Assembly: GCA_033065855.1 (NCBI GenBank)
Contig: JAVXUO010000095.1
Coordinates: 155,492-219,491, forward strand
Direction: 5' to 3'
DNA: 64,000 nucleotides
From: Escallonia rubra
Taxonomy: Eukaryota; Streptophyta; Magnoliopsida; Escalloniales; Escalloniaceae
Position numbers and translations under genes: made by a program. This document shows positions 1 through 64,000 of the stretch, in pieces. The notes below the pieces were generated by a model, which saw nothing but the letters and a program-made list of their open reading frames with translations, was not told the DNA's origin and made no database searches. Position 1 is the first letter of the stretch; the number at the start of each line of letters is the position of its first letter.

Positions 1-900
1 TTCGTGTGTGTGCAAGGGAGTCTGTGGCGATGAATGGAAGGTTGTCATGGAAGATAGCGCTTGGTGGTTCAGAAGTAGTGATCTTGTTGCTCCGGTTATT
101 TATATAAAAGGAGCAGACCATGAATACAAGCCATGACGTGGAGATGTTACTCATAAGCATCAACTTGTAGCAAGATAAAGTTGTAAATTTCCATCAATTT
201 ACTGACTTAGAAGCTTATTACTAGATAAATGTGAGCACCTCAATTAGAAAAGGATTGTATTACATCAGACCTGTTTTTCTTCTGTTTCAAGTCTTCTGGA
301 CATCAGAAATCACTGAAGAAATATGTACCACTTTTCCACCTCAGGAAAGAGAAATGTCTAAGAAATTACATCATCCCTGATTCTCCTCTTTTTCCTTCCC
401 TTTTTCTGGACAAGAAGTTTTCCAACATGAATTTCCGGTCGCTATTCCTGATTTTCGCCTTTGCTTCTCTTCTAGTGAAAGACTTTGCTAATCAAATAGT
501 GAATTCACTCAAGACATTTACCTGACCTAATATGCTAGTGATTTAGAATCATGGAGGAAAAATCTGGCCAAAAGTAGTCAGCAACTTCTTTAACATACAA
601 GTCTCCAGTTTGGCGGGTTAGAAACCATCTCTCGACTCCAAATGGTACATCATGACATATATGAAAAGACCTCTCCCACACCAATTGGTTTCAATTATTC
701 TTTCAGAGAAGTACTCTATTAGGGTGGCAACTTTCCAAAGCTTGAAACCCATTTCCATAATGTCTACATTTTAAAAGGCGGAGGTAAAACAATATTATAT
801 AGCAGACAGAAAACTACATGCCTCCTTCCCAAAATAAGAGTACCCATTTTGGCTTTCCAACAATATTCTAGATCTATTTTCACAAAACAACATCAAATTA
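1..900. other. No gene recognised
   Basis: No coding exon with a recognisable product was seen on either strand. The methyltransferase gene at 1192-1667 runs leftward, so its later exons should lie here or beyond the window edge. None of the later conserved blocks of that family could be found here. Confidence 0.5.
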
Positions 901-925
901 CTATCTCTAACAAAAGCAATTAAAA

Positions 926-996
926 AGCTCAAATTTTGGGATGGAGGTAACATACAGTGCCACAACCAGGGACCAAAGGGCATCCCCGTTCTGTGA
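926..996 (-). repeat. Degenerate partial copy of HOL-like exon 2 and its donor site
   Basis: On the minus strand this stretch repeats, with about 80 percent identity by eye, the end of the methyltransferase exon at 1192-1322 plus the start of the following intron (compare 1163-1225). The copy has small indels, so the ALVPGCG motif is out of frame. It lies about 200 bases downstream of the real exon, which suggests a local tandem duplication that has since decayed. Confidence 0.6.
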
Positions 997-1191
997 AAAT
1001 GTGTGATGTGTCGCAGGAAGTGGGTCCTGAACACGGTAACGTGAGCATAACCAAAAAACGGATAGCACCAACAACAATATAAGAACTAAGACATATGCTC
1101 CAGTGGCAACCCTGAATTCACAATCTCACGAGACAAAACCCATTTGAGAAGCAAAGGGGTGCTCAAGTTTTGGGACATGGAGTAAACATAC

Positions 1192-1667
1192 ACTGCCACA
1201 ACCAGGCACCAATGCGCGGCCTTTGGGAAGGGCACCCGTTTCATGAAGGTGTACGAGTACCGGCGTCGGTTGGCCCAAATCCCACGGCGTCACTCCTTCC
1301 CTCCAGCTCTTCTCCCAACCACCTTAGCACGAATTGAAAAGTCGTTCAATCTAGTACAAGGGTGTGTAATCAATTTTAGGGAGAGAGAGAATGTCGTGAG
1401 GTACTTACCGGTGGAGTCGGAGTTGACGATTTGTTGTAAATTGGTGACATTGGGGTTTGAACTGATGGTGTTTTTCTCCTCTGTTCGGATACTGTGGTGG
1501 CGATGCTGCGGCTTGCTCATTGGGAACGTGTTCCGATTACGTGATGTTAGAGGAGAGTAGTCACCCCCGAAGCCGTGTCGACGAGTTGTCGGAGAAGCAA
1601 GATTTCGAACGGCGAGGAAACGGTTACAAAGGCATGCCATGGAATGAATTCGGCCACACACTCCCAT
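1192..1667 (-). CDS. HOL-type thiol/halide methyltransferase, first two exons (partial)
   Basis: Two exons on the minus strand can be joined. Exon 1 runs 1667-1409 and ends at a GTAAGT donor. Exon 2 runs 1322-1192 between a TAAG acceptor and a GTATGT donor, and the phases fit (1, then 0). The joined reading has the family hallmarks [20 protein letters not shown] and [10 protein letters not shown]. The last is the S-adenosylmethionine-binding motif I of the TPMT/HARMLESS TO OZONE LAYER family, which methylates halides and thiols such as glucosinolate breakdown products. The start is uncertain: ATGs at 1667, 1640 and 1520 are in frame, and the longer forms add a basic, transit-like N-terminus. 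Later exons were not found. Exon 2 may have been partly duplicated downstream (926-996). I am confident of the family and less so of whether the gene is intact. Confidence 0.75.
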
Positions 1668-2090
1668 TTTCTCTCTTTTTCATTTTAATTTTAACTAGGC
1701 TTTGGGCATGTGTAACAAAAATTAAAATTGTGTTTCGTAAATAGATAATTGTTCACTACCTATTCTGGTCGTACTCAAAGGCCCACTGAATCTTATTTTA
1801 CATGACACATCCGCACAATCAACAGTCAATATTCAACGCTCACAATCGGTCAAAGCGTGCACGGTCAAGTCACGTACACTTCTTACTTCTTCTACGTGAC
1901 TTCGTCACCAAGAAACTCATCCTTGCGCGACTGCTCATCACGCTCCGACCGTCGCACATCGCCTGTCGGCGCACCTTGGCGCTTGCCGAAGGAGGTCGGC
2001 CTCGGCCTCCCCCTGGGGGTCGGCCTCGTCCTCCCCCAAGGGTTGGCCTTTGGCTTCCATACTTAGCATTTTCACTTCTCTTCAAAGGAC

Positions 2091-2226
2091 CGGACGTCAC
2101 TCCGCGACCCCGTCGCCCGGACATCACTCCGCGACCCCCGTCGCCCGGACGTCACTCTGCGACCCCGTCGCACGGACATCATTGCCCTACCCCGTCGCCC
2201 GGACGTCACTCTGCAACCCCGTCGCC
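2091..2226 (+). repeat. 27-bp tandem repeat, five copies
   Basis: Copies begin CGGACRTCAC at 2091, 2118, 2146, 2173 and 2200, a period of 27-28 bases. Each contains a run close to GCGACCCCGTCGCC. Confidence 0.8.
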
Positions 2227-2525
2227 CGTTGTCCGAACGTCTGCCTCGCCCATGCGCCACGTCGCTGATACAGTCGAGCCCTCAGTCTCTTTGTCACACT
2301 ACCGTGCCCCCGGCACCATACGCACTCCGACTCGCCCATGCGCCGCACCACTGACACATACGTGCCCCTGACACCTTACTCACGACGTCGTGCCCATGCG
2401 CCACAATCATGTTACATGCCCCCCTAGGCACCACACTCATTCACCACACCATGCGCACCTTGCCTTGGTCGTGGAACATGCTTCGACCCACTCTCCGGAG
2501 TGTGCAACATCTTGCGGGGATATGC

Positions 2526-2880
2526 GACTCCTCCGGGACACTATCTCCGCCAAGGAGCTCTTCAACTCCCCTTCCGCCAGGTAGACGGCTCCTCCGGGAT
2601 GCTACCTCGGCCAGTCGAGTAGACGGCTCCTCCGGGATGCTACCTTGATGCGCTCTGAATGCTCCGGCACAAGGACTCACCCGTGGGGATAGGTGACTCT
2701 TCCGAGACACTATCTCCGCCAGGGAGCTCCTCAACTCCCCTTCCGCCAGGTAGACGGCTCCTCTGGGATGCTACCTCAGCCAGTCGGGTAGACGGCTCCT
2801 CCGGGATGCTACATTGACGTGCTCCGAGTGCTCTGGCACAAGGATTCACCCGCGGGAATATACGACTCCTCTGGGACACT
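2526..2880 (+). repeat. 169-bp tandem repeat
   Basis: The motif GACTCYTCYGRGACACT occurs at 2526, 2695 and 2864, exactly 169 bases apart. Two complete units and the start of a third are present. Each unit contains two shorter copies of AGACGGCTCCTCYGGGATGC. Confidence 0.85.
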
Positions 2881-3557
2881 GGAGAATGAGTCGAAAGAGT
2901 CGAAGCATGTTCCATGATCAAGGCAAGGTGCACATGGTATGGTGAAGGGATGGATTAGCGCTGTAGGCGTGGCAGTGTGACAGGGTACTAGGGGACATGA
3001 TTGTATGAGTAACGCAGTGGGTGTTTGTGCTTCCGAGGGACACGCTAAATGGAAATGACACGAGTGCTCAATGAACGAGTGTTGTACTGGGCATGTAACA
3101 TAGCAACAATGCTTAGGCGCGATCGAGGGAAGGAGTGCCAGGGGCATGTACAACAAAGTGGCAGCACTTGGGCACAGCGCGGGAGTTACAGAGATGAGCA
3201 TCGTGCCAGGGGCACTTAATACAGAGACGAGGCTCAGACCCGGCGATGGGTGTCGTAGATATGGGCATCATACCGGGGACACGTGATGCAGAGACAACGC
3301 TCGAGGGGGATGATGGGTGTTGCAGATGATGGAGCTCACAAGGGGATAAGAGAACATGGCGTGAAGTAAGGAAGCCCCTAAGGGTTGAAGAGAGGAGTCC
3401 CCAAGGGAAGAAGCATGGGAGCCCCAAAAGGGTGAGGATATAAGCTTAGGATGAATCAAGGGATCCCTTGATGGGTGAAGCAAAAAAGCCCCCAAGAGGG
3501 GGACCTTAGACTGACCCCTTTGGGAAGGGCCTATCCCCTTGGGGCAGGCCACCATCG

Positions 3558-3690
3558 ATTCCAACATTTAGAGCATTTTTTTAAGCACAGCATATGACAT
3601 TAATTCCAACACTTGGAATATTTTTTGAGGCATAACACGTGAAGTCAATTCCAACACTTAGATTGTCAGAGGCGTGGCACATGACTTGAC
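3558..3690 (+). repeat. 45-bp tandem repeat, three copies
   Basis: The motif ATTCCAACAYTT recurs at 3558, 3603 and 3648, at the right edge of the GC-rich block. Confidence 0.7.
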
Positions 3691-3699
3691 CATGCGCCT

Positions 3700-4364
3700 T
3701 CGGTTGACCAGCATGGTGCGTTAAACTTTGATCGTTGGATACTCATCCACGTGTCGTGAAGTCATACCCAAGATCGGTCCAAAAGTACGTAGCCAAGATG
3801 TGCTAGTAACATAGTACTTTGAGTAGTATCTATCACATTGGATAAAATAGCCGCCTAAAGCACCATATGGTTTACAGCAATTGCACCCCTCACTTTTGCA
3901 ATGCTTACTGCATTTTAGGGTGCACTTTCATGTCCCTTGCGTGTTCTTTGGTTGTCACCATACTTCCCACATTAACCACAAGTCATTTTCACTCTAATTC
4001 TACCTAGCTTAGTAACACATTTAGGGTCATATTCATCTCTCCTTCTAACCTTCCTTGCTCTTCCTAGTTGAGTATGGTGACTTGGAAGAAGAAGTTCAAG
4101 CTTACCACTACATTTCTAAAGGTATGGACCATTAATTGGTAGATGAGGTTATTATATATCTTGGTTTAAGTCTCTCTCTTGTAACAATCATGCACCCATT
4201 CCTCTGGTTTCATCCCTTTGTTTATGTCATTTGCCTCATCAGAATATATGACAGAAATAACATGAGGGCAAGGGAGACCACTAAGGTAACATCCTTTACA
4301 TGTGCAAGTCACATCTTTCAAATTCACAACATACTAAGCACCAAATGGACATTTAAGCTGGTAC
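3700..4364. other. No gene; flank of the MULE
   Basis: No recognisable gene. The left end of the MULE that starts at 4365 probably lies here, but no terminal inverted repeat was identified. A C14 run sits at about 4371-4384. Confidence 0.5.
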
Positions 4365-7061
4365 TCAGTCCCCCCCCCCCCCACCAAGGCTAATGCACAT
4401 ATATGATCTACTCTTGTTCTTCTCAACTATCTCTTCAAAATGAGGTTTATTCCTCACATTGTGCTTTTTCATCTCATATATTTTCTTGTACATTCTCTTT
4501 ACTAGAAGAACCATAATCCCTTCAAGCATAGTCAGAATAGGTTTATTCCTAATTTCTAGAGTGAAGCTATTCAATTGCTCACAATATTTATTCAATTGCA
4601 TGTTAAACTTACAGAAAGTAGACAAGTGAGCCATATTTAGTACTTACATGTATTAGCCACTGATATATTGTTAACTCATTTTCTTTTGAAGTTCTTCATT
4701 ATTCGCTTGAAGTACCTCATTATAGATAATTTGCTAGCATTTTTACATATAATCATTCAACTTTTGTCCCTTGAACAACTTTTATGATTCTTGTACATGT
4801 CCGGTAAGAAAAATATGTGCTTAAATTCTGACAAAACATTCTACATTGTTGGAACTAATCCTTGCAAAAATTGCATAAAATAGTTGACTATAATATAAGT
4901 TATGTACATAAGTAATCAACTATAAGGTCATGAACTTTTACCTTCTGCCTATCTGAAATGGATGTCCACTCATGTTGATTTTGATTCCAAATGCTAAAAT
5001 TCCGCACAAGCAGTGCCATAAACCATGTCCACGAACTCTTGTTCTCTGCCTCTATCACTGCATATGCAATGGGAACATGCAATTATCTGCATCTATGATC
5101 ATAATAGTAGATAGTAGATAACAAGTGTGCGGGAAAAAATCCCTTGAGTAAACACTCATCCAATCTAATGAATGGTGTGTAGTGTTTCAACCATGCCTTG
5201 CATGCCCCAAGGCAAAATACAACCTTTGAAACCTACAATAATTTTTACCCTCTTCTATCTTTTTAGCAACCATTGTATAATTTAGATTAGTTTTACAAAC
5301 CTCATTACACTAGTCCTAAGTTATCTTATATAGTTTCCATTGATCTCATCTAATGCCTCCATTTTAGCCTCCGAGCACGATGTTTGCTTACACCATGCAT
5401 GAACTCATTTCTGGCAACACCTTTCAAAGTATGCATTCACATACTTAGGTTTGACCTAATCCTCTCATGTACGTTTGGAGAGCCATTTATAAATGTCCCT
5501 TCTAAGTAGACCTGGCAAAAAAAGACCCGGACCTGGCCAAAAATCCCGGGTACGGGTATGTATTTAGAAGACCCGTTCAAATCAGACCCGTACTCGGGCC
5601 GACCCGTAAAATCCGGGTAAGTCCGGGTCGGATACGGTTTACCCGGGTTACCCGTGTCTTTTACTATATAAATGCGTGCTAGGGTTCACTCTTTCTTCTC
5701 TGTCCTATTCTCTTGCGCTGCTCCTCCATTTCTGAACTCTCTCTCTCTCTCTCTCTCCCCGACTGCTCTGACGACGGCGCTGCTCTCTCGACGACGGCGC
5801 CGCTGTCTCACGACGTCGCTCTCTCCATCGACGACCAAGCTGCGCCAAATTCTCTGACGACGTCGCTATCGCCGTCGACGAGGTAGATCTGCTGCAGATC
5901 TACCTCCAGTATCTCCGATCAGGTCCGCCACAGCTCCGCAACCACGCCTTCTATCAGGATAGAGATAGTACAAAACCAAAGGGGTCTCCGATCGACTTTG
6001 ATAGCTTTGTTAGGCTTTTCATTGTTAGCAAGTATTATTTTAATTTTTCAGATTTTTTTTTAGATCCGTTTCTATTATTAATTGTGTTTATTTTTTATGT
6101 ACGCAAGTATTTTAATTCTTCTGTCGTAGGAATTAATTTGTAGGTTATTTTCTGGAGTTTGTGTTGATGTTGTGCTTATTCGGACTGAGAACATTGTGTT
6201 TGGATTGAAATGATCTGTAGCAGTAATAAAGAAAGAAGGAAAAAAAATAGTCTGTAAATAATAGCTCAAAAAATATCTGATAATAAAAAAATAAAAAATT
6301 AATAATTTATCCGTGGGTAATTACCCGGCCCGCCCTGATAGGGTACGGGCACCAAAAAACTTTACTCGAAAAAAACCGGGTAAAAGTTACCCATATCCGC
6401 CCAGTTTTTACCCGTACCCGCCTGGTTTACCTGTTTGCCAGGTCTACTTCTAAGGTAATAAAGAGTTCGACAATAATGATGTTTAAAATATGTTTTAACC
6501 TACTATGTTGTGGACCCCTGCATCATGGACCCATACAATGTCCATTTACATTGCTCACTTCCAATGCATACTGCCCCTCATCCTAACCTTATCATTTTTT
6601 ACAAACTTTATCTTTCTCTTGTTCATGATAACATACTCTTTAATTGCCTTCTTGAATTCTTCCATAGTAGCAAACAACATCTCTACTTTACGCTGATCTT
6701 TCATATCTCTGTCAGACATGAAATGTGCATGCCTAACCCTGTTAGGTTCTTCATCGGAGTTAGATGACATACTCCTTAACTCATCAGATAAGTCATAATA
6801 CACATCCCTTCCTTAATTAACAACCTCAATTATCCCTGCGTCACAAACTGTGTCATCATACACTTTTGCTTACCTTTTAGTGAAGCACAAAAGAACTCAA
6901 CAGCTGAACCCCCATTTCTATCATTGGCTATGTCTTATTCACTGAAGTCATAATCGAGGTCCTTAAAGTTCTCATATCCTACATCGGCTACACTATCACC
7001 TTCATTACCATCTTTACTCTCATCCATTTTATTTTCAGATTCATTTTTCTTATTTTGCTTA
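4365..7061 (-). pseudogene. MULE (MuDR-type) transposase gene, middle and 3' part, interrupted
   Basis: Reading right to left on the minus strand, this is the bulk of a Mutator-like transposase. An acidic stretch (about 7050-6940) leads into the MuDR N-terminal domain (6803-6555, with FKKAIKEY and IKFVKND). The MULE transposase core follows (5082-4900, PIAYAVIEAENKSSWTWF and SDRQK). The C-terminal part comes last (4634-4365, with RNKPILTMLEGIM). Stops and frame changes separate the pieces, for example a TAA in the acidic stretch near 6945. A hAT element interrupts the gene at 5507-6446, and a Tat retrotransposon separates it from its own N-terminus (18100-18650). No SWIM zinc finger was seen at the C-terminus. 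It cannot encode a working transposase. Confidence 0.85.
5507..6446. mobile_element. Non-autonomous hAT element, 940 bp, inside the MULE
   Basis: Perfect 13-bp terminal inverted repeats, TAGACCTGGCAAA and TTTGCCAGGTCTA, are flanked by a perfect 8-bp target duplication CTTCTAAG (5499-5506 and 6447-6454). Both are diagnostic of hAT. The subterminal regions carry many ACCCG/CGGGT repeats. The interior looks like a promoter and 5' leader: a TATATAAA box near 5668, an AGGGTTC motif, a CT-rich leader and a short ORF (5672-5857). No transposase is present. Confidence 0.93.
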
Positions 7062-7066
7062 CTTTC

Positions 7067-8888
7067 TGTTCACAACCTATTCGGACCGCACCCCAGGGCC
7101 CGCTAAAAGACTCCAATGGCACAACATGTCACCCGCGGACCACACCCCAAGGCCCGCTAAAAGACTCCAAGTTTCACGACACGTCACCTGCTCGACAGTC
7201 AAATTTGCTCAACATCATTCTTCGGTCAAAACGCTCCGATGCCCAACATCGTTGCTCGGTCAAAGCGCTCCGCGCCTTAAAACATTCAGAAAATGATTGA
7301 AAGTACCTCCCCCCCCAGGGGTCGGCCACACCCCTGAGAAGGGGATCGGCCACTCCCCTTGTAAGGGGGTTGGCCACCATCCTTGTGAGGGGGTCGGCCA
7401 CTCCCCTTAGAAGGGGGTCGGCCACCCCCCTGAGAAGGGGGTCGGCCACCCACCTTGTGAGGGGGTCAGCCACCCCCCGGAGAAGGGGGTCGGCCACCCC
7501 CCGGAGAATGGGGTCGGCCTCCCTTGTCCTTGGGGGGGGGGACCTGCTTACCGCTGCTATCATCTCACTCAACATATTCAGCAATATCACTCATTACTAG
7601 TGGTCGTGTGACGCCCATTATCGCCCGCACAACCAACCGGGGGCTCCGGCCCTCGCCCGCACAATCAGCCGGGGGCTCCGGCCCTCGCGGCGGGACGGGC
7701 TCACAACCCTAAAGCCCTCGCCGGCACAATCAACCGGGGGCTTCGGCCCTCGCCGGCACAACCAACCGGGGGCCCCGGCCCTCGCCCGCACAATCAACCG
7801 GGGGCTCCGGCCCTCGCCCGCACAACCAACCGGGGGCTCCGGCCCTCTCCCGCATAATCAGCCGGGGGCTCTGGCCCTCGCGGCAGGACGGGCTCACCAC
7901 CCTAAAGCCTTCGCCGGCACAATCAACCGCGGGCTCCCGCCATCGCGGGCACAATCAATCGACGGGCTCCGGCTCTCGCGGGCGCAATCAACCGAAGGCT
8001 TCGGTCTTCGCAGCGGGGGTTTGGACTCACAGCCCTAAGGCCACCGCCGACACAATCACCCGACAGACTCATGGGGGGGGGGGAGCTCCATTCGCAATGC
8101 CCCAGCACGAGGACCCTTCGCCAAGGACTGTGGATATCAAGTTGCGAGCATGTGCACTCATGTTACCATTGATCATCGACACCGCGAGGGCGATGAACCG
8201 CGAGTCACTCGGGGACGGGAGCAGGTCCTCGAAGGGCATCGTGCCCGCCACGCCTGGCAGTTGGCTGCAGGGGCAACCCTCACTGCTGCCAGGATCTCGG
8301 TGCGTCTCATGACGCATCTAGTGGGATTCAGTAAGGGCTTGGACTAGAGGCTGGGGCAACGGGCTACTCTGACCATGCTACCGCAGTGTGGTCAGTCTCC
8401 TCAGACAGGCAGAGGGACGCTGTAAGGGCAGGGCGGCACGAACTCGGGGACCGGAAATTCGACAGACAATCAATACTATGGGACCCCATCCGGCGATGTG
8501 TCACTCCCGGAAGACGACACGTGTCGGCTGATGACGCGCGCATAGTGGATTCTGGAGCTTATTCAAGGACTACGGCTGCCTCATCTGACATTTTTACTTT
8601 CTCTCTCTAAAACTCATTCTCTCTAGATTTCTAGTGAGAGAAAGACATTTGGACTCACGACTTCGAACTCTCGACGCTGCACCCTTGACACGGATTGTCG
8701 ACCGCCGGCCCTGTTCGTCGTCACCCTGCCTGCGCGGCACTGCCAGCCCTCGCGACCTGCCTGAGGAGCCTTGCTCTCAGCCCTTACGCCATTCTTACTG
8801 TCTCCCACTTCACCTATTTGAAAGCCATCTCAAACTGCATCCTTTGTGGCACCTCGACGTGGCAAAGGACCCTCTTTCCGCACCAACA
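7067..8888 (+). repeat. 5' LTR of the Tat element (1822 bp)
   Basis: Begins TGTTCACAACC and ends CACCAACA, two bases before the primer-binding site. It is longer than the 3' LTR (1647 bp), mainly because it holds more copies of internal tandem repeats. It lacks the TATA stretch present at the matching position of the 3' LTR (the gap falls between 8544 and 8545). Confidence 0.93.
7311..8050 (+). repeat. Two tandem-repeat blocks within the 5' LTR
   Basis: At about 7311-7530 a unit of roughly 24-26 bases, GGGGGTCGGCCACCCCC with variants, is repeated about nine times. At about 7622-8050 a unit of about 32 bases, CGCACAATCAACCGGGGGCT and variants, is repeated. The same blocks occur in fewer copies in the 3' LTR (16690-16880 and 16985-17215). 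Confidence 0.85.
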
Positions 8889-8890
8889 TT

Positions 8891-8908
8891 TGGCGACTCC
8901 GCTGGGGA
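8891..8908 (+). other. Primer-binding site of the Tat element
   Basis: TGGCGACTCCGCTGGGGA lies two bases after the LTR end. The sequence is of the kind found in Tat/Ogre elements. From memory the primer would be a tRNA-Arg; I could not check this. Confidence 0.75.
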
Positions 8909-8947
8909 GGTGAGCATCGTGTTGCAGTCTGCCGCACCCTAGCAACC

Positions 8948-11133
8948 ATGCCTATACAACGGAGAGCTACCAGGGCAGCCAGCCGAGAGGAGCATCACTT
9001 TGACGACCAAGAGGGGACTAGCGTTGTACGCCACCAAGACCCTCCCACGCCTGACGTGCAAGTGGCCGTCGACGCGGCCATCCAATATTTCACTCCCACC
9101 ATAGCCAGCATACATGATTCACAAGCTTCTCTTCTGGCCGCCATATTGGAAATGCAGAAATCTATACAGGCGATGGCCTCGTAACAGATTATGCTGCCGG
9201 TCCAGCCTGCAGGACCTGGGCCGTCCCCTGACGCACCCCAGGCCCCAGTGTCACGACCACTGTCGCCTCAACCCTCCAGACCCCTGACAATAGGACTCGC
9301 GACATCTTCCCCGCCCGTAGCAGACACGCTGCGTCCCGTGATGCCGCCACGCAGACAGTAGCCGGATCTTGGGCCGTTAGTGCAACAAGTCTCCCATACT
9401 GTGGCGCCTCAACATTTTCCAGCCAGGAGCTCTTCTGAGACTCACGAGTCCATTGAGATGGAGCCTAACCGCTACTTGATGAAGCAGCACCAAATGACAT
9501 GCCAAGTGGTGGATATGTCTCGTCCGCCCACCCTTGCTACCCTCCACCTGCCCTCATCAACACCTGCCATGTATCGCCCTTCGACCGCTCCTGCCCACCA
9601 AGTTGTACCGTCAGGGGACTCTGGGGCTCGCGGAGCACCGGCCGGCCACCAACCTTTGGCCGGCCAGGAAGAGCCGCCCTCCCACTATGTTTCAAAGGCT
9701 GACTTTGATGCGCTTCTTCACCGGCTGTCACAACATTCCGCACCCGACTCATCAAATCGATTGACAGGCCACGCGCCGTACGCCGATGAAATAGCCATCA
9801 TCCCCTATCCGCTCAAGTACAAGCAACCCACTTTCGTACTTTTTAACGGGCGTGAAGGCAATGCCCGTGAGCACCTGACGAGATTCGCCGGTTCATTGGA
9901 GCAATATGGACCGGGCGATAGTTTGAAGTTGAGGGAGTTTCACAAGTCCCTCACAGACTTGGCCTATACTTGGTACCATCAAATCCCCGTGGGGACGGTC
10001 CATTCATGGCATGAAATGGTCCAACTCTTCATGGAAAAATTCCACTATGAGCCTGAGCGCGTCACCATAATGGACATCGCCGGCATTCGCCAGGCCCCCA
10101 ACGAAGACTTGACCAAATATGTGCACCGCTTTCATCTTAAGTGCCTCGAGTGTACGGATTTCAGTAAGGATGAGACATTGGTGCCCATATGCATCAAGAA
10201 TATGAACGACGTCTACCGGGTGCACCTTGAGAACTTACAATTGAAATCATGGGGACATCTTAAGGAAACGGCGAGACGTACTTACGAGACGGTCGGGCCT
10301 GTCAAACCATGGAGGCCTCGGCCAGAGATGCACTGCTGGCCTCAGCAGCCCCATCCAGTACCCAGCGCAACGGCGCCAGCACCGACAACAGCATCAGTAA
10401 CATCAGTAATTACACTGGCTTTAAGCGTCAGTTCCCAGATGGAAACCGGCAACCCGACAAACGGCGACAACAGGAGACTTCGCCTGCCTTTCCGTGTGAT
10501 TTGAACACGGTGAAAGATCTATTGACAGAATGGGTTGTCAACGACAACAACTTCCAATTACCACCTGTGCGGATCCCCATCACAGACGAGGAAAGAACCA
10601 GGCCCTACTACTGTCCCTTCCACCAGGCTCTCGGCCATCCTCTCAAGAACTGCAATGCGTTGCGGGCCATCTTTGCAAGGAAGGTTGCGTCAGGCGAGCT
10701 ACAGCTGCGAAAGAACAATGATGTGCGGAAAGAACCATACCCAAACGATGGCAACAACAACCGCGAGCATCAGGTGCTCATGGTTACCACCGACCACTTC
10801 GAGCCGCTCGCCCCCGAAGCTTCTGCGGAAGTCTCGCCTTTGATCATGGCTCGCGTACCTCCTACCCCCCAGCCAGTGTCCTCAGCTAGCCAAATGACGA
10901 AGATCAAAGGCTTCTTTGATGAAATGGGGTTTTCACCCGAAGCGCGGACTTATCTCTCGGATTGCTTGATCGAGGTCACCACAGGCCTCGGGCCCGAATG
11001 CTTCGCCGCCCAGGTCGAGCTCAGACATGTCCCTTCCATCGCATTTATATTTTCGGACGAGGACTCGCCGACAGTTGAGCACTGTATCTTGAATGCACTG
11101 TCAACGGCACTGGCTTCCGCCGCGCCTTGGTAG
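8948..11133 (+). pseudogene. Tat gag, broken
   Basis: The gag frame starts at 8948 (MPIQRRATRAA). It is interrupted by TAA at 9182 and TAG at 9359, then continues in the same frame to 10504. The retrotransposon gag domain lies at about 9820-10290, with WYHQIPVGTVHSWHEM and FMEKFHYEPE. Near 10305 the frame shifts by one, and the rest continues in 10309-11133 with a zinc-knuckle-like YYCPFHQALGHPLKNC at about 10605. The product would be the virus-like-particle capsid and nucleocapsid protein. Two stops and one frameshift make it non-functional as it stands. Confidence 0.88.
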
Positions 11134-11774
11134 ATTGCGGTGCCTCAATCAACATCATCCCTCTCATCACTTTACAGAGGGCTGGTATACCGCCAAGAAA
11201 GATCATACGTGACCCAATCAAAATCACTGGTTTTGGACAGGGCCCCCAGTCCACTATTGGCCACATCACTGTCGACCTAATGGTCGGAACTGTCCGTCGT
11301 GACACCACTTTCCATGTGATAGATAACGAGTCTTCCTTTCACCTCCTGCTTGGGCTACCTTGGATCCATATCAACAAGGTTGTTCCCTCGACGTATCCCC
11401 AGTGTGTGAAACTGGTGGCCGGTCCTGCGGGACATGAGGTAGCAGTAACCATCCCCGCCACCAAGGCCCCTTTTGAATGTGCCGAGTCTTATTTTCCCGA
11501 GGCCTCCTTCTTCACTGAACTTGCTGTAGATAGTGAGAATGCTACTCGCATCCACTCTACCAAGCTACCAGATTGGGATGAGTTGTGTGGGAACAAGCCA
11601 CCCAAACCCAAGTCCAAGTCCAAGAAAAGCCACAGAAATAAAGCATCAACCTCGACAGCGCCATCTGAAGCCCCTACCATTTCCCCGCCTTCATCCCCTA
11701 AGTCAAAAAAGCACAAGTTAGAAACCACCTTCCAGCGCGTCATCAAGGACGGAAGGGTCATCTACCAGTTATGA
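11100..11774 (+). pseudogene. Tat aspartic protease region
   Basis: The retroviral-type protease motif is visible as LVDCGASINI near 11130, with the later family motif LLLGLPWIH near 11345. The usual D[ST]GA is DCGA here, as in many plant elements. The frame differs from the gag frame before it, so a shift lies near 11100. A Lys/Ser/Pro-rich linker follows and the frame ends at TGA 11772-11774. Confidence 0.82.
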
Positions 11775-12089
11775 CAGTGTCCGGGGGGTCCGCTGCCCGA
11801 ACGCCTCGACTGCCACCCACCTACGGAGACAGAATGGTGTTGTACGGCCGAGCATTGTTCGCCAGATCACGAGCTTACCCCGGGCGCTGCACCCCCCTGC
11901 TATGAAGACGACCCTCGACCGCAGGCCGAAGATCTTGAAGAAATTAACCGGGCTGATCCGGGGGAGGAACCTCGACTAACTTACATTGGCATGAAACTCG
12001 CCCCAGGCCGAAAGAGGGACTGGTTACCCTCCTCCGCGAATATCGGGACGCGTTGGCATGGAGTTACAACGAAATGCCCGGATTAGATC

Positions 12090-13489
12090 CTGCCTTAGTA
12101 ACGCACCATCTCAACATTGCCAATGGGTTCAGCCCAGTTCGACAGCATTCGCGGTCTTTCCGCCCCGAACTTGAAATAAAAATCAAGCAAGAGATTGAAC
12201 GACTTCTGTAGGCTGGCTTCATCGAACCCATCACTCATCCTATCTGGTTGGCTAATGTTGTTCCTGTGCAAAAGAAGAATGGACAAGTTCGCGTTTGTAT
12301 TGACTTCCGCAATTTGAATAAGGCATGCCCTAAAGATGAATTTCCACTGCCCAATATTGATATGCTCACGGAGGCTGCCGCCGAACACAAGACCTTGTCC
12401 TTCATGGACGGCTTCGCCGGCGACAACCAAATTTGAATGAACCCAAATGACTGTGCCAAGACAGCTTTTCGAACCCCAATGGGTAACTTTTGTTGGAAGG
12501 TCGTGCCCTTTGATCTCAAGAATGCGGGTGCTACCTATCAAAGAGCTATGACTGTTATCTTTCACGACATGATACACCACACGGTGGAAGACTATGTTGA
12601 CGACCTCCTTATCAAATCCAAAAAAGAAAGTGAGCATCTTGCGGACCTTCGGGCAGTCTTTGACCGGTGTCGTCAATACAACATGCGTATGAACTCGCTA
12701 AAATGTGCCTTTGGCGTCTCTTCAGGCAAATTCCTTGGCTTCTTGGTCAGTCGACAGGGTATCGACGTTGACCCATCCAAGGCCGCCTTCATCCAAGAGA
12801 TGCCACCTCCAAAAAACACCAAGCAGTTAAAAAGTTTCCTCGGCAAGGTTTCTTACCTCCGCCGATTCATCCTGGCCTTGGCCGAACTCATCACGCCCTT
12901 CCAGCACTTAATGCACAAGAGTGCCCCGTGGAGTTGGGGTGCACCCCAACAACAAGCATTTGAACAAATCAAGGCGGTCCTCATGTCACCACAAACCATG
13001 GCCATGCCGCAACGAGGCCTACCACTCTTGCTTTACCTAACCTCCACGCCCAGATCTATAGGGGCGTTACTTGCTCAAGAAGTGGACGGAGTGGAATGTC
13101 CGGTTTATTATCTCAGTCGGTCAATCAGAGGACCCGAGGCCAATTATTCTGAGCTCGAAAAACATTGCTTCGCCTTGGTCTACACCTCGCAGAAATTCAG
13201 ACACTATTTCTTATCGCACCAGATTACACTCGTCACCAAGGCTGACCCATTACGATACATGTTCACTCGCCCTGACCTGTCTGGCCGACTTACTCGTTGG
13301 TTACTGCTACTGGCCGAATTCAGCCTATCCATCAAGAATCCTACGGCTTTGCGAAGCCAAGCACTCACGGACCTCTTGGCCTTCTTCCCACGTCAACAAT
13401 ATGAACGAACCTCACATCAATTGCCTGGAGAAGAGACGACCCTGACCTCTGATGTTGATGAATTGTGGACACTTGAGTTCAACGGCTGA
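12090..13489 (+). pseudogene. Tat reverse transcriptase and RNase H, broken
   Basis: A single frame from about 12090 holds the RT. Visible blocks are VVPVQKKNGQVRVCIDFRNL, KACPKDEFPLPNID, FRTPMGNFCWKVVPFDLKNA and the catalytic box YVDDLL at about 12593. The RT-linked RNase H (LTSTPRSIGALL, YSELEKHCFALV) follows. Three in-frame stops are seen: TAG at about 12208-12210, TGA at 12434-12436 (at a position normally occupied by an arginine codon, so probably CGA to TGA), and TGA at 13487-13489 entering the second RNase H. The decay pattern is point mutation rather than large deletion. Confidence 0.92.
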
Positions 13490-13834
13490 GCCACTAGCAA
13501 AGACCCCAATGGAGCTCCCATCCGGCAAGGAGGTGCCGACATTGTCCTTCGGAACCCAGAAGGTGTTACCACATCCCTATCCTTCAAACTCGCACTCCCG
13601 GTGTCTAACAACGAAGCTGAGTACGAGGCGCTTGTCATTGGCCTCATGCTGGACATCAGCATGGGGCCTAAGTCACTGTGTGTAAAGGGAGACTCAAACT
13701 TGACCATAAAGCAGGCTGAAGGGGAGTTTGCAGTTAAGGAGCCAGCTTTGGCACCGAATTGTGCCTTGGCACAACACTTGGAGGGACAGCTTGGCCATGT
13801 CCAATACAAACATCACAGCAGGTGCCACAACTGA
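13455..13834 (+). pseudogene. Second, archaeal-type RNase H (aRNH) of the Tat element
   Basis: In the same frame as the RT, after the TGA at 13487, the sequence shows an RNase H fold separate from the first: ELWTLEFNG, then NNEAEYEALVIGLMLD at about 13600 and KGDSNLTIKQAEGEF. This dual RNase H arrangement is characteristic of the plant Tat clade. It ends at a stop at 13832-13834. Confidence 0.85.
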
Positions 13835-14038
13835 CATGCGGACAGCTTAGCCACGACCGCGTCCAAAATAGACATTGAAGGTGAACAGCGCGTGCTAACC
13901 GTTATCAAAAGGATAACACCATGCACGACATTGAACTTAGTACCAAAGGACACTACGATCGATGATTGGAGGCAGTCGATCGTCGACTAGCTTAGGGCAC
14001 CATCACTCACTTCCGTCTCCACCCTTACAGAATTCTTT

Positions 14039-14280
14039 ATGCTAGGAGACATCTTGTACAGGCGATGTCCCGGAGGCACTCTGGCCCGATGTTTGGCTAC
14101 GGTAGAGGCAAAGCACAAATTGCAAAATGGACATCAAAAGTGTTGCGGCCTCGACGGACCGCCACTATACCGTCGTCTCCAGCGAATGGGTCTCTTTTGG
14201 CCACCCATGGCCAAGGATGCTTCGGATGTGCAGCAAGGTTTCTCGGTGCTGGATGCTCAAGCGGATATCCTGTCGGACGA
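14039..14280 (+). pseudogene. Tat integrase N-terminal (zinc-binding) fragment only
   Basis: ILYRRCPGGTLARCL and DGPPLYRRLQRMGLFWPPMA are the start of the integrase HHCC region. The frame loses similarity near 14265, exactly where the antisense PMD gene ends. No catalytic DDE core or C-terminal domain is found between here and the 3' LTR. Confidence 0.8.
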
Positions 14281-14284
14281 TAGT

Positions 14285-15951
14285 CTGGAAAACACTCATA
14301 CAAGTACCGCTGCAGAAACATCCAATCCACGTAGGTCGCCACTTGGTACCGCCCGTGCGACCTCTTCACGTCGTTCACAAACTGATCCAACCGTGAATAC
14401 ATGGTGCCCAGATACACGGAAGCTAGCCCAACACGCTTCCCCTGCGCCATCCGAATCGCCAGGGGAATCACCTTCGCGGAAATGTCGTCCTCTGACGTCC
14501 CTTCAAACACGAATCTACAAAACAGAACAACACACCAACGCATTATATACAACCTCAACTCGCATCACATCTACAAGCATAGAAACAACGGAACGCATCA
14601 TACTTACCACGACAAGTACATCGTCAAAAAGGCCATCATCTCGTACCGCTCGTCCTTGTGATACGGCCCCATCACGAAATGGGCAGCATTGCCCAATTTC
14701 TGCCCCGGCCTCGCCTGCGGCGTGCCATAGAACAATCGGAGCCACCCGCTATATGTTGCTTTCCGATGCTGCTTCGTCTCTGCCAAAATATAAAGTAGTT
14801 GCGTCTACAACAACCGCTCCTCACCAGTCAGCCGCGTCACACATCCATCCAACTCTCCATGCATCGGCAGCCCCGTCAACATCATCACATCCAGCAGCGT
14901 CGGCCCAATCTCTCCAAACTCAGTCACAAAAGTATGTGTCTGAGTACTCCACCGCGACAACACCAAAGTCATCCCAGGCGTATCTCTATACAACTCCAGC
15001 CCCCTCGCCGTAATGTCAATTGTCGGCACCAACCCCAACGCCTGCAATAATGCCGACCACCTCGGCACCTCCATCATGTGCTCACACCAGAAGTCCCACC
15101 CAATCGGCATCGCACCATGGCCATTGAACACCACAGGTGCCCAGGGTATATCCTCCCGCTCCACCAACAACCCCGCAACATACCTCGGTGACGGCACGGG
15201 CGTATCCTCCCAGCTCGGAGCCCGCACATATGGTGACGGCACTCGTGGCTCCTCCCCTATCGACTCACCACTCCCAGACACTGTGAACACACCATCAGCT
15301 ACCCGGATGGCCAGCTCCCTCCACAACTCCCGGTCAGACACGGCCGGTACTACCCCTTTTACTCTCAACTGCGTGTTCGTTTTATCCGGGTCTGGATCAT
15401 ACGTCCTCACCAACGAATCATCAAATGTAAGTGGCACTCCCGTCTCCCCACTTACCGCAGCTTCGGCTTCATCTGTCGGCGGGGGCGGCACTGGTTCCGT
15501 CGTCACATGTCGCGGTGGCAGCGCCGCGCTCGCCGCCCCACCTCGTGGTTTCACCCACATCTGCTGCTTCAACTTTTTCAGAACGGGCACCGGCTCGGCG
15601 GGCATGACCTTGGCCCCGGCTCTGGCCCCGCCGACCCCCCTCCAGCTCCCGACCCCCTGCCCCCGACAACCTCCCCCCAGCTCCCGACCCCCCTTCCCCC
15701 GCCGACCTCCCTCCAGCTCCCGCCCCCTTCGGCACCGCCGACCCACCTCCAGCTCCCGACCCCTTCGGCCCCGCCGACCCCCCTCCAGCTCCCGAACCCT
15801 TCGGCCCCGCCGACGCCCTTTCCTCTATCTTCCCTTCTCTTCCTACTCCCCCCGCGACAGCCTCTCCCGCCGACCCTCCTCTTCCGGCCGACCCCCCTCG
15901 TGTGGCCGACCCCTCTCCCCTCTCATCCATTTCTTCCCTACCTTCTCTCAT
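14285..15951 (-). pseudogene. Antisense plant mobile domain (PMD) gene captured in the Tat element
   Basis: On the strand opposite to gag-pol lies a PMD (aminotransferase-like) gene. The main exon (15746-14608) reads IPWAPVVFNGHGAMPIGWDF, FVTEFGEIGPTLLDVMMLTG and LPMHGE, which are hallmark PMD motifs. It then passes one TAG at 14805-14807 and continues with ETKQHRKATYSGWLRLFYGT. An intron of about 93 bp follows (14607-14515, GTAAGT donor, TTTTGTAG acceptor). The last exon carries YLGTMYSRLDQFVNDVKRSH and YVDWMFLQRYLYECFPDY and stops abruptly near 14285. Joining at these sites would create a TGA, so at least two lesions are present. Upstream, a Gly/Arg-rich repeat region reaches 15951 in another frame. 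PMD proteins (MAIN/MAIL family) act in silencing and development, and PMDs are known inside plant transposons. Confidence 0.85.
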
Positions 15952-16435
15952 CTCCCCCGCGTTGGCCGACCCCTCCGGGGTGGCCGAACCTCCTCTTCCG
16001 GCCGACCCCCCTACCCCCGCTGACCCCCCTCGTGTGGCTGACCCCCCTCCCCTTTCCCCTCTTTCTTCCCTCCTTCCCCCTTCCCCTCTTCTTTCCTTTT
16101 CTCCACCCCCGCCGACCCCTTGACCACGTCGACCCCTCGGCCATTTGCTTTCCCTCTCTCACCATTTCTTCTCTTTTCTCTTCTCTCAACTTCTCAAAAT
16201 GTGGACTTGATTTTTTAGCAAACCACCCTCCCCCTCTTCCCTATTTATAGAAGTGGGCCATCCAATCTCAACCGCCCATTTTCAAATGTCAACACAAATT
16301 TTTTTTCTTTTTCACCGCTCTTCTTTTCCCGCCACTTACGCATTTTCACAACGTTCATGTTTCACTCCCCGAGCGCCTTCAACATCGTTTATAGGTGCGG
16401 TGCCCGCTCGGGTTGCCCCTCCGTGCACCCCGCAC

Positions 16436-16447
16436 GCAGGGGGCTTA
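16436..16447 (+). other. Polypurine tract before the 3' LTR
   Basis: The G-rich run GCAGGGGGCTTA immediately precedes the TGTTCA start of the 3' LTR, as expected for the plus-strand primer. Confidence 0.6.
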
Positions 16448-18094
16448 TGTTCATAACCTATCCGAACCATACCCCAGGGCCCGCTAAGAGATCCCAGTTG
16501 CACGACATGTCAACCGCAGACCGCACCCCAGGGCCCGCTAAAAGACTCCAGCGGCACGACACGTCACCCGCTCGGCAGTCAAATTTGCTCAACATCATTC
16601 CTCGGTCAAAGCGCTCTGATGCTCAACATCGTTGCTCGGTCAAAGCGCTCCGCGCCTTAAAACATTCAGACGGTGAACGAAAGTACACCTCCCCCCTAAG
16701 GGGTCAACCACTCCCCTGAGAAGGGGGTCGGCCACCCCCCTGAGAAGGGGGTCGGCCACCCCCCTGAGAAGGGGGTCGGCCACCCACCTTGTGAGGGGGT
16801 CAGCCACCCTTCTTGTAAGGGGGTCGGCCACCCACTTTGTGAGGGGGTCGGCCACCCCCGTGAGAAGGGGGTCGGCCTCCCTTGTCCTTGGCAGGGGAGG
16901 GGGGGACCTGCTTACCGCTGCTATCATCTCACTCAACATATTCAGCAATATCACTCATTACTAGTGGTCGTGTGACGCCCATTATCGCCCGCACAATCAA
17001 CCGAGGCTCCGGCCCTCACGGCGGGACGAGCTCACAACCCTAAAGCCCACGCCGGCACAATCAACTGGGGGCTCCAGCCCTCGCCCACACAACCAATAGG
17101 GGGCTCTGGCCCTCGCCCGCACAATCAACCGGGGGCTCCGGCCCTCGCGGGCACAATCAACCGACGGGCTCCGACCCTCGCGGGCCCAATCAACCGAAGG
17201 CTCCGGTCTTCGCAACGGGGGCTGGACTCACAGCCCTAAGGCCATCGCCGGCACAATCACCCGACAGACTCACGGGCGGGGCTCCATTCGCAATGCACCG
17301 GACCGAGGACCCTTCGCCAAGGACTGTGGATATCAAGTTGCGAGCATGTGCACTCATGTTACCATTGATCATCGACACCGCGAGGGCGATGAACCGCGAG
17401 TCACTCGGGGACGGGAGCAGGTCCTCGAAGGGCATCGTGCCCGCCACGCCTGGCAGTTGGCTGCAGGGGCAACCCTCACTGCTGCCAGGATCTCGGTGCG
17501 TCTCATGACGCATCTAGTGGGATTCAGTAAGGGCTTGGACCGGTGGTGAGGGCAACGGGCTACTCTAACCACGCCACTGCGGTGTGGTCAGTCTCCTCAG
17601 ACAAGCAGAGGTCGCTGCAAGGGCAGGGTGGCACGAACTCAGGAACTGGCAACCCGACGGACAATCAAGACTGCGGGACCCCCTACGGCGATGTGTCACT
17701 CCCGGAGGACGACACGTGTCAGCTGATGACACGCGCATATTTGTGCCTATATATAGTGGATTCTGGAGCTTATTCAAGGACTTCTGCCTCATTTGACATT
17801 TTCACTTTCTCTCTCTAAAACCCATTCCCTCTGGATTTCTAGTGAGAGAAAGACATTTGGACTTACGACTTCAAACTCTCGACGTTGCACTCTTGACACA
17901 GACTGTCGACCGCCGCCCTGTTTGTCGTCACCCTGCCTGCGCTGCACTGCCAGCCCTCGCGTCCTGCCTGAGGAGCCGTGCTCTCAGCCCTTACGCCATC
18001 CTTGTTATCTCCCACTTCACCTATTTGAAAGCCAACTCAGACTACATCCTTTGTGGCACCTCGACGTGGCAAATGACCTCTTTCCGCACCAACA
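16448..18094 (+). repeat. 3' LTR of the Tat element (1647 bp)
   Basis: Matches the 5' LTR end to end, with fewer copies of the two internal tandem repeats. It contains a TATATATA box at 17748-17755 that the 5' LTR lacks. It is followed by the CTTTC target duplication at 18095-18099. Confidence 0.93.
17748..17755 (+). promoter_or_regulatory. TATA box of the 3' LTR
   Basis: TATATATA sits about 25-30 bases before the CT-rich leader that starts the likely R region. The equivalent segment, about 16 bases, is deleted from the 5' LTR after 8544. Confidence 0.6.
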
Positions 18095-18099
18095 CTTTC

Positions 18100-18960
18100 A
18101 ATTATAGTTTCTTTTAGATGCATTTCATGTTCATTTCCCACACACTGAGTTTGATTACCATCAAACGTCTTCTCCAACTGAATACCATTTACATCTATCA
18201 CATCACGCAAATACCAAAAACCCGCTCATGTCATCCTGACTAATGTAAGGGCATTAATATTATCACTGGTTATTGTTTTCCCTAGTTCTTTTTGTATCTC
18301 TAGCACAATATTATAACTAACATACACCATCATATCTCTTACATCAGGATCAGTCTTTAACCTTCTCAACCCTTTATCTAAAGCCAAACTAGGTGTTCAC
18401 CAGTGGAAGTAACATTTTTCCTTATATCCCTCTTCTTCTACCATTGTAACAACCTCACACAGTGAAAAGTAATCAGTGTGGCACATGTCATAGTTGTGTA
18501 TAACCCCACCCACAAAGTCCATAATTGAAATTTCCACAGTCCCCCGTGTTGCAATTCAAGAGTGAAATAATCAGATTTATTAATTGCACAAACAATTTGC
18601 ATATGACCACACATTAGGGACCGCGATCCAATTTGCAACAAAGATAACACAATGACAATACTATATGATTAATTCAATTTGCAACAAAAACAAAATATAA
18701 GTTAAACAACAAACTAAACAAAGATAACACCACTTTATTATAGTCAGAGAAATTTGGCAATCAAGATTAGAATATGAAATATAAAACAAAAAGCCTCAAA
18801 AAGATTCATGTCCCATAAATCGATATGCATAAGAAGAAGAATTAAAACCAAAAAGTCAAAAAACTTACAGTAAAGCACAAAATTCTTGAAATTGAGGCCC
18901 ATTTTCCTCTTCACCCAAGTCATTGCTCTTCGATTCAATGTTTACAGAATCGCGATCAAA
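18100..18960 (-). pseudogene. MULE transposase gene, 5' part (separated by the Tat insertion)
   Basis: Minus-strand reading of about 18560-18100 gives the N-terminal region typical of plant MULE proteins: FVGGVIHNYDMCHTDYFSLC, then LDKGLRRLKTDPDVRDMMVY. Stops (near 18397 and 18238) show decay. When the Tat element and one CTTTC are removed, this frame runs without break into the acidic stretch at 7050-6950. The region 18650-18960 probably holds the leader and an intron of the same gene. The outer end of the MULE was not located. Confidence 0.8.
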
Positions 18961-19195
18961 TCGAAACCTTAAAACATATTCAATCACTCAATAAAAACCC
19001 ATCATACAGGGACCTACGCCTAATTGACACTCTAATCTTGATTATTAGGTGTACATAACATCGAAGGAAGTCCTAATAGAAACTTAATCTCTAACGCTTT
19101 ATATGAACGTTTAACTCCCTCTTTGGTTTGATGTTATGGTGTATAGGGTTGAATTGAAGGGAAATGGACGAGATGAAGGGACGAAAAGACCCCCA

Positions 19196-19687
19196 CCAAA
19201 GCCTATTCCCACCTAAATCAAGGTATCTAATATTTAGGCACCGTGAAATATTTGAAGGAATTTCAGATGAAAATGAATTGTTTGCAAGAACTAATATCTG
19301 CAATCTTGATAACCGTCCGATTTCTTGAGGGATTTTCCCCATGATGTCATTGTCATTTAGAACAATCCCCCTAAGAAAGCTCATATTACCTATGGCAGGC
19401 GACAATGTAGCCGTTAATCCCATTGATGGCAATACAATTGCTATGACGCGTTGGAGCCTTGAGCCACAAGTTACACCTTCCCACATACAAAAATGAGTGG
19501 ATCCATTCCATGACGCCATCGTAAGAAGTGGGTCATTAGAGTTCAGTTCAGCTTTGAATGATAGCAATGCCAAGCAGTCCGCTTCGTTGCTAGGAAGCAT
19601 GGAGGAAAATGCAGATGGTGGAAGGTTGAAAAATAGGAAGATCTTTAAATAGAGGAGGGAAAGAAAATGAAAAAGTTCTGAGTCCAT
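19196..19687 (-). pseudogene. Truncated LRR receptor-like kinase fragment (LRR-XII type)
   Basis: The ORF from 19687 begins with a hydrophobic signal sequence, then an LRR N-terminal cap (EADCLALLSFKAELNSNDPL, HFCMWEGVTCG) and about four LRRs (SPAIGNMSFLRG, IPQEIGRLSRLQILVLANN). It is closely similar to the starts of the receptor kinases at 39120 and 44016. Similarity stops at LDLGGNRL near 19196, and the remaining frame to 19091 is unrelated. The rest of the LRRs, membrane segment and kinase are absent. It is a 5' remnant of a paralogue. If expressed it would be a secreted cap with a few LRRs. Confidence 0.88.
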
Positions 19688-19689
19688 TG

Positions 19690-20722
19690 ATGAAGTAGCC
19701 GGGGGAGCAAAAAAGAAGAAAAAGCAATCACATGGTTCTGTAGATTTAGCATGGAAGAGGGAAATGTTATATAGAGTCCAGTCTTCTGAGTATGGTAACT
19801 GACTGAATAACTATACTAACATGTATAATATCATTGACTACTGGCAGGCCATTAATGGCAATTGCTGGTGAACTAAAATAAAATAGTAACCTAGTGTAAT
19901 ATACTAAAGTTTAACTCTTTTAGTTGAATCATAGTCGAATCCTTTTTCAGTACCACTCCTTTTCCTTTAGCACCACGTTTAAATATACATAGAAGGCAAT
20001 GTATGCTTTGATTGAATCAAAGATACGAACAATAAGAAGGCTTAATAAAATCTAGGTTTGATGTAGAAGCCATCCGCTTGTTTGCAGGCCATTTATGTTA
20101 TATGGTCTAGTTTACAAGCCATTAACGTCACCATCTAACTTTATGCTTGGCATTTGTAATATCAACCCAGAAGGAAGAAGAAATAACTAATACCCTGAGA
20201 AGTAGGAGGTTCAATTATCATTCTTACCATCATTGAAGGAGCCCCATTCGTGTTTTACTTCTCTCCTTGGGAACAAAAGAATACTACAAGAAAGAAGAGC
20301 TTCAATTATCATCTTTGATTCCATTCATATTCTGTTTCTCTCGCAAGATTGAAAAAAATGGTATTGTTGACAGATATTCTAGTGTCACGGACTGACTCTC
20401 TTTCGATCTCTGAGGCACACATACACCCCCATCCCCAGCAAGCACACGCGCGCGCGCACACACACACACACACAAAACACCATCATCACGTTGTAGGCAA
20501 TTCCAAAAGCATCACCCTTCCAATGAGTTCCACTTTGACTAAGTAATACAAAAAGTCGTTCAGCCTATTCTTTCATCCATACCCATTGTAAGGTTCTCTT
20601 GATTAAGTCAAGGAGACAATGTCTGTGAGCTCAAGCCATCGAGAATTTGATTTTTGATTTCTGGTACTTTTTTTTATTGATAAGTCTCAGATGTAAAATC
20701 TGGCATTTTTGGTGTCTCATAT
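19690..20722. other. No gene; upstream region of the LRR fragment
   Basis: AT-rich, without recognisable coding. A dinucleotide run, mostly CA with CG, lies at about 20447-20475. Confidence 0.6.
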
Positions 20723-21583
20723 TGTGATATCCCATATCAGATATGAGATGATTTATGATTGGCATTATAAGAACCTGTCTATGAACTCATAAGTACCTAC
20801 TTGGCTAGCCTTTTTCAGGGAGGCATTGCCCTGTGGTGGGGCCGTGGACCAGGTCATTATAGATTGTATCAGAGCCGACTCTTGAAAGCTCGGGATGGGC
20901 TATCTAGTCGGGTTGTCGATGGTTAGGGGAAACGAAGGCAATCCCGAGTATATCCCATATCAAGAGGATGGTTGGGGCAACGAAGGGTGAGTCGAGGTAT
21001 ATCCCGCATCAGCTAGAGAAGAAGATTATGGGCTATGTGTGATCGAGTCTTAGTGAGGACGCTAAGGCATGTGGCGGGGAGATTATGATATCCCACATCA
21101 AATGTGAGATAATTTTTGATTGGTCTTATAAGACACTGCCTATGAATTCAAAAGTACCTACTTGGCTAGCCCTTTTGAGGGAGGCATTGCCCTATGCTGG
21201 AGGTGTAGACTGGGTTGTTACAAATGATATCAGAGTCGACTCTTGAAAGCTCGGGCTGGTCTATCCAGTCGATTTGCCGATGGTTGGGGGAAATGAAGGC
21301 AAGCCTGGGTATATCCTACATCAAGAACATGGTTGGGGCAATGAAGGTTGAATCGGGTATATCCCACGTTGCATAGAGAGAAAGATTTTGGGCTACATGT
21401 GATCGAGTCTTAGCGAAGACGCTAAGGGTAGAAGGTAAGGAGATTGTGATATCCCACATTAGATGTGGGATGATTTGTGATTGGCCTTATAAGACTTTGC
21501 CTATGAACTCATAAGCACCCACTTGACTAACCCTTTTGAGGGAGGCATTGCCATGTAGTGGGGTCGTGGATTAGGTCATTACA
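20723..21583 (+). mobile_element. TRIM element pair sharing LTRs (LTR-internal-LTR-internal-LTR)
   Basis: Three LTRs of 139 bases each (20723-20861, 21084-21222, 21445-21583) begin T[GA]TGATATCCCA and end CATTACA or a close variant. They sit 361 bases apart. Each of the first two is followed within a few bases by the initiator-tRNA-Met primer site, seen as GTATCAGAGCC or GATATCAGAGTC. Each internal region is about 222 bases and ends in a purine tract (GGCGGGGAGA, AAGGAGA). No coding capacity is present, as expected of terminal-repeat retrotransposons in miniature. The flanks CATAT and GATAT may be an imperfect target duplication. Confidence 0.9.
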
Positions 21584-21588
21584 GATAT

Positions 21589-22086
21589 TGTGATATCCCA
21601 CATAGGTTATGGGAGACTTTGTGATTGGTCTTATAAGACCCTACCAAGGAATTCATAAGTACCTACTTGGCTAGCCTTTTTGAGGGAGGTATTGTGTTAT
21701 GGTGAGGCCGTGGATCGAGTCGTCATAGATAGTATCAGAGCCGACTCTCGAAAGTTTGGACTGGACAATCCATTCAGGTTGTCGTTGGTTGGGGCAAACG
21801 ATGGCAAGCCCAGGAATATCCCACATCATGAGGATGGTTGGGGCAACAAAAGGTGAGCTAGGTATATCCCACATTGGCTAGAGAGGAAGATTACGGGCTA
21901 TGTGTGATCGAGCCTTAACGAGGAAGCTAAGACATAATGTGGGGAGATTATGATATCCCACATCGATTATGAGAGAGTTTGTGGTTGGCCTTATAAGACC
22001 CTGCCAAGGAACTCATAGTACCTACTTGGCTAGCCTTTTTGAGGGATGCGTTACCCTGTGGTGGGACAGTAGATCGGGTCGTTACA
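21589..22086 (+). mobile_element. Second TRIM copy, adjacent
   Basis: LTRs at 21589-21727 (139 bases) and 21949-22086 (138 bases), 360 bases apart, have the same primer site (AGTATCAGAGCC) and internal region. It begins only five bases after the preceding array ends. With its neighbour this makes five LTRs and three internal regions. Confidence 0.9.
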
Positions 22087-22619
22087 TTTATTAAACAAGA
22101 ACGTGGTTTAAGGCTCAAGTTTGGTTAACCATAGCTAAATGAACAAATCAAGCTGAGCTGAACCTTCTGAACTATTTCATAAAACCAATTTCGAGCAAAC
22201 TTTTTAGTCTCTTAGACAAACTAGAGCCGAGTTTGATCATGCCTTCTATTTAAGAACTTGATATGTATACGGCCCTAAGTGCCGGAAGGGTATATATGTA
22301 AAGTGAGTATTAGGCCGTTGGTCATGAGTAAAATGTCTAACATCCAATGCTTAGGCCGAAAGTCAGGGTCCAAGGCTCTGTTCTTTCTCTTTTTCAAACT
22401 TTCCAAGCTCTGAGGTCTTTGTGAGAGAAAGTACAACTACTTAATGTTCCCAATATCAATTCTCAGGCAACTAAAAATGTCTTGCGACGTGTGTCATAAG
22501 TCGTGGCAATCCATAGAAATCCACTGACAAAAGACTTCAGTTCATTGTCAATAAGAACACATCTCTTCACTCCGCAGTAAGTCTATAGGAGATTGTCAAA
22601 CGGCTTTGGTAGTCGATCG
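22087..22619. other. No gene; possible hAT relic
   Basis: No coding seen. The stretch 22100-22260 has a weak resemblance to the AAACGAGCCGAG-type repeats of the hAT element at 50821, but no ends were found. Confidence 0.4.
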
Positions 22620-23297
22620 CACTGTTATCAAAGGCGCGTGCCTAGGTGCAAGGCGCACTCCCTGCACCTCGTCTAGGGCTAGGCGCAGCCCCTTCAAAAA
22701 GGCGCGCGCCTTGAGCGCTTAGGCACCCAAGTGCAAGGCGGTGGTGGAGGCACAAAAAAAGCCCAAAAATCCTATTTTTTTATTTTTGCGTCGTGGCATC
22801 ATCTCAACCGTTCATTATTTTTTTTATTCTTGGTTTCATGACATGATAAATCTATATGTAAACCACAAAAATACCTAAAATCCCTAATCAACGATTATCT
22901 TATTATTGTTCATTTTGCTAGTATATCATCCCTAATTGTTACTCTCTTTTAAGTAAATCTACTCCTTCACTTCACCTTGTAGATGAAATTGAAGAGGAAT
23001 CTCAACCAGACTGAGGAGCCTATGATTTCCTTTTGAGGAAAACATTGTTGCCTTAGCCCTCACTGATAATGAGAATGACATTGTTATATTCACTTAGGAT
23101 TAACTACTTCTCATTGGATTTGAAACTTTTTCTAGTGTTCAAAATTTATTAAATTGCCATGTTCTGAATTTTTTTAGGTGATTATATTGGTTTAATGCAC
23201 TAATATCTATTTATGTTTATTTTGCGCCTCACTTCGAAGCGCCTAGGCTCCAAGGACCCTTTACGTCTTAGGTGCGCCTGCGGCTTTAATAACTATG
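22620..23297. mobile_element. Non-autonomous hAT element, 678 bp
   Basis: Ends CACTGTTATCAAAGGCGC and CTTTAATAACTATG are imperfect inverted repeats. The subterminal GCCTAGGCGC-like motifs match the better preserved element at 31398-32507. The flanking octamers GTCGATCG and GCCGGTCC agree at 5 of 8 positions, as expected of an old insertion. Confidence 0.7.
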
Positions 23298-24160
23298 GCC
23301 GGTCCCCCCTCTCTGCCCCCCCCCCCCCCCCGCCCGTTCCCCACCCACTCGCTCTCCCCTCCCAACATGTAAAGTTTAGTGATAAAATAAGGAAAGTGAT
23401 ATTTGAATTTCATTTTTTGCATTTGAGCTAACAAGCATTGCCAAAGTGAATCTAAAACGATATCTAAAATACCTTTATGGATGCAAATGGAGGTCATACG
23501 GCCAAAAGTGGAACTCAAATTTTAATATACCAGAAGCATAATATAAGGGGGCAAGAGGCTAGGCCTCCCAAAAGTTAATATCTTTCATTTAGATGTTGTA
23601 ATCACTATTATTTCTTTCTGAATTGTAAAGTGGGCACCATTTTTCTACTTGCTTTTTTATTTGCCTATGCATTCAAAGTTTTCCATTATCCTCTATGCAG
23701 GTCTATTCTTCTGCCTTCGTTCTCTTGCCATCAGGTTTTCTTCTTCCTTTATGGTTGCATTTGATGATATTATTTAAATTTAGCCATGCGAAATACGAGT
23801 CATTTGAGTCATAAGGACAGCGAGATCGCCACTAGTTCATATTAACTCTAAGTTTACACAGAGCTTATCCTGCTTAATGGTGGGTATATGCATGCTATGT
23901 TCAATTTACATATACAAGTTATGCATCTAGCCCGTTTTAAAAAAAGCCTCAAAACTGGGTCTTTGATTCTTATGCTTACTGATTACGTGTCGGAATTATA
24001 CATTTAGCCCGTGTTAAAAACCAAAATATTACAAGTAATGGCAGTCCACGGTTAAGAAAATTTTAACAGGTTTTACATGTCAGTTTACTGATTAGGCGAT
24101 TTAGGTATGGTTCTGTAAAATTTGTCATTTTCTTTACACTTTCTACAACAAAAACAATGC
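23298..24160. other. No gene
   Basis: No coding recognised. A long C run (about 23319-23333) is present. Confidence 0.6.
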
Positions 24161-24374
24161 TGATATTGAAGACCGGAATATCTCCAAATGGGATAAATTT
24201 TACTTATGATGAAGGCTCTTTTATATAACACTTACATGTCAATCTACATCCTAGTATCAAGCTATTACAATGAATTGTAATCAGACAAAACCAACTAAGT
24301 TAAGGAAGCTATTCCTACAATTATGTATGAAAATAAGTCAATGATAACAAAAGATCTTCCAATTTACTCTAATA
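24161..24374 (-). repeat. Left (3') LTR of the copia element
   Basis: 214 bases. It matches the three pieces of the right LTR in order, including GAATATCTCCAAAT, TACATGTCAATCTA and TCAATGATAACAAAAGATCT. Confidence 0.85.
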
Positions 24375-24529
24375 CTCCCCCTCAAGCTAATGCATGGAGG
24401 GTGGAAATGCCAACTTGTTTAACAGCTCATGAAACTGGTCGCGTCCAAGTCATTTAGTATATATGTCAGTCAATTAGTTCTGTGAAAAATGGGCCGAGAG
24501 ACAAGAGACTGTAACTGAATGTTTTGTCA

Positions 24530-27500
24530 GATTAAATGTCAGTCAATATCAATATGCTTTGTTTGCTCATGGAAGACGGGATTAGTAGCTTGTGAATGGT
24601 CACCTGGTTGTCACATAATAGTGGAACCGAAAAATTATGTCCCTCGAAGTTCCCATAAAAACCGTAGGAGCCAAATGATTTCATTTTTAGTGGTGGCCAT
24701 GGCTCGATATTCTGCCTCAGCCGAAGAGCGAGAAACCACTGCTTGTTTCTTGGAACGCCATGAAATGAAATAAGAGAAGATCCAACAAAGATAATATAGC
24801 ATGTGGTGGATTTGCGTGTCGTCGGACATCCCACCCAATCTGCATCACAATATGTTTGTGAAGACCACGAACCATCTGAAGGAAGCATGATACCTTGCCC
24901 TCGGTTTCCTTTGAGATAACTCAACACCTCATATGCAGCATCAAGGTGTGGTTATCTATGGTGCATGCATAAACTGACTAGATATATGTAACGCATAGCT
25001 AATGTCTAAACGAGTGATGGTGAGGTAAAGTAATCAACCTATCAAGTGTCGATAATGCTGGGATCTTTGCATAGTTCACCAGAGTTAAGTGAAAGTTTAT
25101 GTTGTTGCTCTATAGGAAAAGAGGCTGGCTTGCATCCTTTGGGGCCACTTTTGGCCAGGATATCAAGAACATACTTGCGTTGACTTAAGTCGATCCTTCC
25201 TGATGAACGTGCCACTTCCATTCCAAGAAAATACCTAAAGTTTGCCAAGGTCCTTGATGTGAAATTTGGCATCCAAGTTGCGTTTCAGCATAGAAATTGG
25301 AGCTGAATCTATTCCCGTGATGATGACATCATCAACATAGATGAGGGCTACACAAAAGATAAGGAATGATCCGCGTTTGATTACTGAAAACTGATGGCAA
25401 GAAGAGAAGTGGTGAACTTGTGATACCAATTTCTGGATACTTGGCGGAAACCATATAAGGATTTCCATAATTGGCTGTACGCTGCTCCCCCTGTTTGGCA
25501 AACTGTTGTGGGATCTTCATGTAGATTTCTTCTTCCAAGTCACCATGCAAGAAGGCACTACATCCAGTATATGCAATTCCCAATGTCTAATTGAAGCAAG
25601 GTCCAACAAGCAACGTACAATGACTAATTTGGCAACTGGGGCAAATGTCTCACTGAAGTCAATGCCCTCAATCTGGGTGTATCCTTTAGCAACGAGGCGT
25701 GCCTTGTAACGCCCGATGCTTCTATAATACTTGACTTTGTAAACCTATTTAGAATCAATATCCCACTTGCCATGAGGTAGGGGTTGTAAAGTCCAAGTTT
25801 TATTAGCCTCCAGAGCAGAAATTTCCTTTGCCGTGGCATCCCTCCGATGTGCATGATTGACTGCCTGAAAGAATGTGCTCATTCGGTGGATGAGATAGCC
25901 GCTAAGAATGCAGTGTGAACGTGAGAAAACTTAGAGCATGGAATATAGTGAGAGAGAAGATGTACCTTCAAGTTGGCTGAAGGAATGGATGAGGGCGGTA
26001 TGGTGTCTGTCGGAGTGAGAGAGAAACCCAAACCATTATATGTCCGTAGAGCCTTGACTCACAAGTTGAATTGCGTGTAGACCCAATTAAAAAAATTACA
26101 ACATGGATGCCTTGGTCTCTGACTTATATTTCATGAGGAAGGCATGCATTGTTTTATTAATACTGATAGGGAAAGATAATTGTGGTCGTTTCACTTTAGG
26201 ACAAGTGTCACAAAACAGACTCTGTTTGCAATCAATCAAAATGGATAAATATTGAATCAAAGAAATACGATTCGCGAGTAAATGCCCCACGTGTCGGTGC
26301 CACAAGTTTGCATCAACCGAATTACTTGATGTCAATGCATTCCCCCCTTTCATTGGCTCCAAGTAGTAAAGGCCATTCCGCTCTTTACCCACTCCAATCA
26401 GTGTCCTTGAGGGTAGTCCTAAATCACGCAAAATCCCGGTAAAAAAGCTAACGCACAATTTAAATCACTTGTCAATTCACTAACCAATAACAAATTAAAA
26501 TGAAATTCAGGAACCCTAAGAACTCACTTAAGAGTCAATCTTTTCCCAATAACAACCCGGCCCAAGGCATGGACCGCCACTGTGTTGCCATTAGGAATGT
26601 TTACCGGCAATATATTAAGTCTAGACACCATATCACATAATGATTCTATATTATAGGCTATATGATTTGTGGCCCTCGTGTCAATAACCATCGATCGGCT
26701 ACCTTACCTGAGAAATTGGATGAAGTCATGTTTGCCGACGGGTTACCTGTCACCGTTGTCGCATACCCATCGAGGAGAGCAAACAGCTCTTGATGTTGTG
26801 CCTGAGTTAAGCCAAGGATTAGTGAACTCCCGTTGTCCATGGTTGTGGCAAAATCAACTCCCATCGATGTCAGAGAGGAGTTTGGCGCTGTCTTATTTTT
26901 TGATCTCCTTGCGGCTAGTTCTGTCTGCCACATTGTTTTCCAAGCTTCCACCACTCAGGTGGGTAGCCAATCACTTTATAACAGTGATCAGCATTATGAT
27001 TTGTCTGCCCACAATGGAAACTGATTCTGATCTCGATTGCTACTCTTTGTTGGTCGTGATTCATCTCCTTCAATCATCAAGCAGCGACGTCAATTGTGGG
27101 AGCGTGATTTGCAGTGACTAGGCGTTGCTTCTCTTCCTATGCGGCGATGGCATAAGCCCTTCTGAGATTCGGCAGTGAATTAACGTTCAATATTTGGGAC
27201 CTCACGGTCGTTTATGCTTCATCAAGTCCAATCAGAAAGTCAAAAACTTTCTCCTTGTCACGCATGGACGGAATTTTTCTCGCCGCACAACAGATACTTC
27301 TGCAACTGCATACTGGCATTAGATTAGACCTTGTAACTCACCCCAAAAGGTTTTTAATATATCAAAATAAAATAAGATCGAGGATTTTTCTTGCTGCAAA
27401 AGAACTATGGCGCGCTTCAAATTGCAGACTCTCGGCGCTATACCTTGGATAAATCTCTCTTCTAAATCTTTTCATATCTCTCTTACGGTTTTGACATGGA

Positions 27501-27860
27501 CAACCCTGCCTTGATGAAGTTCTTTAGCAAGCATGTTTGTAACCCATGATAGAACCACTCCATTGCATTGAGTCCATGACTGCAAATCCAGAGAATCGAT
27601 CTCCGTTTTTGTAATTTTCCAACCACAAAACTTGCCTTGTTTTTGGAATAGAAGGCGTTCATAAATCTATGCCTCCACGTGAAGTAATTATCTCCACTTT
27701 CACTGAGAGGGCGCGTCACGAAAATTAGGCTAGGATGATCACACGGATGCAAGTAGTATGGAGAGGTGGAGTCGACTACCTTGCTTTGATTAGCATTAGC
27801 ACTCATTACCAAATCCCCAGTACTCTTGCCATTGTCGTTTCTAGCCATGTTTGAAAAAGA
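24530..27860 (-). pseudogene. Copia gag-pol remnants
   Basis: From right to left on the minus strand: the gag N-terminus (27850-27483, with YYLHPCDHPSLI and NYFTWRHRFMNAF); the gag C-terminal part (26954-26658); the pre-integrase domain (26458-26096, with LWHRHVGHLLANRI); a scrap of integrase near 26050 reading ALRTYNGLGF, where the catalytic D of RTDNG is Y; RT (25854-25042, with [19 protein letters not shown] and IYVDDVIITG); and RNase H (24927-24532, with [17 protein letters not shown] and [11 protein letters not shown]). Frame changes and stops separate all parts. Most of the integrase core is deleted. It cannot transpose on its own. Confidence 0.88.
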
Positions 27861-28196
27861 AAAAAATTCAAGTGTCGCAACCTGCTCTTGACACCATATT
27901 GAAGACTGGAACACTCCAAAAAATAGGGTCCTTAGCGACCGCAGTTAGCGACTGCCATAATGGCGGTCGCTAAATTAGGCCTTTAGCGACCGCTTTTACG
28001 ACTTCTATCATTAACGGTCGCTAAGAATTCACAAATTCTGGCGGGGTCAATATAATTGTTGGCGCGAGATTTAGCGATCGCTACTTAGTGACCGCGAGGT
28101 AGTCGCTAAATTTAGCGACTAGTATTTAGCAACTACCGTTAGAGACCGCGTTTAGCGATTGCCATAGCAGTCGCTAAAGTAGTTAGCAATTTTTTT

Positions 28197-29420
28197 TTAC
28201 TTTACCCTAATTTGAAATCCCCTGCTCTTTAAACTCATCTTTCTCTCATTTTTGTTTTTCACTTCTCCCTCACCACACATCCACCGCCTATCCCTCTCTC
28301 CCTCCTTCCTAACCACGGACGTAGCCTTCCGCCACCGCGTCTCTTCCATCGCCTTCCTTGCCGCCACTGCCAAAGACCATGCTAGCGCGAAGCAGGCCAC
28401 GTAGCCCGTGGCGCAGCCAAGCCCACGCTGCAGCCCAACGCACATCGTCTCTCGCCCCAACTCACGTAATTCTTCTGCCTTTTCTGCTATTCGATGTGTT
28501 ACTTTTGGATCTGCAATTTTTTGCGTCTTTTTAATCTGTAATTTTCTTATCTCTTGCATCTCTACTCATGTTTTTACTTTTTAAGAGCCAAAGTGTGATT
28601 TTCTATTTATGGAGAGAGGAATCCAGATTTGTAATTGTGGTTTGTTACCATATGGAGTTATCTCTAGGTATTTTTTGGGCTAACATATGCTGTATGTGTG
28701 AGTTATTCACTGATAGAAGCCATTCTTAATTGCTTGTAGTTTGTTGCATCAGTGGCGATGATTGTCGTGGTGTACATGAGAGTTTTTCTGCCAGAGTCGG
28801 TGTTAGTAGTCGGATTAACAAGGGAAACAGAGACTTTATGTCTATTGGAAAAGCGTTCCTCTAGGAATGCTCGGTTGTTCAACACAATGCCTTTATTAGA
28901 TGATACACTCTTATTTGGTGAGTCACACTTTGTACTAAAATAAGCTCTATTGCTATTCAGTTTTGTGTTTCTTATAACAATTTCTTGTTTATCAATATAC
29001 AGTTCTTAGCATAGTTATGTTACAGGTTAATTGCATGATGCATTGCCAAATCTGGTACGAGAAATGCATTTGAATCTATATTATGAGTTTGTTTTTTTCA
29101 AAAATCATTCAGGTTGTGCCAAAAATGCGCTTCCAGGACTTCGTTCAGAAGAATGGTTTAGGTCTGACTTGTGCAAGTATGGCAATGAGTTCCTCATGTG
29201 ATGGTCCTGCTGAGGAAACTAATTTGACTGGAGTGGGAAAGATCAGGTTGATACCAAATTTATCAACCAATGCAAAATCCCATTGGTACTTCATTTCTTT
29301 CCATCTCTCCCTTCTGTTTTTAAAGATTTATCAACCAAATGAGGCATCGGCATATTTAAGTAATTCTACAATCCGGTATGCATATCTTGATACCTTGGCA
29401 TTTTAGTGGGTAAGCCAAAA
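28197..29420 (+). other. Gene-like 5' segment inside the CACTA element
   Basis: A CT-rich leader-like stretch (28200-28500) is followed by short open stretches. One possible exon starts at 29113 after CATTCAG and reads VVPKMRFQDFVQKNGLGL. I do not recognise the product. This may be a captured gene fragment or part of the element's own accessory gene. Confidence 0.35.
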
Positions 29421-31397
29421 GACTAAACCACAAATCATGTTGTCCTTTAATCACTGGCTCAATCCCTTACATAACTCAATCCCCTAATTTTTGCCTAAAT
29501 CATAATACTAGACAAACCGAGTACGATGAAGGTGCCTAAAAGAAATCAGTTCCAGTTATTGCTCAACAAATTATTCCCTTCAAAAAGGGTATTTTTTGGA
29601 GAAGATATGTAGAGTAATTGGGGAGGATTGTGGGGTGGTGTACTTTGGAGGTAGTATTTTTGAAGGGCCGCCTTTTGTGGTTGGCCTGTAGTAAGTTCTG
29701 TTTAGCCTTTTCTGGTAGTTTATGAGAGGGAATCATTGAATTGTTTGATTTGTTTAGCAAGTGCACCCTGTTCATGTGTTTTTGTGTTCATAGTGTTACA
29801 TAGTATCTGCATTAGATGATTATTAGATGATTTTCTTCTAGTAGGGTCTCAAATATCATTATTTTCTTGATCAACTTGCATAGGGATCTTAGTCGGTAAT
29901 TTGCCAATGTCACGTAATGTTCTTCTACAGCACAAAGATGGTGACGAGTTTAGAACTTCAGTGATGGCATGCTACATGATAACCTGGCTAGCTTGCATAA
30001 ACAGTTACATGCAATTCATTTTAACTGAGTGCGGTTTGCTTCGGATTTGACAAACTTTCGTGAGAATTTTTCTTAACTTGCAGTTGTGGTGTTACTTCTG
30101 CTTGTCATGATTCATTTATAGCTTGACAGTTATATAAACGATGGAGCATCTCGTTGAGCATAATGATATTTTTCTTCTGTTAATAGAGTGTGAGAGCCAA
30201 GTGCACTACGTTTCTTTGAACTGAATACATAGTTTTTGTAACATCCTGGAATTTTTTTTCAGAACGTTAACACTTAATCGATCAATGACACTAAGACAAC
30301 GATAACCTCATAACCAAATGGTCAGTCATCATCAGAGCAGCTAAACCTTTAATCAAACCATATTCTCAATAGACTATCATAAATGATACATCAAACTAAG
30401 TCTAAAAATTCTTAAATAGTAATCATTACCCGCACACGGGTTCTAACAATCAATACCAAAATTTAATTCCTTTTCTTTCGCTCGCTCGGCTCTAATCCTT
30501 ATTCGGGCAACTTAATTGCTGCTTATCACATGGGGAAAGGAAGTCAAAGGAGAGTGAGCTTTTGAGAGCTCAGTAAGGTCGATCGAATATTTAAAAACAA
30601 TCAAAAATGATTCGGACGATTTTACTTTTAAGCCAAATAACAACTTTTAAAACGGAGAAACCGAGTGATTCAAATGATTCTTTATATACAGTCAAATTAT
30701 AATTTTAAAAGGGTTTTGGAAGAAAATCACAGCATTTCAATATAAACATAGGGATGAGTATCAACTCAATTCCTCAATTAACAGTCATTCAAAACACTTT
30801 ATAATAAACATAAATAGAAAACGTTGAACATGAGCAGTACGCTATAGCCAAGCCACCCTGGCAGTGCTCGATACGCTTTATATATGCATATGTACATTGG
30901 CAAGTCCATTTAGGTACTAGTTTAACCCAACCAACAGACCATCCTTATAACTCCAACAATACAGACCATCCTTATAACTCCCAGATTACTAACTCATGTC
31001 AACATTGAGAAGTAATAAATAGGATTCTTTTTTTTCTTTTTTTTTTGGTAGAATAGGATTCAAAAACATCTTACGATAATTGAATCAATAAAATAGATGA
31101 GAATAAATAAAGAATTTCAAACGATCGCCATAAGGTTCAAGCTAGGGTTTCATGGGCAATTGAAAACAATTTCATGACAAATAAAATATCAGAGTTCATT
31201 AAAATTTTGATAATAACTCAGAAAATTATTGATGATATTAGTCAGATGAAAATGGTGTTTCAAATAGAATTCCTTACATTTTAATGATAATCATAAAATC
31301 AGAGTTCAATGGAATTCACGAAACAGTTAAGATTAAAATATTTGAATTCAGAATGATGAGTAGGGTTCGGACAGAAAATCCTTACCTCGGTCTAAGC

Positions 31398-32507
31398 CAG
31401 TGTTATAAAAAGCATGCCTAGGCGCCAGACGCAGCTAGGGTCACACAGTGCACCTCGCCTATGCCTAAGCGCAGCGCGTTCAAGGAGGCACGCGCCTCGT
31501 GTGCCCAGGCGCTAGGCGCACCGCGGCGGTGGAGGTGCCAAGCTAGGCGCAGCCTGTGTAGCCGTTGGATTTTCGTGGTGTGGGCCGTCGATTACCAAGT
31601 CAAAACCCCATTTCTGATTCACCCAAATCAGTTCGCGACCAAGACCAAGACATAAATCAGTTCAAGACCTTCCTGTGTTGTCTCTCTCAGTGTTCTCACG
31701 ATCTCTCACCTCGCGACCAAGACCCAAATCAGTTCGTCGCCGTCGATCTTGCACATCTCTCGTCTCGTCTAAACTCGCCGGCGCATCTCCCGTCTTCGCT
31801 CGCCGGCGCATCTCCCGTCTCCGCTCACCGGCGCATCTTCCCGTCTGCTCTCCAGTCGCCCGCACGGCCGCACCTCAGTTGCCGGTCCCCTTCGCAGCTG
31901 CTGTTCCGGCTGCTCCGCAGGTTTGTCTTAAGAGTTGGGCTGTTGGGTGATCTTATTGTTCTTGTTGTTTCCTTACCACCCGCTGATGAGAAATGTAATG
32001 TGTTGCGATTTGCGAACTTGCTGTTGCGTAATGTAATGTGTTGATGATAAATGTTCTTGTTTGATTTCTGAAACATAGTATGTTTTTTTTTTTGGGTACA
32101 AAAAACATAGTATGTTGCGAACTTGTTGTTGCGCTTGAACTTGCTATTGCGCTTATGTTTAATGTTTCTCTTTGCTCAATATATGCATCTGTCGTCTTGT
32201 TGTGCTAAAGAGAGAGAGAGAGAGAATGAGGGCAATTAATCAACAGGAGGACCACCGAATAGAAGGGAAAGAATTGTACCAGAACATTGGCTCATATGCT
32301 TTGATCGGAGAAATTGAAAACTAGGTAAAAATAAAATTAACGTTTCTATTCTGATTTTTTTGACGTAATTTTATTATTTTAATGCACTATTATTATTTAT
32401 TTTTATTTATTTTTAATATTGCGCCTCGCTTCGAAAAGGTGCGCGCCTGCGCCTAGGCTCCAGGGACCTTTTGCGCCTTAAGTGCGTCTGCGCCTTTAAT
32501 AACACTG
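31398..32507. mobile_element. hAT element, 1110 bp, inside the solo LTR
   Basis: Ends CAGTGTTATAAAAAGC and GCGCCTTTAATAACACTG are inverted repeats. They are flanked by a perfect 8-bp target duplication GTCTAAGC (31390-31397 and 32508-32515). The subterminal regions are crowded with GCCTAGGCGC-type motifs. It is a longer relative of the element at 22620-23297. No transposase was seen. Confidence 0.93.
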
Positions 32508-33119
32508 GTCTAAGCTATACAATGCTACGCAACATCGATCAAAATTCTCTGAATAAACCTAGATTGTCAATCCATTTGTTAGAACAAAATTTATGCTACA
32601 ATACTATAAATCTAATATCAACTACCAACCATGTGCTCACTTTTAACTCCGAAATCAAGCAACTCAAAGCGGGTCCCGCACACGGTCAACTTAACTGAAA
32701 TCCCTATACACTCTTTACGCGAAACGATATCCCAAAGTCATAATTTGATAAAACACTTTTATAGTTTAAAACATTATAAAAAGACAAAATATGAATTTTC
32801 AAATATTTTTTAATTAAAATAATTTCTTTAAATACTAGAAAAGCCTATAAATAGCCATAAGTACATATAGCTGAAAATAAAGTCCCATAATTTTTATAAC
32901 AGCTTTGAAATATGTATAAAAATTATAGAAATTAGAATTTAAAGGACATTAAAATTATTTTTAAATTATTCATTTTGCTAAAACTAATGCGATACGAAAA
33001 CTATAGCAAATCAACTCTAAAAATCACTGGACTTAATCTGGGACTTCTTTATACTATAAAAACATTACCCTAATATTTCCAAAACATTTTCATGAGTTTA
33101 AAGGCTTCAAAAGAATTTT

Positions 33120-34030
33120 AAATATCTGAAATTAACTCATAACACACTCATTCACACACCACGGCTATCCCTCCCATTTTCCTTTACATACACTGTCACA
33201 TATATACACACACTTTACACACATATTATCTATACTCCAATACACCACCTTCACATCCACACACGCACATCCAATAATACAGAGCACAATAGCCCTCGTT
33301 GCTGCAAATTCTCCCTTCCTCTTCACTCCTTTCATGTACACCAACCATACCCAGTACACACTACACCATTTCACTCCACCCACACACACATATACACACT
33401 CTTATACACACACACACACCCGTACACAAGCATACACCCAGGCACACAAACTTTCCCACACCCACTGCCTCACGGCAGTGGGTTTTTCTCCTCTCATAGC
33501 TGCTACTAGTTCCATGGCTCCAAATGACCCATTCCATGCTTCATAACAAACACACTACACACATACTTAAATAGATGCGCAACCCATGACTTCTTCTCTC
33601 TCTAAACCCACAATTTTTTTTTCACACATTATAAAACACACATGCACACGGCTGAACTTTAGCCCCTCTCCCTTGCCTCTTATACACACACATGAACCCA
33701 CACAATCACACACTACACAACGCACACACTACACGGATGCTCTCTAAACCCAGAAAAAAATATACACTCACACACCCATCTTCTTTGCCCAAAACTTAAC
33801 CCACATCACACTTCATGACAGCCCCTCCCTCCATTCCATACAACACACCCACTCTTCACACAAACAAGCACACACGGCACTCACAGGGAATGCCTTCACG
33901 GCAGTCCTCCCTCTCCCAAAAACCCATCTAAAAAAATACCTCACCGGCGTCTAACCCACACACCCGTAACCCATCATGCACCCACCATACCCAGCAACTC
34001 ACGGCATAACACAAAACACACTAAATACTC
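33120..34030 (+). repeat. CA-rich low-complexity tract
   Basis: Long stretches built on CACACA with short interruptions. The ORFs here are low-complexity and are not genes. Confidence 0.7.
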
Positions 34031-34430
34031 GACAGATCCCCTTTCTCACAGCCCTTAAACCAATGAATGAATTAAAGTAAAATCTAGACGACTTAACGAA
34101 AAATTCGCCGGAAAACTACTCTTCGATCATTCCTCTTTTTCTCTCTCTGTATCTCTCTTGGCCGTTTTTCAGAAGGAGGAAAAATGTGGGGGACGGCTGC
34201 TCTCTCATACAAGGGGTATAAATATAAAACCCTAAAAGATAAACTACCAAAAACCCCCTTCAAGGTTCCTTAGTTATTTTAAATGTTACCCGAATCTTTT
34301 TATTATCGCGAAAAGGTCCAAATAATTATTTAAGATAGATTAATGCACTAAAAGAAAACTTAACGTGTATGACATAATCCCGCTCCCGCTATGCTAGTTG
34401 TCGCTAAAAATTACAGGTAGAATTCGGCCA

Positions 34431-34680
34431 CGCTAATCGTCACTAAAGATCTAAATAAGTATTTCTTATAACTACTATCATTAAATTACAACTTAATTAT
34501 AGTTTCTAAACATTATCGCTAGAGATAACAAAATTTAATGCTCACCGATTCGTCGTTAAAAGTTTCTAAAAATATCATTAACGCTAATCGTCGTTGAAGA
34601 CCTAAATCGATATCACCTATAATTGCTATCATTAAGCCATAACTTATGTTTTCTAAAAAATTTGTCGCTACTAATTGAAA
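34431..34680 (+). repeat. Tandem duplication of about 151 bp
   Basis: CGCTAATCGT at 34431 and CGCTAATCG at 34582 begin two diverged copies that share ACTATCATTAA and TTTCTAAA blocks. They lie at the edge of the solo LTR. Confidence 0.6.
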
Positions 34681-34928
34681 TATCGGTTCTAACTAAAAAT
34701 TTCATCGCTAAAATTGCTAATAAAAATAATATATCGACGCTAAAAAAAAATTATTCGCTGCTAAAAAGATTTTTTTTAATTAATTCGTTAAGAATATCGG
34801 GGTGTTACAGTTTGATTTGTGGGGTTGAAGATTTTTGTATGAATAACGCTAGAGGTTACTTTTATAAAAAAAAAAATACATTGGCTGTTTCTTTGAGTTT
34901 GTTGATTAATTTTTTTTGTTTCATGCAG

Positions 34929-35108
34929 CGTGGACTTGTGCTTAATGTTTGCAATTCTCAAGGTGGTGAGAAAGATGTTGGACCTTGCGAGCCTTCAACA
35001 ACCAGTGAAGAAAATGACAGACATGGCGCTTCCTTGCCTAAAAATGTTGCTCATGATGCAAACATTGATGAATTTGTACGATCTCAAGAGTTGTTATCTT
35101 GGTCCTAG
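34929..35108 (+). pseudogene. Last-exon-like ORF at the right end of the CACTA element
   Basis: A pyrimidine-rich acceptor (TTTGTTTCATGCAG) ends at 34928. It is followed by an open frame of 59 residues plus stop that reads RGLVLNVCNSQGGEKDVG and ends ELLSWS before TAG at 35106-35108. It is hydrophilic and not recognised. Similar terminal exons occur in TnpA-like or captured genes. The solo LTR now lies in the intron before it. Confidence 0.4.
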
Positions 35109-35668
35109 TCTAGGTGTTTAAGACATTTCTTTATTTTGGTTCAAGACAATGTCTGATAGGAAGTTAAAGTTGTTGATTAGAATTTTGGATATGATTGCTA
35201 ATGAAAGGAAAAAAGTTGTGTACAGCCTTATTGTGTGAGTTTGGAATGAATTATGTGTCATTAGTTTCATTACCAAACAAAATGCAAATCCGTTACAAAA
35301 GATTAAAACTCAAAAATCATATGCGATCGCAAAAATTAATTGCTAAAAAAAATTAGCGACCACTGCAATAGTCGCTAATCTGGTGAACGTGGTCGCTAAT
35401 CAATTTTTTTTTTATTAATTATCAAAAAGATTTAGCGACCGCCGAGGTGGTCGCTAAACTGGTCAACGCGGTTGCTAAAATTTAGTGACCCAGCCTCTAG
35501 CGACCGTAAACGGCGGTCGCTAAAGATGTAGTTTCTTGGAGTGGAATATCTCCAAATAGATGAATATTACTTATGATGAAAACTTCTTTATAAACTACTT
35601 ACATGTCAATCTAGATCCTAGTATCAAGCTATTACAATCAATTATAACCAGACAAGATTAACTAATTA

Positions 35669-36094
35669 AGGGTCTGTTTGAAATCACTTACAATTTTAGT
35701 TTTCAGTTTCCAAAAAATCAAAAATCAAAGCCAGTTTAGTTTTTTATTTTTTGCAAAAATAAATAGGTGTTTGATTACTCGGTTTTTATTTTGAGTTTTT
35801 TCTTTTAGGTGTTTGCTTACCCGATTTTTATTTTGAGTTTTTTCTTTGGTGGCCGTGGCGGTGGCGGGTGGAGGGTGGGTGGTGGCAGTGGCAGTGGCAG
35901 TGGCAGTAGCGGGGGGTGGTCTCAAAACAAAAACAAAAACTGGAAACCCAAAACTCCAAATGGAGTTTTAAAAAACAATCCTATTTTAAAAACTAGTTTT
36001 CAAAACTGAAAGGGAAAAAAATTAGAAATTGCTTGTCAAACAGATTTTTTCCTCCAGTTTACAAACTGGAAACAAAAAGTTACCAAATGCTACC
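35669..36094. mobile_element. MITE, probably PIF/Harbinger (Tourist-like), 426 bp
   Basis: TTA is duplicated at 35666-35668 and 36095-36097. The ends AGGGTCTGTTTG and CAAATGCTACC are weak inverted repeats of the GGGTxTGTTTG type. The copia LTR is continuous when it is removed. A GGCAGT/GGCGGT-rich stretch lies in the middle. Confidence 0.7.
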
Positions 36095-36463
36095 TTAAGG
36101 AAACTATTCTTATAATTGTGTACGAAGATAAGTCAATGATTACAAAAGATCTCCCAATATCCTCCAACAAATATGGAGCTCTTTTGCTTCATTTGTAGAA
36201 TTGTGCTAAAGATATATTTTTTCTGTAGCTGAGTGTTAGCTTAAACCCGGACCTGTGCAGAACTCTTTTTTAGCTAGCAATTTTCTCCTTGGTCTGCCTT
36301 TGATTGTTTTTTGGCCTATTGGCCCTCTCTTGAATGAGGTAAGGCTTTTCATTTGTTAAGCCACTATGGTCTGCTAGGTGTCCTGCCAAACCCGCCACAC
36401 AAAACGGTTGCTGTTTCAAAATTTAGAGGGTACAAAATTAGAGTCTTGTTATTATGGCTCTGG

Positions 36464-37781
36464 TTAGTGGCGGAGCCAGAAATTTAGCTTAAGGTGGGCA
36501 CCTAATAGTCAAAAAAAATTTGCTTAAATTATCGTCGTCAAAGAGTTAAACCTAACAAACTGATGAACGTGGGCCAAAGGGGCAAGAAACTAGAACTCCA
36601 ATTCGGCAATTTGAACTTCCCATTTCGTAAGGTGGGCGGTATATTCAACTTGTTCATGAAAGTTCTAAATTCTCAAACCCTAATTGTGAAATGCAGTGTT
36701 AAATTCGCCCAAATGCCAAATTCTCACTTCCCAATTGCGACCACAAACAACAATTGCCAATCTCTCAATCCAAAATGAAAAATCCCAACAAACCTCAATT
36801 TGAAACCTATACACCCATCACCCACAAGCAGCAATTGCAATATGAAAATAAAAATTCAAAATCTCAATCTGAAATTAAGAATCTCACTAGCAGCCCCAAT
36901 TCCCAATTGGGACTTGTAAGTTCCAAAACTCAATTATCAAATTCTAATTTGAAACAAAAAGAAAAGGGTTCAAGTTCAAGGAATTAGAAATTCTAAGAAT
37001 AAACACCGGAAGTCAAGATCTTATCTTGCTTTCGGAATATTAGCGTTTGCGACTTTGCATGGAGGCGGTGGAGCAATTCTAGTAATCAGTGCAAGGATGG
37101 TGGCTTTATATTTGGGGGAAAAAGCTAGGGTTCTTCATGATTTTTAAGTTAAAGGGATTGTCGTGAAGAAATTAGGTAAGACACTGATAATTTAGGAAAG
37201 AAAACTGAGGAGAGCGTCACTGCAAATACACCATGATGAATCGACAAAGTTAGAGGAATAGATGAATTGTTGATTCGAGCAATACACCATGACTTCAACC
37301 ATTCTACCGTGATTGAATCTACGTCTACGCAACTATGTCGGTCGCCGGAGGTGGACCTGCAAGTGGAGGCAGTGGGCCGTGGCGTTGAGGGCATAAGGCC
37401 GGTGAGGGGACTACAGAGATAATACTGTGCTCCATGCCTCTCTCCATTATGTAGCTTTTAGGCTTTGGAAACAAGGAGACTTTGAAAACAATAGAGAATA
37501 AAGAGAATTTTTTGTGTCGACTTTAAGTGCATACCTTTTTTTTATTTGTGTAAGTTTAGCATTTTTAATGGCTAAAAAGACATATATTTTTTAAACTAAA
37601 TTTAGAAATTTCAGATAGCTTAACATATAAAATGGCTAAAAATCTCTCTTTAAAGCATTTTTAAAAATTTTAGGTGGGCACTTTTCTTATTAAGGATAAA
37701 ATATACCATATAGAATAGAAAAATGATTGAGAAGCAGGTGGACACTAGCCCACGTGTGCCCCCCATTCCCTCTGCCCCTGA
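36464..37781. mobile_element. hAT element, 1318 bp
   Basis: Ends TTAGTGGCGGAGCCAG and CTCTGCCCCTGA are inverted repeats of the well-known plant type. The flanking octamers GGCTCTGG (36456-36463) and GCCTCTGG (37782-37789) agree at 7 of 8. No transposase is recognisable. Confidence 0.82.
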
Positions 37782-37789
37782 GCCTCTGG

Positions 37790-39119
37790 TAGATATGTTC
37801 TGGGAAGACCAGAAAGTGCCTGTTCATCAGCCTGGTAATGTGGAAGCATTTAAGCGCAAATGTGTTAGGGGTGCAACTTGAATTAGTTGGGTTGTATTTA
37901 TCCCCAACCCAAGAAAACTCGTGAACTTTTAAGCCTAACGAGCTTTAACCCCAGAAAAAGTAGGATTAAGTGGATGAGTTGGATTGGGTTGAGTTGATTG
38001 GTGTATTTGGTGTCTGTGTATTTGGTGTCTAAGTATTGGGTTTTTATTTAAACAAAAAAAAAAAAAACAGAGTGACGGTGGTCGGAGGTGGCTTTCGTTG
38101 GTGCGGGCGGCCAGTGACAGTGGTGGTAGTTGCTGGTGGCTCCCAACGGTGACAAATGGCTGCAGACGGCAGTGCAACGGCAAGTGTGGGTGGCTGATGG
38201 TGGTTTAAGTTATGAACAAATTATGAGTTTTTACATAAATGGGTTTTAAAAAGTCTAATCCAAAATAACAGACTATAATATTGACTCGACCCATCCTAAT
38301 CCACTTGTCCAGTAAATGATGTGGGACGTCTAGATCCTGCTTTGTCAATTTTAGAAAGCTAATCCACCAATATGACGTGATGAAATTGGATGGTGAGGTT
38401 CAATCTATACAAACTGCTACAACAGCGCACAAGCAACATCAAATAAATTGCATTAACAAGGAGTGAAAACAAATGAAACATCCATGAAAGGTCACTTTAT
38501 TGTGGTTCCTTTTAATGTCTTTTTTAGACCAAAAACAATTCAACAATGATGAGACTAGCTGTATGAAGCAGAACAGGTATGTCAAGGGTTATCCTCGTTC
38601 ACACTTGGCCCAAGTTTGACCTCGTTTGTCCACTTCAAGAATTCGTCAAAGTGATCATGTCCCTGGATTCATATTTGGGTGAATCCTGGGATCATTAAAA
38701 GTGATCATCTGTTCAACAAGGAGGGATCAAATTGATCAGTGTCACTATCTAGGCTACTGCTAGCTTGGTTCTTGATGCTGCCATGCAGGTTTTGTGACGA
38801 CAAACAGGGGTTTCATACTAATAACATCTCAGCTTAAGTTAGAGAGAAGTTCTAATAAAACTTGGCGTGCTCCACAGGAATAAATGATGCTCTACCAAAA
38901 TGCATAAAATAATTTCTGTCTCTTGATTGAGACTGTCAACGAGTGCTACAACTCTGATGACATTCACACTCAACCATTTTGGCAGGTAATGCAATAGTCA
39001 ATGACCTTATTCAGGATCTTTTGATGCGGCATAAGCTGTTCCTTTCATGCATTCAACCATTTTCATTCCTACTTCGGAGTCACTTATGAAACCAAAGGTT
39101 CTTTTGCTCTACTCCATCA
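37790..39119. other. No gene; upstream region of the receptor kinase at 39120
   Basis: The stretch 37865-38330 has transposon-like composition (TAGGGGTGCAACTTG at its left), but no paired end was found. The rest is AT-rich and presumably contains the promoter of the next gene. A short upstream ORF (39047-39232) overlaps the receptor start in another frame. Confidence 0.5.
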
Positions 39120-42100
39120 ATGAAGTTTGTACTTTTCTCCTTTGTCCTGCTCATCTGCATCCTTCCTTCTTCCACGTACTCCTCCCTTGTTCTGGGGAAC
39201 GAAACGGATTACTTGGCGTTGCTATCATTTAAGGCTGAACAAGCCTCTAATGACCCATTTCATATCATGGCTTCATGGAATGAATCCACCCATTTCTGCA
39301 ACTGGGTGGGCGTAACTTGCAGTCCAAGGCACCAGCGCGTCATAGCAATGTCTTTGCAGCCGAAGGAATTATCCGGTCCATTATCCCCTGCAATTGGTAA
39401 CCTGTGTTTTCTTAGAGATCTTTGCCTCCAAGAGAATGCATTCACGGGCATAATCCCTCAAGAAATTGGCAGGTTATCAAGACTGAGGACCTTGGGACTT
39501 GCAAATAATCTGTTATCTGGTGAAATACCTGCCAATATTTCCAAGTGTCTGAATCTTGAAATACTTGATTTGGGTGGAAACAAACTTGTGGGAACTATTC
39601 CTCTGGATTCGCAGTACTTGTTAAAGCTTCAGATCTTGAACCTGTACTCGAACAATCTAACAGGAGAGATACCAGCTTTTCTTGGCAACTTTTCGAATCT
39701 TCAAACACTTTCAGGACTGGGAAACAATTTCCGAGGAAGTATTCCTGATACACTTGGGCAGTTGACAAAGCTCGTCTTTCTTGGGTTCACCACGAACAAC
39801 CTCTCTGGTACCATCCCTCCCTCAATTTTTAACTTGTCATCTTTGGTTATTATAGATTTGGCAGATAATCAGATTGGAGGGGGATTTCCATCGTACTTGG
39901 GCTTAAGTCTTCCCAGGCTACAAATTTTCAATGTTGCACTAAATAGAATGACGGGACTTATTCCTGTTTCAATATCAAATGCCTCGCAGCTTGTGAGGCT
40001 CGCGGTCAATGGGAATAGTTTTACAGGAAGAGTACCCCATTTTGATGGACTGCAACTCCTGGAGACACTTGCACTTAATTTCAATCAACTCGGATTTGCG
40101 GATGCTGATGACTTGAGTTTTTTCCCCTCTTTAATCAATTGCACAAAATTACGTGAACTAACAATGAATGACAATAACTTGGGAGGGGCTTTCCCCAAGT
40201 CGATTGGAAACTTTTCAAAACTTACAAAGCTTACTATGGGAATCAATCAAATAACTGGAAATATCCCTGTTGAGATAGGGGAGCTTGTCAATTTAGAGCT
40301 GCTGCTTTTGGGGCAGAACCATTATACTGGTGGAATCCCAGATTTTATTGGAAAGCTTCAAACGCTCAAGGTGTTATCGCTGTACGGAAGCAACTTATCA
40401 GGGTACATTCCATCTTCTCTGGGAAATTTGACCCTTTTGATAAGACTCTATTTAGATGTTAACAGTTTACAAGGTAGCATTCCAGCTAGCATTGCAAAAT
40501 GTAAGAATTTGCTGTTGATGGGTCTTTCTCAAAACAACCTCAGTGGTCACATTCCTAAAGAAGTTTTTGGAGTGTCGTCATTATCACTGTATCTAGACCT
40601 CTCCTACAACAATTTCGTAGGTTCCCTTCTCTTAGAAACCGGCGATTTGCAAAACTTGGTTCAATTTGATGTCTCTCGTAACAACTTGTCTGGTGAAATT
40701 TCTGATGGCCTAGGCAGTTGCACAAGTCTGAGTTTCTTGTCAGTCGCTGGAAATATGTTTCAAGGACAAATACCTCAGTCTTTCAGTTCATTGAAAGCTC
40801 TCGAAGTACTGGATGTTTCTGGCAACAACTTGACCGGGAATATCCCAGCATTCTTGGGAAGTTTCCTGTTTTTACAGAATCTAAATCTATCTTTTAATGA
40901 TTTTGAGGGCGAAGTGCCGATAGTTGGAGTTTTCAACAATAAGACTGCAGTTTCATTGGAGGGAAATAGCATGCTTTGTGGGGGCATTCTAGAATTACAG
41001 TTGCCTAAATGTGCAATCAGAAAAGAATCGAAGAAGAATGGAATCTCTCTTGCATTAATTTTAGTAATAGCAATAGTCTCTGGGATCTTGGTAGTACTAT
41101 TGATATTGCTTTTTGTTTTCATTTACAAAAGGAGACATACTAAGAAGGTCCATTTATCAGAGTTTCCAACAAGAGATGTAGTGTTGAAAGTGTCGTATGG
41201 AAGTCTTTACAGAGTGACTGATGGGTTTTCTCCAGCCAATTTGATTGGTTCCGGAAATTTCAGCTCTGTGTATAGAGGAATTCTAGATGAAACTGACACA
41301 GTTGTTGCTGTGAAGGTACTTAACCTTCAAGTTCACGGAGCTAACAAGAGCTTCATGGCGGAGTGCGAAGTATTGAGAAGTATCAGGCATCGGAATATCA
41401 TGAAGATCTTAACTGCTTGTTCTAGCATCGATCATCAAGGAAAAGATTTTAAGGCGCTTGTTTATGCGTACATGGTCAGTGGGAGTTTGGAGGGGTGGTT
41501 ACATCAGAAGGAACCCATAGTAGGTGTTGAGAATGAGGAGCCTAAGAGTTTAACCCTGCTGCAAAGACTGGACATTGCAATTGATGTGGCTTGTGCACTA
41601 GACTATCTTCATCATCAGTGTGGAACAACAGTGGTCCATTGTGATCTCAAACCAAGCAACATTCTGTTGGATATTGACTTGGTTGCTCATGTTGGTGATT
41701 TTGGATTGGCAAGGATTCTTCCAGGGGCATTTCCTAGTAGCCAAAGCAGTTCTGTGGCAATCAAGGGTACTATTGGATATGCTGCTCCGGGTAATCTTTT
41801 CTCTTTCTCCTACTCTCCCTATCCCCTCCTTTTCTCTCCTCGCACAATTTCTCATATTCTTAAAGACTGAGGGTATTCGAAAAATGTAAAAATTGAAGCT
41901 TAGTGCTTCCTTCTGGATAAATGTGCAGGCCCTATGGAAGGTTATGAAATAAAATTAAGTCTTAATGCATGATTTTTCACATTAGCTGCCATCACTTCAG
42001 TTTAAGTAGGATTGGTTAATCCATCTGTACTGTGGCAGTTTTCTACTTGGTAAAAATTTAACTCCCACTTCTGGTGCTAGTTGTTCATGCCATTCTTTTT

Positions 42101-42615
42101 GGCTCAAAAAAAATCATCTGTCGTTATATTAACTCACCTCCAGGACAAGGGCACTAGCAGTTGCAACTATGTTTGCCAGAGCATTAAGGGGAGGGGGAGA
42201 GAGAGAGAGAGAGATTGTACAAGAATTAATATATTTGTGCATGAACTATGCAGAGTATGGGATGGGCTGTGAGGTGTCCACATATGGCGATGTGTATAGC
42301 TATGGAATCCTCGTGTTGGAGCTATTTACTGGAAAAAGACCGACAGATGACATGTTTAATAATGGCCTGAATCTTCATAGCTTTGCCAGAATGGCTCTAG
42401 ACGATCGGGTTATGGAGATATCGGATCCCGTACTTCGTCAAAGTGAAGCAGAGGAGGAAACAGGTGCTATGATTGGGGAGTTTCTTACTTCGATTTACAG
42501 GATTGGAGTTGCTTGCTCAATGGAAGTGCCAAGAGAAAGGATGGACATCAGAGCTGCATTTACTGAGTTGCAGTTGATCAGAGACAATTTTCTTGGAAGT
42601 AGCATGCATCAATAG
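39120..42615 (+). CDS. LRR receptor kinase, subfamily XII (Xa21/EFR-like), intact
   Basis: Two exons, 39120-41790 and 42254-42615, join across a GTAATC...TATGCAG intron of 463 bp to give about 1010 residues. Order: signal peptide (about 1-25), LRR N-terminal cap (NETDYLALLSFKAEQASNDP, HFCNWVGVTC), roughly 20 LRRs to residue 610, membrane segment (about 640-667, ISLALILVIAIVSGILVVLL), and kinase. The kinase has a glycine loop LIGSGNFSSVYRG near 707, the lysine in VAVKVL, catalytic loop VVHCDLKPSN near 838 and DFGLA near 859. HCD marks a non-RD kinase, usual for pattern-recognition receptors. The intron splits the kinase after GYAAP, the same place as in its two neighbours. It should sit in the plasma membrane and sense a microbial pattern; the ligand cannot be inferred. 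The ATG at 39120 is chosen because it gives the signal peptide. Confidence 0.93.
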
Positions 42616-44015
42616 GGATCTGACTGATAAAGTTAATGATCCAGATTATATAGAGCTCGTGTAGGAACATATTTAGTTATTTACCCCCTTCTATGTCTGT
42701 GGTCCAGGACCATTTGTTTCATTTTTCTACCTTGGATATGGCGTGCCTTGTAATGGTTCATCACAAATAGGAATAGCAGTATATATCAAGTTTATCATGT
42801 ATATCAGTTGGCTGCTTATTTATTGTCCAATGATCATGTCAGTTTGACCTCCATACAGCTTTACTGTTATGTCCAGTTTACCATCTATTACGAGTTTATC
42901 AAGGTTACCGTAACTAGAAAGGTAGAACCAATTATGGCTAATTTAGAAGATTTTAAATGTTGATAAACACAAGCGCTGAGCAGTGATTGAATATAGCTGA
43001 CATGGCCAATGATAATATGCAACTAACAGAGTAATAACAGAACCAGTAAGATCCTGAGAATGTCTGAGCTAAACCACGAGGGAAAACGGAGTGTAAGGCT
43101 AATAAATTTGGAAGCTAAGAGATGCCAAAAGCATTGTTTTTCAACTAGCAAAGCGCCGCAGATAATGACTCCGTCAGCCAGCACAAAATAAAATGTTTCA
43201 AAAGCATAGAAAACCATAACAGCAGATAATGGACTTAGAATGACTCCAGAATTTAAGAATGCATATCTTTTATGTTGAGTCACTCAAAAAATTGCATCCA
43301 CCTAAACTTGACTTGATTTCTTTATCCTGCAAGCATTCACAATTTCTAAAGGTTACTTTTAAAATGATGAAGGATGCGTATTGCAAATCGACTCAGAAGG
43401 TAAAAATATCAATCTTGACTGTTCTGTCCCCCAGGTAGATAGGGAAGAGGGTTATCGGCAGAGGTTCAGATGGAAATTGTGCTGCCTGTTCCAGGCTCTA
43501 AAGTAGTGCGTTGATTTTCCTGCTGGTAAAAGTTCCATTTTAAACAACAAAGTTTGATCCCTAGCTCCTAGCTCTTCAGCCTATTACGTCTGCAAGATTT
43601 TTGGTGGCAAAACATCCAAGCAGCAAAACATGGAGAATTTGTTAAAGAAGCTTTCGCAGTGGGAACTAAACACAAAGTCATTTCCAAGTCAAGTTGTTGC
43701 CAAGTCAAAGATGGAACGAATTTTCCAATAGAAAAGTCAAGAAAGAAGAAAAGATAAACAACATAGCAAGAAAGTTGCTTAAATAATGTGCATCAGAGGC
43801 TGGCTCGTGTAGTATACACAATCATGTCAAACTAGACTGGTATTGGCAACTCAATCATACCATATGCAATTGAGACTGAATTATATATAACCACCAACGA
43901 CTGTTACAGGGAACGGCCGGCAAAACCAACCAGGCAACCAAATAAGTTCAGAGAAAACACTTCCCAATATCCACATACCAAAGTGAAGATTATATATGTT
44001 GCTCCAACCCACACA
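42616..44015. other. No gene; spacer between two receptor kinases
   Basis: AT-rich, no recognisable coding or transposon ends. The promoter of the next copy presumably lies in the right part. Confidence 0.6.
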
Positions 44016-47000
44016 ATGAAGTCAGTTTGTATGCATGTCTTCCTTCCGACCTTCACCATCTTCCTGTTTGGTAACCTTCCCTCCATGCTATCCTCCACGG
44101 TTCCTGGAAACGAGACGGATCACATGGCACTGCTATCATTCAAGGCTGGACTAACCACGCAAGACCAGCTTCAAGTAATGGCTTCGTGGCACAAATCCAC
44201 CCACTTCTGCAACTGGACAGGCGTAGTCTGTGGGAGAAAGCACCAGCGAGTCATATCAATCAGATTGAGCTCGCAGGGACTGACTGGTCCATTGTCCCCT
44301 GATATCGGGAACCTGAGTTTTCTTAGGGAGCTTTTCCTCTATGACAATGGCTTCACAGGAAATATACCTCAGGAGATTGGCAAGTTATCCAGATTAAGTA
44401 GTTTAGCACTTGGAAACAACTCGTTTTCGGGTGAAATTCCTGCAAACATTTCGCAGTGCCTGAACCTTGTAGAACTTGACTTGGGTGGGAACAATCTAGT
44501 TGGCATAATTCTAATGGAGTTTCAGGCAGTGTTAAAGCTTCAGCGCCTATATGTTGACTCAAACAATCTAACAGGACACATACCTGCTTTCCTTGGAAAA
44601 TTTTCAGACCTTGGCTATATTTATGGACTGCGCAATAATTTCCAAGGGAGTGTTCCAGATACCCTTGGCCGGCTGACAAAGCTAACTGAAATTGGTTTCG
44701 CTGGGAATAAACTGTCTGGTACTCTTCCTCCTTCAATTTTTAACTCATCGTCTTTAGTTTTGATCGACTTTCCAGATAATCAAATTGAAGGGAGTCTTCC
44801 ACTAGACATCGGGTTAAGTCTTCCAAGAATCGAAGGATTGAATCTTGCAGGGAATCAGTTCATTGGAAACATCCCTGTTTCAATATCGAATGCCTCGCAG
44901 CTTGTTCGTTTGGCGCTCAATCGAAATGGCTTTACTGGAGGAGTCCCCAATTTCAATAAACTTCAAAATCTGCAGTGGCTTGCACTTAGTGGCAATCAAC
45001 TTGGAAATGGTGCAACCGATGACTTGAGTTTTTTCCCCTCTTTAATCAACTGTACAAATTTACAGCTACTGCAGTTGGCCGACAATAATTTTGGAGGGGT
45101 CTTGCCTAAATCAATAGGGAACTTATCCGAGCTCAAGTTTTTCACTATCGGAGGAAATCCACTACAGTCTACAGGGAAGCATCCCTACCGAGATAGGGGG
45201 GCTTGCCAACATCGAGAGATTGTACCTGGGCCCCAACCAATTCAGTGGTAGTATTCCGGATTCAGTTGGAAATCTTCAAAAGCTGAAGCTGTTGTGGCTC
45301 TCTGGAAACAAATTGTCTGGGAACATTCCTTCTTCATTAGGAAACTTAACCTTATTGATCAGCCTCTATCTAGGAGGTAATAACCTACACAAGGGAGTAT
45401 ACCACCTACTATTGGGAAGTGTGAAAATTTGCTTTTGATGTACCTTTCTCAAAACAGCCTCAGTGGTTATATACCGAAAGAAGTTTTTAGTCTGTCTTCC
45501 CTATCGATATCTCTAGACCTGTCTTCTAACCGTTTAACAGGCTCCCTTCTTTTGGGAGCAGGTGACTTCCAAAACTTGGCTTCGCTGAATCTTTCGAACA
45601 ACATGCTATCCGGTGAGTTTCCGAGTAGTCCCGGCAGTTGCACAAGTTTGACGGTGTTATCTGTTGCTGGTAACTTATTCCAAGGAGGCATACCTCAATC
45701 TTTAAGTTCTTTAAGAAGTATAGAAGTTCTAGATCTGTCACGCAACAACTTGACTGGGGAAATCCCCGAATACATGCAAAATTTTCAGTTTTTGCTGAAC
45801 TTGAATCTGTCCTTCAATGATTTTGAAGTTGAAGTGCCGGTAGAAGGAGCTTTCCAGAATGTAAGTAAAGTACTGCTGGACGGAAATAGTAAGCTTTGTG
45901 GGGGAGTTCCAGAGTTGAAGTTGCCTAAATGTGCCACCAGAAATGCTTCAAACAGAAATAAAGTCTCTCATGCACTGGTGCTAATAATACCAATCTCTTG
46001 TGGAGTTCTGGTGCTAATTGTTGGTTTCTGTCTTAGTTTACAGTCTCAAAAGTGTCTTATCAAAGTCTTTATAGAGCAACCGATGGATTCTCTTCAGCTA
46101 ATTTGATTGGTTCGGGAAAGTTCAGCTCCGTATATAAGGGAATTCTTGAGGAAACAGTTGTTGCTGTTAAGGTGCTTAACCTTGAAGTTCACGGAGCGAT
46201 CAAAAGCTTCATGGCCGAGTGCGAAGCATTGAAAAGTATCAGGCATCGGAACCTAGTGAAAATTTTGACTTCTTGTTCTAGCATTGATTTTCAGGGCAGA
46301 GATTTCAAGGCTATTGTCTATGCATATATGGTCAGTGGGAGCTTGGATGAGTGGTTACATCATGATCCTATAGTAGGTGGTGGAAATGAGGAGCGAAGGA
46401 GCTTAAGCCTGCTGCAGAGGTTAAACATTGCAATTGATGTGGCTTGTGCACTTGATTATCTTCATAATAACTGTGGAACAACATTGGTTCATTGTGATCT
46501 GAAGCCGAGTAATGTTCTTCTGGACATCAACTTAGTTGCTCATTTAGGTGATTTTGGGTTGGCAAGGTTTCTTCCTCAGACCACAAATGCATATTCCACT
46601 AGCCAAAGCAATTCTATGGCAATAAAGGGGACGATTGGTTATGCAGCTCCAGGTATCTATTTCTGTGCCTCTTACTGTCCCTTTCTCTTTCTCTTAGTTC
46701 TTCTGACTCTCTTTCCCATTTTCTTGATATTAGTTTCCGGGTTGTCCAATGCACTAGTCTATGGCTTTCTTTTTTAAGCCAGAAAGGTTAGCATTAAAGT
46801 AGAAAGTGTATATAGTTTATGCTGAGTATGTTGTCTGATTCAGAAGTCGAGCATAAATGGGGGAACACAACCAAACCTAAACTTATATTAGCAACTTGGC
46901 TCAATTAAATCTCTTTAGATAATCAAAGAACACTTGAAGACTTGAGACCATGGCTGGGTGTATGCCAAAACATGGCGGCAGGCCTAATATTGGGGACATT

Positions 47001-47693
47001 GCTACATCAGAACAAAAGTGGTTCAGATTTCTTCACAAGTTTCAGAGTTGTTTAGAGAAGGAACTGTGTGAAGACCTAGGTTTTTGATCCCAAAGGTGAG
47101 CCTGGGGCAAATATGAAAGTGGCAGTTGATGCTCTCTCTCTCTCCCCCTCTCTCCTCCCCCCTCCCATACATTGCATTTTGTGAGATAGAATTCAAAACA
47201 CTAAAAGAACTACATGGTTGTTTATGTTGTTGCAGAATATGGGATGGGCGCTGCTTTGTCAACTTACGGCGATGTATACAGCTATGGAATCCTCTTATTG
47301 GAGATATTTACAGGAAAAAGACCCACTGATGACATGTTTAGTAATGGTCTCAACCTTCACAAGTTTGCTGAGATGGCTATACCCAGCCGAGTTACGGAAG
47401 TCTGTGATCCTGTACTTCTCTATGATGAAGAGCAAGACCATCCTGAACTTCTCCAAGATGAAGAGCAAGACGAGACAAGAAGGAAGAACCTTGCTGCAAC
47501 AGGCAATCAGGCAAATCCCGAAAAACTCAAGGATACCCTTGTTGCAATATTTACAATTGGAATAGCTTGCTCAAAGCAATTACCAAGAGAACGAATGGAC
47601 ATCGTTGATGTCACCAATCGTCTGCATTCCATCAGGGACACTCTTCCTGGGAGTATTGGGCGGAAGGTCACTGGGAGACTTGAAGTGATATGA
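44016..47693 (+). pseudogene. LRR receptor kinase, subfamily XII, second copy with frame lesions
   Basis: Tandem paralogue of the gene at 39120, with the same domain order. The start at 44016 gives a signal peptide (MKSVCMHVFLPTFTIFLFG). The LRR frame breaks near 45177 (one extra base) and again near 45391 (two extra bases). The 71 codons between are in another frame, after which the first frame resumes. The membrane segment (ALVLIIPISCGVLVLIVGF) then runs straight into the kinase near 46043 with a third frame change. About 20 juxtamembrane residues present in the neighbours are missing. Kinase motifs are good: LIGSGKFSSVYKG, VAVKVLN, LVHCDLKPSN (non-RD), DFGLARF. The intron is 46653-47235, with the second exon at 47236-47693. 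Only an odd splice or assembly error would rescue it. Confidence 0.88.
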
Positions 47694-48598
47694 CTTGTTA
47701 GTCTCAGTTTTGTGAGATCGCTCTGTTATGTGATTTAAAGTTAAAATTTAGTATCCTAACCTCTGCCTCTGTCAGCCAGGCATGAGAGGAGTTTCCCAAA
47801 CGACCAAGGGGACATGTCTCACAAGGACTAAGCATGTAAATGCTAACAGAATAAGGTCAATCTTAAACGTATCTAATGCATCTGAATTTGTAGGCTCCTA
47901 GCAACCCTTGTAACCATTGTTACATTCCTACTCTTGTACAGAGCTCTAGCAACTCAGAGATGATGGACAGCACCAGGAGCACATCAATCGCATCCAACCA
48001 AAAAACAAAAGAAAAAACACATCTTGGAACGAGTTCTTTAGGAGGGATGTAATGATCATTAATTCCTCAATGATGTGCCCCTTCACGCCTCCACACGTTC
48101 TAAGTTACCATTCCCCATTCCTTTGTTGATTGTGTCAATGCATGAGTACATTATTATTCCTACATCTTCTTGTGCAATCAGCCGACTAATTGGTAGGACA
48201 ATGTCTACGATTGTGTCTGTATTCTACAACTCTGAGTATTCTTACTTCCCTCATCCATTTTCTTCATTCTATTCTCTTGTAACCTCAGAAATGCTTGTCC
48301 GTTATTCTCAGAAACCTTTTAGAGTGATGTTAGTCGTGAACAACATATGCAGCAATCTTCCTTTTCAAATACTGGTATGAATTATCATTCGTCAAACAGT
48401 AGGTGGAAGAAGCAAAAACATCATATATGGAGGAAAATGAGGATGAAGAAACCTTAATAATGTTAAGCATAAACAGAATAGCAAGGCACAGAATGACCTG
48501 GAAAGACAAACTGAAAAATTTAGCGTAGCCACAGAGATAAGTAAGAAGGGAGCTAGATATGCTCCACTATTAACTTATTAAATCATTACGTCATTGAT
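47694..48598. other. No gene; spacer between convergent genes
   Basis: The second and third receptor genes end tail to tail here. Presumably 3' untranslated regions; nothing else recognised. Confidence 0.6.
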
Positions 48599-50743
48599 TT
48601 ATCGATCTTCCTCACGAGGTGTCCTCCTTCCAAGAAAAGTGTCCCTGATTGAATGTAGCTCAATGGTGACGTCGCTGATGTTCATTCGTTCCCTTGGAAG
48701 TTCCATAGAGCAAGCAATTCCAATCCTTAAAATGGAAGTGAGGCATTGATTGATCTTTTCGTATTTTTTATGAGTGGAAACTTGATGGCTCCTAGATGTC
48801 TCCTCTTCTTCCTCATTTTGGAAAAGTACAGGATCAGAGATCTCCGTAACTCGGTCAGGTACAGCAACTTTAGCAAAATTATGAAGGTTCAGACCATTAA
48901 CGAACATGTCATCAGTGGGTCTTTTTCCAGTAAATATCTCTAACAGCAAAATTCCATAGCTGTATACGTCTCCAGATGTTGAAATCTCACAGCCCATCCC
49001 ATATTCTGCATGGTTAGTTTGTAGAATATTAGTTCTTGTTCGATTATATCAGCATTTTCCCTAACAAATAATTAACGAAGAGTTGTTTTCATCTTTATTT
49101 TTCTTTGTGAAAACACATGTATCTGCAGGCTTTTTGGGAGGTGCATGTTCACTAATGAAGTGCACCACTAGTCCTTTTTTCCAATTATGTTTTAAATTAA
49201 TTTTAATTTTTGACTTTCCAGAAACGAAGTATACCACTAGTCCTTTTTTCCTTTATAGCAGATGAGCAAAAAATTGAGATTCCAGCCTCTACAGTAAAGA
49301 AAGAGAGTTACCTGGAGCAGCATACCCAATGGTCCCCTTTATTCCAATAGAACTGCTCTGACTCGTAGAAAATGCATGTGTAGCCTCTGGAAGAATTCTT
49401 GTCAACCCAAAATCACCTAGATGAGCCACCAGGTCAATGTCCAACAGAATATTACCTGGCTTGAGATCACTATGGACTAATGTTGTTCCACTGTGATGAT
49501 GAAGATAATCAAGTGCAGAAGCCACATCAATTGCAATGTTTAATCTTTGCAGCAGGGTTAAACCTCTGTTCTCCTCGTTCCCACTATCCACTAGAGTTTT
49601 CTGATGCAACCACCCATCCAAACTCCCATTCGCCATGTACGAATATACAAGTGCCTTAAAATCATTACCTTGAAAATCAATAGTAGAACAAGAGGTTAGA
49701 ATCTTTACAAGATTTCGATGCCTGATATTTCTTAGCGCTTCACACTCGGCCATAAAACTCTTGGATGCTCCTCGAACTTGAAGCTTGAGTACCTTCACGG
49801 CAACAACTGTTTGATTTTCTTCTAAAATTCCTTTGTACACAGAGCTGAACTGTCCCGAACCAAGTAAATTGGTTGAAGAGAATCCTTCGGTTGCTTTATA
49901 AAGACTTCCATAAGACACTTTGAGGAGGATGTCCCCCATTGAAGAGTTTGATAGGGAAACCTTCTTAGCAAGCCTACGTTTGTATACAAAAACAAAAAAG
50001 AACGCCAAAATCAGCAACACTATCCCACACGATAATGGTATAGCGAGTTCCAGGACACGAGATACTGCATGCTTGGTGCCACATCTAGGTAGCTGTAGAT
50101 CTCGAACACCCCCACAAAGCTTACTATTTCCATCAAGCGTAACTTCACTAGCATTTTCGAAAAGTCTTCCCGCTGGCACCTTCCCCTCAAAATCATTAAA
50201 CGACAGATTTAAAGTAACAATCACTTCAGATGCATCAAGAGAAATCTCCTCAGCCTCTATGCGCCGCATTATTTTATACTCCCCATTTATTTCTTCGCGT
50301 GATTGCCGTCCTTGCTTCAAAAGTTGTTCAAGCTTGTCTCGTCCAAGAGAGTGTCCAGTAAAAAGCATTGGCACATTTAAAGCTCCAGATAACAGAGCAG
50401 CAGAGTTACCTGCATCTGCATAATGTCCATGGATTGCAACAGGCCAGACAGGTTGCCCACCACCAATTTGCTCTCCAAGAACTTTTGATATCTGCATAAT
50501 GTGGCTAAGTGCGCCATCTACGAACTCTGGAATGTGGGGCCAAAGAAGTTCTTTTGGAATATATTTCCCGTTGGGGCCAAAAGGTACACGGACTATATAA
50601 GCACCACTGCTCTCCCCAATTTCTTGCGTCGAATTTTCACTGGTTATCGGATTTAGCATCTCCGTCGGTTCACCGTAAGTCCGATCTACCTCAGGTGCAG
50701 ATATTTGTCTAGTTAGTAGATCAACCCGATAAACTCCAGCCAT
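48599..50743 (-). CDS. Chimeric gene: sucrose-phosphate synthase fragment fused to LRR receptor kinase
   Basis: Exons 50743-49312 and 49005-48599, joined across a GTAACT...TGCAG intron of 306 bp, give one open frame of 612 residues. Residues 1-177 are a clear piece of plant sucrose-phosphate synthase, with [52 protein letters not shown] and [20 protein letters not shown]. This is part of its N-terminal GT-B (GT4) domain. The UDP-glucose-binding half is absent, so no synthase activity is expected. At 50212 the frame passes directly into an LRR-XII receptor: last LRR ([13 protein letters not shown]), cap ([16 protein letters not shown]), membrane segment (about 231-254), and kinase with [37 protein letters not shown] and the conserved C-terminal exon. 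HSD replaces the family's HCD. There is no signal peptide. The start is the natural SPS methionine in [12 protein letters not shown]. The fusion is seen in sequence; expression is unknown. Confidence 0.88.
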
Positions 50744-50782
50744 CGCTCCTAAAGCCCTGGCCAGTTCTACAACGTACTTAAC
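50212..50782 (-). other. Captured sucrose-phosphate synthase exon with its own splice acceptor
   Basis: SPS similarity begins exactly after an acceptor (CTCTGTACTCAG, AG at 50784-50783) with [20 protein letters not shown] and ends at DASEVIVT near 50212. In intact SPS the preceding residues are DTGGQ, which must lie on an earlier exon; they are not found upstream here. Keeping an intron edge means the piece came from genomic DNA, not from a spliced transcript. In-frame codons from 50782 to the ATG at 50743 are open, so a spliced transcript from further upstream could also enter the frame. Confidence 0.85.
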
Positions 50783-50820
50783 CTGAGTACAGAGAAAATC
50801 TAGTCACGAGGGGTTGTGAT

Positions 50821-51861
50821 TAGAGCTGTAAATGAGTAAATGAACAGAGTTGTTCACGAACAGCTCTCTCAAAAACTCATTCATGTTCGTTCATATAATA
50901 AGTGAACCGAACACGAACACAATTTTAGGACTCGTTTATTAAACGAGCCGAGTTTGAACATAATGATGTTTATTTATTTATGTTCGTGAACAAAGGAGCT
51001 CGTTTACTTAACGAGTCGAACACGAGCCGAGCCTTATAAACGAACATCAGTTCATTTATTCATTAAAAAATAAATCTACAAAAAATATCTACCTTATGTT
51101 GGGACATGGAAGCTTGTGGATCACCCATGCTTCATCTCTCTCTCTCTCTCTCTCAAAGTTCATTTTCTTCATCTCATTAGACACAAACTCAACAAACACC
51201 CACACCGCTGGCCAATACTCGTAGTCATCATACAGGCACATCGCCGGCCAGACCACCAGCCACACCGCTGGCCAGACCACCGCCCACGCCGCCGGCCAGA
51301 TCATCCCCCACGCTACGACCTTCTCTCAGACGATCGAACAGTCGTCAAAGACCCTCTGCTCTCTCTCTCATCACACAAGCACACCGCCGGCCAAATCATC
51401 GCCCACATCGCTGGCTAGACCTCCGCCAAGTCAGGCCAAAGCCCCACAAACGCAGACCTCCGCCAAGTTAGGCCAAAGCCCCACAAACGCAGACCTCCGC
51501 CAAGTTAGGCCAAAGCCCCACAAACGCAGATGCTCCTCCACACAAATCTGGCATCCCCCGATCAGATCTGGGATATTTTACGACTCCAAGTCTTCAATAT
51601 TTGAGAAGATCCAGAAATACGTCTTCATCTTCTTCTCCGGCCGTTTTTCCGGCCATTTTTTTTATTGTTGATTCAGTTTCTCTCTTTAGACGAACGAGCC
51701 GAGTCGAGCCTGAGTTGTACGTTGACGAACTCGAGCCGAATTCAAACACCCATGTCTGGCTCCTAAACGAACACGAGCCGAGCTCAAACACCCCTGAAAT
51801 TATAAGAACCGAGTTCGAACACACCCATGTTCGGCTCGAACTTGGTTCGTATACAGCCCTA
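50821..51861. mobile_element. hAT element, 1041 bp, just upstream of the chimeric gene
   Basis: Ends TAGAGCTGTAAATGAG and CGTATACAGCCCTA are inverted repeats. They are flanked by a perfect 8-bp target duplication GTTGTGAT (50813-50820 and 51862-51869). The subterminal parts repeat GAACGAGCCGAG-like motifs in both orientations. It sits 39 bases from the SPS exon, within what was the SPS intron. No transposase was seen. It may supply or disturb the promoter of the chimera. Confidence 0.93.
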
Positions 51862-51869
51862 GTTGTGAT

Positions 51870-53574
51870 ACGGTTATATCGGCGAAGGACCAGACTACCG
51901 GAAAGAAACACGTTCACTTTCGAGTGGGAATTCAATATTTTGAATTTTTCCTTTTTTTTTAGGTACTGTAAAATGCATTATACATTTTATTTTTGGAGAA
52001 TATGCAATTTGGCTCCATGTATTTAGACCATTGTGCGGTTTCACCAGCCTATTGTTTAAATTTTTTTACTAAACCTACCTCAACTCTCTGATGCACATTC
52101 GACGAATATTCATTCAACTTAACCAACCTTTTGGGTTAAGAAATGTTTGGTGCCCCTTAAAGACTAAAATGCCTTTTTGGTCTTTTTTTTTTGTTGGTAA
52201 ATGCCTTTTTGGTCTTTAAAGGGCACACAAATACATATACACCCCCGCCACGATCCATCCCCCCCCCCCCCAAATCAACCAGAAAGAGACACACCCAGCA
52301 TTGCACACACGCGAGTTCTCCCTTCGTCTCCAATCCCATCATTCACCACCACACACAAACACACTACACGCACAGGCACACCCACGCATACAGCGCGCGC
52401 GCGCACATACACACACACACACTGCAGGCACACACGCACATGCACTGCATGCATATCCAAACACACGTGTGCATGTACACACACCCCCACTCTCAAATGG
52501 GTCGGTCGAGAAAGAAAAGAAGCGCAAGAATGGTTGCCGATTCAGTCATACTTTGACGATAGTGGGTGATAGGCGGGGGGGAAGGGGGCACACCACCACA
52601 TGTGGGTGGGTGTTTTGTGTGTGTGCAGGGTGATAAGGGATGAGAGGTAAGCCGTCAATTGCTTGTGGTGTGTGCTTGTGGGTGATGTAGGGATGGTGGG
52701 TGCAGGCAGGTTTACCACCGTATGTGGGTGTTCGTGTTTCTATGTGTGTACAGACAGGTTGTGTTATTGGTGGGTTATTGGGGATGGAGGTGGTGTGAAG
52801 GTGGGTGACTAGAGGGTCGGATGGTGAGGTGGTCGCACCTCCGTGTGAGGGTAGGTATTTTGTGTATGCATGTGCGTAGGTGGGTGATTGGGGGGGAGTG
52901 GGTTGTTTATCTATGTGCTAGGGGTAGGTGGGAGGATGAAAAAAGTTAGAAAATGGTTTTGGTTTTGAAATATTTGTGGATAAAAAGTGGTATTTTGAGA
53001 TTTCAATGGAATCTGTTACAGCTGATCCACTGTGCATTTTTTCGAGAGTATAAGAGCTTTTGTACAATGTTTTTAACAATAGAGGGCCAAACCACACAAA
53101 GGTTTAAGGACGGGGGGCGGGGGGGGGGGGGGGGGTTGGGTTTGCAAAGTGCAATTTCCCCTTTACTTTTTTCTTTTAACTTGATTGCAATCATTTCACC
53201 TTTGAACTAGCTAAAACCCGTAATATGCGCAGAAGCATAATCATCTACACCAACCTTTGACCAGATTACATTGTAGAGTAACTATAAACAAAAGTGGCCC
53301 AATATACAAACCTATAACCAAGTATATACAGTGCTACGTGTCTATGTGATAACTTTTGGACTACATATCCATGTGCTACATCTTCTTCTCGGCAGTCTAG
53401 CAAAAGATTGGGAATCTAATTAGTAGATATTATAGGTAAATGCTAGTCATGGAGTAATGAACTGAACTGACTTTTAAATATTAGAATATCTACTCAGATA
53501 TCGTTATTAAATGCGTACAAACATTATTCCTCCCAATTCAACCTTGGTACACGTGTAAGACAGAAACAGATCCC
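51870..53574. other. No gene; microsatellite-rich
   Basis: A C run (about 52258-52271) is followed by a CA-rich microsatellite (52280-52490), then GT/GGTG-rich sequence to about 52920 and a long G run (53114-53136). A short duplication of AAATGCCTTTTTGGTCTTT lies at about 52169-52218. The ORFs here are repeat artefacts. The left 250 bases may be remaining SPS intron. Confidence 0.6.
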
Positions 53575-54516
53575 CTGCTGTTTTGGAATCTACAACAGGG
53601 TGTTGTGGCCAAAATTTCAACCATCCATTAAGATCTAAAGGCCATACTCAGGCCACGTCATTTTGAAAAATTAAAAAGCGTTAAGATAGTAACGGAGACC
53701 AACATAACCCCAAAAGCCACCGTAGCCTTGCCATCTCCACTGTTGTGCACTCCATTACTGCTAGCACCACCACTCCTTAGTCGCTACACCCACCACCACT
53801 CCCAAGTTGCTACAGCACCATGCCGCTCAACACCCACTGCCAATTCCAAGCCACTACACCCCGCCACCACCACCTTCATCATCTGACACTTGAACCGCCA
53901 TCACGACGCCTACAACCACCAACCTCACCATAAGCAGTAGCACCACCACCATCATGGATCTGTTAAGATCTAAGCCATCACCGCTAGTGATCCAAGATTT
54001 CATCATCACTACCGCATCGCCACCCATCTGCTCTTCCAGCAGACATGCCTCATTCACCAACACCATTATTGACCAAACCACCATCCCACTACAGACGTGT
54101 ATCACCCTACCCACCAGAAATAACCCACCCATCGGTCTTTCACCAACTGCCATAAAAGCTGGCTACCACCAATAATAACTGTCGAGGATAAAGCTTGGCC
54201 CACTAGCATTCGTTTGACCGCAACTAAAATCCAATGGGTGAGGAATTTGTTTCATTGAACTAGGAGCAAGATGACAGTAGTCCATTGGTCGGAGGTGGTG
54301 GAAATGTTAACTGGAATATATAAGCTGAGAGACGAAGGGACGTGCCTTGGAAGGTGAGAGACGAAGGGAGTCACTCTCACGGTGGACTGTTGCTGCTCCA
54401 TCAGAGCTAAACTATGTTTTATTAGCCATGCCCACGTAGTATTACCCTGGCCTTCATATCCTAATGGACGGTTGAGATTTCGGCCACATCACCCTACTGT
54501 AGATTCCTCTACAGCA
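53575..54516. mobile_element. Long-TIR element (MULE-like), about 940 bp
   Basis: The left end (from GGAATCTACAACAGGGTG at 53585) and the reverse complement of the right end (GGAATCTACAGTAGGGTG) match for about 65-80 bases, including TGTGGCC, TCAACC and TCCATTA. TIRs this long suggest a Mutator-type element. A 9-bp target duplication was not found, possibly because the LINE adjoins the right end. The interior is CAC/CCA-rich and has no recognisable product. Confidence 0.65.
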
Positions 54517-54567
54517 TATTTATTTTTTTTGGTAAAGGGGGGAACTTAATATTAATAAGTAGGAGAA

Positions 54568-57500
54568 TTAAACATCAGTGTTCTGATCATCTTCCAAATT
54601 TAACAAAAGATTGGAAGACAATGGAACAAAGTCAAAAACTTTACAAAAGAAGGCATTTGCCGCCAGATTATGAGTTGCATGGTTTGTCATTCGAGGAGAG
54701 TACATAGTATCCCAGCAAGTAAAACTATTCAAACAAATCTTGGCTTGTTCAATGGTTGCTCTGATTCTCCAATGAGGGGCAAGAGTCTGGTCCAGAAGTA
54801 ACTTTATCACCAGTTCTGCATCTCCTTCCAGGATGGTGTACTGTCTCTTCTCAAGAGATGTCGTACGATGGTTAGAAGGGATGCATAAGCTTTCCGAGTG
54901 CAACCAAATTCAGTGCAACCAAATTCAAAATGTCTTTCCGAGTTCCTACAAACCATTGATGCGCATGCTCTGTTTCTTCTGATTGCCGCATCAAAATTTA
55001 ATTTGGTCCATCCAACAAAAGGAGGGATCCACTACTTCAGGTTTGGATGCTAGTTTTTGGTATCACGCTTAAGGTCCAGTATATCTTTAGTTGATGTATT
55101 GATGCCTTCAGCCAGTTTAAGGTGGTTGAAAGGGGTCCCTTCATGTACCAGCTTATTTTGATTTAACCAGACCAATTCTAATACACAAACCGCAAAAGTA
55201 GTGTACCTTCCTTGATCTTTAGGTTTAAGGCCAGGAGGATTTAGAATAAAATCCAACCATTCAATGTGGGAGTTCAATCCAGACGGAGGCCGGCAACCAA
55301 AAGTCGAGGCTGCCCAAATAAGCCAAGTTATGTTGCACTCTAAGAAGATGTGCGTAGCAGTTTCAGGTCGCATTTCACAATGGGGGCAACTGGGACCTGT
55401 GTTAGGGCATATTATGGCTAAAGTTTGTATGAGGGGGAGCAGGTTCCATGCAATATGCCAGATCAAAAATTTGTGACGCTCACGGATTTTGATTCTCCAT
55501 AATTATTTCCAGAAATTTCAGGGAAACATGGGATTTTGAGTGAATTTGAGTTTATTTGCAATCAAATAGGCTGACCTGGTGGTGAATATGCCATTTGCAT
55601 TTGGGGTCCAAGCTATCACATCTTAGGATTGATTTGGTGGGATTTAGATCTTTCGGATGGCCTCCGTCGTTTTCGGATCGAAAAGGTTTTGGATTTTGGG
55701 GATGTTCCAAGATGTAGTTCCAAGATAAAAGAGATCTGCCACCAGATTAAGAATGTGTAGGTTTAGATTTACACTAGCATGGCTGAAACCCTCGTCAAAA
55801 CGAATCCAGCAATCATTCCAGATATTTGCTGACTTGTCGTCACTAATTAGGACACTGATACCTTTTCTGATGATTTATTTCGATTTGCAGATACCTTTAC
55901 ATAGCCACGAAGTAGACTTTTTTGGGATGTCCTCTAGGAAGGGAGTACCTCGGAGGTACTTTGATTCCATGATTCAGACCCACAGTGACTTTGGGTTTTT
56001 AACTATTGCCCAACCCATCTTTGCTATCAGAGCTAAATTAAAAATCGTGCATCCTTTTAAATCCTAAGCCTCCTGCCGATTTGGGGATGCAGATCGAATC
56101 CCAGGCCTTTGGATGAAAGTGGTTCTTTCCATCATCTTTGAATCCCCACCAAAATTGTCGCAGTCTTTTACCCAGCCTCTTTGTAGTTTTCTTTGGGATG
56201 ATGAAAGTGGACATGTGATAGGTCAGAATTGCCATTGTTGTGGCCTTAATAAGTGTAGCTCTCCTAGCTTGAGAAAGAACTTTACTTTTCCAGCTAGCCA
56301 GTCTTCTTTCCATTCTCTCAATAATCTCCGCAAAAGCTCTATTTTTGGATGGTTCGTAAAGATCGGGAGGCCCAGATATTTAGTCTTTTTGGGGGCCGTC
56401 TTGAACTCCAAAATCCTGCATATATTTCTCTGGGATTCGTAGTTAAGATTTTTGCTGAAGTATATTTGAGACTTTTGCCTGTTGGTGCATTGCGCTGACC
56501 AGGAATTGTAAGTTTCAAGGCATTTTTTGACATTTTCAGCTTCAAGATGGTTGGCCCTGCAAAATATAATCAAATCATCAGCGTAAAGAAGATGCGATAT
56601 TGGTGGGCTTCCCCTACTGGGCTTAATGCCATGGATACTTCCATTACTTTCTGCTCGGAGAATTAATCTGGTAAGAATTTTTGATGCAATGATGAATAGA
56701 TACGGAGACAAAGGATCTCTTTGTCACAAATCCCTTTGAGGTTTTATGAATCCATATGGGACACCATTCCGAATTGTGGAAAAGCTGGTTGTGGTGATAC
56801 AAGCATATACCCAGTGAATCCAGGTTTGGGGGAATCAAAGATTTTGAAGGATGGTAATGATAAAAGACCACTCAATTTTGTCGTAAGCTTTCTCCATATC
56901 TATCTTGATAGCCATGAGCCCCGAGCCTTTTTTCTTTCGTATGGAGTGCCAAATTTCTTGGACAATGATGATATTGTCATTTATCAATCTCCCAAGAACA
57001 AAAGCAGATTGCATAGAGGATATGATTTTTGCAAGTAGCGGTTTTAGCTTGTTTGCCAAGATTTTGGAGATCACTTTGTGTGGTTGATCTCATTAAGAGA
57101 AGAGTCTTCAAGCAAACCTCCGGGTTGACAGACTTCCAGTAGGATTTGTATAAGAGAGCAGGCATTCCATTGGGTCCATGAGCTTTAAGCTTGTCAAAAT
57201 TCATTAGCGTAGATGTGATCTCGCTAATTGAAGGAACTTCATGTAGCATAGATATATCATCCTCTGATAGAACAAGGGATATGAGGCCTTCAAGATCTGC
57301 AGGGAATGAGGGATTGGAAGATTTGTACAGGTTCTAGAAGTGTTCCGTAAAACAGGTGCCAATCTCTTCTCGACTTGATATCCATTTTCTGTTTTTGTCT
57401 TTGATGAAGTCGATTGAGTTCTTCCTTCTTCTGATAATGGTACTCAGGTGAAAAAAATTTGTATTCAAATCTCCTTCCATTTTCCACTGGATTCTAGATT

Positions 57501-58534
57501 TCTGGTGCCATAGCCACTCTTCCCTGCGGCATTGCTCATATATCTGTCTTTTTATGTTTTCCATAAATTCCAGATTCATGATGGAAGGTTCTTGTTGTTG
57601 CAGGGAGTCCAATTTCTCTGATAATCTCTTGATTTGAGTCTGAATATGTCCAAAATAAATTTTTTGGAGAGCATGACTGGAGTTGTCAGTTTTTCGGCAC
57701 AAAATGAACTCTGGTGCTCCAGTCACTGGCGTCCTCCATGCTAAATTTACAACATGATGAGAAGAAAGGTCTCGAGTCCAGGCTGCTTCAAACTTAAACG
57801 GTTTTGGCCCAGGATGAGTTGTTTTTGTGAGTTTTGAGAACAATTGGGAGATGGTCTGAAGATTTCCCCAGAATACGTGTGACTGTGGCCTCCAAAAATA
57901 AAGTGCGCCAGCTTGGGCTCGCATAGGCTTTGTCTAATCTTTCTTTTATGTTAGCCAAGAGGGGCCTATTATTGCTCCAAGTGAAAGGATTGCCTGAGAA
58001 CCCTAGATCAATTAGGTGATTTGCACTGATGAGACTAATCAGGCCACCAGTAGATGAAGAAGAGAACTGTCTCCCAGATTTTTTCTCCGCTTGACTTGAT
58101 ATATCATTAAAATCACCTATACATACCCAAGGACCAGTGAAAGCTTTTGTAATGATGTCCAAATCATCTCAGAATTTCCTTTTGTTTTTCCAGTGTGGGG
58201 GACCATATACTGCCGAAAGCATCCACGGGCAGTTTGGAGGATTTGAGAAAACAAGCGCATTTATGATATGATTGTTCTGTAGAGTGATCTTTATATCCAC
58301 ACCCATTTTCCAGGCAAGGCAAAGGCCTCCAGCAGGTTGTTTTGTACTAGAAGGTGGAACAAAGCACTGATTAAGAAATCCAAGAGAGTCTAGAATAGAT
58401 GAGAGATTAGAAAAGGGGGAGAGGGTTTCAGAGAGAAAAATGATGTCAGAGTTGAGGTTCATGACATCAGTTTTGAAGGCCATGATGCGTGAGGCATGCC
58501 CAAGCCCTCTGGCATTCCAAGTGTAGATGATCAT
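54568..58534 (-). pseudogene. LINE ORF2: endonuclease, reverse transcriptase, zf-RVT, RNase H
   Basis: Right to left: AP endonuclease (58534-58169, WNARGLGHASRIM, IIFLSET, AVYGPPHW; continuing 58162-57794 with CIGDFNDISSQAEK and SSDHLPIVL); linker (57924-57334); RT (57249-56038, with AHGPNGMPALLYKSYW, SAFVLGRLINDNI, IDMEKAYDKIEWSF and the catalytic LLYADDLIIF); zf-RVT (55466-55050, with CPHCEMRPETATHIFLEC); RNase H-like C-terminus (54903-54568). The frame changes between blocks are too many to encode one protein. Confidence 0.88.
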
Positions 58535-59052
58535 GGTGGGTGGGGGAGCAAGCCATATCTTGTCACCTCAGGAGTCAGATTTTCCAGGGGGTATGAGAGA
58601 TGTTGAAGGGGATAGAGGAATCTATGATTTGGGGAGGAGATTGGGAAGAACTTGTAGATGATAGGTAAGATTTATCGGCTTGATTTTTCAATTTACAACC
58701 TCTGGTGGTTGGGGAGGCAAAGTTTACAGATGTTGAAGGGTTCGAAGCATATTCCACAGTTAGATGCAGGTTGGAAAATATCTTAAGCAGACCTGGGGGA
58801 TGAAGGTGTAAGTGTGTTTAGGGATTTTGGACCACTTTGGCTTTTTTTGTGTTTTGCGGTTGGTCAAAGATATTTTTTCTTTTCTGGAAGAGGTTGTTTA
58901 GGGGTACAAGGTTGGTTTGGTTTGTCTCTTCTTGTGTTGTCCGGTTTTGTTCTGGTTGGGTTTTTTTGTTAGGGACTGTGGGATCTGGTTCTTGGGATTA
59001 GAGGGTCTTAAGTTGGGGAAAAAAGTGCGGAGATGGGTTGTGTTCCCTAGGC

Positions 59053-60010
59053 TTATCTTCTGGGTTTGGGGGGCTTGGAAGTGATATTGATGGGTTTTTT
59101 GGTGGCAAGTGTCAGACTACTGGAAGCAATGACTTTTTCAGGATTCCCATCCGAGGCAAGAGAATGCATTTTCCGTTGATGATCGGAGATAGATATGATG
59201 TCAAGTTTCGGCGTCGTCTGGGAGCTCTCTTTCCAATTTTCATTTGCTGATGGGTTCCAGAAAGCTGTCGGTGGGCAAGGGTCTGAGTAATACGCTCGAA
59301 GCCAAGGGCCAAACGGAGTGGACATGTTCACCAGCGTTTTTAGTGGCAGGTGAGGACAGCCATGACTGGTATGGCCCATTCTTCCACAAGTAAAGCAAAA
59401 ATCTGGCAAATCTCTCATATTGCAATCAAATCCATGACACTGGATTTTGTTCTTTGTTTCTAGTGAAGCCTGTGAGTAGAGGTTAAGTTATGTCCATCAT
59501 AATATGAATTCTCAAGAATCTGAGCTAGGCTACTTTCCCATCTGCAGTTAAATCCACCTCTAGACCCTTTCCAATCTTGGAACCAATATTTTTGGCATTC
59601 GATTTTGTCATCAGATTCAGTGGTAATCCCGAAACACGGACCCGGAACAGAGATTTAGAGAAATCAATTTCATCCATATTCAGGTGAGGGGGCCAATCCC
59701 GAACGACGACATGTGAGCTCATTACTGACCACGGTCGTGATTCCAGTATTCTTTTCTTGTCCTATTCATGATTCAGGGTAATACGAAAAATGTTATCCTG
59801 TTGGAATTGAATTTTCATACCTCGAGTGGGGGTCCAAGCCTTTTGCAGAATTGTCTGGACTTCCTTTGGGTTGACTTTCCTTGAGCTAATGATCTTTGCC
59901 AGAAGAGTTAAGGCATATTCCTTTGAAGCATTTATATCATCTGGTTCCAGGTCATCAAGATCAAGATCCTCACACTGGAGTGCATTAGTCTTGTTGATGA
60001 GAGAATCCAT
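59053..60010 (-). pseudogene. LINE ORF1-like protein with DUF4283 and zinc knuckle, broken
   Basis: Frames from 60010 (MDSLINKTNALQCEDLDLDD), 59722 (FRVRVSGLPLNLMTKSNAKN) and 59418 (DFCFTCGRMGHTSHGC, a CCHC knuckle) are the usual parts of plant LINE ORF1 (DUF4283 and zf-CCHC_4). They are separated by a stop and frame change at about 59725-59760 and further breaks near 59480. It would bind RNA in the transposition particle. Confidence 0.8.
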
Positions 60011-60084
60011 AAACTAGAAACCGGTTTGCAATGAATGGAGGTGTGGAGTTTCGTAGGTGCTAACTAGAGCTTAATGATAGGGAT

Positions 60085-60460
60085 CACTACGAAAAAAAAA
60101 GGTTTTCGGCGACGCTTAATTTTCGACAATTAAAGAAATTTCGTAAAGTAGTTATAATGTGCAACACTTCTATTGTAACGTCGGATAATTTACGACACAA
60201 ATATTTTTGTGTCGCAAATTTTCCGGCATTTTCATAAGCGTCATAAGCGACACTTAATAAGCGTCACTTTACTTTTTTGCGACACTAATGAAACGCCATT
60301 TAATAAAATGTCGCATAATAGCGACGCTTAAAGTAAAATGTTGTAACGATTAAAGTAAAACGACATCGTTCTGCTTTTAATTATACGTGCATAAAACGTC
60401 GGAAACCAAAAAAAAAAGTGGGAAACTAGTTTAACCTTGGCGCCCAATTTTTAGAGATTA
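60085..60460 (+). mobile_element. One end of a second CACTA element
   Basis: CACTACGAAAAAAAAAGG is a typical CACTA terminus. It is followed by dense subterminal repeats of GCGACGCTTA, GCGACACT and AAGCGTC in both orientations. The matching other end was not found before 64000, so the element is truncated or extends beyond the window. The possible left target triplet is GAT at 60082-60084. Confidence 0.65.
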
Positions 60461-60719
60461 CTATTCATCTTCTCTCTCCTCAAATCGGCATTCCACAAAC
60501 AACCCCAAGTACGTCTCTCCCCAAATCAGCCACCGCGCCCCTCTCCCCCCCCCCAATCGGCATTCCACAAAAATCAATCTCTCTCACGCCAACAATCGGC
60601 CTTTCTCCTAATTAAGTACGTCTCTCACTCTCTCTCTCTCTCTCTCTATCTCAATAACTTCACAGAGTCGTGGTTTAACATTACTAACATTTCGATTTTC
60701 ATCCATTTAGAGGTAGAGA

Positions 60720-60944
60720 ATGGAGGGGCCTGTAGGAGGGCAACCGTGAAAGAGCGCTCTTCTCTGGGTGGGAAGAATCATCATAACAAGTTTCAAATTT
60801 GTGGTAGGCACATTTTTTGGAGCGTACGCTGCTAAGAACTACAACATACGGAACATACGGAACATACACAAGCTTTTCAACACCGAAATCTTGATCGCCA
60901 AGCACTACGAGGAGAATTATCGCAAGCGACGAGCCGATTCTTAG
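60720..60944 (+). pseudogene. Small ORF with one internal stop, product not recognised
   Basis: From ATG at 60720 one frame of 75 codons runs to TAG at 60942-60944, interrupted by a single TGA at codon 10. After the stop it reads ALLWVGRIIITSFKFVVGTF, a probable membrane segment, and then KLFNTEILIAKHYEENYRKR, basic and amphipathic. An acceptor-like CATCCATTTAG lies just before, and a CT-rich leader begins near 60460. NIR appears twice in a row, a short internal duplication. A possible following exon reads REYAARAMSFTQK near 61363. It looks like a gene captured by the CACTA element and then disabled. Confidence 0.5.
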
Positions 60945-60949
60945 CCGAT

Positions 60950-61872
60950 ACGCAATATTTGTCCAATTTTAGGTTTTCCCATGCCCTTTCTTTTGTTATT
61001 CGTTCTTAAAAAATTGGGTTGATTTTGAAACCCTGTGGAAGTGAAGGGATAAGAATTTTGTGGCACTTGATTGCTGGCTAGAATTTGATAGGATTTGAAA
61101 CTCTCTTTTTAGCTTGGGCAGTGGATGATAATGCATGAATTGAATTGTGAGTGTTTAAGGAATTAAAATTTTTGATGGGATTTGAAACTGTGGGTATATA
61201 TGGCGCATCAATCTTATATTCATCTTTCTATTCATGAACGAATCTTTTATGCAAAAAGGTCCCTGGTTTGTGGACGAGTTGTAGAGTTAAATAAGTGTTT
61301 CTTTTTTTGGATTGATGTGTGCACATCTGATATATGCTATCATTAACTCGTACAATACATCCAGGGAATATGCAGCACGTGCCATGAGTTTCACCCAGAA
61401 AATACTTTAAGGTGTTGCCTCAAGATCAAGGGAATATGCAGCACATGCTAAGGGTTTCACCAAGAAAACGCTCGACTCCACAGAATGAGGTTTGTTAAAA
61501 CTATTTCAGCTTCAATAAGTGTTAAGAGCTGTATGCAAGTTCTATGATCGCAACATCTTCTTCTGTACCAAGAGTTGTATGCATGTCAAAATTTTGTTCT
61601 CACCAAACAAATAATTCAATATTCTTCTGTGTTTTCACTGTCCTACCATCTTCTGATAGATACATTTGTGATTGGGATGACAAAACAAGCCACTTCTTCA
61701 ATCATAGACACCATATAAAACCCTGTCTATTATCATATTTCGTGCAAGACATAAAGAAAGTTGTTTATTTAATAGGTAAATCAATAAGTACAATTTCAAA
61801 GAGGACAAGTTACAATAATGTTTCTGAGCTTAGGTTTGTAGCAACTATGGGACTTCGTACTACATGATTACC
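60950..61872. other. Mostly non-coding; contains a 66-bp tandem duplication
   Basis: The block GGGAATATGCAGCAC begins at 61363 and again at 61429. Each copy is about 45-50 bases, and both could encode REYAA-type peptides. It may be a duplicated exon of the small gene at 60720. Nothing else recognised. Confidence 0.5.
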
Positions 61873-62600
61873 TCATATTTCCACCCAACTTAAAGTATCA
61901 TACACCACCAAATCTTTAATTAGCCTTGGACCTTCTATACTCAACCTGTAGCTTTGCTTGTCATTTTTTTCACTGAAAACCAAATTTTTCGGCAAGACGC
62001 TAACCTGTAACCCATCCATTGGTGCTAGTTTTGCTGTATAAGTTGACTTCCCATCACCAACATACGTAACCATCCTCTGAAATTGTTGAACAATCTTAAC
62101 CCCCAAGTTTGAGTCATTTGCACTGAAAAATGCAATGAAAGAGGGGTAGTTGAGGTCCAATGAAGAGTTGGAGCAACTATTTGAAGAGGATTTGGTGATA
62201 ATTTGTATTTATTTTTGGGTAAAATTTAATGCACAAAGGAGAGTGACATAATCTTCCGTTGTCATGTCGTATATGAGATCAGGGTCTAGTGCCTTGTTTG
62301 GATTAATATGGCCAGCTCCCATAGCTAGAAGGCTAGCTGGTTTGTTAGTGATTCCAATGTCTTGGATTGGGTTGAACATGTTATCTATGACATCCCACGT
62401 GGTCATCGTGGCCGAACGGATGGTGGCGGTAGTCCATTCAGGGTGTGCCCTTTTCAAAAGTATAACTATTCCGGCAGCATGCAGGCATGACATGGACGTC
62501 CTTGACAATAAATTGAAGTCGCTAAAAAGTTTACCCGAGCTCAATTCTGTGGCTGGAATATTACGAGGCCATGGAACCAAAATCGAAATGGGACCAACCC
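61873..62600 (-). pseudogene. Subtilisin-like serine protease (SBT), C-terminal fragment, broken
   Basis: On the minus strand, 62580-62209 covers the end of the peptidase S8 domain and the catalytic-serine region. It reads RTSMSCLHAAGIVILLKRAH, where the family has GTSMxCPHxxG, so two conserved residues flanking the serine are changed. MGAGHINPNKALDPDLIYDM follows. After one in-frame TAA at about 62209-62211 the same frame resumes with the fibronectin-III-like tail (SLDLNYPSFIAFFSAN, LVFSEKNDKQSY) and ends at 61873. The protease-associated domain, His and Asp regions are absent upstream. It is a 3' remnant of a plant subtilase gene. Confidence 0.85.
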
Positions 62601-62619
62601 ATGTGGCCTAATCTCCAAA

Positions 62620-64000
62620 GTCCTTATGTTCTTTGAAACGGATCAAAAGTAATTTGTCTAATTGTGTCACAGCCGAAAGCAAATTGGGATTGGTGATAAG
62701 ATGGATGGTGATGCATGAGATTCAAATTTCTTAACCTCTTGAAAGGGCAGTCCCCGGTCTCTTATAAAAGTAGCTAACGTAGCACAAATGTGGGCATTTG
62801 TTTTTGGTCTGATCTTGTACTTTGCCTGTTGATTGGACTAGCTGTTTTTTGTGTTAAAAGATGGAAAATGGACTTCGCCATGATCCATGACTCATGAGGT
62901 CCTACCTACTCTTCCTTCTTAATCTTGCTTTAGTCTTCTTGAATGATAAGGAACAAAAGAAGGGACTTTATGTAGCTGCAATTCATAATCTTGTATATCA
63001 ATTCAATAGAAAATTCAAGATAAAAAGGTGCAGATCAGGTCGACATGGTTGTAAAAAGTGGCCGAGTTTATCTTCGCAGTTGCTTATGGATGAATGAATT
63101 TATACACGATCGTGCGCATACACTGTATGTGGTGTCGCACTTTTCATTGCAGGCCCAAAGTTGAATGCATCGAGTCCAACTTTAGGAACGTTGATGATTT
63201 ATACAATGGTCAGAGGGATTCGACATCTTAACAAAATCATGATGGGAAACCCATTCTCCAGTACAGTTTAATGAAAAAGATAGTTTTTGCTGCTAGTTTT
63301 GTTGGAAGAAGAGAGTTTATGCATGCTGCATGTAGGTGTTGTGTTCATCATAAATGTTTTATACTCGTCGTTGTAAGCCAGATGAAAAGAAAATAGCTGC
63401 ATCACGGGCTGGAATGTTCTTTGTTTAGGCTGGAATGTTGTTTGTTTATGCTTTCATCCATGCTATGCCAGTGTCATCTCAGGCTGGAATATTGTTTGTT
63501 TAGTGAAGTTCTTGCATTTCAATAGACAAGATTGAATTTCCCAATAAAATCCCAAATGAGCTTAGGCTAACACTTAGCACCTTTACAACATCCTCCAATA
63601 AGAATTATGTATGCTTAGGGTATTAGATATTAGGTTGGCATAACCCGACAGTTAGTCAGTGGTAGTTGTCTTGGTGGTGAGTGTTTGGCCGCAATTGGTG
63701 GTAGCCGTGATGGTGGTGGTGAGTGATTGGTGGCTATGGTTGTGGGGAGGTGGGTGTCGCCAGTGCTAGGTAAGAGTGAGAGTATTAGGTAATTAGGATA
63801 CCAGATGCTCTATTTTGGGATTTTCTTTTATAAGAGAGGCACATGTTTTGCCTTGGATATTTATATGTAGTGAAATATTTTAGTCTTGGAGTGCAGACAA
63901 ATTTACAGCTTTGTTGTAAAACGACTCTTACGTCTTACTTTTAAATGTTCATCTATTAATGCATTTGGTACAAATACAATAATTCAACCAAAAACTTGTA
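62620..64000. other. No gene recognised
   Basis: AT-rich with a GGTGGT-rich stretch near 63690-63750. No convincing exon, RNA gene or transposon end was seen. Confidence 0.6.

Follow-up and report, generated by a model that had tools for sequence, protein, structure and literature searches.

A young fusion of sucrose-phosphate synthase and LRR-XII-type receptor kinase sequences in Escallonia rubra, most likely a neutral by-product of deletion

Escallonia rubra carries a gene in which a fragment of sucrose-phosphate synthase (SPS) is joined, in one uninterrupted frame, to the membrane segment and kinase of an LRR-XII-type receptor. We consider it most likely that this gene is a young fusion made by deletion, and that it persists as a neutral by-product of that event. 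Unfused relatives of both parents lie together on another contig of the same genome (C1417), the breakpoint is legible to the base and the kinase half carries no detectable signature of constraint.

Architecture of the chimeric gene

The window analyzed here, 64,000 nucleotides in full, is the end of contig C197. The chimeric gene occupies 48599-50743 of its minus strand as two exons (50743-49312 and 49005-48599) that make up a single GT-AG-spliced frame of 612 codons. Such an in-frame chimera was proposed in a preliminary description of this DNA, and the proposal holds: the frame is free of stops, SPS sequence ends at 50213, receptor sequence begins at 50212 and the intron at 49311-49006 opens with GT and closes with AG. 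The encoded product opens with 177 SPS residues and continues into the last LRR, the membrane segment and the whole kinase of the receptor. Three annotation entries of E. rubra describe this 612-aa protein, as RJ640_000782 in the window and elsewhere as RJ640_018060 and RJ640_018061.

The SPS portion is an exon fragment of 190 codons (VKYVVEL...ASEVIVT; 50213-50782, minus strand), 97% identical to C1417:197047-197616. A remnant of the adjoining SPS intron with its acceptor (ctgtactcag; 50783-50804, minus strand) has been retained, and its bases 50800-50804 also match a remnant of the SPS 5' flank. Because the upstream frame crosses the former splice acceptor, where the intron ends at 50783, all 190 SPS codons (50782-50213) are present, with 177 of them after the ATG. 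These codons of one exon, from the N-terminal GT-B half, are what the chimera shares with plant SPS, and they are 81-88% identical to the SPS proteins among the listed rows of a protein search. Unlike SPS, the chimera lacks all upstream exons and everything downstream. Only residues 193-383 of a full SPS from Liquidambar (P0123; 1,058 aa) were matched in the window, and the rest of the protein found no match anywhere in it; likewise, its similarity to the bacterial enzyme 2r60 is confined to residues 57-188 of the 190 in the piece. The chimera does not hold both GT-B halves of an SPS, and the part 3' of residue T177, absent here, presumably includes the UDP-glucose-binding half. With the remainder of SPS unmatched in the window, neither a catalytic site nor catalysis is expected of the piece.

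The receptor part of exon 1 (49312-50212, minus strand) extends from the end of the last LRR through the juxtamembrane region, the membrane segment and the kinase N-lobe to the activation segment. A GT-AG intron of 306 bases (49006-49311, minus strand) follows the motif GTIGYAAP, a position common to the paralogues R1 and R2, and exon 2 (48599-49005, minus strand) supplies the C-lobe and stop codon. The kinase is closest to At3g47570/Xa21-type receptors, the listed matches being named At3g47570-like, Xa21 and RLK-Pelle-LRR-XII-1, and its key residues are present as judged by eye. Its catalytic loop is non-RD, with HCD, the form typical of LRR-XII receptor kinases, in two of the three chimera copies, HSD in the window copy and HRD in none. 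Kinase, membrane segment, last-LRR end and intron position are all held in common with the LRR-XII receptor kinases (Xa21/EFR/At3g47570 type), and the receptor DNA shares 96% identity with a full-length receptor gene of E. rubra, on C1417. Unlike those receptors, the chimera begins in SPS sequence and has neither a signal-peptide-like start nor an LRR ectodomain. Hydropathy analysis detected one strong membrane segment at residues 233-253, followed by YKRR; no segment starting within the first 60 residues was hydrophobic in the way a signal peptide requires, in agreement with the earlier claim that none is encoded. If made, the product would be a signal-anchor or cytosolic kinase, with topology either way.

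The breakpoint and the unfused relatives of both parents

When the SPS half was searched against the DNA of the same genome (a 566-Mb assembly), there were 6 matches in all: the chimeras on C197, C2006 and C2005 at 100%, C1417:197047-197619 at 97%, C1332 at 78% and C2273 at 71%. The receptor half yielded at least 64 matches among those listed (best 40 of 145 candidates scored). The three chimera copies came first, followed by two C1417 copies with 96% identity and by relatives whose identity was 80% or less. Homology of both C1417 receptor copies to the chimera starts exactly at the junction. The near copy, R1 (C1417:158751-160364), is a receptor with a 926-codon stop-to-stop frame containing LRRs and a membrane segment, followed by exon 2; by eye, its start is signal-peptide-like. 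The SPS gene of C1417 runs on the same strand as the receptor, from 199489 to 190946, and is whole but damaged, with a TAG at a Trp invariant across 53 aligned rows and two apparent frameshifts that could be base errors of the nanopore assembly. This SPS copy looks like a pseudogene. On C1417, which may be allelic or paralogous to the window locus, two tandem receptor blocks some 67 kb apart (88650-93158 and 155891-160364) are 95-97% identical in their two longest matches, and frames are broken in the receptor copy near 93 kb.

Collinearity between the window and C1417 extends to either side of the junction: 43634-50212 corresponds to C1417:153752-160364 (94.6%), and 50213-50804 to C1417:197047-197638 on the same strand (97%). 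The fused state therefore lacks the intervening C1417-type interval of 36,682 bases (160365-197046; ~36.7 kb). Both parents lie on one strand in the unfused copy and their flanks are collinear with the fusion, as a fusion by deletion demands, all but 12 kb of the interval having been read, at 160365-168999 and 181000-197046. The breakpoint (50212-50213, minus strand) joins C1417-type 197047 to 160364, falls within an SPS exon and within the last LRR, and is blunt, with 0-1 base of microhomology. These alignments make deletion the best explanation of the fusion. C1417 would represent the older state, since it keeps both whole genes and since a receptor of E. herrerae, RJ639_001960, has an LRR ectodomain; this protein shows 96% identity to R1 along 79% of its length, and the gene model itself is without part of the kinase.

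The proposed course of events begins with an ancestral layout, still found on C1417, in which an SPS gene and an LRR-XII-type receptor gene shared one strand, with SPS upstream. The window lineage would have lost the 36.7-kb interval, and with it the 3' part of SPS, the intergenic DNA and the receptor's start and LRR ectodomain, after which the ends would have been joined blunt and in frame, probably by end joining. Synonymous distances from C1417 are similar for both halves (SPS dS 0.046; kinase 0.071 to R1 and 0.041 to R2).

The SPS flank has been altered further. A 21-base remnant of the SPS 5' flank (50800-50820, minus strand; C1417:199773-199753) abuts the intron remnant, whereas the 5' flank proper, homologous to C1417:199766-203253, lies at 51862-54511 (minus strand; 89% in block 51862-52160 and 82% in block 52361-54511). 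The upstream SPS coding pieces of C1417 have no match in the window. The abutting remnants indicate that a second deletion took out the upstream SPS coding exons. Between remnant and flank sits a 1,041-bp hAT-like non-autonomous transposon (50821-51861, minus strand) with the termini TAGGGCTGTA/TAGAGCTGTA and the 8-bp target duplication ATCACAAC. It is repetitive in the genome, with at least 66 matches among those listed (best 40 of 1,259 candidates scored). The loss of the upstream exons would have been a separate event, and it and the insertion of the element in the SPS 5' flank may have come before or after the fusion. Two other routes for the SPS sequence were considered and ruled out: retroposition, as flank and intron remnant came along, and capture by the hAT-like element, as the element ends and the 8-bp target duplication lie outside the SPS exon. 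On C1417, upstream of the damaged SPS gene, 204997-207192 holds a 732-codon open frame that is hAT transposase-like by eye.

The preliminary description had raised assembly error as an explanation of the junction. According to the available text of its report, the E. rubra genome is a Canu nanopore assembly polished with Illumina reads (PMC10759652), and a misjoin of two loci would fit a draft of this kind with contig ends nearby. The junction occurs three times in the assembly, in C197, C2006 and C2005, contigs that are not fully independent since, by their coordinates, they share an end region of ~15.5 kb (6.5 kb compared). A misjoin, however, needs shared sequence, and the parents have none at the join, so that no overlap was available to cause one. 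Moreover, the three contigs place the junction at the same base while differing mutually elsewhere, and two more structural events lie in the same flank. A misjoin was rejected on these grounds, and there is hardly any chance that the chimera arose from one.

Across the 6.5 kb compared, the three contigs are separated by 31 single-base differences and 8 gaps, one gap being an end effect of the cut. The transposon accounts for 21 of the single-base differences, other non-coding DNA for 7 and coding sequence for 3. Their density is alike in coding sequence (3/1,839 bases, all residue-changing) and in other non-transposon DNA (7/~3,600). With the window copy as reference, the two other copies share the coding differences S425C and I432V, and C2005 has N392K in addition. 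C197 is alone in having Ser 425 and Ile 432 in the catalytic loop, where the others have Cys and Val; this may be a young variant or a base error. C197 and C2006 are 96% identical to the left of 47432 and >99% identical to its right. Against window positions 47428-47432, C2006 contains ~6.9 kb of extra DNA (~16476-23396) with a 5-base duplication, as the insertion of an LTR retrotransposon leaves.

The fusion is set in a cluster of duplicating, decaying receptor genes. Adjacent to it, a receptor-kinase gene on the plus strand (43634-47693), collinear with C1417 from 153752 onward, has decayed in the window contig; its counterpart in C2006 is broken at a different place, and exon 1 of the C1417 counterpart is open. 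The decayed paralogue reported at 43983-47693 was thus confirmed in the window, and for a truncated paralogue reported at 19091-19687, an open reading frame and a partial match were seen and nothing further. By eye, the window also contains overlapping frames resembling Ty3-type retrotransposon gag and reverse transcriptase (9380-13489) and, on the minus strand, frames like LINE-type reverse transcriptase fragments (56223-57924).

Substitution patterns and survival of the frame

For the kinase half, changes unique to one among the window, R1 and R2 were counted, with a transition weight of 4 (our choice) and an expected non-synonymous share under neutrality of 0.70. The window copy has 7 synonymous and 15 non-synonymous changes of its own (S7/N15; P(N<=15)=0.50), or S7/N13 (P=0.39) without the two changes particular to C197. 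Full-length R1, at S12/N10 (P=0.0135), looks constrained; R2, the frames of which are broken, stands at S2/N14. The window-unique changes fit neutrality, a verdict of low power because the substitution patterns of chimera and R1 do not differ significantly (Fisher P=0.22). In a comparison with E. herrerae over 200 residues, 13 residues differ in the chimera, 5 in R1 and 6 in R2.

The SPS half was polarized with C1332 as outgroup, giving S2/N3 for the window and S0/N4 for C1417, with 4 synonymous and 3 non-synonymous sites unassigned. Column counts of the SPS alignment placed two of these non-synonymous sites on C1417 and one on the window, and the change at codon 166 was transferred from the window branch to that of C1417, as the Asn of this codon occurs in at least 90% of rows. 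After reassignment, the window has N3 and S2-6, and C1417 has N7 (one of them a stop) and S0-4. For the window branch, P is 0.45, 0.11 or 0.02, depending on the four unassignable synonymous sites. The branch is compatible with neutrality, or with constraint if all four of these sites are the window's.

Measured against older paralogues, long-term dN/dS is low for both halves (0.08 and 0.19), which mostly reflects pre-fusion history. The earlier statement that both halves are well conserved is therefore to be qualified: identity is high, but owes more to youth (dS 0.04-0.07 from C1417) than to any demonstrated constraint. Of random changes, 2.9% create a stop, and considering substitutions only, the chance of a stop-free frame is 0.44 after 28 substitutions and 0.39 after 32; indels fall outside this estimate, so that the true chance of an open frame is lower. 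The frame is intact in 3/3 chimera copies, which counts against the neutral reading, as do the key kinase residues kept, as judged by eye, and the small number of amino-acid changes in the SPS half on the window branch. So, too, does a survey of Oryza: according to its available text, four species yielded 310 fusion genes, over 44% of which are expressed, and 90% of gene pairs are under purifying selection (PMC9199173), a proportion that weighs against assuming neutrality by default.

It is improbable that the fusion created an expressed kinase relieved of its ectodomain, for which SPS flank and exon would furnish promoter, leader and start codon, the SPS part being a mere passenger. Such a product, membrane-anchored or soluble, would act constitutively or as an interfering partner of the sister receptors. 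The kinase is complete with its catalytic residues and preceded by a membrane segment, a full-length sister (R1) exists, SPS 5' flank lies upstream and no ATG occurs in the 117 bases before the start codon, all of which would suit this role. However, the hAT-like element and the second deletion separate the flank from the start codon, hydropathy gives no sign of a signal peptide and the substitutions of the kinase half fit neutrality. Under the preferred reading of a neutral by-product, what remains is a potential protein in which ~177 residues of SPS half-domain precede a membrane segment and a kinase that keeps its catalytic residues, the likeliest fate of which would be weak or absent expression, or mislocalization without receptor function. 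The E. rubra gene models are backed by transcript and protein sequences, by Pfam domains or by both, according to the available text of the genome report (PMC10759652), and for this reason annotation alone is no proof of expression.

The SPS half in comparison with known fusions

The preliminary description likened the chimera to immune receptors with integrated domains, with a sugar-metabolism domain in place of the receptor ectodomain. There is little chance that the kinase is regulated by its SPS half-domain, in the manner of an integrated domain, through sensing of sugar phosphates or binding to SPS. The SPS half is free of stops, its identity to plant SPS reaches 88% and the window branch shows few amino-acid changes within it. 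Yet it corresponds only to residues 193-383 of a full SPS, and it departs from six positions that are at least 90% conserved in 52 SPS rows, where the other rows have a median of 2 departures and a maximum of 8. An AlphaFold model of the fragment, built with 53 rows, reached a mean pLDDT of 55 with residues 1-49 below 50, which is weak evidence; the whole chimera, with a mixed 30-row alignment, had a mean of 49, and since its kinase was also poor, that model is uninformative on the SPS half.

Nor does the junction recur in a second species among the proteins listed. The exon-1 translation matched 6,117 proteins, the best 120 of which include the three chimeras, all from E. rubra; the SPS part matched 2,956, and of the 120 listed, the three E. 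rubra chimeras alone carry a kinase among their listed Pfam domains. Two further SPS proteins, P0122 (Sarracenia purpurea) and P0195 (Asimina triloba), are named "putative protein serine/threonine kinase" with no kinase among their listed Pfam domains, likely a misnaming. A literature search on fusions of SPS and receptor kinases returned nothing on the subject, as judged by title or abstract start, and a search of a plasmid collection gave no match.

NLR-IDs, the integrated-domain immune receptors, resemble the chimera in that foreign sequence shares one frame with part of an immune-type receptor. In contrast, the chimera has no NB-ARC, and its foreign piece is an incomplete domain that sits where the ectodomain was deleted. 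A complete foreign domain kept across species, as expected of an integrated-domain receptor, was not found, the chimera being confined to E. rubra among the 120 listed rows of each search. The likeness to an integrated domain is thus unsupported: the LRRs were deleted and not exchanged, the SPS piece is partial and its nearest SPS relative is pseudogene-like. A parallel is offered by fusion genes formed from nearby genes, which are not rare in plants; like those in the available text of the Oryza survey, the chimera unites two genes in one frame, with relatives of the parents still in the genome (PMC9199173). It differs from them in that the joining deletion is readable to the base.

Together, these findings present a clear case of a receptor-gene cluster capturing a piece of a foreign gene, with the exact breakpoint and the unfused relatives of the parents in the same genome. 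They also counsel caution, as an open and conserved-looking chimeric frame this young can persist by chance, with a probability of some four in ten when substitutions alone are counted, and does not in itself constitute evidence of an integrated sensor domain. We think it very doubtful that expression is driven from the SPS 5' region and that the kinase acquires a new partner or location through the SPS half-domain; if so, binding to intact SPS or to nearby membranes, for example, would put an immune-type kinase beside sucrose synthesis in one plant lineage. Should transcripts exist, the chimera would provide a test case of the very early life of a fusion gene.
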